Shown: piece by piece, positions 1-64,000 of the stretch
Layout: every line of letters starts with the position of its first letter
How positions within the stretch are numbered: position 1 is the stretch's first letter
DNA from: Ascidia mentula
Taxonomy: Eukaryota > Chordata > Ascidiacea > Phlebobranchia > Ascidiidae
DNA: 64,000 bases
Reading direction: 5' to 3'
NCBI GenBank assembly: GCA_947561715.1
Contig: OX387201.1
Location: 18,428,001 to 18,492,000, forward strand
The notes under the pieces: generated by a model
The model's input: only the letters and a program-made list of their open reading frames with translations
The model's database searches: none
Told to the model about the DNA's origin: nothing
Translations under genes and position numbers: made by a program

Positions 1-240
1 ATCAAGTGCCAAACCACTTTCCGCTTCATAGGATTTTTTTTAAATCTCAGTATCTGTCAAGGATAGAGTGCAGAATAGCGTGAAAGTAATAAAAATCGGT
101 AGAGATCCCACGTATTCCATCAGAATGACCTGAAACACGGGTGTTTTTGCGCTTTTTTGCATTGCCGGTGACGTCACATGCAATCAAGTGCCAAACCACT
201 TTCCGCTTCATAGGATTTTTTTTAAATCTCTGTATTTGTC
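1..240 (-). repeat. Inverted units of the 182-185 bp minisatellite
   Basis: One unit and part of the next, in reverse orientation to the block at 2778-4180. The shared parts are the run CAAGTGCCAAACCACTTTCC at 3-22 and again near 186-205, the ATTCCATCAGAATGACCTG stretch, and the palindrome TGACGTCA at 169-176. The similarity stops near 239. The block begins at the window edge, so its true left end is unknown. Confidence 0.85.
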
Positions 241-819
241 CAGAATTTTTGTCGTCGCAAAATCTAATGGACTGACACATCCGTTTTCTACACAATCTCA
301 TACATTTTCCCTTCTAATCACAATGTGTTCACTTATGAACTTGCAAAGAACGTTTTATTGTGCAATGTGCGTCCAATTGTTTTTCCTTTTTTTGTAGTGA
401 ATATAAATGACAGTAAAGGTAATGCTTGTTAAAATGCAAGTAAATATTTTGATTTAACATTTTCAAATGAAAGAATATTTACTCTGAAAAATGGTAAATT
501 TATACATGATGTTGATGTATCAAAGGTGAAAGTGATTCACTATTTTGACATCTTTGCTTCTTACACAAACATATAAGAAACACAATTTTTATAGTGGCCA
601 CTAAGTCTAAGAAGCAAATTGGGTAAACAGGCACAATTAAAGAAAAAAACATTGCGCACGTTTATTCGGACAGTTTTAGATTATCAGGAGTTTTGATAAC
701 TGCCACATCTTTGACAATTGAGTTCATGAACATTTCTGCATCATCTGTGGTTAGTACCTACTGGTAACAGGATCAAAGATTGCTGAAATTTTCATGAGTC
801 GGAAACGTTCGCTATTACT
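241..819. other. No gene seen
   Basis: AT-rich DNA with only short chance open frames on both strands, no coherent splice sites and no recognised protein similarity. It lies between the inverted minisatellite units and the palindromic element. Confidence 0.6.
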
Positions 820-1852
820 GTACATGCACCTTAATAGGATACATTTCATGGCCAACCGTGTAATAAGTCAAATTCTTGTACGCGTACTTAATTAACGAAC
901 ATGCAACTTATTAACGTAACTAATTAACGTGCGCGCATGTTAAGTTGGCCGATAGTGTCATAATCCTATGTAAAATTACATGTACTGTCATCAGCTTATG
1001 GGCGTCGATATGCTCTTGTTTTCTGCTTTCACCTTTGCAAATATCACTCATGTATCCATCTAGTGGCAGGTAGGGTCAGATCTATGTCAAATCCTCAAAT
1101 GTTATCGCAACTGCTTAAAAATCTAAGTGTTTCTTTACAGGCCCAAATATACCATGGCCCCGCACAAATTTGTAAGTACCGGAAATGTATTTTTCAAATA
1201 TTTATCCTTTGTCAAATTTGTCCTCTTTTTCCAGAATTAAACATTTGAACAGCGAAATTGCGCTGTATTCTCAGCTAACCTTGTACTTTTACGTACGCAT
1301 ATGCCTTTACAAATTATTTTGATTTTAAGTTATAGTGAACATGTACATACTTTGTTTTAATGCGCATGGGCTGCCAATATTCAAAAGAATTTTACAGCGC
1401 TTGCAATGCCACACAATAATTTTACAAAGTTTGCATCTTTACGTCGCAATTTAATCGTGTTAAGCTTGCCAAAAAGCAGAGTTGATTGCGGTAAAACCTC
1501 ACGTTTTAGGTTCTCTTTGGGGTTGCGAGACATCAAAGTAAACGGTGCGAACCACAGATATCCACAAGATGGATACATGAGTGATATTTGCAAAGTAAAT
1601 GCAGAAAACAAGGGCATATCGACTCCCATAAACTTTGACTTGAAGCAAACTATTTGTTGTTTGAAATGAAAATATACGACGATAGTACAAGTAATTTTAC
1701 CTAAGATTATGACACTGTCGGCCAACTTAACATGTTACTAAGTTACAAGCACCTTAATAAGTTGCATGTTCGTTAACTAGGTACGCGTACATCAGTTTGA
1801 CTTATGACGCGGTTGGCCATGAAATATATCCTGTTAAGGTACATGTACACTA
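820..1852. mobile_element. Imperfect foldback (palindromic) element
   Basis: The arm at 820-1066 reads, in order, like the reverse complement of 1558-1852: TACATGCACCTTAATA, the GGCCAACCG block, GTACGCGTAC, GAACATGCAACTTATTAA, TTAAGTTGGCCGA and CAAATATCACTCATGTATCC all recur in mirror order. By eye the arms match over about 250 bases with scattered changes and one extra block in the right arm. The loop of about 490 bases has no recognised gene. This is the structure of a non-autonomous foldback transposon; no clear target duplication was seen, so the family is not named. Confidence 0.7.
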
Positions 1853-1925
1853 ATATCGAACGTGTTGCTTACTAACGCGCGCGTGCCTTATTATTCCACA
1901 TGATGTCGCTCTTATTCGGAATTTG

Positions 1926-2075
1926 ACACTGTTGGCCAGGCTTTAGATATCGCGCACGTTCATTATTACGACACACGCACGTTATCTAAGGTACGCGTAC
2001 AATATGGCGAATTATGACACCGATGTCCCAAACAACATAACGAACGTGCTCGTTATTTAAAGCCTGGCCAACAGT
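1926..2075. repeat. Short inverted repeat next to the foldback element
   Basis: GTTGGCCAGGCTTTA near 1929 is mirrored by TAAAGCCTGGCCAAC near 2057, with GAACGTG-like and ACGTTCATTA blocks just inside. The GTTGGCC core also occurs in the larger foldback arms, so this may be a second, shorter copy of the same family. Confidence 0.55.
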
Positions 2076-2777
2076 ATGTCCAAAACAACATAATATACGT
2101 TTAGGGTTTGAATGTGAAGTTGCAACTTGTCACGATGATTATGCTGGCTAATTGCCTTTGAATTGTCGTTTACCAGTGCACTTGGCTAAGATGCAGGCAG
2201 TTGGGTATAATTGTTTATTGATGAAATGTAACTAAATAGCATAAAATAAAATGGAATATATTTAGAATCAAATAGAACGGTCAGAAAGGGCGAAAAGCGT
2301 TACCGTATAAACATAGTCTCGTGATATGCGATATTGTGAGAGAAAGACAGTGCTGGGCTCGTAAATAAAATTTGGGTAAGAAAGCCCCAGCCCATTACGT
2401 AGGGTGAAGTATCCCTGTCACAAACAAACTCCCCTAACGATGGAAAGCGATGACAAATTTTTTATCAATGCAGCTTCCAGTTCTGACATTGTCCCACATG
2501 CGGCTTGGTGAGTGTCAATGCAAATTCTTATCAACGCAATTGCGGGTACATTTTCACCCATATGTCAAAGGCGGTTTGCATCACACGATCGCAATTTAAA
2601 TCGAATGACGCTACAAAGTACTTAACCCTGATATTGGGATGTACTTCAATATGTAAAAAAAAATGTTTGAAAAATAATGTATGTTCACAGTACGTTTTAC
2701 ACGCTAAAATTGACGATAAAGGTGTGCGCAATGCTAATAATAGGCCTAATGGCGACCATGCACATTCGCAATACAAT

Positions 2778-4180
2778 AGCGGAAAGTGGTTTGGCACTTG
2801 ATTGAAAGTGACGTCACCGGTAATGCAAAAAAGCGCAAAAACACCCGTGTTTCAGGTCATTCTGATGGAATACGTGGGATCTCTACTAATTGTTATTACT
2901 TTCACGCTATTCTGCACTTTATCCTTGACAGATACTGAGATTTAAAAAAAATCCTATGAAGCGGAAAGTGGTTTGGCACTTGATTGAAAGTGACGTCACA
3001 GGCAATGCAAAAAAGCGAAAAAAAATCACCCGTGTTTCAGGTCATTCTGATGGAATACGTGGGATCTCTACCAATTGTTATTGCTTTCACGCTATTCTGC
3101 ACTTTATCCTTGACAGATACTGAGATTTAGAAAAAATCCTATGAAGCGGAAAGTGGTTTGGCACTTGATTGAAAGTGACGTCACCGGCAATGCAAAAAAG
3201 CGAAAAAAAATCACCCGTGTTTCAGGTAATTCTGATGGAATACGTGGGATCTCTACCGATTTTTATTACTTTCAAGCTATTCTTCACTCTATCCTTGACA
3301 GATACTGAGATTTAAATAAAATCCTATGAAGCGGAAAGTGGTTTGGCACTTGATTGAAAGTGACGTCACCGGCAATGCAAAAAAGCGCAAAAACACACGT
3401 GTTTTAGGTCATTCTGATGGAATACGTGGGATCTCTACCAATTTTTATTACTTTCACGCTATTCTGCACTTTATCCTTGACAGATACTGAGATTTAAATA
3501 AAATCCTATGAAGCGGAAAGTGGTTTGGCACTTGATTGCATGTGACGTCACCGGCAATGCAAAAAAGCGCAAAAACACACGTGTTTTAGGTCATTCTGAT
3601 GGAATACGTGGGATCTCTACCAATTTTTATTACTTTCACGCTATTCTGCGCTTTATCCTTGACAGATACTGAGATTTAAATAAAATCCTATGAAGCGGAA
3701 AGTGGTTTGGCACTTAATTGAAAGTGACGTCACCGGCAATCTAAAAAAACGCAAAAACACACGTGTTTCAGGTTATTCTGATGGAATACGTGGGATCTCT
3801 ACCGATTTTTATTACTTTCACGCTATTCTTCACTCTATCTTTGACAGATACTGAGATTTAAAAAAAATCCTATGAAGCGGAAAGTGGTTTGGCACTTGAT
3901 TGAATGTGACGTCACCGGCAATGCAAAAAAGCGAAAAAAAATCACCCGTGTTTCAGGTCATTGTGATGGAATACGTGGGATCTCTACCGATTTTTATTAC
4001 TTTCACGCTATTCTTCACTCTATCCTTGACAGATACTGAGATTTAAAAAAAATCCTATGAAGCGGAAAGTGGTTTGGCACTTGATTGAATGTGACGTCAC
4101 CGGCAATGCAAAAAAGCGCAAAAACACCCGTGTTTCAGGTCATTCTGATGGAATACGTGGGATCTCTACCAATTGTTATT
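2778..4180 (+). repeat. Tandem minisatellite, about 7.7 units of 182-185 bp
   Basis: Each unit runs from GCGGAAAGTGGTTTGGCACT through TGACGTCA, a purine-rich AAAAAAGCG run, GTTTCAGGTCATTCTGATGG, ACGTGGGATCTCTACC and a TTATCCTTGACAGATACTGA segment. TGACGTCA starts at 2809, 2991, 3176, 3361, 3543, 3725, 3907 and 4092, giving spacings of 182 or 185 bases. The units differ by scattered substitutions and small A-run changes. The array stops abruptly near 4172 inside a unit. TGACGTCA is the cAMP-response-element palindrome; whether any protein binds here cannot be told. Confidence 0.92.
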
Positions 4181-4527
4181 ATTTTGCAAAATAATGCTTA
4201 CTGGTATGATATATACCAACAATAAACTCTTTTGTACAAGTTAAACCTTCTTGTGCAATGCTGCTCATTGATGCGGAACGCATTTTGCGAAACAATAATT
4301 TTGGATTCTGCCAGAATGACAATAGTTGCGCAACGATAATTGAAATCGCAAAGTAGCCCAGATAATAATTAGATTATTTTGATTTTTCAGGAATAAACAT
4401 AAAAAATATGAAGCGAATATTTCAAAAGTCGATAAAATCTTAACCTATGTAAGGATCCGGACGTGTTAATTTGTTTGGCAAAAGTGTGTCCATGACCTTG
4501 TTGACCTAATTTGTACAGCATTAGGAT

Positions 4528-4535
4528 TTATATAG
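4528..4535 (+). promoter_or_regulatory. Possible TATA box of the left NLR copy
   Basis: TTATATAG lies about 130 bases before the first ATG at 4666 and is kept in the right copy at 37241-37248. Position and conservation between copies are the only support; the transcription start is not known. Confidence 0.35.
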
Positions 4536-4665
4536 ACATTGTTTGGCTAAACCTTTACAATAATGTGATTTTGTTGACAGCTGAATTGTTTGTTACTTTT
4601 TGTTAAATTGTGATTTTCTTTCTGAGGGAAGCTTAAAACCAACAAGTATCAACAAAGAAAGCAAG

Positions 4666-7600
4666 ATGATAAAAACGTCTGACACAAAATGTCAGAATGA
4701 TTCTCAAATCAAAGAACAGAAACCAGGTAAGAAGAGTTTTGATATCCATATCTAAAACACACATTCAACGTTTGTTTGGTTGGCATATTGCAATTATTTC
4801 AAACAACACTTAAATTCAATAAGCTGACAGTAATAAACACAGCTGTTTGGCCAAACTTTTATATTATTTCTTTCACATCATTGCTATGATCAGAAACCAA
4901 AATAGAAACCACTGAAATATGAAATTTCTGTAATTTTCCCTGTATGCTGGTGAATATTATTAGACTAATGTATTCCAAGCTCTTCTGACAGAACTTATTA
5001 TTAAGCTAAGTAACAAAGTTTTAATTTTTCGAGATCCATCACTGCAATTATCAGCACAGGGGGCAACCATATCTGACAGCGTTGTTGGAGTTCATGGTCA
5101 CGTCAACATAACCAAAAAGTACATAACCAAAAAATACTACAGTCAAGGTATGTCAATCCAAGGGTATTGCAAATTTATGCGGGGTAGGACAATTTAAAAA
5201 TATTTTTTTTAAACGGGGTCTTGAGCTTTCTGGTTATGTTAGTGTTTTACTAATGTAGATTAACCAGAAAGTTTATTCAAGTGCCAATTGATATATATAA
5301 TATAAAGTTATTTTGGTTCATGTGCTAAGTTTAATTTGAGCTCATTTTATGCTGACATTATACAACTTACTGAACATTTAGGTACAACAAGCACAAAAGA
5401 AGATGACGAACAAAATGAAGGTAAAATATTGTGATCTATTTTTGCAACAAGAACACAATCATATTGTTAAAATGTCAAAATATTATGGTGCACATAGCCT
5501 ATATGTATGCACACTATGTCATTCGAATTTTGACATAATTTGTAAACCCACATGCTTTGTTTTAAAGAGATGCCAACCCCTACCTTAGAGGTATTGGTGA
5601 TGTGGCAGTAATTTTAACACAGTGAATCACCGCCTACCGTAATATCTCAGCCTATCGAAGCAATGGGTCACAAGGAAAATCAAAGTGGGGTTTCAAACAA
5701 TTTTTCTGGCAATTTAGTTTCCTTGTGCGTTAAAACTGTGCACCTTTATTCAATCAAATGCAGAAATGTAAGGTAAACAGAACAATACACTGCAATAGCG
5801 TAACTATGATTAATGATGAACCTGAATTGGATTGGTTTTGGGTGATGACTTGTGTTTTTTGATTTCAGAAAAAGTGCAGCAAGAAGCCATCGAAATCATT
5901 AAAAGTCGACATAATGTACTAAAGACTGTCATGTCTCTTCCTGGTTTGAGAGAAGATGGAATCCCAGATGTTAATCCAAAACTGGAAAAACTTGACTTTT
6001 ACAAGGGTATTGATCCCAAGAAAGAAGATGAATTTGTGCCATCAACAATGAGGGGCAGTGTAAATCAAGTTTAAGGCGAACCCACAACATTTGAGGAATT
6101 GCTTACTACAATTCATGAAGGTCACCAGTTTATCGCATTTGCAGGAGCACCGGGCGCGGGAAAAACTTCGTTATCCAAGAAACTGCTGAAACACATCAAA
6201 ATGGGGTATTTGATGTTACACCTAACCTTCATGAATATAGACTATGGTGATGGCAAACTTACTCTTCAAGAGCTCCTACTGGACAGGCAGTTTCCTGATA
6301 CCGAGCAAACTGTCCTTGATGCTGCATTCAGATGGATGAAGCAAAACCAAGAAAAGTGCATTTTAGTATTTGATGGTCTGGATCAGGCAACATGGTCACT
6401 GGAAAATGTAAAGCAAATTAATACAGATTACAAAACTCTGTTTACAGTTCAACAGCTTGTTGCGAATCTCTGCAGCAAAACTTTGTTCAGAAAAGCAACA
6501 TTAATCTTTACATCACGTCCACATTCCCTGCTTGCCATTCCTTTAGAACTTCGACCAAAATCTACCATTTATGTCCATGACCTTGCTACAGAAGACATGA
6601 AAATGCTGTTTTATTTCTATGCTGAAGAAAAAGCAAGTGAACTGTTTGAAAAACTTGAAACTGAATCTCCACAAATGCTTAGTTTTTGTCACAATCCATT
6701 GCTTTTACAATTTGTTTTGTATGCATGTTTGTTTGGTAGCCCAGACAGTTTTAACACAATTACCAACCTATTTGATACAGTATTGCAACAATTTAATGTA
6801 TCTAAATATGCAAAGGGCAAGAACATAAACTTTGTTAAAAAAGCCCTTGGCAAAATGGCCTACAATGGAATGACTCGTCGCACTGTTGTGTTTAGCCATG
6901 CAGACCTTTCTGCAGTGGACCTAGAGCACATTAATGTTCAGGATGTGATAATTAAGCTTGTAAAACACTCTTGGTTCTCACATCGTAAAGTTTTCGATGG
7001 TTCCCAAACTTTCTTTTTCTTTTCACATCAAATGTTACAAGAATTTATTTGCGCCTTTTACATTTTCTTTTTTATGCCTGTTAAAGAATTCAACCAAATC
7101 ATTGATGAGGTGGTGAAAGTTCCACACTGGGCCATGGTGCGACGATTTGTCTGTGGCCTTTTGCTTGGACAGAAACGTCGTAAGCATTGCATTAATTATT
7201 TTTACAATATCTTTCTAATTGTTGTTTTTGCAAGTAGTATCGGGAAGTTATCCTGCTGAAGGAAATTTGGAGTCTGGATCTGACGGTGATCTTGCTTGCT
7301 CTGAGACAGATTCCAGGAATCAGGAAAAAGGTATCTTTGCTATGTAAACCTGTAACTGCAACACATATTACCTGGTTTACTATTTGTGCAACGCAAGCTT
7401 TCAATTTGTGTAACATTTGTAAACATTTTTTGAAAACAGTGATTTATCAATCACATTAAGTGAATGTTCACAGGTTACAGAAATTAAACAGGGATGAACA
7501 GTATATTTGCAAAAAAAAAGTTACACATATATTCCACTATTTAGTGACATGCATTGATTTAAAAATTGGAAGCTCCTGCTTTTGCCCCAAAATGAAAACT

Positions 7601-9322
7601 TTGTCAACATAACTCCTGTATCCTGGGTCAAATTGTGTTAAAATTTTATTTGCAGCCACAGGTTTGCATTTGAAAAACATGTCATGTTTTAAAGTTTTAG
7701 GTAATGGCTTAAGGCATTGAATAATTTGACATGCAAACGCCACACGAAACGATTCCTTAGCCATGTTAAAAAATTGCATCCACAAATTTCAATGTTAAGT
7801 GACCAAGCATAGCTGTACCAATGGTGTATGTGTTCAATTTTACTGCACTACGGTTAGACATGCAGAGATTTTTTGTTTTGCCTTAGGAGTCCCAACTACA
7901 GGGCTGCGGACTAGTACCGGTACATTTTCAACCTGTCCTCCCATCTTGTCGGCTAGGATTTTGTGTGGTACACGCCTTACAAACACGCAACTATAAATAC
8001 AGGTTGAGCACTTATGCCCATCCCCAGTAAACTGTAACATGGTATTGTCTTTGCCAAGGCACTCGTTACTTATACTACTGCGTTAGACATGTAACATGCG
8101 TATACTTGGTTCATTTATTGATGGCCTCTGCTTTACTACATTAAATAACCTTTAGCTCCTACAGATAATATATGTGTTTGCGCAAAACATACGAGTAGAA
8201 ATAATCCGTCCTACCAAATACATGTCAACAGTTTTATTGCAAATGTTGTTGTTTCTTGTTTTCCAGACAAACGTGCGAAATTATTGGATGCGCTTTCAAG
8301 ATATCTCCAATCTCAACCCTGGGGATACAATCTACTGAGTGAGTAAATGATATGAATGCCAACAGTTTAATGCGTGTTTGTAAACACAACATTTATTTTC
8401 GTAACAATGGGTGGGTTTGTTACGTCACACAGTCATTGTTTGAACCGAACACTCAATGCAGTTTTTTTTAGTTGGGATTAAATGTTGTGGAGGAAAGACG
8501 CGTTTATTTCTGTCGTGTAATTTTTATATTTTCTGATAATTTAAACGTTTTATATTGGATTGATTTGTTGGTTCTTGTGTTGATTAAATCCGATTTAAAC
8601 GTGGGGAATTCTGTGCAAGAATAAAGTAAGTTTTAGTTTAAGTGATTTTATTAAAACTGGAAACCAGACATCTGCTTTTTTAATAAACTTTCTCCTGTTT
8701 TGTTTCAGATTTTTTTCTGGATTTAAAGGAAATCCAAAAATGCCACCAAGAAGAAATCGCCGGATTTTGTCCTCGGGTGTTGAATTTTCCCTCAACCCGA
8801 CTTCACTCAATCGTTCAGGTTTTGGCGGAATTTTTACCAAAAGTTACAAGAAACGATTTGAAGCTGTGGCTGTGGGATTGCGACCTGAACTCCGAAGATT
8901 TAACGATTATTTGTGAAGCAATAAAAAGAATGAAACCAAAGGTTTGTTTGTGTTTTTATTTATTTTGTAACCAAGATTCTGTTTTAAATCCCTGGCATTT
9001 TTTGCAAAAGTTTATTTATTTAAAGAAAAAACACGGAATCGTTTTAGTTTTGGGATAAAATGTTGCTTCTTTCTGGTTCAAATAGTGTAGAAATATTTCC
9101 AACAAACAATGTTTTTATTTTAAATAGTTGAGATTTCTCGACCTGCGTGGAAACGAGTTTCGCGGAAAAGACGACGGGAAAAAAATTTGTGAGATTTTAC
9201 CGAAGGTTGGGGAGTGGTTGGATCTGCGTGGGTGCAAAATGGATCCGGATTCGATTAAGATGGTGGAGGAAGCACGAGCTAATATGGAAAACCCTGATCC
9301 AGATTCCAGTGATTCGGATTGA
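4666..9322 (+). pseudogene. NACHT-LRR (NLR) gene, left copy, stop before NACHT
   Basis: Same exon plan as the intact copy at 37381-42557: exons 4666-4726, 5055-5147, 5382-5420, 5869-7179, 7238-7330, 8267-8338, 8709-8941 and 9128-9322, with GT-AG borders and phases that fit throughout. The NACHT ATPase has Walker A GAPGAGKTS, Walker B ILVFDGLDQ and sensor TSRP. The last two long exons encode leucine-rich repeats. NLR proteins are cytosolic ATP-driven sensors that oligomerise. Codon 133 is TAA (6072-6074) where the right copy has AAA, so a full-length product would end just before the P-loop. No ATG lies between this stop and the P-loop. The end of the last exon joins directly where the right copy has an intron plus 14 codons. 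Recent loss of function is likely; a segregating null allele is equally possible. Confidence 0.85.
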
Positions 9323-9391
9323 AGCAGAATCTCAACACGAAAACTATTTCCTGTTCCCGAATTATTTGTGTTTTGTTTTCGTGATTTCAGA

Positions 9392-9397
9392 AATAAA
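9392..9397 (+). terminator. Poly(A) signal of the left NLR copy
   Basis: AATAAA 70 bases after the stop codon, conserved in the right copy at 42627-42632. Confidence 0.6.
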
Positions 9398-9682
9398 TGA
9401 TTTTTAACAAAAAACAAAAACTCTGACATTTTTTCTCCAAGCGTCACTAAGCAACTTATAAACTTAAACGGTGCCACTAGAGGTATTATAACAAAAATAG
9501 AAATAATAATCAAATTTGTCAATGAAACACAATTTTGTGGCAGATTTCTAAGAAAAGCATTGATGCCGATTTAATGGTTTTTGCTGTTTAAATATAGAAA
9601 TTTTACAACGTTGATTTAGAGGTTTAATAATTTTTTATATTCATTTCGAAATTGTTCAAAAACTGAACAACGAGCAGTAGGT

Positions 9683-10950
9683 GATATTCATTTTCATTTG
9701 TGCAAAGGCATTTGGTTGGAAGTTGTGGGTCTGGAAATCTGCTTTATTTTACATGATGCCTGACTGCTTCATTTCTCGGTTCCCAGTTGCATTGCAAGCT
9801 ACTGATGTGTTGCCGTGTATTTCTATGTTGTGCTCGATCAGATACGCAAACATGCAAGGTTCTTAACTGAAGCAGCCAAAAATAAAGGCGAATATTGCGG
9901 AAAACAGAATTGCCATTTTATTTGGATAATAAAAGTAAAATACATTGATAATCTTTTTGCTGATCATGGAATCTCAGAGTTGTGCCCATTAGTGATTTTG
10001 TATTAGCCTCCAAACACTTTTCTGCACATTGCCTTTTGTTATTCAAACTGCTTTACCAGCTTCCACAGAGCTGAGTTTTTCCCCCTCAAAACATTCAGTC
10101 ATTTACCAATCTTGACCGTACATTACCTTGAATCAGCTGTAACGTCTTTGTTTTACAATTGAGCAATTATTTAGTGGACCTTCATGTGTTACCAAACACC
10201 AGCAATTGTTCTGGCAAAAAAAGCAAAACTGCACGAATGTGGGTAAATGTAGAGAACCTCAAACGTTCGATTGTTCTTGGCATTAATTGTGAAATGGGAA
10301 TTTTTACCAGACTTTCGACAAAAAATATTAACGTGCGATTCGCGCAAAATAATATTAGATAAAGGGTAGTTTCCAATTCAACTGCTTCGGACATTATACA
10401 GCAAAGTTTTGTTTAACCAACCAATGCTCCTTCTTAATTTCCTTGTGATTCTGGTACTTTGTTAGAAACCAAACATTGCAAATTGAAAGGACAGAATTTT
10501 TCTACACAAAAGTGGAATTATTGTACGATCATCAGAAACACCACGTTTGGTTACAACAACGAGATAAAAAAACATGGTAGAAACGTCTCTTGAGAAGGGT
10601 GTACGCAATTACCTTCAATATTCATTGCGCAAAACACTGAAAGCAACAATTGCTTAAAAACCCACATCCCCGTAAAAAAGGTTTGTGTGGAAGTTGTTTC
10701 GCTGCCAATCAAAAATCAAGAATAATTCCTCAATGCAGTCGAAAAATCAAGTTTTGCAAATATTTCATAAATCATGTGACATAAAATTTGGTGCCTATGC
10801 GAGCAGAATATGACCGTAAAAAACTGATTCAGTGAAACAAAGTTCAGATCTCTGCCAGTAAAAACAGAAATTGAAATTTAGATAAAAGCAGCGACAAACT
10901 GCGATGGACGACCGCAACAAACAGCGGCACACAATACACGTTGTATCGCT
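9683..10950. other. Intergenic region, no gene seen
   Basis: AT-rich DNA between the 3' end of the left NLR copy and the 3' end of TPP2, which converge. Only short unsupported open frames occur. No clear AATAAA for TPP2 was found on the minus strand close to its stop. Confidence 0.6.
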
Positions 10951-13900
10951 TTAAAATGGAATGAATGAGGCTGGGGATTTTATTGGAAGGGACATCTCAA
11001 TGTATTGCGCCACGTATTCCCAACCAAGTTTGCGACAAATCTGCAACAAACAGTGGTAAGTTCAAACAACACAGCTCGAAAATATGACAAACATCATCTG
11101 CACTTTATTTTTTATGCAACAACAAGTAAAACTTAGTGTATTTTCTTTTTTATTACATTTTGCATTTCAATGATATTTGTCGAAATTGGTTTGCTTTAAA
11201 CCTGTACTTAAATACCTGTGTGGTTCCAGAAATGATTCTGGCCTTGTTTTTTTAGTTATAGACATTTGTTTAAAACCATTTTTGATCAAACAATCATGTT
11301 AGGTCAAGAGCAAGTTTCTTGGGTACAAAACTTGAAGTGAATTTCTTGCGTGTAAATAGTTTTAAGATGTCCCAAAACACAGGTGACGTAACATTTTCAC
11401 ATTAAGACTTGAATACAAACCTCAATAAGTTTCAAGTCAGTCTCTTTGCATTTCTTGTCGTCGCTTTGTTTAAGCAGGGCTCGGGCAGCCAGACCATATT
11501 TCTTATTGGCGACCGCGTGTTTAAAAACAAAAGGCAGAACCTGGAAACGACACAAATGTCATTTAAAGCTTGCACTGGTGTTGTTTATACTGTGTATATA
11601 TGCTGGTACTCTGTATAGAATGAATTGAACATGATGATCTTCTCTTAATTACTGGTATAACATGACATTGCAGTTAAGACGACAAGCTCATAATAGCGCT
11701 TATGTTAATTTATACTTTCCATCCCACCTTGCTCTCGTTCATGTCCGCAAACATTTGCAACCTTTCGAAAGTTTCTTTGAGTTGCTCGCAAACTTCACCA
11801 TAAGTTGTATCACAACTACCAAGATTGTCAGCGCCCTCATGCGGTTCATCTTTTTAGAAAGAAATGTGTTAAAAAAACACAACTGGTGTATTCAATACAC
11901 TGTAAAATATGTTACTAAGCTACAAGTATAATTACAGCGATATAAGCATGAATCAAAGATAATAAAGAGACACCTGTGGCTTCACTTTTTGATATTTCTT
12001 CCCTCGCTGTGTCAAGTTGAATCATTTTATCTGCGAGAGCACAACCTTTATACACGAGCGATCCAATGAGATGACATCTCTGTTTTTCACTTTCACTGCG
12101 AAGGAAAATGTAAATGGGCCATTCCATGTCAAATCACCTAAAACCATCTTAATTGTTCTACTGGCCAAACCAGGAGGAAACTTGTTGGACCACTGAAGGA
12201 AACATTTCGTGTGTGATAGGAACACAATTATTGGCCACTTCAATGATTTGATATGTTGTAGCTGAAATCTGTATGTTTTTGGACCTGAAAGTTAACCATC
12301 TGACAACCTCTGGGTCACGAATAAGGCCAGGTCAAATTCAGGGTTACAACAAAGGTCAAGAGGTCATTGTAAGAAGGAAATACATAAATCAAAACTGATT
12401 ATGCAGACAATTCTCTTTCAAACAATACCGAAGTCATCAAAATTGGCCAAGTAGTTTTCGAAATAAAGGGGTTAAAGCAGAAGGCAAACCCCTGAACTTT
12501 ACCCCAAAACGACAACTGTATGGAAACATAACTCTTAAACCAATGGTCCGAGTGAACTAAAATTTGGCATGAGTGACTGTGCCATAGTACTTAACACATA
12601 TGTTTCATCTACATTAAAGAGGTTTAGGTCATTTGGTGATGATTTAACATGAAATGGCTTAAATTTATGTAATATTGATTGACTTGCAAGCAATCGCTAA
12701 GTTGCATTGTAAATATACACGCATATATACAGTATTAGAACATTATTGGCATAACATTATATTACTTCTACCAGCTCTTCACTTGAAACGTTTTACACAG
12801 AAATAGAATTTTAACGAATCACACTAGAGTTAAATGGTTGCCAGTTTGGTGGTTTTACCTCTTTATGGAAGCAGCATCTGGTCTTGGGTCGCACTTAATC
12901 CCAAGGTTAGCTGATAATTGATGAGTATCAATACGAGATATAACTTCATCAGCCGTCTCTATTATTTCATCCAATTTCTCCTCTCTTGTCTACAAATGCA
13001 TGAGCTTAATGATGGTGAAAAAATAACTTTTGTTTTCAAATTATTTCCAGAATTTTTACTAATTCACCTGTCTTAAAAAATTGATGATTACCTTTGTCGC
13101 TTCAAGTGCTTGCAGTTTAGCCATGTAAAGAGGTATGTGTTTACCCCAGTCCAACCTCAGTTTATCAAACAAGTCCAGTCGTTCTTGTCTGTCACGGAAT
13201 ATCAAAGTTTAGGATATAATCGTGTCAGCAATGATTTTGTTAATTATCAGATTTGGTTGCGTCATACTTAGCAACCCAGGAAATTTGAAGGTCTCTGACG
13301 TCATCCTCACACTGGTTGGAGCTTTTGTTTGATTTCTTTGAGTTTGAGTTGCGGTTAGTTTTGTTCTTGCTCGGTGGGTCGATCAGGACGTACGTGAATT
13401 TGTGTGTGTACTGCAGGAAACAAGATATGCGACATATAAGATTTACTGATTTAGATGCAGAAGCCTAGGACATCATCTACATGAAAAAAGAAACAAAGAA
13501 AAAAGGTGAATTTCTACATAGTTTGTTATTCTACCTCTTCAGAAATCTTGGACCTTTTTCCGCTATACAAGCTCTGTTAACAATACACATTGCTTCAGAG
13601 GAAGATAAATTGAGTGTTTGAATTAACACAACTTACTGCACGTTTTCCAAGCTCCCCTTTTGCCATGCTCATCTGACCAATCAGGTACTGTCCTCCAGTC
13701 ACATGCTTTGGTAATCTGAAATATTTAAAAGTGATTTAAATGTTGTTTAGCGCTTGTCACATGACAAACAAACCAAACAAACACAATCTTACTTGTCTTC
13801 TTGTAAAGGAGCAACATAGAATGTAAATGGATGTCCAGGAATCACTGTTTGATTCGACATCTTGTTACTTCCCATCAACGCGTCTCTGTGTGTGGAAAAA

Positions 13901-16900
13901 ACATCCAGTGATATTGATGACGACAGTTTGGCTTTCACCACTAGTGTGGCGTCCTTGAGTCGGTGTAGGGCGTCCCTCGATGAATGGGAGACTTGTAAGC
14001 GTATTGTGTATTCACCTTTGTCCAATTTGATTGGGTACTGTAAGATAAATACATGCACAATCAACTGTGTCTAATTGCAAATATGATATGTAATCACTAT
14101 AATGAATATACCTGGTGAGGATAAGCGTCCCCTGCACCCACAAAGCACTTGTTGGAATCAAACATCAACCATATCTGACTGTTATATTCATTCTCGTACA
14201 ATAAATCCGACAACATGGGAAAGGATATGGTGACATCAGATGATTTTGTCTGCAGACAATTTATTGTGATTTGATAAGTTACAATAGTAGCCCCAGTGAT
14301 AGGTGCAGGTAATGAGGCTGCTCAGTTTAAAACTTCCTAAATTCTTCATAAATTGTTTTAGGTTTATGCGATAATTTCGTAACTAAAACATGAAAAGTTT
14401 TAAGTCTCTGTTGATTCAAATCAACCACATTCTCACCACATGCAAAGGGTATGTGTTGATCATCTCATATGTTGGTTGATCTCCAAGAACATGATCTCTA
14501 GCTGATAATGGACGTATACAATGATCAGTTGCTCTCAGGGGTTGAACAACGTGTTTGAGGGTTATAGAGGGTGAGAGATCCTCTCTTTCCAATGAGCAAG
14601 CTTCAAGGCGATGAATTCCGTTGGCTGCATGCTGGCGAGGTTCATGACTACGTTACTTTCTGTATTTACTTCATCTTGGTTGTACAACACACATGCAAAG
14701 TTTTGTGTTCAGGACTAGATACCACATTACGAAAGATTGGATTGACAATCTAAGGCAGTGTGGTCTATCTCAGCTATCATATCATTCAATTATTTATAGT
14801 GACATCACCGACACTGATTGATATTAGCTGACTAGTGGTAGCAACATGCTCCTGGTAAGATTTGAACTTTGAACCCACAACCTTGACTACAGTGGTTCAC
14901 CAATCAGAGTGAATGAAGTGGTCGGTTTGGGTATATTCCGTGTTATGAGTCAAATATAGAAATATTACACTCACCATAACCAAGTTGTTGCTAACGGTAA
15001 GCCCACGGAATTTGACGTCATATGAAATGGAGACGTCACCTAAACTTGACCACCAGCGGGCGACACAGAGTTCTACTGTGATCCCAGACTAAAAAGTAAA
15101 ACACATTAAGTAATGCAAAACAATGCATGTAGATTGCGTAAGCTGCAGACAGATGGCCACTGTTTCAACATAAAAGGTCTCATCAGTGCAGCTGGTGTGA
15201 CTATCAGACGACTAGGTGCAACCTACGGTGATTGTATAGTCACCTCAAAGTGGAAGTCTTTGCTTGGCCGTTTGGTCAGCAAAGTCGTCTGATAGTCACA
15301 CCAGCTGCACTGATGAGACCTTTTATGTTGAAACAGTGGCCATCTGTCTGCAGCTTACGCAATTCATATTATTGGCTCCACTTTGCTAATCAAATGTATG
15401 TAGAGGTAAAAAAATTACTAATGTTAGATATTATATGATATTATTGTGCACAAAGGCGGGAATTATTACCTGAACAGCAAACGCCTGCTCTGTGGAGCCA
15501 CCTGCTGGAACATTTACAAGCTTGACGCAGTGTAACACGAATCTTGCTGACTGATCGATTGAGTGATTTCTCAAAGTCATTTCTGTGGGAAAAGTAATTG
15601 TCTGATCCTAATATAAGAGTCAATACAAGCCTCAAGCAAGCTGTTGCTAAGAACTAAAAAATACATTTTCAGTACAAAGTTAATTCTAGGTTGAATCTGT
15701 GCATTTGTCAAATCCTGACCTGCCCATGTTGCACCTTCAGGTACATGGAAGAACTTTCTTGCTATCTGTCCAGGTTTAAACGTTCGTTGTTCTTGTTGAA
15801 GTCGGTAGTTGGTGAGTTGATCAGTTCTTGACAAAGATATCTCAGGTTATGAGTTTTGTGAAATTATTCATTCATTGGGAAATGAAGAAAAAAAAATTAC
15901 AATAAAAATTAATCATAAATAAATAAAAATACTTTAAGGACAGGAAACTGAAGGATCTTACTTTTCTGGTTTAATGACAGTGACTGGCAGAGTGAAAAGT
16001 ACTCCTGCATTCAAACGTTTTGTGTTGAAACCTTGAACCTGGGCATGATGTACACCTGGAGGTAATCCTCTTGGATCCACCTGAAAATACAACCAGATGA
16101 TGATTTAATTTAAACAAACATGAATTAGAATCCATAGAACAGATCAACATCTTTCAAGTACCATTATTTACCTGGTGTTTGCGTAACTATATTGTTAAAG
16201 TCTATTCCATATTGTTTAGTTTAGGCAAATCTTGGTGGCAGCCATAAAACTTACTTTGACGACAAACGCTCTTGCCATGTTCATCATTTCAAGATGTGTT
16301 GGACAAACTACCCAGGGTTGGTCACTGCATACAGCCATATGACAACTGAATTCAATCTTTTCCTCAGGACCTGAAGATTGAGAAATGAACGTTCATCCGC
16401 AAACACAGACCACAAAAAGGGGTTTGACAACAACTGTTTAATATATTTTGTGCTTACTTGCTGAAGAGTGGAATTTGGGTTCGACAGTCACACTGACAGA
16501 ACGTGGTTTCAAACAATCTTCATAAGAACGTAGATAAATTCCTGCAAACAAGTTAAATATTATGTTGATTTCATGATCTTGATAGAGAACTGAAATTTAG
16601 AAACTATACAGGTTGCAAACAACAATTTATCTTAAACTATCAACAATTACCTTTTCCTGATTGTGGAAGTGAAATGTCAAAAGATATCTTGTTTGCTGGT
16701 GCAGCAGCATTATTTATTATATATTCATATGCTTCATTTACCTTAAAAATGTGAGATATAAATTATATGTAACCTCCCACTATATTCATATCAGCCTACC
16801 TGTAAAAATCCATGACCCTGAGCAAAGCATTCAATAGAGCTTTGTTTTGATGCTGTGTTTTGTATCGCACGACGTATACTGTATGGAGTATATTGTATTT

Positions 16901-19589
16901 CCTGAGCTTTTAATGGTAAAATATAACAGTACTTTTATTCTTGAATCTGCACAAAGCAGCAATTAAAAAATAAAATTCAAAAATTTCCAAAATTTTAGTT
17001 GCTGAGCTATTTCATTATCATTTAATCTTACTGAGAAATAAAGTGAAATTGCACCAAATACACAACTGTTTTAACTAAAAACCAATATTTACTTGGGATT
17101 TAAATTTATAAGTTTCTGTCCAAACCAGATGAAAGTCTACCTGATAAAATAAGTGCAATTGCACCACACGCATTTGGTGAAGACATTGAGGTTCCATTCA
17201 TTAACTGACTCCCGTGTAAAGTCCAATTTGGAACAGTGGTGATGGCGCCACCTGGTGCTGATATGGACACGCCAAGTGCTCCATTCACACTAAAATGTGA
17301 TTCAATAACATTTGAAATTAATAACACAAGGTAACTAACAACAAAAAACAAGTTATTTTATTGCTTACCATGGGCCCCTTGACGACCATGTATACTGGTT
17401 GCTAGGCAGTTTTTCAGTCATCGAATATTCAGCTGTCATCATGTCAGGAGATACCCACGCTCCTACACCTAAAGAACAAGATAAGGAGTTTGAGAACCTT
17501 TATTGTGTAAAGAACTGAATGCCGGCAAAACGCCATGTGAGTGATACTGAAAAGACAAGGAAACCATACAGTCTACCGACAAAGCACAGGTGCTACAAAG
17601 AAACAATTAACAAGAATTTTTTTAAGAATGATAACAAAGCAACTGATTGATGTAGAAAATAAGTCAGGGTGAAAATGGTTTGTGAATATGTTTTGGACGC
17701 CTGGCATGAAATAAATGTAATTTTTTTTTGTTTTCTTAAAATGCAAGAAATTGTATCAACATTTTATGGACATGGTATTTTTAGTGCACACAGCATAACC
17801 TACCTATAATATGCTCTGTAGTGCCACCTGGTGAGCCCACCGTCAACAAACATGGACCATTGTTGCCGGCACTTGACACAAATATGAGATTGTGTTTGGT
17901 GACGGCCTCTTCTATAGTGGACCAGATTTCACGGAAAAAACACACATGACAAATTCTATGACATGTAAGTGATAGGTGACATTTCTTACCCAGCCCCCGG
18001 CCAGTGGCACGCTTCACCATTACTGAGGTTAGCAAGATCACATCCCAGACGAACAACCTCTGATAACTGGAACACAAATATGTATATATGTTAATATTTG
18101 AAATTACAAGTACACAGAAAATAGTAACCATCTGTTTCAGCAGTTTACAATACAGAACACAAAACAAAAAGCTACACATTTACAACAAACAAAATATCAA
18201 ACTGACCCCTCTGATTAAACCAGTTCCAGTCTCCATGGTTGCAAGTATGGAATCACCAATCTTGATGGCAACAATTTGTGCACCAGGTGCAATACCATTC
18301 TTGTCTGGTTCATCCGCAAAGTAACCAGCAGTTATGGCTGCAACATGCGTTCCATGTGACCCTGAAAAATGTTATTTTCTATAGTAAAGGATACAAAGAA
18401 CAAATGTGACTTTACAACACATTCAGGCATTTACCACAATTAGCAACAACACAAAGAACTTTTCCTTCTTCATAAATATTCACAGAGAAGTTGAACATTG
18501 CCGTTCTACTCAGGGTTGCATACTGCTGTGATTCATGGTAGCCAGGTAATACTGGGCAAGACTGCAAGTCCCCGGACAAACTAATGTCAACACAAACTCT
18601 AAAAACAAGAGAGCTAAATTGAAACGAGTTTCAGTAAAAATATGACAGAATTCAGTAATTTGGGGTAAGAACAAAATTTGAAGTTTATTTGTGTTTAAGA
18701 ACACAGTTAACTACAACATTAAAAAAACAGTACAAGAAGAATTATGATTTTCTACTTACTGGTAGGTGTTGCCATCATGAAACACAACACAATCAACAAC
18801 TGGTCCACATGCATCCCAGCTCTTATCTAATTTGTCCAAAACCTCCACTTGTGCCTGGAGATCCTCCTTATAAAATTTGTCCTTCTGATAAAAAAAAGGG
18901 GGCAAGTTAACATTTGATATTATTTCTATGGCATGTAGTTTGATAATGTTCAAACAACTGAAACCTGCAGGGTTCCTTGGTCTGCTTTGGTGCTTTCTTC
19001 AATCTTGCCTAGTGTAGTGGCAGTAATTTTCTTGTGCTGGGAGTCCCATGTACCTTCCTTTCTGTGAATATTTAGTTGTTCAGACAACCAAATAAATAAA
19101 TAAAATTGTTGTATCTCAATAATCATATTACTCCACTTGGGCAGACAAATTAATTGCATGTGCGCACACATTTTGCCTAATTTTACAATATCTTTCATAT
19201 TTTAAAACCAAATTGTTGTTATAAGGAAAATTCTCTCTTTTTGCCTGCAAGCGATCGTTTAGGTTTTTAGGAAAGATGAGGGACAAATCTTTTAAAACAA
19301 TGTTGTAATTTCCACTTGGGTTGTTCCAAGCCGATGGAATCTAAAAAAAATACCAACTAATTAACACAATGCCATTTTTCTTGCCATGCTTCAAAATGAT
19401 ATTTTATTGATAAAGATTATGCTGTCAAATCCACATGAATACCAAAGTAACTATGCACCTTCAGTGTTCGACCAGTTAGACCAACATAATTTCCGTCACG
19501 ATCAGAGTAACTACAGTGCTTGTGTCAACATCTCCACTACCTGTTGCGTCAATGATGTCGACAATCTTAGGTCTTCCATCTGATATAAA
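10951..19589 (-). CDS. TPP2: Tripeptidyl-peptidase II (partial 5', possibly decaying)
   Basis: Giant cytosolic subtilisin-type serine peptidase that removes tripeptides from the N-terminus of peptides released by the proteasome. Exons from 5' to 3': 19459-19589, about 19226-19340, 18965-19061, 18760-18884, 18435-18598, 18207-18361, 17990-18066, 17804-17931, 17369-17468, 17141-17289, 16800-16906, 16651-16741, 16458-16541, 16255-16370, 15962-16080, 15720-15840, 15470-15582, 14975-15088, 14437-14647, 14112-14249, 13793-14037, 13637-13715, 13268-13410, 13092-13188, 12859-12989, 11974-12095, 11728-11849, 11421-11540 and 10951-11040 (stop TAA). Visible marks: catalytic His in [10 protein letters not shown], oxyanion Asn in SSAGNNGPC, catalytic Ser in [11 protein letters not shown], then the long TPP2-specific C-terminal region ([37 protein letters not shown]). 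About 1,200 codons are covered against about 1,250 in human TPP2. The exon with the catalytic Asp and the start was not found upstream. Most phases fit, but the first listed exon is one base short, two joints (15962/15840 and 14975/14647) are out of phase, exon 17804-17931 follows CG instead of AG, and the second exon has no GT donor. This is gene decay or residual sequence error. Confidence 0.88.
15134..15362. mobile_element. MITE with perfect 80-bp inverted arms
   Basis: Arms 15134-15213 and 15283-15362 are exact reverse complements over 80 bases, starting TTGCGTAAGCTGCAGACAG. The loop is 69 bases. It lies in a TPP2 intron. The inner segments GGTCTCATCAGTGCAGCTG and AACAGTGGCCATCTGTCTGC recur in the elements at 27199-27591, 27592-27740 and 31604-31975, so this is a family of non-autonomous inverted-repeat elements. 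Confidence 0.9.
17965..18370 (-). repeat. Source segment of a displaced TPP2 duplication
   Basis: Contains two TPP2 exons (18207-18361 and 17990-18066) and the intron between them. The same segment recurs at 19758-20165. Confidence 0.85.
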
Positions 19590-19695
19590 CTGGAAGAACA
19601 TAGGTGGTTATTTCCTAATTCCTGAATTTCAGAGTTGGTAACATTTGATAAAAGGTAAGTTGATACATAATTTGCCAAAGTGACAATACATGCGT

Positions 19696-19726
19696 TGTCA
19701 CCCCTGTTTGTTTGTGAGGGGTGACA
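19696..19726. repeat. Small perfect hairpin
   Basis: TGTCACCCCT and AGGGGTGACA form a 10-bp perfect stem around an 11-base loop, just before the displaced TPP2 segment. It may be the end of a small inserted element. Confidence 0.45.
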
Positions 19727-19757
19727 TGTCACCTCAGTCACCCCTATATCGACGCCT

Positions 19758-20165
19758 ATGCATGTAAGTGATAGGTGACATATTTCTTACCCAGCCCCCG
19801 GCCAGTGGCACGCTTCACCATAACTGAGGTTAGCAAGATCACATCCCAAACGAACAACCTCTGATAACTGGAACACAAACATGTATATATATATGTTAAT
19901 ATATAAAATTACAAGTACACAGAAAATAGTAACCGTCTGTTCCAGCTGTTTTAACAATACAGAACACAACACAAAAAGCTACACATTTCACAACAAACGA
20001 AATATCAAACTGACCCCTCTGATTAAAGTTCCGGTCTCCATGGTAGCAAGTCTGGAATCAACAATCTCGCAACAATTTGTGCACCAGGTGTAATACGATT
20101 TTTGTCTGGTTCATCCGCAAAGTTATGGCTACAACATGCATTCCATGTGACGCTAAAGGATATCA
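19758..20165 (-). pseudogene. Displaced copy of two TPP2 exons
   Basis: Copy of 17965-18370, but placed upstream (5') of exons that should precede it, so it cannot be used in order. The copy of the 77-bp exon (about 19790-19866) is open and reads [13 protein letters not shown], keeping the Tyr found in other TPP2 proteins, while the in-place exon reads [13 protein letters not shown]. The copy of the 155-bp exon (near 20010-20150) has lost several short pieces, including part of the HGTH region. This is a partial segmental duplication, not a second gene. Confidence 0.8.
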
Positions 20166-20289
20166 AAAACAGATGAGACTTCACAATATACTTAGGCGAT
20201 TACCAAAATTAATAACAACACAAACAACTTTTCCTTTTTTTATAAATGTTCACGGAGAAGCTGAACATAGACATTGTTAAGAACTATTA

Positions 20290-23050
20290 TTGAATATTTT
20301 CACATGGATGTTTGATGTGCAACAACATCACTAGTCACCAAGCTGCACTGTTGAGAACTGATATGTTTGAAAACATACTGCTTTACCTTTTGCTTGTGTT
20401 CGAAATCACCATATTTGACTTACTGCTTCATGTACTCCAAATACACCAGAAAGAAGAATTTTGTTGACATTTCATCTAGTCCAAAAAATCCCACATTAAC
20501 AAATTTTATGACGGCATGATCGAATGCTGCCTGAGCATAATGAAGAGTCCACAAATGTCTGTTTGGATTATCCTGATGATGGACCAACTGACGCACTGCA
20601 TATAAACACATAACTATTTTTTATGAACATTTGGGTCTAGTGCGGAATCGTTTTACAAGCTTGAAATTGCCTACGATCAACCACAAAGGTATCCAAAAGC
20701 AATATAAGAAAAAAATGGAGCTAAGCATAGCGCGTATTAGCGCCGTTGGCGGTAAATATGTCACAAAGTGAACAATTGTACGTCGCCCTGAAGGAGATGT
20801 CGCACAGACTTAATTTTTTGCACAGACAACCACAAGTGTCACCAAACCACCATACTTGAAAATCTAGGCGATAACGAAATATTAAACCTATTTAAATCGA
20901 CGACAAACATTTGTTTGTGACGTAACAACGTTGATGATAGATGGATTAGATCAAAATTGTAGTCATCTTATAACACAGTCTCTTCTGTACAATCGTATCC
21001 ATTTATACATTAATCGGACCAGTACTTTAGCTTGTACACCTCGAAACATACACATATCTCTTTGCACTCTGGCGCCGTTGGCGGCAAGAGGGGGTACCAA
21101 GTGCGGAATCGTACGTAACCATGAAGGAGACGTCGCAGAGACTTGAAATTTGGTACAAATTATAAGAAGAGACATATAACAAACATACTTAAAACACAAG
21201 TTGATACCGCTTTATTAACCCTCTTTAAAAACATCGATAAACTTTTGTTTGTGACGTAATCACGTTGATGATAAATGTATTCGATTAAAATTACAATCAT
21301 CTTATAACACCGTCCCTCCTGCACAATCGTACCAAAATTTACAATAATCGGAGAAGTACTTTACCTTTCACACCTCAAAACATACACACACCTCTTCGCA
21401 CTCTGGCGCCGTTGGCGGCAAGAGTGGGTACCAAGTGCGGAATCGTACGTAACCATGAAGGAGACGTCGCAGAGACTTGAAATTTGGTACAAATTATAAG
21501 AAGAGACATATAACAAACATACTAAAAACACAAGTCGCTATCTTATTACTAACCCTCTTTTAAACAACGATACACATTTGTTTATGACGTAACAACGTTA
21601 ATGATAGATGGATTGGATCAAAATTACAATCATCTTGTAACACCGTCCCTCCTGTACAATCGTACCAAAATTCACATTAATCAGACCAGTGTTTTAGTTT
21701 GTACATCTCGAAACATACACACACTTCTACGCACTCTGGCGGCGTTGGCGGCAAGAGGGGGTACCAAGTGCGGAATCGTACGTAACCATGAAGGAGACGT
21801 CGCAGAGACTTGAAATTTGGTACAAATTATAAGAAGAGACATATAACAAACATACTAAAAACACAAGTCGCTACCTCTTTATTAACCCTCTTTTAAACAA
21901 CGATACACATTTGTTTATGACGTAACAACGTGATATATAATGATATATGGATTGAATAATTTGTACCAAATTGTGTTATAAGATGACTACAATTTTAATC
22001 TAATCCATCTATCATCAACGTTGTTACGTCACAAACAAAAGTTTGTCGTCGATTTAAATAGGGTTAATATTTCGTTATCGCCTAGATTTTCAAGTATGGT
22101 GGTTTGGTGACACTTGTGGTTGTCTGTGCAAAAAATTAAGTCTGTGCGACATCTCCTTCAGGGCGACGTACAATTGTTCACTTTGTGACATATTTACCGC
22201 CAACGGCGCTAATACGCGCTATGCTTAGCTTCATTTTTTTCTTATATTGCTTTTGGATACCCTTGTGGTTGATCGTAGGCAATTTCAAGCTTGTAAAATG
22301 TTTATTTTATTGAATAATCAATGAAGCGTAAACACGTATTTTCTTCGTTGCTGTTATGCCTTTCGTCGCCTTTTCGATGCCTATAGGAGAACTGCGTATG
22401 TACGTGTGGGCTAGAATCTTCGTCGGTGCGTATCTTCAGCCACTGACGTCACAGTGACGTAATTTTTGGTGTGACGTCATAACTTGACCCCACCTTTATT
22501 GTGACGTAATTTAGGGTTTCCCCGGTTTCTGGAATATACGATTCCGCACTAGACCCGCAAACACTTTTCATATGTAAAGCATTTGGAAATTTTTTGCAGA
22601 ACATCAGGAAATATTTTCAAATTTCCTTTCAATCTGGTAAAAGTGTATGGGTCATGAGAAATTGTAATTCATGGCTACTAGGTCCTGGGTGTCTAACATT
22701 GGTAACTATCACAATACTCAAAAATGACAACTTGACAGCCTTTTTTCAAACACATTTTTGCCAACACTTCTATGTTGTAGAAAAAAAACTCACGCTTGAC
22801 TGCGTTTGTCTGCTTCCAGCACTTCTCCTTCCACAGTTTTTCCTTGTGCTTAATCGAGGTGTCGTGCGTTGCTGTGTTGGTAATATACTTGTTACGACGC
22901 AAGCGACGATGTGAGGAAATTGTAAGTCGTTACACATTACGTCATTCGCTAAAAAAATCAGTACAGCAATAAAATGTTGTTCAGTGAAGCGGAAACCCGA
23001 CATTTCAACTCGTCGCCATTAATTCGAAAACTGCGGTCCGACACGGGGAG
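20290..23050 (-). pseudogene. Displaced copy of the 5' part of the pseudokinase gene, with insertion
   Basis: Its two ends, 20290-20632 and 22557-23050, match 33520-33860 and 33940-34640. It holds a copy of the second coding exon (about 20430-20598; LVHHQDNPNRHLWT recognisable) and of the upstream region (GATTGCGTTTGTCTGCTTCC-like block near 22797), but not the first coding exon. The exon copy carries changes and loses its normal 3' end. A foldback element occupies 20633-22556. Confidence 0.75.
20633..22556. mobile_element. Foldback DNA element with 18-bp termini
   Basis: The ends GGGTCTAGTGCGGAATCG (20633-20650) and its exact complement (22539-22556) bound the element. Inside, 20652-20910 is mirrored at about 22040-22305 (the GCCGTTGGCGGTAAATATG block and the CACAAGTGTCACCAAACCAC block). 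Between them three direct subrepeats of about 333 bp start near 21086, 21420 and 21753, each with GGTACCAAGTGCGGAATCG, so the terminal motif is repeated inside. No transposase frame is seen, so it is non-autonomous. No clear target-site duplication was found. Confidence 0.85.
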
Positions 23051-23230
23051 TTTCGCACATTCGTGTACGATTTTTTTAAAAATGGGGCTATTGTGTACAT
23101 TGGATTACTGGAATATTGGAACTTTTGTATCGTCTGGATCAAGTCTGGAATACAAGTGTTTGCCCCACAAATCCAAGGTGAGTAAGTTGGCTATTCTTTC
23201 TTCTAACCACCCTCTCAGTGTTTGTCATAA

Positions 23231-23404
23231 ACATTAGAAGCACTATTAAACACCTCACTAACACAAACTATTTGGAAAACACGAAACAGAATTAAACACG
23301 ACACACGACCCATCAATGACATACCCTGGCACTTGGTAACATCCCGCAAAACCTCTTTACGCTTTAAAACTAACTATGCGGACCTTATTGTAAGAGACAT
23401 CTGA
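23231..23404 (+). mobile_element. Possible LINE ORF2 C-terminal fragment
   Basis: Open frame of 57 codons ending in TGA, containing QTIWKTRNRIKHD and ending NYADLIVRDI. An IWKxRN motif near the end is common in C-terminal tails of L1/Tx1-like LINE ORF2. It lies about 1 kb upstream of a second LINE-like fragment. Short, so uncertain. Confidence 0.4.
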
Positions 23405-23439
23405 CCACCTTATGTCAGTGCCCGTCAACCTTTTTTTTT

Positions 23440-23725
23440 TGTGTACCCGTATTTGTTGTGTCATTGCGAATTTCCTTAATGACCGATACCCCTTTTTCTT
23501 TCTTGTTTCTTGTATATTGTTGTGTTATTGTTATCTCCTGTTAATGTTCGACTTTTCTTTACTACGTACATGCACTCGTTGTGTTATTGTTTATTTCTTG
23601 TTAACGTTAGATATTTCTTAATTACACACCTGTACTTGTTGTTTCTATCGCCTTTTATTGTTAACGCTCGACATTTTTTTTATCACGTACCTGGACTTTT
23701 ACTGTTATTGTTGTATTTTTCGATA
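23440..23725 (+). repeat. Degenerate minisatellite, about 60 bp period
   Basis: Four to five diverged units with TTGTTGTGTTATTGTTATCT-like, CTGTTAATGTTCGAC-like and TACGTACATGCAC-like parts. Unit marks lie near 23512, 23572, 23632 and 23690. Strong T/G strand bias. Confidence 0.55.
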
Positions 23726-24379
23726 TCGTCCGATATTCGTGGGGACTATTGGTGCCTCGAATAAAATAATCGCTTTAAAACTAACTATCCAGCGAAATAG
23801 GGACAACCCCTATCTCGAGGTGGTCCAGACCGACGTTTTCAACGCCTTCAACAACCAGAGAAATACCGACACCCCATAATAGCGCCCACTCCCGGAAGAC
23901 ACATCATCAAAATTTGTCCACGCGATGTTACCGTTTTTTTTTAATTTATCCTCACTGAAACCGGCTGTATAGCATATATGGCATACATATACATATAGCA
24001 AAAATAATATGCCACCAATAAACGTACTGTATAAGACCTTTCACGGCATAACCAAAATAACCGGAAAACGCCCCACATTAGCGCCCACCTGTGGACTACA
24101 CGTTAACAACCAAATAAACGCCAGGTGTCACTCTTTTTTGCCGCACGCGTTTGTTATTGTTGTTTGCATTGCTTGAGACATTGCGAGAGCACAAAGGCTT
24201 TGTATTCTTGGCTTCAAAATAGCAATACGATTCAACCCAAAGCAAAAGCTGTATGGGAGTCCTTAGTCAACCTTGGAGTATCTTGGAGGCAAATATATTA
24301 AAATATACCTCAAGCTACAGTGGAAACTATAAACTAATAAGCTTTTAAATCAAGCTAAATCTCAGGACCATTGTGACCA

Positions 24380-24800
24380 ATAAAAAGTTAAAGGATATGA
24401 AGTTTACAGAAACAGGTTCATGTGTCTTTTGCAAAAATGCCGCGGAAACTGTTTTACATCTATTTGTAAATTGCCATATTGTAACACATTACTGGGCTAA
24501 TTTATAGATGCAAATACGCTAAGAGGCAACCAACAACAACAGAATTTGTAAATATGTTGCAAACAATAAGATCCATTGAATTAAACATGGCCAGTGAGAA
24601 ATACCGAACCGAATTGTTACAAAAGAAAGTGGTCGTACGCTGCTTGACGTGCAGCATATTCCCATGTAACTTGACTTCTTGTGCTGATTTCTCGTCATTA
24701 TGTTTAACCCTTGTTGCCTTTTTTGTCTTCTTGCTTAGTCTTTTCTTTTATTGTACGCCTTTAGCGTCCTTTTTTCAATAATAATAAAACAAAATAAATA
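24380..24800 (+). mobile_element. LINE remnant with reverse-transcriptase zinc-binding motif and 3' tail
   Basis: In one frame the DNA reads CVFCKNAAETVLHLFVNC followed by HIVTHYW, the Cys-x2-Cys...His-x4-Cys pattern of the zinc-binding domain after the reverse transcriptase of L1/Tx1-type LINEs. A stop follows. Another frame 3' of it gives MLQTIRSIELNMASEKYRTE, like the final helix of such ORF2 proteins. AATAATAATAAAAC at 24777-24790 ends the similarity like a LINE A-rich tail. Only the 3' end is present, as in most 5'-truncated LINE copies. Confidence 0.6.
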
Positions 24801-25375
24801 AAGTAAGACTCTTTCCTTCCGCGTTGTTTTTTTATATTGTTGTTTATTTGTTGTTTTGTTCGCTGTTATTGGGTCCGATATTCCATACTTCTTGACGCTC
24901 ATCAAGCTTTCAGTGCAATTCGAGAAGTCGTTATTTACACAGCGGTTAGAAATTTCATAAATGGGACTGAGGTTTGTGTCGGTGATTAATAACATGTTTG
25001 CATAAATACCGTAAGCAAGATCGGTTAACTTTTGTGAAAACAAACAATCCTTCACACTCGCATAGTTTTACTGCAAACAACAGCACTACATAAACAAAAA
25101 TAAAGTGTCAACGCATTTAATCCCGAACAAACAATAGAGAGTTTAGGTCTGAAAAGTCGCCCAAGTGCAGTAATGGATTACATCTGGGATACGTCATATG
25201 TGGGCTATATTGGAAACACATATAATGGGGGCATACCCAACCACTGGAAATTTAAAAACACAAATATGACCCACATCTCAACTAATTAAATCAAACAGTT
25301 TCGGATGTGACAGCTGTGAAGCAATATCGGTACCAGAGTAAAGTCAACATTTTTTGGCTCACGAAAACACACAGG
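24801..25375. other. No gene seen
   Basis: AT-rich DNA between the LINE tail and the 3' end of the pseudokinase gene; nothing recognised on either strand. Confidence 0.55.
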
Positions 25376-28300
25376 TTAAAGATTAGGAAGGACATCATTG
25401 TCATCAATTTTATTCTGACCATTGTCTAAAAAGTCGAGCTCACTCATGGCATCCAGGAGGTATTCTAAGAGCCTAGTTGTGCGATCATCCAAAGAAGCAA
25501 AACCTCCGTCATTAGAGGATTCCAAGCGCATGAGGAGACGTTTTCGTGTTTCAGCGACCGAGGGACTTTCCCCTTGACAAAGTCGGATTTCAGCCTCGAG
25601 TGCCCAACATTACTTCCGCTCCTCCTGGGTCTCTGCACACGCCATGCTCTCCTCCGCAATCCGATCCAAATCCTCATCACCACTCCACTTCTCCCGGAGG
25701 ATTATAGATGCGATTATCTTTGCAAGGGACGCGGCACCATTCCCACGACTTTCGTTGCCTTCCATAAATTTACCAATCTTGAACCCCGTCACTTTGGCAC
25801 GAAGGCTGCACGTGATCATTACGTCATCAATCGTGACGTCACCGACTCTAAAGATTGGATCGGAGTGGAGGAAGTGAACGGCAGATGCGATATCGGCGCA
25901 GAGTCGGAGGTTGGTCAGGGGAGGGAGCCAGAAATCCTTCTTCCTGGTGTATTGGAGGAAGGGGAGGATGTTCATACCGTCCACGTACTCGAACAAAACT
26001 CCGAACTCGTTTCCGTGGCGAGTGTGACCGAGTACGCGGATCACGTAATCGTGATTAGCCAACCGGAATAGTGAGACGCCCTCCGTCAACCTGCAACAAA
26101 CGTATCAGCTCAATTACTGAGATTTGTGAACAACTGTAGATCCATGTTTGAATTTTGCAAGAAAAACATTTATGTGATTAAAACCCAAAACCGTGTCAAT
26201 ATATTTCAAAACTTACGTTTCCATCTGCTGTTCGGTCGATATTCCGTCCTCTATGTTAATGTACTGCACTGTTACATTTCCATGCATGTCATTCCACGCC
26301 TTCTGAACAAGCCTGAAGTTTCCGTTGTCAATAATTTTGTCCATGGAAAATGTCAGTTCGCTCGGAGGAACAAAACAATCCACAGCCTAAAGTAAGGGAT
26401 TTGTTAAACTGATGATAATCTAACTTAATGGTTGTTAGTTGTGTGCAGAATTACTGCATTGACAAAAGCGTTTCTTTCAACATAAAATTGCATCACATGT
26501 TTGTTTTCCAATCATAGATCTCGCATCACATTACAATTGTTGGTATTCAAATACATCAACTAATTGTGTTAAAATAAGCACTGAACACACAAAGTAAAAT
26601 CGACCGCAAAATTCTTTTTTACAGTAAACATTTTTCTACCTTCTTAGAAGCAAGTTTTTGGTCCTCCAATATCTTTAACCTGACTTCTGCTGCTTTGAGT
26701 TCCTGCAAAAAAATAACAGATCATGTAAAATGTTCAATGATAATTTATCATAGCTGGTGTGTTCACTCTGGAATCAAGAGAGACACAAGATGCAGATCTG
26801 AAACTAAACCCAGACATTGACATGATATCCTTTAGCTAATGTTGCAGATACACGATAACTAAAGGAAAAGGTTAAGGTTAACTAAGGGCATGTGACTCTA
26901 CGCCAGGGGTCACCAAACTATGGTCCACAAGGTTAGTCCATGTGGCCCGCCGGGCTTGCATCCCAAATAGCAAATCAGTTTATCCTATCCCACTATAACA
27001 TAAATCTTGTTTCTTTTGTAATATACTGACAGGGATAATAGGCTGAAGAATATATTTAAGGCAAATATGTATATTGTCTTCTGTACAAAGGAATTTTTTA
27101 CATTATAGTTGTTCAAATAATACTACCTAACAGATAACTAACAGATCCCAGTACGAACTGCAATTCATAGAATAAAGAAAGATAAACAAGCAACAAAATT
27201 CATATTATTGGTCTCCATGCTTATTTATTTTATATGCGCAAAAGAGCCATAATATTAAACGAGAGCTGCAGACAGATGTCCAGTATGTTTGGACCTGTAA
27301 GGTCTTATCACAACAGACTGTGGCACAGGGCTAGCTGGTAGACAGGCACACAGATTTTCACTTTGTGGTACCTTTCGGTCAATCTTCGATATGTTGAGTA
27401 CCAAACTAAGTTCCAATGACCATAGACGAACCACATTAAGCGCACTATGGCCAAACAACTGTAGCCCTGTGCCACAGTCGCCAGCTGCACTGATGAGACC
27501 TTACAGGTCGAATCTGTCTGCAGCTCTCATTGAATATTATGGCTCTTTTGCGCATATAAAATAAATAAGCATGGGGACCAATAATATGAATTGTGTGAGC
27601 TGCATACAGATGGCCATTGTTTCAACCTATAAAATATTATTAGTGCAGCTTGGTGTGGACAATCTTACCATGGCAGCACTGATGAGACCTTGTGGGTTGA
27701 AACAGTGGCCAACTGTATGAAGCTCACAAAAAATAATATATTGAAAATGGAATAAGAAACCTAAACCATTTTGCTGTAATTACCTGATTAAGTTCAAACA
27801 TCTCGAGGTATTTTTCTTTGAACGGGTCAGACTCTCTCTCAACATTTCACCATTTTCTTTCGATAACTTCTTGCTTAACTTCAGATGTTGCTAAGCTTGA
27901 CTCACTGCACGGCCATGTAAGGCTTTAAAGTTCTGGATGTTCTCTAATTCCAAAATCTGAAACAATGTGCATTTGAAATGTTATTACAAATCAACTTATG
28001 CTTGTCTTTGTAAGAAAATGTAATTGAATCACTTGATGTTATGTTTGTGCAGAATGATCTACAGTTTTTGCAAACGATTGTCTTTTACAACATTTCAGTG
28101 TCATGCACCCATGTTGTTTAATCAATTACAAAATCATTGTACATTTTATCAATAAATACTTCACGACCAAATGATAAATACTATGTTTTATACAGTAAGC
28201 ATCATTATGATGCAAACAAATCTTTGCTTTGAGGTGTGAATATGTAAATGATGACAGGACAAAAAACAAATATTTTACTAGTTTCAAGTTTTCTTACCCC

Positions 28301-31300
28301 GTTATCCATAAGTTCATGGTATTTCGCTGCTAACTTCTTTTCATTTTCAAAGTAGGTGGCATCGTGTTTCCTCTGAAACAAAAGTTTTATTTAACACAAA
28401 AAAAATATTTGCTATGCAAGAAAATTTAATGCATAAACCCACATGCAATTTCAATTATCCCAATTGCTAACTGCGATATTAGGATATGTTTGTGCAGTAA
28501 AAATCAAAACAATTACTTTGAAATAATTTTTGAAGAAAGATTTTTCCTCCTCTGCCTTTTCAATAAACTGACTTTCCATTTGTTTCCTCAACGTTGCATT
28601 TGCCCAAAGTTGCGACGAAGAGAGAATTCTTTTTCCAGACTTCAAACATTTCTTATGGCATTCTTCAAATGGTTCTTCCATTGCAAAGAGAGCTTTCAAA
28701 ATCAAAACACGTTCAATGGAAACAGCAAAATACAAATGTCTGAAATGAATAAATATTATCCTTGTTGTCCGGCTGATAGTCACAACAAATTGACCAACGA
28801 AGAACGTTTTTTTTCTGTATTTCCATTTAATCAGCTTAATATAGAGTTCAAAAAGTTGCCACAAGTTTCCACAAATATAGTAAATTGATTGATTCAACAT
28901 TACAAGGAAACTCACCATCATGCTTTCCCTGTAGCTGCTAACAGCATTCGATTGTAAGCAGTGCATTACATTCTGAAACAAACCATATATTAGAATACAA
29001 TATTTTTGTACAGTGGTGCACATAAAATTCAGAATAACTCCAGGCAATCATGATTACCTCTTGGTTTTTTGCACTTTCAATCTCACTGATAATTACATCT
29101 CTTTTTTCTTGCAAAGTCAAATTGAAACTCAGCATTTGTTGATCTGACAATGATTGAACGACTCTTTTTTAACTACTAATTTTGTTCGAAGACTTTCGCC
29201 ATGTTAAAACCAGTATCCATTAATATAACAAAAGCAAAGAATAGAATTTTTCACCCCAAACCACTTGAGAAAACTTTGGGTCCAAAGCTGTCTCAAGATG
29301 TTGTTTTGCTTCATCATTCGCCAAAGATTGTTGCTGAAAAACATCATCCTTGCATGTGCATTCATGTTCCTGCAAAAAGCGTTAAGTTTTAATGTCATCA
29401 GATAGCATTTAATTGTTAACAAACATACAACAATCACCATCTTGAAATAATACCAATCACCAAAGCATTTACCTTCATTTTACTCAGATAAATTTCCAAA
29501 GCCTTTGAAAAAATTGCTTCCATTTCACCCGACTGAAAACAAATAATGACGCAGTATGAAGAACAATAAATTTATTCCAAACAATTATTTTTAAGTAGAA
29601 GTGTGAATAAAATATGCAGTTTCAAGAAAAAGGATATGATGTGGATGAGGTGCATATTTTCAATAACTTGAAAGATAGTAGGAAAATATACGTAAAAAAG
29701 GTATAACGGAGCAATGAACAAGTCAAGCAAAAATCACCTCTTTTCCAAAATACATGACTTTGTTAATATCAGTTTATCATGTTAAACTAGGGTGTGTCAC
29801 ACATGTGTCTCACGATGTCATCAATATTTTTAAGATGTCATCAAACACTAATAAACATTAAGGCTGCAGCCTTTTAGTCTTCCACATACATTTTGGGTTG
29901 AAATATAAAGCCATAAATTGTGAAGGTTTGTGCCTATTTTATGCTTTGTTCTAAGGCTGCAGTTTATGAAGGTTAAGTTCAGGGTGGCAAAGCTATTTAG
30001 TCTGAAGAGTTGTGACTGTATTACCGTAATCTATGGTAATATTTAATCAATTTTAGGGAACACAGAGTTAAACAAGTTATTTATTTTTAAAGTTTTGTCC
30101 AATCCCTATAACTTACTGTTTTGCTTCCATCAACTGGTAGTGTGTCATAAGTGCTTTGCGTTTGCTTTAAAACCTTTCAAAATAAAAAAGTTAATAAAAT
30201 AATTAGCACATCTTCACAATCTTGAACACCATCATGATGTAACAAAGATTTCATTCCTTAACAAACATTAACAAACTTTTCACATAAATGTTAGTAAAAG
30301 AAAAATCCATAAACGAGGCATTTTTCTCACTCCAAGCAGTAATTTCTTACACAGCTCAGTTTCATGTCATTCCGTTGTAGCTGTTTGTAGTTGTTTGTAA
30401 CACGCTTTAGTGCAACCTAAATAAAATATTAGGTGACAATCCAAACTTTTTGGATGTAAAAATTACACTACAATCAAATAAAAGTTTATTGGTTACTTAC
30501 CAGCTTTCTTTTAAAGTCATCCTCAAACATTATCTTGTAACTGTTTGTGTATGTTCCCAATGCACTGATACCACTTTGATACCAACCCAGGTGTCTGAAG
30601 TCTTGTATTTTTTCAAATCTTCGTACTTTTCGAAGATAAAATCCTGAGCATTTGAGGTAATATTTTCATATGATGTGTCAACTGACATGATACCCTGAAG
30701 CATTAGTTATGATGTAAGACCACATACAATAATGCACAGTAAAAGAGAAAATACTGCACAAGTTTTCCAACATTTTTTTTCAAATTTTAGGCAAACATTT
30801 AGAGGCCAATCTTACAATGACCATTATGAAATGTCTTAAATACAGGTAAAAGAATAACTTTACACACACACTTCTGTTATGCTTTTGATATAGTCTTCAA
30901 TTTGAAGCTCAATGGCACGAAAATACTCATGTCGGGCTGTGTCCTGCGTCAAAACCAGTTGTAAATGTAATTAAGTGACCAAAAGTTGAAATAGGATCAG
31001 TTATGAGGTAGAATATTCATAATGTCAGAAATGGGAAAAAATCAAAACAGGATCCAAACAGAAGTGAAAGAGGTAAGTTGCGTGATTAAGACAGAAACAT
31101 TAACCGATCATGCAGTAAATGCATTAAACATTGCACAACCAAACCAAAGAATCTATGTGTCAAGAAATGTGCAATTGATATAGAGCATCAAATACTAAAA
31201 CACAACAAGTGAAAACCAACCTCCAAATAAAGCCTTCCTAGATCATAGTTTCCGTCGTTCATGGATTTCATGTAACGCTCGATCCGTCTAAAAGTTTGTT

Positions 31301-34249
31301 TTCCATTTCTTTCTGACATTGTCCAGTGTGCGAAGCTTTTTCTTCTGTTCTCGGGGCAAATTGGTTTGTAAGCAAACTGGCAGACCACCTTCATGTAGTC
31401 GACAGGAAGATCTTTAAAACCACAAATTACAAATATGCAATTTGTAAGCAAACGATACCATTTATAACTATAGTTTACATATTTTAAATCTTTTTATTAA
31501 ATTCCAGTGCAAGTTAATGCACAAATAGTGGAACAACATTTTGCACAGGACGTGTACAATGCAAATACATGCATGATAAAAAAATTTTGTATCAGAACAT
31601 AGAAATATTGGAAAGCTGCAGACGGGGTGTGTGCATTACTGTTTCGACCTGTAAGGTCTCATCAGTGCAGCTGTTGACAGTGGCACTGTGCTAGCTTTTA
31701 CACTAGCGGGCACACTAATTTCCACTTTGCGGTACCTTTCGGTGAACGTCGATCTGTTTGGTACCCTATACTAAGTACCGAACAACAGAGACGACGAACC
31801 ACTGTGGAGCGAACTATGGCCAAACGGATCTAGTGATAAACGCGGTAACCGATAGTGATAAACGCAAAAACACCAATGCAATATATGTGAAAAAAAAGCA
31901 CCATGGCCAAACGGATCTTACCTAACAGGTCGAAACAGTGCGTGTACATACCCTGTCTGCAGCTTTCCAATATTATGGCTTTTTTCAAACAAAGAAATAT
32001 ACGCCACAGAACCAACCTTTTGAGTGCATAACATCCTTGACTGAAGGCAGAGTGTAGCACATACAGCTATTAAATGCTACAGAAAGTAGATCAAAGGAAT
32101 ATTCTGAGGTGGAATATTTTGTCAAAACTGTTTTGAGATAGTCATTATTTTGTCCATATTTGGGGCCTTTGTATTCATGGATGACAAAAACCAATTCCTT
32201 GCAAAAACAAACATTTATAAGTAATTTTTTACAATGCAACCAGAAAACTTGTGAATTACAAATAATTTTGTTTCCAATATCATTGAATGTATCGTATATA
32301 TCACATAATATATCATGTGTTTGACATATTTTAATTATACCTGCAATATAGAAGTGAATCCATACCATTGAATTTTCTTTGCATAATCCACAAACACCTG
32401 AGAATAAACAGAACAGATACAAAAAAATATGCACAAGTGGTTATGATAAATTATAGATTTGATATATAAATGATATCATAGGCGTCGATTTTTCAAAGTT
32501 TTGTAAAATATTAAGGGTAGATTATGGGTTCAATACTAAAGGATAAATATTAAGTCATATACCAATATATTAATCCAATTGTAATTTTTATTCTGTGGAA
32601 TGTTTTAAACATACAAACTTCTCCAAACCTTCAAGTGGGACAAATCCGATTCTGTAATCTCCTCTAGTACATTGATAACAATAGTGGAAGCCATGGCACC
32701 AGCACATTGCAAAATACATTTGTTTGAACTAAATGTTTTTTTATTCAACTCCAGAGTCAGCATAGAAAAACAACGAAGCTGGTTGAAAAATAAAATGGAT
32801 GGTGCTTATTTATATTCTTTATGTTTAAACTTGTTATCGTGCACATAAACACTTTGGTAGATTTACTAGTTGTGAGTAAGAAGTTTAGAATGACACAAAA
32901 TCAATATAACTGTCTTCAAGGCAAAAAATATTTACTGGAAAATTAAAAATGTAAATGTGGACATTGTGGACACAATTTACATATTATCTAACCACAAAAT
33001 CAGCAATATGAATTGTAATGGAAATACGAAATTATAAAGATATGAAGATTTGATTGCACATTTTTTTTGACACCAAGATCTCTTGATTCAAAATATTTTT
33101 TTTTTAACATTCAAAAAAAATGGAAGTGATGACAAAAAAAAAATCTCTGAAAATAAGCATCTCTTGTAAATACATCAGTTATTTTTGCAAATCAATGCAA
33201 CAAAAATAAACAAAGTAAAAAAACTAGTACTTCTTAATGCTTAATGCAAATTCAAATTTTACTACTTCTACTTACAAGCTGATCATCCTCTATTGGACAA
33301 CAAATGGGGTTTCCTGCAAACAGAGACCAGTTATTCTATCAAGTTGTCTGATGGGAAAGTTTTTTGCATAACAGTGCTGCTTGTATCGCTGGAAGATTGC
33401 ATTAGTTGGTGCCTGTTAAACACAAAAATCAATAAAGCCCTCATGAACTTTGGTGTTTCAGCAATGGAGTCAACCATAAGTGAACTTTAGACAGGGCCAC
33501 TGTTTTACATTATTAATGGATGTTTTCACATGGATATTTGATGTTCAACAACATCACTAGACACCAACCTGCATTGTTGAAAACTAATATGTTTGACAGT
33601 ACCCTGCTTTAGCTTGTCCAAAGTGTTTGAACGGAATAGTTGACTTACTGTTAAATGTCTTGTCTGTTTCATGTACTCCAAATACACAAGAAAGAAAACT
33701 TTCTTTGACATTTCATCTGTTCCAAAAACTCCCACATTAACAAATCCATCACCGGCATGATCGAATGCTGCCTGAGCATAATGAGGAGTCCACAAATGTC
33801 TGTTTGGATTATCCTGATGATGGACCAACTGTCGCACTACAAATAAACACAGGTTAACTTGATCAAAAAAATGTAAACTGGTGAAAGCAGATTGGATAAT
33901 TTTTGTATGACTTTTGATTGTGAGGATGAAGTGCAGAATAGCAAACACTTTTCGTATGTTAATGCATTGGGTCTTTTTTGTGCAGATAATCAGTAAACAT
34001 TTTAAGACTTTCTTTCCATCTGGTAAAAGTGTATGGGATAGGAGAAATTGTAATTCATGCCTAGTAGGCCTTGGGTGTCTAACACATGATTTCAGAAAAA
34101 CAAATTGCTTTTTGACAGGAAAAAAGCTTGGTTCGTGCATTTTATCCTATGTCACAAATTTTTTTTCCAAAAATCACAAATATATAATATACGTCAAAAC
34201 ACAAGAAAAAGTTTCAAAAATACTTACGAAGCATGTCCTTAGATCCCAT
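25376..34249 (-). CDS. Coiled-coil protein with C-terminal pseudokinase domain, about 20 exons
   Basis: Exons from 5' to 3', by splice sites and phase: 34228-34249 (ATG), 33649-33836, 33276-33335, 32341-32397, 32017-32197, 31221-31411, 30872-30943, 30501-30694, 30351-30416, 30117-30173, 29473-29532, 29255-29369, 29058-29143, 28916-28972, 28517-28692, about 28303-28377, 27784-27956, 26640-26702, 26217-26386, and 26090 down to 25610 or 25376. The N-terminal part (LRQLVHHQDNPNRHLWTPHY; VFVIHEYKGPKYG) is not recognised. The middle exons are short, charged and helix-rich, typical of a coiled coil. The C-terminal domain has kinase order: IIDNGNFRLV as glycine loop, VTVQYI where the VAIK Lys is Gln, VGDVTIDDVMI as catalytic loop (Asp kept, Asn changed to Asp) and GFKIG in place of DFG. 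A catalytically dead kinase is predicted. TAA at 25610-25612 ends the frame, yet the same frame continues with SVAETRKRLLMRLE to a stop at 25376. Exon 27784-27956 has an in-frame TAG and a shift, exon 30501-30694 is one base short at an A run, and 28916/28692 is out of phase. Either decaying or affected by sequence error. Confidence 0.65.
26904..26965 (+). mobile_element. One end of a hAT-like non-autonomous element
   Basis: CAGGGGTCACCAAACTATGG followed by a CCATGTGGCCCGCCGGG stretch resembles the terminal sequence of widespread hAT-type MITEs (CAGGGGT..CCAAACT..GGCCCG). The opposite end was not found nearby, so only a remnant is claimed. It lies in an intron of the pseudokinase gene. Confidence 0.5.
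27199..27591. mobile_element. Inverted-repeat MITE in intron
   Basis: Arms of about 60 bases, TTCATATTATTGGTCTCCAT at the left and its near-complement at 27533-27591, continue inward with GAGAGCTGCAGACAG and CTGTCTGCAGCTCTC. It shares the inner GCTGCAGACAG and GATGAGACCTTA parts with the element at 15134-15362. The core contains GGTACCTTTCGGTCAA-like sequence also found at 31604-31975. Confidence 0.8.
27592..27740. mobile_element. Second, shorter MITE directly abutting the first
   Basis: TTGTGTGAGCTGCATACAG at the left is mirrored by a diverged CTGTATGAAGCTCACAA at the right, with CATTGTTTCAACC and GGTTGAAACAGTG inside. It is the most diverged family member in the window and lies directly next to 27199-27591. 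Confidence 0.7.
31604..31975. mobile_element. Inverted-repeat MITE in intron
   Basis: AATATTGGAAAGCTGCAGAC at the left and CTGTCTGCAGCTTTCCAATA at the right. The inner parts TGTTTCGACCTGTAAGGTCT and AACAGGTCGAAACAGTG are complementary. The core has CGGTACCTTTCGGTGAACG, as in the element at 27199-27591. Confidence 0.8.
32610..32695 (-). other. Short open segment resembling a Pyrin-domain start
   Basis: On the minus strand an ATG opens MASTIVINVLEEITESDLSH, then LK followed by a possible GT donor (AAG|GTTTGG). The pattern of a leucine-rich helix followed by ELTEx(D/E)LxxFK is how many fish Pyrin/DAPIN domains begin. It sits in an intron of the pseudokinase gene, is only about 22 codons long and has no recognised continuation, so it may be chance or a relic. 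Confidence 0.2.
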
Positions 34250-34640
34250 TTTTAATTTTTGCTTCCCATAACTTCAATCAAGTTAAAATTTGAATCTACA
34301 AACACCGTTCGGGGTTTCCCCGTACGTAAGAATAAATCATTTTCATTAATAGATATTTTTCATGTCTTGAGTGCGATTAGTAAAAAAATTTGATTCGCTT
34401 GATTGCGTTTGTCTGCTTCCAGCACTTCTTCTTCCAAAGTTTTTCCTATGCGTGATCGAGGTGCCGTGCGTTGCTGCTTGCTGTGCTGATAATATACTTG
34501 TTACGACGCAAGGTTATTGTAAGTCGTTTACGTTATTTGCTAAAAAAACACATTACGTTATTCGCTTAAAGAATCTTCGGTAGAGCGGAACCCTGACCTT
34601 TCAACTCGTCGCCATTGATTCAGTAAAATGAGGAACTGAA
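33520..34640 (-). repeat. Source of the displaced 5' gene segment
   Basis: Second coding exon, first intron, first coding exon and upstream DNA of the pseudokinase gene. Its two ends recur at 20290-20632 and 22557-23050, where the part with the first coding exon is missing. Confidence 0.75.
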
Positions 34641-37039
34641 TTTGTGCAATCTTTCAAGTTTGCTGTGAAGCAACTTGTTTATTGGTTCCTTTGCTATAGT
34701 TAGCCATAGATTTATAACAAATATTCTTGGAAATGTAGCTGAAAATGTTTAACGTAAGGTTAAGCAGTAACTTTAGGTTTTGGTTGTCCAGAAGCAGAAA
34801 CAAAACTGTTTGTCAAATCGGGTTGCTGATGTGTGGGATTGATGCTCGTGATATTTCACGAACTTCAGCTGTTGTCGCTAATGGAAAAACTAATCAAACA
34901 GTTGATGCACTTCTTAGTTTTGTTGTCAAATATCTGCAACTGTAGTTAAAAATTTAAAATGATTATTAGAAAGCAACAGACAGCTTCTATGTGCATGTTT
35001 GGTATTGCCTACTTCAAAAGGGCACGTTTGTCAACGTAATGTAAGTTAGATTCAAAATGCGGTTTAATACTGATGACAATATTGTTATCGCTAACGTAAA
35101 CTATAACACGATGTCGAATTCTTGTATTTACAAAGCATGAATCGACACATCAAAAAGGATATACTGCCCCAATAACAGAGCAAATCCGTTTATTTGGGGC
35201 AAAAGAGCAATCACATTCTTTTCGTTAAACTGTAGAAAATACGAAAGTTACAGTGCGCCAAAAACGTCACACTTTACTGATCACATCTCACGTAAAGTTT
35301 TTCTCTTGTGTGATGCTATTAACGCAACGAAGAGAATAGCGTGGCGTGCAGTTAAAGGTAGCTAGTTCAACCTTTTCGGCAGAAGAAACACATACAGTTT
35401 GCATATGATTTCACGAAACACTTAACAATTAATTTATGATTTTGTTTTCTTTTTGACGTTAGCATAACGGACATAGTCATGTTTTACCTTTTTTGACTTT
35501 GTTTTAAAGGAGTAGTGTTAGTCGCTTAATTACGCTACTTGCTAGAAATACTCACCTGTTTTGTCACGTATATTATTTGTAAAAATTAGATGCTAATATT
35601 ACGGAACACCAGTTAGTGTGACATGCGGGTGTTACGACGCAAACCTATATGGGGCTTACAAGCTACCAGTACCCAATGTGTGAAAGTAAACCATTAATGA
35701 ACGCATTTAAGGATTTCTTTAATATTTGCCTGCATTCGTTTATTCCCGCAAAACATATAATTCACAGTAAAGCTCACCATGCACTTAGAACTACTGTAAA
35801 CCGAACAACGCTTAGGAGGCCACATGTTTTCCACACGGCCCTAGAAAATACGGGGCCAGGAAGAAGTGAAATCATTTTGATTTCCGGTATAATATCGAAA
35901 TGCGCGCTTGGCAACAATGAAAACCACTGTATAGCGCGACGCACACCTAATGACTAGCGGGTCATTCACGCAGCACTCATTGCACCAGCCAATCAACGAC
36001 TTGCACGTAAACCAATGAAGCGTTACAGGAAATCCAATTAGGCGGTATGGGATACGGAAATAAATCCAAAAGGGAATTTGATAAAACGTGAGAGCAGGAA
36101 ACCGATGAAAAACAAAAGAATTGTGCAATGTGTTGTGCGCATGGGTAATAAAGACTGCTTTAAATAAACAACACAGATAATCAAAGAAAGCAAAAAGAAA
36201 AACATTAGTGCCGTGTGTCATTTTCGCCACACTTGATAAGGATGTATGAGTTAAAAAGTCATCTGTCTTCCGTGTACATAAGGTTTGTTTGTCAGCGGTG
36301 ACTGAAAATGTTCCAGCGCATTCAGCTTCGCTTTTATGTTTTCTGAACAAACAAATCGGGAAACTGGATCAGCCAAAGTTCAGACCTGCCATGAAACAAC
36401 ATGTTTGTGTCACGTAAGCGGCGTTAAAAGCACTGTTTTTTCCTCAAGACCAATAAGTAGTCATGCAAAGTAAAGTGCAAGTACATATATTATCCATATG
36501 GCGTATTTTAAAGATTCAAATGGTGTTGATTTTGTGATATCTAGAAAGAAATATTTATGAGCAATAAACAAAAAAAAATCGGGCAATATACGAGAAAATA
36601 TGTCAAACAAGCTAATGTGTGTAGACAGGTCATTGCGGAAACAAGCATGACTGTACTGAAAAATACTCCTCCGGAAAGTAGTGCAGGCCTACATTATACG
36701 CTGATTTGAAGATGAATACCAATCAATAGAGTTCAAAGTGTATGTAGTCGGCTTAACACCAATCTTAACAAAAAGTCGTGTCGTGACTCCAGTATCAACA
36801 CAGGAAAATTATAGTAAGCTTAAACTTTAGCGAACTTAGTACATAGTCGATAAACTGTAGTTTAAGCTTTTCGAAAATCCTTTCTAATACCAATTTCATT
36901 AATTTGGAATAATATCAGCAATAGCAATTTAAAAATCGACCCAGCATCATCATAATACTTATTTTCTTTTGTTTTTTGGGGGGAATAATTTTATGTTTTT
37001 TCTCAATAGCGCCACCTATAGCCAGCGTCATCAGTCGTC
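34641..37039. other. Intergenic region, no gene seen
   Basis: 2.4 kb between the divergent starts of the pseudokinase gene and the right NLR copy. The longest open frame (about 170 codons on the minus strand near 35841-36350) has no domain look and no paralog in the window. Promoters of both genes should lie at the two ends, but no core element could be fixed except the TATA-like site at 37241. Confidence 0.6.
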
Positions 37040-37240
37040 TGCGCAACGATAATTGAGATCGCAAACCAGCCCAGATAATAATTAGATTATTTTGATTTTT
37101 CAGGAATAAAGATAAAAAATATGAAGCGAATATTTCAAAAGTCGATAAAATCTTAACCTATGTAAGGATCCTGACGTGTTAATTTGTTTGGCAAAAGTGA
37201 GTCCATGACCTTGTTGACCTAATTTGTACAGCATTAGGAT

Positions 37241-37248
37241 TTATATAG
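37241..37248 (+). promoter_or_regulatory. Possible TATA box of the right NLR copy
   Basis: TTATATAG about 135 bases upstream of the first ATG (37381), conserved with 4528-4535. Confidence 0.35.
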
Positions 37249-37380
37249 ACATTGTTTGGCTAAACCTAATTACAATAATGTGATTTTGTTGACAGCCGAA
37301 TTGTTTGTTACTTTTTGTTAAATTGTGATTTTCTTTCTGAGGGAAGCTTAAAACCAACAAGTATCAACAAAGAAAGCAAG

Positions 37381-40300
37381 ATGAAAAGAACGTCTGACAC
37401 AAAATGTCAGAATGATTCTCAAATCAAAAAACAGAAACCAGGTAAGAAGAGTTTTGATATCCATATCTAAAACACATATTCAACGTTGTTTGGTTGGCAT
37501 ATTGCAATTATTTCAAACAACACTTAAATTCAATAAGCTGGCAGTAATAAACACAGCTGTTTGGCCAAACTTTTATATTATTTCTTTCACATCATTGCTA
37601 TGATCAGAAACCAAAATAGAAACCACTGAAATATGAAATTTCTGTAATTTTCCCTGTATGCTGGTGAATATTATTGGACTAATGAATTCCAAGCTCTTCT
37701 GGCAGAACTTATTATTAAGATAAGTAATGAAGTTTCAATTTTTCGAGGTCCATCACTGCAATTATCAGCACCAGGGGCAATCATATCTGACAGCTTTGTT
37801 GGAGTTCAAGGTGATGTCAACATAACCAAAAAATACTACAGTACTCCAGGTATGTCAATCCAAGGGTATTGCAAATTATTGCAGGTTAAGACAATTTGAA
37901 AATATTTGTTTTTAAACAGAGTCTTGTCTTGAGCTTTCTGGTTATGTTAGTTTTTTACTTATGTAGATTAACCAGAAAATTTATTCAAGTGCCAATTAAT
38001 ATATATAATATAAAGTTATATCGATTCATGCGCAAAGTTTTATTTGAGGTGATTTTATGCTGACATTATTCAACTTACTGAACATTTAGGTACACCAAGC
38101 ACAAAAGAAGATGATGAACAAAATGAAGGTAAAATATTTTGTAATCTATTTCTACAACAAGAACACAATCATATTTTTAAAATGTCAAAATATTATGGTG
38201 TTCATAGCCTATATGTTTGCACGCTATGTCATTAGAATTTTAACATAATTTGTAAACCGGCATGCTTTGTTTAAAATGATGCCAACCCCTACCTTAGAGG
38301 TATTGGTGATGTGACAGTAATTTTGACACAGTGAATCACTGTCTACCGTAATATCTCAGCCTATCGAGCGATAGATCACAAGGAAAATCAAAGTTGGGTT
38401 TTGAAAATTTTTCCCGACAATTTAGTTTATTTGTTCGTTATAACTGTGCACCTTCATTCAATCAAATCCAGAATTGTAATGTATACAGAACAATACACTG
38501 CAATAGCGTAACTGTGATTAATGATGAACCTGAATTGCAATGGTTTTGGGAGGAATTTCTGATGACTTGTGTTTTTTGATTTCAGAAAGAGTGCAGCAAG
38601 AAGCCATCGAAATCATTAACAGTCGACATAATGTATTAAAGACTGTCATGTCTCTTCCTGGTTTGAGAGAAGATGGAATCCCAGATGTTAATCCAAAACT
38701 GGAAAAACTTGACTTTTACAAGGGTATTGATCCCAAGAAAGAAGAGGAATTTGTGCCATCAACAATGAGGGACATTGTAAATAAAGTTAAAGGTGAACCC
38801 ACAACATTTGAGGGATTGCTTACTACAATTCATGAAGGTCACCAGTTTATCGCAATTGCGGGTCCGCCGGGCGCTGGAAAAACTTCGTTATCCAAGAAAC
38901 TGCTGAAACACATCAAAAAGGGGTATTTGATGTTACACCTAAACTTCATGAATATAGACTATGGTGATGAAAAACTTACACTTCAAGAGCTCCTACTGGA
39001 CAAGCAGTTTCCTGATACCAAGCAAACTGTCCTTGATGCTGCATTCACATGGATGAAGCAAAACCAAGAAAAGTGCATTTTAGTATTTGATGGACTGGAT
39101 CAGGCAACATGGTCATTGGAAAATGTAAAGCAAATTAACACAGATTACAAATCTCAGTATATGGTTGAACAGCTTGTTGCAAGTCTCTGCAGCAAAACTC
39201 TGTTCAGTAAAGCAACATTAATCTTTACATCACGTCCACATTCCCTGCTTGCCATTCCTATGGGACTTCGTCCAAAATCTACCATTTATGTCCACGACCT
39301 TGCTACAGAAGACATGAAAAAGCTGTTTTACTTCTATGCTGAAGAAAAAGCAAGTGAACTTTTCAAAAAACTTAAAACTGAATCTCCACAAATGCTTAGT
39401 TTGTGTCACAATCCATTGCTTTTACAATTTGTCTTGTATGCCTGTTTGTTTGGTGACAAAGACAGTTTTAACACAATTACCAACTTATTCCATACAGTAT
39501 TGCAACAATTTAATGTATCCGAATATGCAAAGGGCAAGAGCATAAACTTTGTTAAAAAAGCCCTTGGCAAAATGGCCTACAATGGAATGACTCGCCGCAC
39601 TGTTGTGTTTAGCCATGCAGACCTTTCTGCAGTGGGCCTAGAGCATATTAATGTTCAGGATGTGATAATTAAGCTTGTAAAACACTCTTGGTTCTCACAT
39701 CGTAAAGTTTTCGATGGTTCCCAAACTTTTTTTTTCTTTTCACATCAAATGTTACAAGAATTTATTTGCGCCTTTTACATTTCCTTTTTTATGCTTGTTA
39801 AAGAATTCAACCAAATCATTAATGAGGTGGTGAAAGTTCCACACTGGGCCATGGTGCGGCGATTTGTATGTGGCCTTTTGCTTGGACAGAAACGTCGTAA
39901 GCATTGCATTAATTATTTTTACAATATTTTTCTAATTTTCCTAATTGTTGTTTTGCAAGTAGTATCGGGAAGTTATCCTGCTGAAGGAAATTTGGAGTCT
40001 GGATGTGACGGTGATCTTGCTTGCTCTGAGACAGATTCCATGATCCTGGAAAAAGGTATCTTTGCTATGTAAACCTGCAACTGCAACATATATTACCTGG
40101 TTTACTATTTGTGCAACACAAGCTTTCTATTTGTGTAACATTTGTAAACATTTTTTGAAAACATTGATTTATCAATCACATTAAGTGAATGTTCACAGGT
40201 TACAGAAATTAAACAGGGATGAACAGTATATTTGCAAAAAAAAGTTACACATATATTCCACTATTTAGTGACATGCATTGATTTGAAAATTGGAAGCTCC

Positions 40301-42557
40301 TGCTTTTGCCCCAAAATCAAAACTTTGTCAACATAACTCCTGTATCCTGGGTCAAATTGTGTTAAAATTTTTTTCGTCGCCACAGGTTTGCATATGAAAC
40401 ACATGTCATGTTTTAAAGTTTCAGGTAATTTAAAGTTTTCAGGTTCTTAGCCATGTTAAAACATTGCATCCAAAAATTTCAATGTTAAGTGACCAAGCAT
40501 AGCTGTACCAATGGTGTATGTGTTCAATTTTACTGCACTACGGTTAGACATGCAGAGATTGTTTGTTTTACCTCAGGAGTCCCAACTATAGGGCCGCGGA
40601 CTAGTACCGGTGCATTTTCAACCTGTCCTCCCATCTTGTCGGCTGGGATTTTGTGTGGTACACGCCTTACACAAACGCGAAAGACCTTATATAAATGTCG
40701 TTTGTTTTTGGGTTATTTCATTGTTTCGTGTTTTTTTTATTATTTTTCCCTTAGGAGAGAAGCATCGACGCAGCCGCGTTGGCTACCGCACGAGGGCGCA
40801 CGAGGTCCTCGTCACGCGACGGGCGACGTCGTCACAGAAGCCGCTGCCCCGCAAGTCTACGTCACAGAAGCAGAACGCCGGAATCGCGACGACGTCGAAG
40901 CGACAGACACGACCGAAGAAGCCGAAGAAGCGAGAGGGACCCAACCACCAACAGCACCGTAAGCTTCAGTGAATGCTGATCAAACTGGTTTTCGTGATAA
41001 CGCTTTTTTCAGTCATTGTAATCTTGTAACAGCGTCACACATTTTGTTTGCATTTAATAAACAGCCTTCGGCCATGACAATGATTATTTAACCACCAACT
41101 ATAAATACAGGTTGGGCACTTATGCCCATCCCCAGTAAACTATAACATGGTATTGTCTTTGCCAAGGCACTCGTTACTGATAGTACTGCGTTAGACATGT
41201 AACATGCGTATACTTGATTCATTTATTGGTGGCCTCTGCTTTACTGCATTAAATAACCTTTAGCTCCTACAGATTATATCTGTGTTTGCGCAAAACATAC
41301 GAGTAGAAATAATTCGTCCAACCAAATACATGTCAACAGTTTTATTGCAAATGTTGTTGTTTCTTGTTTTCCAGACAAACGTGCGAAATTATTGGATGCG
41401 CTTTCAAGATATCTCAAATCTCAACCCGGGTCTAAATACGATCTACTGAGTGAGTAAATGATATGAATGCCAACAGTTTAATGTGTGTTTGTAAACACAA
41501 CATTTATTTGCGTAACAATGGGTGGGTTTGTTACGTCACACAGTCATTGTTTGAACCGAACACTCAATGCAGTTTTTTTTAGTTGTGATTAAATGTTGTG
41601 GAGGAAGGACGCGTTTATTTCTGTCGTGTAATTTTTATATTTTCTGATAATTTAAACGTTTTATATTGGATTGATTTGTTGGTTCTTGTGTTGATTAAAT
41701 CCGACTTAAACGTGGGGAATTCTGTGCAAGAATAAAGTAAGTTTTAGTTTAAGGGATTTTATTAAAACTGGAAACCAGACATCTGCTTTTTTAATAAACT
41801 TGCTTCTGTTTTGTTTCAGATTTATTTCTGGATTTGAAAGAAATCCAAAAATGCCACCAAGAAAAAATCGCCGGATTTTGTCCTCGGGAGTTGAATTTTT
41901 ACGGAACCCGACTTCACTCAATCGTTCAGGTTTTGGCGGAATTTTTATCAAAAGTTACAAGAAATGATTTGAGGCTGGTGCTGGGGTATTGCGACCTGAA
42001 CTCCGAAGATTTAACGATTATTTGTGAAGCAATAAAAAGAATGAAACCAAAGGTTTGTTTGTGTTTTTATTTATTTTGTAACCAAGATTCTGTTTCAAAT
42101 CCCTGACATTTTTTGCAAAAGTTTATTTATTTAAAGAAAAAAAACACGGAATCGTTTTAGTTTTGGGATAAAATGTTGCTTCTTCCTGGTTCGAAATGTG
42201 TAGAAATATTTCCAACAAACAATGTTTTTATTTTAAATAGTTGAGAATTCTCTACCTGGGTGGAAACGAGTTTCGCGGAAAAGACGACGCGAAAAAAATT
42301 TGTGAGATTTTACCGAAGATTGGGGGGTGGTTGAGTCTGTATGAGTGCAAAATGGATCCGGAGTCGGTTAAGATGGTGAAGGCAGCACGAGCTAATATGG
42401 AAAACCCTGTGAGGATTTAATTTATATTTGTATAAAAACATTTATTTGTGAAATTTCATGAAATAAAACTTTTTGTGACTTTTTTCAGCCGAGAGTTGAT
42501 GGTTTGGATGAACAGTTCCCCCCCTCATCCGATCCAGATTCCAGTGATTCGGATTGA
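37381..42557 (+). CDS. NACHT-LRR (NLR) protein, right copy, intact
   Basis: Exons 37381-37441, 37769-37849, 38090-38128, 38586-39896, 39963-40055, 41375-41449, 41820-42052, 42241-42408 and 42489-42557 join in phase to 709 codons plus stop. The N-terminal 60 residues come from three tiny exons; the second encodes SDSFVGVQGDVNITKKYY, a short beta-prone motif. The NACHT domain starts near residue 105: Walker A AIAGPPGAGKTS, Walker B CILVFDGLDQ (Gln where many have Glu), sensor IFTSRP. The helical region after it ends at QEFICAFYISFF and RRFVCGLLLGQ. The C-terminal exons encode at least two leucine-rich repeats (LYLGGNEF, LSLYECKMDPES), and the protein ends in an acidic DPDSSDSD tail. No death-fold domain is seen. 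NLRs are cytosolic ATPases that assemble on sensing danger; the ligand is unknown. ATG 37381 was chosen because it opens the conserved first exon with a GT donor in both copies. The mini-intron 39897-39962 could use either of two AG sites 3 bases apart. Confidence 0.9.
40683..41097 (+). other. Inserted 3' exon of an arginine/serine-rich gene
   Basis: About 415 bases present in the intron of the right NLR copy but absent from the left one. It has a pyrimidine-rich acceptor (TTTTTCCCTTAG ending 40754), a GC-rich exon whose frame reads TARGRTRSSSRDGRRRHRSR and then many RS/RR dipeptides to a TGA at 40977-40979, and AATAAA near 41057. The first codons after the acceptor read KHRRSR in a neighbouring frame, so the RS tract seems to shift frame once early on. 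Because the intron acceptor is included, it is a genomic fragment and not a processed copy. RS tracts are typical of splicing factors; which gene it came from is not known. Confidence 0.6.
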
Positions 42558-42626
42558 AGCAGAATCTCAACACGAAAATTATTTCCTGTTCCCGAATTAT
42601 TTGTGTTTTGTTTTCGTGATTTCAGA

Positions 42627-42632
42627 AATAAA
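42627..42632 (+). terminator. Poly(A) signal of the right NLR copy
   Basis: AATAAA 70 bases after the stop, conserved with 9392-9397. Confidence 0.6.
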
Positions 42633-42908
42633 TGATTTTTTACAAAAACCAAAAACTCTGACATTTTTTCTCAAGCGTCACTAAGCAACACATAAACTTA
42701 AACCGTGTCACTAGAGGTATTATAACTAAAATAGAAATAATAGTCGAATTGGGAAATGAGATATAATTTTTGCGCCAATTTTTTTTACATAATTACATGC
42801 GCGCAATGTTTTTTTTTGCAGTTTAAAAATAGAAATTTTTCACCGTTGATTTATAGATTTGATAATTCATACATATTCATTTCAAAAGAACAACGAGCTG
42901 TAGGGGAC

Positions 42909-43092
42909 ACCGGGGATAGCTCGGACGGTTTTTGGAAATTGCTCATATTTTTTTTAAATTATAAACCACTTTCCTTAATTTTATTTTGTTGTAACTAGTA
43001 AAGCATTGCTCAAAAAACAAAAGGTTTTTCGTTCGTTTTAGCTAACTAAAAATACTCTTTCAGCCCATTTTATAAACAGGTCTCCAATGTCC
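42909..43092. other. Short unique spacer
   Basis: AT-rich DNA between the end of the duplicated NLR block and the first LTR. No gene seen. Confidence 0.6.
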
Positions 43093-44127
43093 TGTCGCCG
43101 CACAACACATGTATATACTAAAAAAGGCCCAAAGCGTATAACTATATTATGACCGAGAGTTAAAACCAAAGTCATTGTAATCACGCGTTCAACGCATGTC
43201 CAAGTTGTGATGTCCAATAAAACGACATGGGAAAAAAGAAGAACTCATTTCCGGTTTAGGTCAATTCCTGACCGGACAATTTAATAGGAAAAACCTGCCG
43301 AGCTGGTGGCAGGTGAAAAAATTGTAGCCGGTAGAAGCAGCCACATTATAGATGTGTTATAAACCATGTAATTTGGGCAATAAAGTCATATAGGTAACTT
43401 AGGCAACCAAACTAACTATGTAAATCAAGTTAAAATAATTACAGACATTTCTTTGGCAAATAATAAATAAAGGTTGATTTAAACACAAGTACTTCTTTCG
43501 CAAATGATAAATAAAGCTAAAATAAACATAACTACTTTTAGTTATTCTGAAAACAAAGTCTACCTATACATAAATAACCCATTAGGGCACTTAGTTAATT
43601 AAGCTATAAAAATAACTGACGTAATCGACCAAATCGGTCAACTTCAAGTTGCATTCAAGTTGCGCAACAACTCCAAATAAGGTATCAATACGTGTGGCCA
43701 ACCGCAGACTATATAAGCAGAGCAACTAGCGCCTGCCAAATCAGTGTGTTTTAACTGTTGCTGTGTAAGGGTCTAGGTTGTTGGTTCTGCTTTAGTACAC
43801 TGTATAGGAGCCCCAATTGTACTGTACTGTACTTGGATTTATTCGTTGGATTATATCAATAAATGGATTTATGAACAACTTTGGACTGGCTTGAAGCTTG
43901 GTGGATGTATGTGTTTAGTCGGGAGTTAGACTATCTAGAAGACGCACAGACTTGTGTAAAGGAGTTCTTTAACTCCAACAGTAAACCTTGAGATAGAGAA
44001 GGCAAGTTGCCTACGAGGCCGAGTTGCCAACGAGACTCAGTCGGATCCCTTGGGGTGCGAGGCCGAGACGCAGTCGTACCCCACGGTCACCCAGCGGGGA
44101 CATACCCCGACAACTGGTAAACCGACA
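43093..44127 (+). repeat. LTR 1
   Basis: Opens TGTCGCCG and is taken to close in ACCGACA at 44127, because a primer-binding-like TGGTGCCCAGAAG begins two bases later (44130). A TATA box (CTATATAAGC, from 43709) and AATAAA (43858-43863) mark U3 and R. The right border is inferred, since every LTR here is followed by internal sequence. Confidence 0.75.
43710..43716 (+). promoter_or_regulatory. TATA box of the LTR
   Basis: TATATAA in CTATATAAGCAGAGC, followed about 150 bases later by AATAAA. The same site recurs in LTRs 2-4. Confidence 0.65.
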
Positions 44128-44344
44128 ACTGGTGCCCAGAAGTTTGGCGAGTTCACTGCACAAGTCAGTGTCATCAAAACTTGTCCGGATATTATTCCGA
44201 CCATTCCCGGATTCAGCAGCCAAATTTCCCGCCGAACGGGTTAATTCACACCCGTTCCAGTTCCAGCAGCCTACCCAGCACAGCAACAGCAATCAGTCAA
44301 CTGCAGCAGCCATTAACAAACAAGCAGACAACTTTCGGCAACTG

Positions 44345-44520
44345 TTCGGATTATTCGGATTTATACGTATTATACGTATCATACGGATTATACGGATTTA
44401 TACGGATTATACGGATTTATACGGATTATACGGATTATACGGATTATACGGATTATACGGATTTATACGGATTATACGGATTTATACGGAATTATACGGA
44501 TTTATACTGATTACGGATTA
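44345..44520 (+). repeat. TACGGATTA-type short tandem repeat in the LTR element leader
   Basis: About 18 copies of 9- to 10-base units TACGGATTA or TACGGATTTA. The same tract stands in every unit (near 49453, 54561 and 59669). Confidence 0.85.
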
Positions 44521-44734
44521 TACCCGCAACTGGTCTGCCCTCATCCTTTTCAAAGAAAAGAATACCCTTATCAGGCGCCAAACGGAATTACCTTACTATT
44601 GGATTTACTCAGCTTGTTCCTAACAACATCCCATTCGGAGAAAGAACACTGTAACTACAGGAAAGTGCCATCAGGAAGAACAGCTTATTCAACAAACATT
44701 TATTGCATCAAAACGCTAATATACAATCATCACG

Positions 44735-46024
44735 TTGCCGCACGTGGTAAAGTCCGCAACTTTGGCTGAGAAAGGCAATAAAAAACGTAAAACTGTTCCA
44801 CCTGGTAACTCAATTGCATCTAGAACTAGATATCAAACTCAAATAAAAGCAAGTATGGAAACCCCGGCCGACACCTTGTGGGCTGAAAATCATGCAAACA
44901 GACCACCACCTGATAATCCCACAGTTTCAGGTCGCACTTCCCCCAGACCAAACACAAATGATGTAGAAAGTTTGGGCAGAAACCCATTTAGCATACCTCC
45001 CTCCCAAGATAAGCATGCTGACATAAGGCCATCCAACACCGACCAACATGTTTTTACAAACGCACCTTTTCCACGTCAAACGTTTAACTTCACAGCTGGA
45101 ATTAAAATTCCAAAACTATGGTCGCAACACAACTACCGCTCTTATTTTCTGTACCTCGACCGATACTTTCAAACGTATAATATAATGGACGACAGAGACA
45201 AATTTGCTCAACTTTTGTCAGGATTTTCACAAGAACAATGTGCCAGATATGAGCACGTTATTGCACAGGCAGCTATTTCACTTACCCCTTATACAACTCT
45301 GAAAAATTCTTTAATTCGCTTGTCCACTGGAACAAGCAGCACAGCTTGGCTCTCAAAGCTAAAATCTTTGAGGTTAGATTCAGGTGAACTTTCTTCAACT
45401 TTCATGGGACGATTATGCGCAGTGTGCGCAAAAGACCCAATCTATGACGAGACAACACGCCAAATTGTGGTGGACAATTTTCTTGATAAAATGCCAAGGG
45501 ACGTCAGCAATGTACTTCGCGCCCAACACCCAGACATATCTCTAGAAGAGCTGGGGTTGCTGGCTGACAGAATCATTACGCCAACTGATTATAGTGTACC
45601 GGAAGATCAGACACAAAACAATGAAATGCAGAGAATTACCGGTCAGATACAAGAACTGTTTACTGAGTTAAAGTCTGATATAAGCAATCAAAGACAACAA
45701 AGTCGCAGAAATTTTGTTGAACAAAACAAAAGTAACAATATGACCAACCGACGAAAGTTTTCATACCACCCGACAAGACAAGAATATGCACAACAGTGTA
45801 GAAATCAAAACGGTTATTACGAGCCACAACAAGGAAATCACAGACAGCCCTTCCGACAATACCAAAGGCAAGGGCAAATAAATACTCAGTCTACCCAGCA
45901 CCAACACCAGTCAACAGATGGCTTGTGTTTTTATCATGCACGCTTTGGTGACAAGGCGTTAAAATGCAACAAACCTTGCAGTTACAATCATGTCAATATA
46001 ATATCAACATCTGTAGGCCTATGA
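44735..46024 (+). CDS. Gag-like frame, unit 1 (LTR element)
   Basis: 430 codons from an upstream TTG; the first ATG in frame is at 44855. The middle part (IPKLWSQHNYRSYFLYLDRY, then DKFAQLLSGFS and YTTLKNSLIRLSTG) follows the gag pattern of invertebrate Ty3/gypsy elements. Near the end CFYHARFGDKALKCNKPC is the C-x2-H-x9-C-x3-C knuckle often written CxYHxxFGxxAxxCxxPC in that group. A Gln-rich basic linker precedes it. Gag would form the particle shell that packages element RNA. Confidence 0.8.
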   Translation: MPHVVKSATLAEKGNKKRKTVPPGNSIASRTRYQTQIKASMETPADTLWAENHANRPPPDNPTVSGRTSPRPNTNDVESLGRNPFSIPPSQDKHADIRPSNTDQHVFTNAPFPRQTFNFTAGIKIPKLWSQHNYRSYFLYLDRYFQTYNIMDDRDKFAQLLSGFSQEQCARYEHVIAQAAISLTPYTTLKNSLIRLSTGTSSTAWLSKLKSLRLDSGELSSTFMGRLCAVCAKDPIYDETTRQIVVDNFLDKMPRDVSNVLRAQHPDISLEELGLLADRIITPTDYSVPEDQTQNNEMQRITGQIQELFTELKSDISNQRQQSRRNFVEQNKSNNMTNRRKFSYHPTRQEYAQQCRNQNGYYEPQQGNHRQPFRQYQRQGQINTQSTQHQHQSTDGLCFYHARFGDKALKCNKPCSYNHVNIISTSVGL

Positions 46025-46953
46025 ACCGACCGAATCAGATTCCAAAAGCACCAAATCGACGGCAATATTCCGAGTCGGCATCAAACTCTTTGCCGCATGT
46101 CTACGACAAAAATAATAAAATGTCATTTCTGTTGGACACTGGATCATCCAAAAATTTCCTCCCAGTTACACAGCACCACACCCAAGAAGTTGAATCAGAC
46201 TTTATTGGACCAGGCGGAGAGCCCATACCCTACTTTGGACAAACTGTACTCAACATTGACATTGGCTTCGGCAACATGCCTGTAACTTTCTCTGTTTGCA
46301 AAGTTAAAAGACCTGTTCTCGGATACTACTTCCTTCAAAAGCACGACTTGTTTATCAGACCTGATAAAAATCTGTTGCAGTCATCACAAAACAAGAAATC
46401 AGTTCAATTTAACATGAAAGAAAGCTCGAAGGAAATAAATACAGTCCTTGTAAAAGTTCCGCACCGAGGCAGTCATGCAAATAACACTCTTATAAAAACA
46501 ACTGCAAAGGACAAGCCTAGTATTGTTGTGGCAAACACACTTGGCTCAACAGACGTGCCCCAACATCAACAAAAAACTAAACTTCACTCTTCTTCAACTG
46601 CAGATAAATTGCCTCAGTACAAAACTAAAATGGCCAGGTACCCAAGCGTTAGAAAACGCCAAAGTAGCAATGCAACAATTACAGGAGGAAACAATCCTCG
46701 CTTACCAAAGCAGTCGGTTAAACTGGAACAAAAACCGTATTCCCTTTCTGGTGATGGAAGTAGGAAATATTTTTCCAAATTCAACTGCGAACAGTTCCGT
46801 ATGCATCAATCAGAAGCGACCATCATGCAAAATGACCGCCATGAAATTTCAAGGTATGACTACTCCAGTCTTGGTGAAGTCATCCATAAAGTCACAAGAC
46901 TTTTACAATTTACAAATATAGTGAGCCGTCTGTGTTTACTGAAGGCCGCATAA
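45964..46953 (+). CDS. Protease-like frame, unit 1 (LTR element)
   Basis: Overlaps the end of the gag-like frame. MSFLLDTGSSKNFLP holds the D-T-G active site of a retropepsin, and RPVLGYYFLQKHDLFI matches the usual hydrophobic-ILG-x2-FL-x2-H end of the domain. About 200 codons follow with no recognised domain. No polymerase follows. Gypsy-type elements commonly make protease as a gag fusion by frameshift or read-through. Confidence 0.8.
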   Translation: MQQTLQLQSCQYNINICRPMNRPNQIPKAPNRRQYSESASNSLPHVYDKNNKMSFLLDTGSSKNFLPVTQHHTQEVESDFIGPGGEPIPYFGQTVLNIDIGFGNMPVTFSVCKVKRPVLGYYFLQKHDLFIRPDKNLLQSSQNKKSVQFNMKESSKEINTVLVKVPHRGSHANNTLIKTTAKDKPSIVVANTLGSTDVPQHQQKTKLHSSSTADKLPQYKTKMARYPSVRKRQSSNATITGGNNPRLPKQSVKLEQKPYSLSGDGSRKYFSKFNCEQFRMHQSEATIMQNDRHEISRYDYSSLGEVIHKVTRLLQFTNIVSRLCLLKAA

Positions 46954-48188
46954 AATTTCCAACACCCGGCATCTGCACAAATGTTGATAAATCAACAAAG
47001 CACACTTTTTACATAGATTCGTTACATTTTTTATGTTTGACCCACCAAAACGTTATATGTGTTTATATATGTATAAGAACCGAATCAATGCTACATATAA
47101 TTTTACTCCGCCAATGTAATCTCATGCAACGTGCATCGCCTTTCCTTCTGCATCTCTCAAATCAGGATATAAATTCCTGAGGCAGCTATCTCATGCGACG
47201 CGCATCCTTCAACACGTAAACATCAGCAGTGATCAACCCCACAAAACCTTATAATAACTGAATGGGGTCACTCGATCAGCGACTGCGACAGCCGACATAT
47301 TCATGCAATTGTGCTGTTCAAATAAATATAAGACATGAGATCCCTACGTTTGGAATCTATTCGCGACAAGACTCCGTTCCACTGAACCTGATTTGGGCCC
47401 AGTCGGGTGACGTGGAATGGATCTTCTTGCAATAAATAACGTAGATCTTCACCTTAGTTCGCGATTTGTATTTACCTCGAGGAATGCGAATTGCGTTTTT
47501 ATCTCCAACATATAAGGCATTTTACAGCCATTTACAGCCTTGTTCATGAGGACACTTCTGTCCAATATCTCACTTTTTCTGATATCAAATGGCACCAACG
47601 TGGAAGTAGTTGGTATCCTATGTAATCACTCTTCCACAGTTCAAAATTTTGAAGCAATTTTTCAAGCCATTTCACGATACAAACAACGAATGCGCGTCTA
47701 CCTACTTACACCTTGCTTGCAATTTCAATGGTGTAAAGCCTAATAACGCTATAAACAGTTTCGCAAAGCGACAAAGCGAAATAATAAAAGAGATATATAG
47801 CCTAGTCCACATAGTGGCAACTATTAATAATCAGACGCTTACTTAACATCAATTATACGCTTGTTACTGTGTTAATAACACCAGCTATCGCCTATGTATC
47901 AATGTAAAATTTGTGTATATGTATTCTCGTTGCTCTCCATAATGTACTAAAATAATCTGTGGATCCACAATTATATCTTTGTAAATGTCTCCAAGTCTAA
48001 ACAATTGTGTCCCGTGATTGCTTTGTTATATGTAAATATGTTACACTCGAACAACGGAAATTTGTATAAATGTATATATACTATTTTGGTGTACTATAAA
48101 ATATATTTGTGAGTGTACTTTGTACGTCGCTCTCTTCAACAGAACCAACAACTTGCGTTCATATATGGACCGCAAGTACCAGACAAGC
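46954..48188 (+). other. Non-coding 3' part of the internal region, unit 1
   Basis: 1.2 kb where a complete Ty3/gypsy element would carry reverse transcriptase and integrase. Only short frames without motifs occur. Recurs unchanged in the other units. Confidence 0.7.
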
Positions 48189-48200
48189 GGGGGGGTATTA

Positions 48201-49235
48201 TGTCGCCGCACAACACATGTATATACTAAAAAAGGCCCAAAGCGTATAACTATATTATGACCGAGAGTTAAAACCAAAGTCATTGTAATCACGCGTTCAA
48301 CGCATGTCCAAGTTGTGATATCCAATAAAACGACATGGGAAAAAAGAAGAACTCATTTCCGGTTTAGGTCAATTCCTGACCGGACAATTTAATAGGAAAA
48401 ACCTGCCGAGCTGGTGGCAGGTGAAAAAATTGTAGCCGGTAGAAGCAGCCACATTATAGATGTGTTATAAACCATGTAATTTAGGCAATAAAGTCATATA
48501 GGTAACTTAGGCAACCAAACTAACTATGTAAATCAAGTTAAAATAATTACAGACATTTCTTTGGCAAATAATAAATAAAGGTTGATTTAAACACAAGTAC
48601 TTCTTTCGCAAATGATAAATAAAGCTAAAATAAACATAACTACTTTTAGTTATTCTGAAAACAAAGTCTACCTATACATAAATAACCCATTAGGGCACTT
48701 AGTTAATTAAGCTATAAAAATAACTGACGTAATCGACCAAATCGGTCAACTTCAAGTTGCATTCAAGTTGCGCAACAACTCCAAATAAGGTATCAATACG
48801 TGTGGCCAACCGCAGACTATATAAGCAGAGCAACTAGCGCCTGCCAAATCAGTGTGTTTTAACTGTTGCTGTGTAAGGGTCTAGGTTGTTGGTTCTGCTT
48901 TAGTACACTGTATAGGAGCCCCAATTGTACTGTACTGTACTTGGATTTATTCGTTGGATTATATCAATAAATGGATTTATGAACAACTTTGGACTGGCTT
49001 GAAGCTTGGTGGATGTATGTGTTTAGTCGGTAGTTAGACTATCTAGAAGACGCACAGACTTGTGTAAAGGAGTTCTTTAACTCCAACAGTAAACCTTGAG
49101 ATAGAGAAGGCAAGTTGCCTACGAGGCCGAGTTGCCAACGAGACTCAGTCGGATCCCTTGGGGTGCGAGGCCGAGACGCAGTCGTACCCCACGGTCACCC
49201 AGCGGGGACATACCCCGACAACTGGTAAACCGACA
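48201..49235 (+). repeat. LTR 2
   Basis: Almost identical to LTR 1 with a few substitutions, and preceded by the G-run that serves as candidate polypurine tract. Confidence 0.8.
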
Positions 49236-49842
49236 ACTGGTGCCCAGAAGTTTGGCGAGTTCACTGCACAAGTCAGTGTCATCAAAACTTGTCCGGATAT
49301 TATTCCGACCATTCCCGGATTCAGCAGCCAAATTTCCCGCCGAACGGGTTAATTCACACCCGTTCCAGTTCCAGCAGCCTACCCAGCACAGCAACAGCAA
49401 TCAGTCAACTGCAGCAGCCATTAACAAACAAGCAGACAACTTTCGGCAACTGTTCGGATTATTCGGATTTATACGTATTATACGTATCATACGGATTATA
49501 CGGATTTATACGGATTATACGGATTTATACGGATTATACGGATTATACGGATTATACGGATTATACGGATTTATACGGATTATACGGATTTATACGGAAT
49601 TATACGGATTTATACTGATTACGGATTATACCCGCAACTGGTCTGCCCTCATCCTTTTCAAAGAAAAGAATACCCTTATCAGGCGCCAAACGGAATTACC
49701 TTACTATTGGATTTACTCAGCTTGTTCCTAACAACATCCCATTCGGAGAAAGAACACTGTAACTACAGGAAAGTGCCATCAGGAAGAACAGCTTATTCAA
49801 CAAACATTTATTGCATCAAAACGCTAATATACAATCATCACG

Positions 49843-51132
49843 TTGCCGCACGTGGTAAAGTCCGCAACTTTGGCTGAGAAAGGCAATAAAAAACGTAAAA
49901 CTGTTCCACCTGGTAACTCAATTGCATCTAGAACTAGATATCAAACTCAAATAAAAGCAAGTATGGAAACCCCGGCCGACACCTTGTGGGCTGAAAATCA
50001 TGCAAACAGACCACCACCTGATAATCCCACAGTTTCAGGTCGCACTTCCCCCAGACCAAACACAAATGATGTAGAAAGTTTGGGCAGAAACCCATTTAGC
50101 ATACCTCCCTCCCAAGATAAGCATGCTGACATAAGGCCATCCAACACCGACCAACATGTTTTTACAAACGCACCTTTTCCACGTCAAACGTTTAACTTCA
50201 CAGCTGGAATTAAAATTCCAAAACTATGGTCGCAACACAACTACCGCTCTTATTTTCTGTACCTCGACCGATACTTTCAAACGTATAATATAATGGACGA
50301 CAGAGACAAATTTGCTCAACTTTTGTCAGGATTTTCACAAGAACAATGTGCCAGATATGAGCACGTTATTGCACAGGCAGCTATTTCACTTACCCCTTAT
50401 ACAACTCTGAAAAATTCTTTAATTCGCTTGTCCACTGGAACAAGCAGCACAGCTTGGCTCTCAAAGCTAAAATCTTTGAGGTTAGATTCAGGTGAACTTT
50501 CTTCAACTTTCATGGGACGATTATGCGCAGTGTGCGCAAAAGACCCAATCTATGACGAGACAACACGCCAAATTGTGGTGGACAATTTTCTTGATAAAAT
50601 GCCAAGGGACGTCAGCAATGTACTTCGCGCCCAACACCCAGACATATCTCTAGAAGAGCTGGGGTTGCTGGCTGACAGAATCATTACGCCAACTGATTAT
50701 AGTGTACCGGAAGATCAGACACAAAACAATGAAATGCAGAGAATTACCGGTCAGATACAAGAACTGTTTACTGAGTTAAAGTCTGATATAAGCAATCAAA
50801 GACAACAAAGTCGCAGAAATTTTGTTGAACAAAACAAAAGTAACAATATGACCAACCGACGAAAGTTTTCATACCACCCGACAAGACAAGAATATGCACA
50901 ACAGTGTAGAAATCAAAACGGTTATTACGAGCCACAACAAGGAAATCACAGACAGCCCTTCCGACAATACCAAAGGCAAGGGCAAATAAATACTCAGTCT
51001 ACCCAGCACCAACACCAGTCAACAGATGGCTTGTGTTTTTATCATGCACGCTTTGGTGACAAGGCGTTAAAATGCAACAAACCTTGCAGTTACAATCAGG
51101 TCAATATAATATCAACATCTGTAGGCCTATGA
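49843..51132 (+). CDS. Gag-like frame, unit 2 (LTR element)
   Basis: Near-identical to the unit 1 gag-like frame; same matrix/capsid-like core and CxYHxxFG knuckle. Confidence 0.8.
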   Translation: MPHVVKSATLAEKGNKKRKTVPPGNSIASRTRYQTQIKASMETPADTLWAENHANRPPPDNPTVSGRTSPRPNTNDVESLGRNPFSIPPSQDKHADIRPSNTDQHVFTNAPFPRQTFNFTAGIKIPKLWSQHNYRSYFLYLDRYFQTYNIMDDRDKFAQLLSGFSQEQCARYEHVIAQAAISLTPYTTLKNSLIRLSTGTSSTAWLSKLKSLRLDSGELSSTFMGRLCAVCAKDPIYDETTRQIVVDNFLDKMPRDVSNVLRAQHPDISLEELGLLADRIITPTDYSVPEDQTQNNEMQRITGQIQELFTELKSDISNQRQQSRRNFVEQNKSNNMTNRRKFSYHPTRQEYAQQCRNQNGYYEPQQGNHRQPFRQYQRQGQINTQSTQHQHQSTDGLCFYHARFGDKALKCNKPCSYNQVNIISTSVGL

Positions 51133-52061
51133 ACCGACCGAATCAGATTCCAAAAGCACCAAATCGACGGCAATATTCCGAGTCGGCATCAAACTCTTTG
51201 CCGCATGTCTACGACAAAAATAATAAAATGTCATTTCTGTTGGACACTGGATCATCCAAAAATTTCCTCCCAGTTACACAGCACCACACCCAAGAAGTTG
51301 AATCAGACTTTATTGGACCAGGCGGAGAGCCCATACCCTACTTTGGACAAACTGTACTCAACATTGACATTGGCTTCGGCAACATGCCTGTAACTTTCTC
51401 TGTTTGCAAAGTTAAAAGACCTGTTCTCGGATACTACTTCCTTCAAAAGCACGACTTGTTTATCAGACCTGATAAAAATCTGTTGCAGTCATCACAAAAC
51501 AAGAAATCAGTTCAATTTAACATGAAAGAAAGCTCGAAGGAAATAAATACAGTCCTTGTAAAAGTTCCGCACCGAGGCAGTCATGCAAATAACACTCTTA
51601 TAAAAACAACTGCAAAGGACAAGCCTAGTATTGTTGTGGCAAACACACTTGGCTCAACAGACGTGCCCCAACATCAACAAAAAACTAAACTTCACTCTTC
51701 TTCAACTGCAGATAAATTGCCTCAGTACAAAACTAAAATGGCCAGGTACCCAAGCGTTAGAAAACGCCAAAGTAGCAATGCAACAATTACAGGAGGAAAC
51801 AATCCTCGCTTACCAAAGCAGTCGGTTAAACTGGAACAAAAACCGTATTCCCTTTCTGGTGATGGAAGTAGAAAATATTTTTCCAAATTCAACTGCGAAC
51901 AGTTCCGTATGCATCAATCAGAAGCGACCATCATGCAAAATGACCGCCATGAAATTTCAAGGTATGACTACTCCAGTCTTGGTGAAGTCATCCATAAAGT
52001 CACAAGACTTTTACAATTTACAAATATAGTGAGCCGTCTGTGTTTACTGAAGGCCGCATAA
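51072..52061 (+). CDS. Protease-like frame, unit 2 (LTR element)
   Basis: Near-identical to that of unit 1, with D-T-G and the VLGYYFL element. Confidence 0.8.
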   Translation: MQQTLQLQSGQYNINICRPMNRPNQIPKAPNRRQYSESASNSLPHVYDKNNKMSFLLDTGSSKNFLPVTQHHTQEVESDFIGPGGEPIPYFGQTVLNIDIGFGNMPVTFSVCKVKRPVLGYYFLQKHDLFIRPDKNLLQSSQNKKSVQFNMKESSKEINTVLVKVPHRGSHANNTLIKTTAKDKPSIVVANTLGSTDVPQHQQKTKLHSSSTADKLPQYKTKMARYPSVRKRQSSNATITGGNNPRLPKQSVKLEQKPYSLSGDGSRKYFSKFNCEQFRMHQSEATIMQNDRHEISRYDYSSLGEVIHKVTRLLQFTNIVSRLCLLKAA

Positions 52062-53308
52062 AATTTCCAACACCCGGCATCTGCACAAATGTTGATAAAT
52101 CAACAAAGCACACTTTTTACATAGATTCGTTACATTTTTTATGTTTGACCCACCAAAACGTTATATGTGTTTATATATGTATAAGAACCGAATCAATGCT
52201 ACATATAATTTTACTCCGCCAATGTAATCTCATGCAACGTGCATCGCCTTTCCTTCTGCATCTCTCAAATCAGGATATAAATTCCTGAGGCAGCTATCTC
52301 ATGCGACGCGCATCCTTCAACACGTAAACATCAGCAGTGATCAACCCCACAAAACCTTATAATAACTGAATGGGGTCACTCGATCAGCGACTGCGACAGC
52401 CGACATATTCATGCAATTGTGCTGTTCAAATAAATATAAGACATGAGATCCCTACGTTTGGAATCTATTCGCGACAAGACTCCGTTCCACTGAACCTGAT
52501 TTGGGCCCAGTCGGGTGACGTGGAATGGATCTTCTTGCAATAAATAACGTAGATCTTCACCTTAGTTCGCGATTTGTATTTACCTCGAGGAATGCGAATT
52601 GCGTTTTTATCTCCAACATATAAGGCATATTACAGCCATTTACAGCCTTGTTCATGAGGACACTTCTGTCCAATATCTCACTTTTTCTGATATCAAATGG
52701 CACCAACGTGGAAGTAGTTGGTATCCTATGTAATCACTCTTCCACAGTTCAAAATTTTGAAGCAATTTTTCAAGCCATTTCACGATACAAACAACGAATG
52801 CGCGTCTACCTACTTACACCTTGCTTGCAATTTCAATGGTGTAAAGCCTAATAACGCTATAAACAGTTTCGCAAAGCGACAAAGCGAAATAATAAAAGAG
52901 ATATATAGCCTAGTCCACATAGTGGCAACTATTAATAATCAGACGCTTACTTAACATCAATTATACGCTTGTTACTGTGTTAATAACACCAGCTATCGCC
53001 TATGTATCAATGTAAAATTTGTGTATATGTATTCTCGTTGCTCTCCATAATGTACTAAAATAATCTGTGGATCCACAATTATATCTTTGTAAATGTCTCC
53101 AAGTCTAAACAATTGTGTCCCGTGATTGCTTTGTTATATGTAAATATGTTACACTCGAACAACGGAAATTTGTATAAATGTATATATACTATTTTGGTGT
53201 ACTATAAAATATATTTGTGAGTGTACTTTGTACGTCGCTCTCTTCAACAGAACCAACAACTTGCGTTCATATATGGACCGCAAGTACCAGACAAGCGGGG
53301 GGGTATTA

Positions 53309-54343
53309 TGTCGCCGCACAACACATGTATATACTAAAAAAGGCCCAAAGCGTATAACTATATTATGACCGAGAGTTAAAACCAAAGTCATTGTAATCAC
53401 GCGTTCAACGCATGTCCAAGTTGTGATATCCAATAAAACGACATGGGAAAAAAGAAGAACTCATTTCCGGTTTAGGTCAATTCCTGACCGGACAATTTAA
53501 TAGGAAAAACCTGCCGAGCTGGTGGCAGGTGAAAAAATTGTAGCCGGTAGAAGCAGCCACATTATAGATGTGTTATAAACCATGTAATTTAGGCAATAAA
53601 GTCATATAGGTAACTTAGGCAACCAAACTAACTATGTAAATCAAGTTAAAATAATTACAGACATTTCTTTGGCAAATAATAAATAAAGGTTGATTTAAAC
53701 ACAAGTACTTCTTTCGCAAATGATAAATAAAGCTAAAATAAACATAACTACTTTTAGTTATTCTGAAAACAAAGTCTACCTATACATAAATAACCCATTA
53801 GGGCACTTAGTTAATTAAGCTATAAAAATAACTGACGTAATCGACCAAATCGGTCAACTTCAAGTTGCATTCAAGTTGCGCAACAACTCCAAATAAGGTA
53901 TCAATACGTGTGGCCAACCGCAGACTATATAAGCAGAGCAACTAGCGCCTGCCAAATCAGTGTGTTTTAACTGTTGCTGTGTAAGGGTCTAGGTTGTTGG
54001 TTCTGCTTTAGTACACTGTATAGGAGCCCCAATTGTACTGTACTGTACTTGGATTTATTCGTTGGATTATATCAATAAATGGATTTATGAACAACTTTGG
54101 ACTGGCTTGAAGCTTGGTGGATGTATGTGTTTAGTCGGGAGTTAGACTATCTAGAAGACGCACAGACTTGTGTAAAGGAGTTCTTTAACTCCAACAGTAA
54201 ACCTTGAGATAGAGAAGGCAAGTTGCCTACGAGGCCGAGTTGCCAACGAGACTCAGTCGGATCCCTTGGGGTGCGAGGCCGAGACGCAATCGTACCCCAC
54301 GGTCACCCAGCGGGGACATACCCCGACAACTGGTAAACCGACA
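53309..54343 (+). repeat. LTR 3
   Basis: Same start, TATA box and AATAAA as LTR 1. Confidence 0.8.
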
Positions 54344-54950
54344 ACTGGTGCCCAGAAGTTTGGCGAGTTCACTGCACAAGTCAGTGTCATCAAAACTTGT
54401 CCGGATATTATTCCGACCATTCCCGGATTCAGCAGCCAAATTTCCCGCCGAACGGGTTAATTCACACCCGTTCCAGTTCCAGCAGCCTACCCAGCACAGC
54501 AACAGCAATCAGTCAACTGCAGCAGCCATTAACAAACAAGCAGACAACTTTCGGCAACTGTTCGGATTATTCGGATTTATACGTATTATACGTATCATAC
54601 GGATTATACGGATTTATACGGATTATACGGATTTATACGGATTATACGGATTATACGGATTATACGGATTATACGGATTTATACGGATTATACGGATTTA
54701 TACGGAATTATACGGATTTATACTGATTACGGATTATACCCGCAACTGGTCTGCCCTCATCCTTTTCAAAGAAAAGAATACCCTTATCAGGCGCCAAACG
54801 GAATTACCTTACTATTGGATTTACTCAGCTTGTTCCTAACAACATCCCATTCGGAGAAAGAACACTGTAACTACAGGAAAGTGCCATCAGGAAGAACAGC
54901 TTATTCAACAAACATTTATTGCATCAAAACGCTAATATACAATCATCACG

Positions 54951-56240
54951 TTGCCGCACGTGGTAAAGTCCGCAACTTTGGCTGAGAAAGGCAATAAAAA
55001 ACGTAAAACTGTTCCACCTGGTAACTCAATTGCATCTAGAACTAGATATCAAACTCAAATAAAAGCAAGTATGGAAACCCCGGCCGACACCTTGTGGGCT
55101 GAAAATCATGCAAACAGACCACCACCTGATAATCCCACAGTTTCAGGTCGCACTTCCCCCAGACCAAACACAAATGATGTAGAAAGTTTGGGCAGAAACC
55201 CATTTAGCATACCTCCCTCCCAAGATAAGCATGCTGACATAAGGCCATCCAACACCGACCAACATGTTTTTACAAACGCACCTTTTCCACGTCAAACGTT
55301 TAACTTCACAGCTGGAATTAAAATTCCAAAACTATGGTCGCAACACAACTACCGCTCTTATTTTCTGTACCTCGACCGATACTTTCAAACGTATAATATA
55401 ATGGACGACAGAGACAAATTTGCTCAACTTTTGTCAGGATTTTCACAAGAACAATGTGCCAGATATGAGCACGTTATTGCACAGGCAGCTATTTCACTTA
55501 CCCCTTATACAACTCTGAAAAATTCTTTAATTCGCTTGTCCACTGGAACAAGCAGCACAGCTTGGCTCTCAAAGCTAAAATCTTTGAGGTTAGATTCAGG
55601 TGAACTTTCTTCAACTTTCATGGGACGATTATGCGCAGTGTGCGCAAAAGACCCAATCTATGACGAGACAACACGCCAAATTGTGGTGGACAATTTTCTT
55701 GATAAAATGCCAAGGGACGTCAGCAATGTACTTCGCGCCCAACACCCAGACATATCTCTAGAAGAGCTGGGGTTGCTGGCTGACAGAATCATTACGCCAA
55801 CTGATTATAGTGTACCGGAAGATCAGACACAAAACAATGAAATGCAGAGAATTACCGGTCAGATACAAGAACTGTTTACTGAGTTAAAGTCTGATATAAG
55901 CAATCAAAGACAACAAAGTCGCAGAAATTTTGTTGAACAAAACAAAAGTAACAATATGACCAACCGACGAAAGTTTTCATACCACCCGACAAGACAAGAA
56001 TATGCACAACAGTGTAGAAATCAAAACGGTTATTACGAGCCACAACAAGGAAATCACAGACAGCCCTTCCGACAATACCAAAGGCAAGGGCAAATAAATA
56101 CTCAGTCTACCCAGCACCAACACCAGTCAACAGATGGCTTGTGTTTTTATCATGCACGCTTTGGTGACAAGGCGTTAAAATGCAACAAACCTTGCAGTTA
56201 CAATCATGTCAATATAATATCAACATCTGTAGGCCTATGA
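54951..56240 (+). CDS. Gag-like frame, unit 3 (LTR element)
   Basis: Identical in protein sequence to unit 1 as far as read. Confidence 0.8.
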   Translation: MPHVVKSATLAEKGNKKRKTVPPGNSIASRTRYQTQIKASMETPADTLWAENHANRPPPDNPTVSGRTSPRPNTNDVESLGRNPFSIPPSQDKHADIRPSNTDQHVFTNAPFPRQTFNFTAGIKIPKLWSQHNYRSYFLYLDRYFQTYNIMDDRDKFAQLLSGFSQEQCARYEHVIAQAAISLTPYTTLKNSLIRLSTGTSSTAWLSKLKSLRLDSGELSSTFMGRLCAVCAKDPIYDETTRQIVVDNFLDKMPRDVSNVLRAQHPDISLEELGLLADRIITPTDYSVPEDQTQNNEMQRITGQIQELFTELKSDISNQRQQSRRNFVEQNKSNNMTNRRKFSYHPTRQEYAQQCRNQNGYYEPQQGNHRQPFRQYQRQGQINTQSTQHQHQSTDGLCFYHARFGDKALKCNKPCSYNHVNIISTSVGL

Positions 56241-57169
56241 ACCGACCGAATCAGATTCCAAAAGCACCAAATCGACGGCAATATTCCGAGTCGGCATCAA
56301 ACTCTTTGCCGCATGTCTACGACAAAAATAATAAAATGTCATTTCTGTTGGACACTGGATCATCCAAAAATTTCCTCCCAGTTACACAGCACCACACCCA
56401 AGAAGTTGAATCAGACTTTATTGGACCAGGCGGAGAGCCCATACCCTACTTTGGACAAACTGTACTCAACATTGACATTGGCTTCGGCAACATGCCTGTA
56501 ACTTTCTCTGTTTGCAAAGTTAAAAGACCTGTTCTCGGATACTACTTCCTTCAAAAGCACGACTTGTTTATCAGACCTGATAAAAATCTGTTGCAGTCAT
56601 CACAAAACAAGAAATCAGTTCAATTTAACATGAAAGAAAGCTCGAAGGAAATAAATACAGTCCTTGTAAAAGTTCCGCACCGAGGCAGTCATGCAAATAA
56701 CACTCTTATAAAAACAACTGCAAAGGACAAGCCTAGTATTGTTGTGGCAAACACACTTGGCTCAACAGACGTGCCCCAACATCAACAAAAAACTAAACTT
56801 CACTCTTCTTCAACTGCAGATAAATTGCCTCAGTACAAAACTAAAATGGCCAGGTACCCAAGCGTTAGAAAACGCCAAAGTAGCAATGCAACAATTACAG
56901 GAGGAAACAATCCTCGCTTACCAAAGCAGTCGGTTAAACTGGAACAAAAACCGTATTCCCTTTCTGGTGATGGAAGTAGGAAATATTTTTCCAAATTCAA
57001 CTGCGAACAGTTCCGTATGCATCAATCAGAAGCGACCATCATGCAAAATGACCGCCATGAAATTTCAAGGTATGACTACTCCAGTCTTGGTGAAGTCATC
57101 CATAAAGTCACAAGACTTTTACAATTTACAAATATAGTGAGCCGTCTGTGTTTACTGAAGGCCGCATAA
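56180..57169 (+). CDS. Protease-like frame, unit 3 (LTR element)
   Basis: Identical in protein sequence to unit 1 as far as read. Confidence 0.8.
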   Translation: MQQTLQLQSCQYNINICRPMNRPNQIPKAPNRRQYSESASNSLPHVYDKNNKMSFLLDTGSSKNFLPVTQHHTQEVESDFIGPGGEPIPYFGQTVLNIDIGFGNMPVTFSVCKVKRPVLGYYFLQKHDLFIRPDKNLLQSSQNKKSVQFNMKESSKEINTVLVKVPHRGSHANNTLIKTTAKDKPSIVVANTLGSTDVPQHQQKTKLHSSSTADKLPQYKTKMARYPSVRKRQSSNATITGGNNPRLPKQSVKLEQKPYSLSGDGSRKYFSKFNCEQFRMHQSEATIMQNDRHEISRYDYSSLGEVIHKVTRLLQFTNIVSRLCLLKAA

Positions 57170-58416
57170 AATTTCCAACACCCGGCATCTGCACAAATGT
57201 TGATAAATCAACAAAGCACACTTTTTACATAGATTCGTTACATTTTTTATGTTTGACCCACCAAAACGTTATATGTGTTTATATATGTATAAGAACCGAA
57301 TCAATGCTACATATAATTTTACTCCGCCAATGTAATCTCATGCAACGTGCATCGCCTTTCCTTCTGCATCTCTCAAATCAGGATATAAATTCCTGAGGCA
57401 GCTATCTCATGCGACGCGCATCCTTCAACACGTAAACATCAGCAGTGATCAACCCCACAAAACCTTATAATAACTGAATGGGGTCACTCGATCAGCGACT
57501 GCGACAGCCGACATATTCATGCAATTGTGCTGTTCAAATAAATATAAGACATGAGATCCCTACGTTTGGAATCTATTCGCGACAAGACTCCGTTCCACTG
57601 AACCTGATTTGGGCCCAGTCGGGTGACGTGGAATGGATCTTCTTGCAATAAATAACGTAGATCTTCACCTTAGTTCGCGATTTGTATTTACCTCGAGGAA
57701 TGCGAATTGCGTTTTTATCTCCAACATATAAGGCATTTTACAGCCATTTACAGCCTTGTTCATGAGGACACTTCTGTCCAATATCTCACTTTTTCTGATA
57801 TCAAATGGCACCAACGTGGAAGTAGTTGGTATCCTATGTAATCACTCTTCCACAGTTCAAAATTTTGAAGCAATTTTTCAAGCCATTTCACGATACAAAC
57901 AACGAATGCGCGTCTACCTACTTACACCTTGCTTGCAATTTCAATGGTGTAAAGCCTAATAACGCTATAAACAGTTTCGCAAAGCGACAAAGCGAAATAA
58001 TAAAAGAGATATATAGCCTAGTCCACATAGTGGCAACTATTAATAATCAGACGCTTACTTAACATCAATTATACGCTTGTTACTGTGTTAATAACACCAG
58101 CTATCGCCTATGTATCAATGTAAAATTTGTGTATATGTATTCTCGTTGCTCTCCATAATGTACTAAAATAATCTGTGGATCCACAATTATATCTTTGTAA
58201 ATGTCTCCAAGTCTAAACAATTGTGTCCCGTGATTGCTTTGTTATATGTAAATATGTTACACTCGAACAACGGAAATTTGTATAAATGTATATATACTAT
58301 TTTGGTGTACTATAAAATATATTTGTGAGTGTACTTTGTACGTCGCTCTCTTCAACAGAACCAACAACTTGCGTTCATATATGGACCGCAAGTACCAGAC
58401 AAGCGGGGGGGTATTA

Positions 58417-59451
58417 TGTCGCCGCACAACACATGTATATACTAAAAAAGGCCCAAAGCGTATAACTATATTATGACCGAGAGTTAAAACCAAAGTCATT
58501 GTAATCACGCGTTCAACGCATGTCCAAGTTGTGATATCCAATAAAACGACATGGGAAAAAAGAAGAACTCATTTCCGGTTTAGGTCAATTCCTGACCGGA
58601 CAATTTAATAGGAAAAACCTGCCGAGCTGGTGGCAGGTGAAAAAATTGTAGCCGGTAGAAGCAGCCACATTATAGATGTGTTATAAACCATGTAATTTAG
58701 GCAATAAAGTCATATAGGTAACTTAGGCAACCAAACTAACTATGTAAATCAAGTTAAAATAATTACAGACATTTCTTTGGCAAATAATAAATAAAGGTTG
58801 ATTTAAACACAAGTACTTCTTTCGCAAATGATAAATAAAGCTAAAATAAACATAACTACTTTTAGTTATTCTGAAAACAAAGTCTACCTATACATAAATA
58901 ACCCATTAGGGCACTTAGTTAATTAAGCTATAAAAATAACTGACGTAATCGACCAAATCGGTCAACTTCAAGTTGCATTCAAGTTGCGCAACAACTCCAA
59001 ATAAGGTATCAATACGTGTGGCCAACCGCAGACTATATAAGCAGAGCAACTAGCGCCTGCCAAATCAGTGTGTTTTAACTGTTGCTGTGTAAGGGTCTAG
59101 GTTGTTGGTTCTGCTTTAGTACACTGTATAGGAGCCCCAATTGTACTGTACTGTACTTGGATTTATTCGTTGGATTATATCAATAAATGGATTTATGAAC
59201 AACTTTGGACTGGCTTGAAGCTTGGTGGATGTATGTGTTTAGTCGGGAGTTAGACTATCTAGAAGACGCACAGACTTGTGTAAAGGAGTTCTTTAACTCC
59301 AACAGTAAACCTTGAGATAGAGAAGGCAAGTTGCCTACGAGGCCGAGTTGCCAACGAGACTCAGTCGGATCCCTTGGGGTGCGAGGCCGAGACGCAGTCG
59401 TACCCCACGGTCACCCAGCGGGGACATACCCCGACAACTGGTAAACCGACA
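58417..59451 (+). repeat. LTR 4
   Basis: Same start, TATA box and AATAAA as LTR 1. Confidence 0.8.
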
Positions 59452-62400
59452 ACTGGTGCCCAGAAGTTTGGCGAGTTCACTGCACAAGTCAGTGTCATCA
59501 AAACTTGTCCGGATATTATTCCGACCATTCCCGGATTCAGCAGCCAAATTTCCCGCCGAACGGGTTAATTCACACCCGTTCCAGTTCCAGCAGCCTACCC
59601 AGCACAGCAACAGCAATCAGTCAACTGCAGCAGCCATTAACAAACAAGCAGACAACTTTCGGCAACTGTTCGGATTATTCGGATTTATACGTATTATACG
59701 TATCATACGGATTATACGGATTTATACGGATTATACGGATTTATACGGATTATACGGATTATACGGATTATACGGATTATACGGATTTATACGGATTATA
59801 CGGATTTATACGGAATTATACGGATTTATACTGATTACGGATTATACCCGCAACTGGTCTGCCCTCATCCTTTTCAAAGAAAAGAATACCCTTATCAGGC
59901 GCCAAACGGAATTACCTTACTATTGGATTTACTCAGCTTGTTCCTAACAACATCCCATTCGGAGAAAGAACACTGTAACTACAGGAAAGTGCCATCAGGA
60001 AGAACAGCTTATTCAACAAACATTTATTGCATCAAAACGCTAATATACAATCATCACGTTGCCGCACGTGGTAAAGTCCGCAACTTTGGCTGAGAAAGGC
60101 AATAAAAAACGTAAAACTGTTCCACCTGGTAACTCAATTGCATCTAGAACTAGATATCAAACTCAAATAAAAGCAAGTATGGAAACCCCGGCCGACACCT
60201 TGTGGGCTGAAAATCATGCAAACAGACCACCACCTGATAATCCCACAGTTTCAGGTCGCACTTCCCCCAGACCAAACACAAATGATGTAGAAAGTTTGGG
60301 CAGAAACCCATTTAGCATACCTCCCTCCCAAGATAAGCATGCTGACATAAGGCCATCCAACACCGACCAACATGTTTTTACAAACGCACCTTTTCCACGT
60401 CAAACGTTTAACTTCACAGCTGGAATTAAAATTCCAAAACTATGGTCGCAACACAACTACCGCTCTTATTTTCTGTACCTCGACCGATACTTTCAAACGT
60501 ATAATATAATGGACGACAGAGACAAATTTGCTCAACTTTTGTCAGGATTTTCACAAGAACAATGTGCCAGATATGAGCACGTTATTGCACAGGCAGCTAT
60601 TTCACTTACCCCTTATACAACTCTGAAAAATTCTTTAATTCGCTTGTCCACTGGAACAAGCAGCACAGCTTGGCTCTCAAAGCTAAAATCTTTGAGGTTA
60701 GATTCAGGTGAACTTTCTTCAACTTTCATGGGACGATTATGCGCAGTGTGCGCAAAAGACCCAATCTATGACGAGACAACACGCCAAATTGTGGTGGACA
60801 ATTTTCTTGATAAAATGCCAAGGGACGTCAGCAATGTACTTCGCGCCCAACACCCAGACATATCTCTAGAAGAGCTGGGGTTGCTGGCTGACAGAATCAT
60901 TACGCCAACTGATTATAGTGTACCGGAAGATCAGACACAAAACAATGAAATGCAGAGAATTACCGGTCAGATACAAGAACTGTTTACTGAGTTAAAGTCT
61001 GATATAAGCAATCAAAGACAACAAAGTCGCAGAAATTTTGTTGAACAAAACAAAAGTAACAATATGACCAACCGACGAAAGTTTTCATACCACCCGACAA
61101 GACAAGAATATGCACAACAGTGTAGAAATCAAAACGGTTATTACGAGCCACAACAAGGAAATCACAGACAGCCCTTCCGACAATACCAAAGGCAAGGGCA
61201 AATAAATACTCAGTCTACCCAGCACCAACACCAGTCAACAGATGGCTTGTGTTTTTATCATGCACGCTTTGGTGACAAGGCGTTAAAATGCAACAAACCT
61301 TGCAGTTACAATCAGGTCAATAATATCAACATCTGTAGGCCTATGAACCGACCGAATCAGATTCCAAAAGCACCAAATCGACGGCAATATTCCGAGTCGG
61401 CATCAAACTCTTTGCCGCATGTCTACGACAAAAATAATAAAATGTCATTTCTGTTGGACACTGGATCATCCAAAAATTTCCTCCCAGTTACACAGCACCA
61501 CACCCAAGAAGTTGAATCAGACTTTATTGGACCAGGCGGAGAGCCCATACCCTACTTTGGACAAACTGTACTCAACATTGACATTGGCTTCGGCAACATG
61601 CCTGTAACTTTCTCTGTTTGCAAAGTTAAAAGACCTGTTCTCGGATACTACTTCCTTCAAAAGCACGACTTGTTTATCAGACCTGATAAAAATCTGTTGC
61701 AGTCATCACAAAACAAGAAATCAGTTCAATTTAACATGAAAGAAAGCTCGAAGGAAATAAATACAGTCCTTGTAAAAGTTCCGCACCGAGGCAGTCATGC
61801 AAATAACACTCTTATAAAAACAACTGCAAAGGACAAGCCTAGTATTGTTGTGGCAAACACACTTGGCTCAACAGACGTGCCCCAACATCAACAAAAAACT
61901 AAACTTCACTCTTCTTCAACTGCAGATAAATTGCCTCAGTACAAAACTAAAATGGCCAGGTACCCAAGCGTTAGAAAACGCCAAAGTAGCAATGCAACAA
62001 TTACAGGAGGAAACAATCCTCGCTTACCAAAGCAGTCGGTTAAACTGGAACAAAAACCGTATTCCCTTTCTGGTGATGGAAGTAGGAAATATTTTTCCAA
62101 ATTCAACTGCGAACAGTTCCGTATGCATCAATCAGAAGCGACCATCATGCAAAATGACCGCCATGAAATTTCAAGGTATGACTACTCCAGTCTTGGTGAA
62201 GTCATCCATAAAGTCACAAGACTTTTACAATTTACAAATATAGTGAGCCGTCTGTGTTTACTGAAGGCCGCATAAAATTTCCAACACCCGGCATCTGCAC
62301 AAATGTTGATAAATCAACAAAGCACACTTTTTACATAGATTCGTTACATTTTTTATGTTTGACCCACCAAAACGTTATATGTGTTTATATATGTATAAGA

Positions 62401-63522
62401 ACCGAATCAATGCTACATATAATTTTACTCCGCCAATGTAATCTCATGCAACGTGCATCGCCTTTCCTTCTGCATCTCTCAAATCAGGATATAAATTCCT
62501 GAGGCAGCTATCTCATGCGACGCGCATCCTTCAACACGTAAACATCAGCAGTGATCAACCCCACAAAACCTTATAATAACTGAATGGGGTCACTCGATCA
62601 GCGACTGCGACAGCCGACATATTCATGCAATTGTGCTGTTCAAATAAATATAAGACATGAGATCCCTACGTTTGGAATCTATTCGCGACAAGACTCCGTT
62701 CCACTGAACCTGATTTGGGCCCAGTCGGGTGACGTGGAATGGATCTTCTTGCAATAAATAACGTAGATCTTCACCTTAGTTCGCGATTTGTATTTACCTC
62801 GAGGAATGCGAATTGCGTTTTTATCTCCAACATATAAGGCATTTTACAGCCATTTACAGCCTTGTTCATGAGGACACTTCTGTCCAATATCTCACTTTTT
62901 CTGATATCAAATGGCACCAACGTGGAAGTAGTTGGTATCCTATGTAATCACTCTTCCACAGTTCAAAATTTTGAAGCAATTTTTCAAGCCATTTCACGAT
63001 ACAAACAACGAATGCGCGTCTACCTACTTACACCTTGCTTGCAATTTCAATGGTGTAAAGCCTAATAACGCTATAAACAGTTTCGCAAAGCGACAAAGCG
63101 AAATAATAAAAGAGATATATAGCCTAGTCCACATAGTGGCAACTATTAATAATCAGACGCTTACTTAACATCAATTATACGCTTGTTACTGTGTTAATAA
63201 CACCAGCTATCGCCTATGTATCAATGTAAAATTTGTGTATATGTATTCTCGTTGCTCTCCATAATGTACTAAAATAATCTGTGGATCCACAATTATATCT
63301 TTGTAAATGTCTCCAAGTCTAAACAATTGTGTCCCGTGATTGCTTTGTTATATGTAAATATGTTACACTCGAACAACGGAAATTTGTATAAATGTATATA
63401 TACTATTTTGGTGTACTATAAAATATATTTGTGAGTGTACTTTGTACGTCGCTCTCTTCAACAGAACCAACAACTTGCGTTCATATATGGACCGCAAGTA
63501 CCAGACAAGCGGGGGGGTATTA
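59452..63522 (+). mobile_element. Internal region, unit 4
   Basis: Same parts and order as unit 1. In this unit the gag-like and protease-like regions lie in one open frame. Confidence 0.85.
60059..62275 (+). CDS. Gag-protease frame, unit 4 (LTR element)
   Basis: 738-codon open frame with gag-like core, CxYHxxFG knuckle and retropepsin D-T-G in that order. No polymerase domains follow. Confidence 0.8.
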   Translation: MPHVVKSATLAEKGNKKRKTVPPGNSIASRTRYQTQIKASMETPADTLWAENHANRPPPDNPTVSGRTSPRPNTNDVESLGRNPFSIPPSQDKHADIRPSNTDQHVFTNAPFPRQTFNFTAGIKIPKLWSQHNYRSYFLYLDRYFQTYNIMDDRDKFAQLLSGFSQEQCARYEHVIAQAAISLTPYTTLKNSLIRLSTGTSSTAWLSKLKSLRLDSGELSSTFMGRLCAVCAKDPIYDETTRQIVVDNFLDKMPRDVSNVLRAQHPDISLEELGLLADRIITPTDYSVPEDQTQNNEMQRITGQIQELFTELKSDISNQRQQSRRNFVEQNKSNNMTNRRKFSYHPTRQEYAQQCRNQNGYYEPQQGNHRQPFRQYQRQGQINTQSTQHQHQSTDGLCFYHARFGDKALKCNKPCSYNQVNNINICRPMNRPNQIPKAPNRRQYSESASNSLPHVYDKNNKMSFLLDTGSSKNFLPVTQHHTQEVESDFIGPGGEPIPYFGQTVLNIDIGFGNMPVTFSVCKVKRPVLGYYFLQKHDLFIRPDKNLLQSSQNKKSVQFNMKESSKEINTVLVKVPHRGSHANNTLIKTTAKDKPSIVVANTLGSTDVPQHQQKTKLHSSSTADKLPQYKTKMARYPSVRKRQSSNATITGGNNPRLPKQSVKLEQKPYSLSGDGSRKYFSKFNCEQFRMHQSEATIMQNDRHEISRYDYSSLGEVIHKVTRLLQFTNIVSRLCLLKAA

Positions 63523-64000
63523 TGTCGCCGCACAACACATGTATATACTAAAAAAGGCCCAAAGCGTATAACTATATTATGACCGAGAGTTAAAACCAAA
63601 GTCATTGTAATCACGCGTTCAACGCATGTCCAAGTTGTGATATCCAATAAAACGACATGGGAAAAAAGAAGAACTCATTTCCGGTTTAGGTCAATTCCTG
63701 ACCGGACAATTTAATAGGAAAAACCTGCCGAGCTGGTGGCAGGTGAAAAAATTGTAACCGGTAGAAGCAGCCACATTATAGATGTGTTATAAACCATGTA
63801 ATTTAGGCAATAAAGTCATATAGGTAACTTAGGCAACCAAACTAACTATGTAAATCAAGTTAAAATAATTACAGACATTTCTTTGGCAAATAATAAATAA
63901 GGTTAATTTAAACATAATTAAGTACTTCTTTCGCAAATGATAAATAAAGCTAAAATAAACATAACTACTTTTAGTTATTCTGAAAACAAAGTCTACCTAT
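63523..64000 (+). repeat. LTR 5, cut by the window end
   Basis: Starts like the other LTRs and follows them closely to about 63890, then shows more differences (a small insertion and substitutions at 63898-63922) than LTRs 1-4 show among themselves. Confidence 0.75.

Follow-up and report, generated by a model that had tools for sequence, protein, structure and literature searches.

NLR amyloid signalosomes are known from fungi (NWD2/HET-S, PNT1/HELLP (PP) and sigma) and from bacteria, where BASS1-10 occur with Bell-domain effectors, and the RHIM of animals has a tetrad of the form phi-Q-phi-G. The FIIND of NLRP1 and CARD8 consists of ZU5-UPA, and the cleavage site of PIDD has the form HFS. 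In fungi and bacteria, a motif ahead of the nucleotide-binding domain of the NLR together with the motif on an effector is described as marking amyloid templating from the one to the other in excerpts of PMC7889193 and PMC12881547. Among the known motif families, an excerpt of PMC12261475 gives the RHIM as the one of animals. According to the portion consulted of PMC12119088, no RIPK1 homologue with both the RHIM tetrad and a death domain was found in tunicates. For PIDD, NLRP1 and CARD8, ZU5-UPA is presented as a switch that works by autoproteolysis (passages in PMC3334886 and PMC11760013; also PMC8195603); CARD8 is cut after F, and Nlrp1b between residues 983 and 984 (S984) (excerpt of PMC3334886). 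Combinations of NACHT with ZU5 are recorded in early animals including cnidarians (passages in PMC8260672 and PMC12909245). Ascidian NLRs are stated, in an excerpt of PMC11508797, to be without an N-terminal domain.

The window analysed here, a stretch of 64,000 nucleotides (C69:18428001-18492000), holds two NLR copies with a short motif at the front. As in the NLR amyloid signalosomes, this short beta-prone motif is N-terminal to the nucleotide-binding domain, the same motif is found on separate partner proteins (C-terminal in repeat proteins, by gene models from DNA), and it is repeated in some partners. The motif sequence is different, however, the partner carries ZU5 instead of HeLo or Bell, and the genes are not adjacent, with NLR arrays at C69:16.8-21.3 Mb and partners at C69:4.7-4.8 Mb, on C70 and on C2, which counts against the parallel. 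Like the RHIM (RIPK1, RIPK3, ZBP1, TRIF and the cryptic fly RHIMs), it is a short candidate homotypic motif in animal innate immunity, but its VQG lacks a hydrophobic residue before G, and it is borne by an NLR. With NLRP1, CARD8 and PIDD the locus shares the pairing of an NLR-type sensor with a ZU5 module, here by a candidate link via the motif; the C70 motif sits behind ZU5, where NLRP1 and CARD8 have their CARD, and the F-S pair (KHFSK) behind ZU5 in a gene at C69:4.775 Mb would be a bond of the type that is cleaved in CARD8 and Nlrp1b. In contrast to those proteins, sensor and ZU5 belong to different genes with only the motif in common, and no CARD or death domain was seen. Sponges, ctenophores and cnidarians have NACHT-ZU5 proteins in which the link is covalent, whereas here it would act in trans via the motif. 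The locus suggests that the link between NLR and ZU5, found in cis in NLRP1 and in the NACHT-ZU5 proteins of early animals, also has a trans form.

Our best explanation, to which we give about an even chance, is that a homotypic motif forms the signalling end of these NLRs and recruits motif-bearing ZU5 and repeat partners, most likely by cross-beta pairing. Conservation of the exon, sharing of the motif and the architecture of the partner genes are observed at the level of DNA in this genome. The motif exon provides a specific candidate, defined by its sequence, for the missing NLR signalling end, with candidate partners named, and the questions of signalling end and partner become testable with short peptides. 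Among the matches listed from the open-licence PMC literature, no title or opening of an abstract reported an amyloid-type motif in tunicate NLRs or a motif common to NLRs and ZU5 proteins.

Gene models and exon joins were taken from splice signals read in the DNA alone; by this reading, the four front exons of the right NLR copy all join in phase 1. The features are as follows.

37381..37441, + strand: right copy exon 1, MKRTSDTKCQNDSQIKKQKP plus 1 base, with a likely start codon (DNA reading)
37769..37849, + strand: right copy exon 2, the motif exon, 81 nt, phase 1/1 (exon read in 29 of 29 loci)
38090..38128, + strand: right copy exon 3, acidic linker GTPSTKEDDEQNE (DNA reading)
38586..39896, + strand: right copy exon 4, NACHT and winged helix (Pfam NACHT 2.1e-16, NOD2_WH 3.1e-6)
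41820..42410, + strand: right copy downstream LRR-like exons, approximate span (mostly by eye)
4666..4726, + strand: left copy exon 1, MIKTSDTKCQNDSQIKEQKP (DNA reading and tblastn)
5055..5147, + strand: left copy motif exon, 93 nt, phase 1 (DNA reading)
6072..6074, + strand: in-frame TAA within the left copy NACHT exon (DNA reading)

The initial annotation had placed the motif on a phase-1 exon of its own in both copies, with four extra residues in the left one, and the exons at 37769-37849 and 5055-5147 agree with this. The right motif exon is bounded by ...ttatcAG and GTatgt and reads (G|)CA-PGAIISDSFVGVQGDVNITKKYYSTP-(G|); in the left one, a 12-nt internal duplication (KKYITKKYY) accounts for the additional residues, and the left copy otherwise follows the same exon layout. 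The left copy is probably a pseudogene or truncated, given the in-frame TAA in its NACHT exon. Two joined downstream exons of the right copy gave a sub-threshold LRR_1 match (Pfam, E 0.03). At about 40665-41105 of the window the right copy is, by eye, some 440 bases longer than the left and contains an arginine-rich open frame.

Nothing above the Pfam cut-off was found N-terminal to NACHT/NOD2_WH in the right copy; with E up to 10, the sole match in the 96 N-terminal residues was Med21 (E 0.068, under the cut-off). The earlier statement that the NLR N-terminus has no death fold holds for the Pfam matches listed, which include no death, kinase or caspase fold.

We searched a genome of 196 Mb in 79 contigs. 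A single six-frame search returned 35 matches, six of which were dropped as they matched the linker exon only, and three protein searches, this one included, together gave 53 distinct motif places. The motif exon had been expected to recur in other NLR genes, and it does: 48 of these places are NLR-type, a label that rests on position and motif, with NACHT checked at 29 of them (27 fetched loci, which were selected by exon 2 itself, and the two in the window). Forty-four of the 48 lie in two arrays on the contig of the window, 23 at C69:16.8-19.1 Mb and 21 at C69:19.9-21.3 Mb, and the others are single places at C69:15.07, C71:8.67, C71:19.09 and C73:5.38 Mb. A NACHT match follows the motif exon within about 3.1 kb at 27 of the 29 places; of the remaining two, L030 has no NACHT match downstream and L031 only a stub of 33 residues. 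NACHT is broken in L018, L019 and the left window copy, and L009, 58 kb away from the right copy, has a NACHT 99.8% identical to it. A script that sought the pattern AG|CA ... G|GT found such a reading of the motif exon at all 29 places. The motif consensus is AQGAxIxxSIVGVQGDVNITxNYY; A1 drew on 17 distinct exon peptides.

Between clades, the aligned bases of exon 2 agree at 79-85% in the five pairs compared, against 46-60% in the 200-nt flanks and 42-49% in a shuffled-flank control, while exon and flanks are both about 90% identical in the one within-clade pair tested. A homologue of exon 1 was found in 10 of the 27 fetched loci and in the left copy (tblastn, E <= 2e-7). By tblastn, exons 1 and 3 were not found in four loci read at C69:19.9-20.2 Mb, and the clade whose motif exon begins with ANI or ANM gave no match to exon 1 and, for exon 3, E 0.3-0.6 at best; because of the selection of loci by exon 2, the comparison of exon 2 with exons 1 and 3 is biased towards exon 2. 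Codon tests used 16 representatives of the 29 loci (15 for NACHT, where L018 is broken). Pooled pN/pS among the NLR paralogues is 0.64 for exon 2 (bootstrap 0.42-1.18) and 0.42 for NACHT, so constraint on the whole exon does not exceed that on NACHT. The idea that purifying selection acts more strongly on exon 2 was rejected accordingly, pN/pS being not lower, and this comparison counts against our best explanation.

The consensus query also matched places outside NLR genes, and the suggestion that the proteome would hold a partner with a matching motif was confirmed at the C-terminus of repeat proteins and in exons ahead of and behind ZU5. Motif-repeat genes lie at C69:4.817-4.832 Mb and C70:6.727 Mb. 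The last exon of the gene at L040 ends ...VTNAQGATIKGSICGVMGNVTVTNLKQ-stop, and the gene after it starts MSSAQTHFKGCKISGNATVNTAGGDININQ... At L044 on C70, seven exons, joined in phase 1 by reading, encode 219 residues that are nearly all short motifs, arranged as A, B, linker, A', B', short exon, C. Motif A, rich in glycine and asparagine, differs from the NLR motif, to which B and C are similar. The C motif, AQGA(T/I)I.GSI.GVMGNVT..., is followed by a stop in all three genes read (L040, L043, L044). Start exons of repeat genes occur at six places with E below 1e-6, and C-motif exons at seven, in the genome search. Pfam assigned no family to the repeat protein.

A second motif of the repeat proteins, F-x-x-C-x-I-x-G-N-x-x-x-N-T-A-x-x-D-I-N-I-N, alternates with the NLR-like motif. 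It gave 11 matches in this genome, all at places of the motif-repeat family, and by eye we take it to resemble the glycine/asparagine-rich tags of bacterial NLR-associated proteins. It was located by eye as follows.

L044, about 150-250 and about 905-1000, + strand: second repeat motif
L040, about 1145-1045, - strand: second repeat motif

The C-motif exons at C69:4.7235 and 4.7755 Mb continue past the motif, and a ZU5 exon follows about 575 bp later, so that the motif is N-terminal to ZU5 in these fusions. At C69:4.780 Mb, the part after the motif alone is matched (E 0.015), ahead of a ZU5 match. Pfam ZU5 scored 21.7 bits in the gene at C69:4.7755 Mb (cut-off 21) and 26.4-26.9 bits at three other ZU5 matches of the C69:4.7-Mb cluster, where the motif was not checked. 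Directly behind ZU5 the C69:4.7755 gene reads TKHFSK, with its F-S pair; Pfam gave no UPA match behind ZU5 and no HeLo-type domain on the part of the C69 partner that was read. A model of the ZU5 exon (pLDDT 56, with about 14 intron residues included) brought no ZU5 among the best 50 of 688 matches, and a PDB sequence search with the ZU5-side sequence returned only ZO-1 (E 0.085), in a stretch that is presumably its ZU5 domain.

Of 73 genome-wide matches to ZU5 (PF00791) at E up to 1, the + strand of C70:2.09-2.64 Mb carries 23, each of them partial and weak (E 0.012-0.51). A weak match of the consensus query at C70:2483007 (E 0.21) falls within this array; used as a query itself, it returned 37 matches, including ten further + strand copies in the array, and also recovered NLR exons (best E 0.0023). 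For eight of the 11 array copies a same-strand ZU5 match ends 1.4-2.3 kb upstream, nine begin 369-390 bp past the start of a link exon of the ZU5 family, and every one has at least one of the two upstream, whereas stretches equally close behind a ZU5 match make up 0.2% of C70. From the 36 matches of the link-exon search, the 20 of the first link exon on the C70 + strand were used, and 16 of these follow a ZU5 match within 2.5 kb. The nine best of the 20 are all accompanied by the motif, and none was found with the other eleven. Behind 15 of the 23 C70 ZU5 matches no motif was found within 2.6 kb, several of them keeping the link exon; these 15 may carry other motif types, which would be akin to the diversity of fungal motifs. 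The weakness of all 23 matches and the 15 without a motif count against our best explanation. Because the array copies are one tandem family, they count as one evolutionary association, and the fusion at C69:4.7 Mb is a second, different association of motif and ZU5.

Elsewhere on C70, the motif lies 2.0 kb behind a - strand ZU5 match at 0.94 Mb. A further motif match, at C70:5484882-5484959 on the - strand (E 0.0015), has no ZU5 or NLR match near it. On C2, the copies at 2.61 and 2.69 Mb have their upstream ZU5 matches 9.8 and 38 kb away and are therefore placed only in the same region as ZU5. L048 (C70) and L049 (C2) both contain the core SIVGVQGDV and have a 5' intron in phase 1, like the NLR exon. 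L042, L048 and L049 each have an in-frame stop 12-15 residues past the core; a possible splice donor stands ahead of that stop, however, and the C-terminal place of the C70 motif hangs on this unproven donor.

The recurrence of the motif in this genome is far beyond chance. A profile of 15 of the 16 NLR representatives (L018 out; L030, L031 and the left copy also left aside) scores the eight trimmed partner exons at 18.0-30.8 bits, compared with a maximum of 12.6 bits both in 16,000 shuffles of partner exons and in 2.07 million control residues (six-frame translation of the window and shuffles). Untrimmed, L045 falls to 15.8 bits, which counts against our best explanation, and the other untrimmed partners reach 18.5 or more (L043 was scored trimmed only). 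We estimate the chance level for a whole-genome six-frame search at about 20 bits, so six of the eight partners stand alone and L042 (18.5) and L045 (18.0) need context. The scores of L040, L043 and L042 are not independent, because these exons were found by an NLR-derived query; the five found with partner queries (L044, L045, L046, L048, L049) score 18.0-27.7 bits. For the B motifs inside the repeat proteins the scores are 5.3-12.6 bits, which likewise counts against it.

In the reverse direction, a profile of the eight partner exons only, which leaves out the inner B motifs and the A motifs (below 0), ranks the two motif exons of the window first, at 25.2 and 23.8 bits, with the next at 13.7. 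A partner within the window itself was rejected, as this profile finds only the two NLR exons above control level there, and tblastn of the ZU5 protein against the window gave E 5.8 and worse.

The string SIVGVQGDV is exact in five of the 16 NLR representatives and in two of the three C70/C2 copies read. Between NLR cores and the three C70/C2 cores, pS is 0.57 and pN 0.09 (9 codons; pairs not independent), and this synonymous excess speaks for conservation at the protein level and not for a recent DNA copy. NLR cores are more diverged from the repeat and C69 cores (pS 0.78, pN 0.40), which again counts against our best explanation.

In the mechanism that we propose, ligand sensing would let NACHT oligomerise and so crowd the N-terminal motifs, and the crowded motifs would then recruit partners with the same motif by like-with-like beta pairing, most likely as cross-beta (amyloid-type) templating. 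The partners would be ZU5-domain proteins, with the motif behind ZU5 in one array and ahead of it in another, and the small motif-repeat proteins might serve as scaffold, amplifier or brake. We infer physical homotypic recruitment of ZU5 proteins to NLRs through the shared motif, drawing on the architecture of fungal and bacterial NLRs, the ZU5-UPA switch and the NACHT-ZU5 proteins; less firmly, the assembly would be amyloid and the ZU5 protein its output. Pairing of beta strands is likely for the V-x-V-x-G-x-V-x-I core and amyloid is possible, an amyloid state of the motif being plausible but unproven. On an aggregation scale (AGGRESCAN values), all six motif peptides given have a hot spot, as do two of three published aggregating peptides and not the one published non-aggregating peptide; this is weak evidence on amyloid propensity. 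A bolder version, in which the dozens of receptors of one animal NLR family seed motif-tagged ZU5 effectors and repeat amplifiers by non-RHIM amyloid templating in trans, is tentative and falls clearly short of an even chance. If it is true, the job that NLRP1 does in a single chain would be divided here between a receptor and a ZU5 partner, with a prion-like tag to bring the two parts together again.

Motif sharing would be expected just as much if NLRs, ZU5 proteins and repeat proteins each bound one folded third protein through a docking peptide, with no homotypic assembly, and a nine-residue core in disordered-looking sequence suits a short linear motif equally. However, serial related motifs in a small protein, ending with an NLR-like one, and a tag before NACHT with a matching tag on a separate protein both fit homotypic amyloid pairs better, and we consider docking, the main rival, less likely. 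The symmetric phase-1 exon raises another prospect, namely that a mobile exon spread by exon shuffling or gene conversion and was kept as a neutral linker only; the likeness of core DNA between NLR and C70 genes and the not very low whole-exon pN/pS among NLRs would agree with such a relic. Yet the exon has been retained between clades although its flanking introns are near the shuffled level, and the differences from C70/C2 in those 9 codons are mostly synonymous, which makes a mere relic quite improbable. Finally, the motif might be an intramolecular strand that packs on its own NACHT or LRR in an autoinhibitory or structural role, as its place ahead of NACHT in 27 of the 29 loci would allow, but the same motif also occurs in genes where no NACHT was seen, and we hold this to be highly improbable.

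Of the earlier interpretation, a signalling end with matching partners is supported, and kinship with the RHIM is not. No RHIM was among the Pfam matches listed with E up to 10 (for the long protein, the best 25 of 34), genome-wide the four Pfam RHIM matches are below the cut-off with none at the motif, and the NLR profile gives the RHIM-like BASS3 peptide of bacteria 1.2 bits. Pfam NACHT_sigma, HET-S and Ses_B were likewise not among the matches listed with E up to 10 for the NLR motif and the partners. Death domains gave 29 matches genome-wide at E up to 1, none of them in C70:2.09-2.64 or C69:4.7-4.8 Mb.

Two other features of the window were observed. Between the NLR copies, on the - strand at 25610-29500, lies a gene with long helical exons whose C-terminal domain is kinase-like (Pfam PK_Tyr_Ser-Thr 1.7e-9 on the joined exons, 4e-7 on the last ORF alone). 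The positions of HRD and DFG read, by eye, RVG and TGF, and the sequence suggests that it is likely a pseudokinase; its N-terminal part resembles guanylate-binding proteins by eye, without Pfam support. On the + strand at 43997-62275, four near-identical units of 5,108 bp stand head to tail, with ORF starts at 43997, 49105, 54213 and 59321. By eye, they contain gag-like and aspartyl-protease-like (LLDTGSSKNF) frames, along with an IIRIIRI/YGLYGLY low-complexity repeat, and three of the four units have the long frame in two parts (434 + 333 aa), whereas it is uninterrupted (743 aa) in the fourth.
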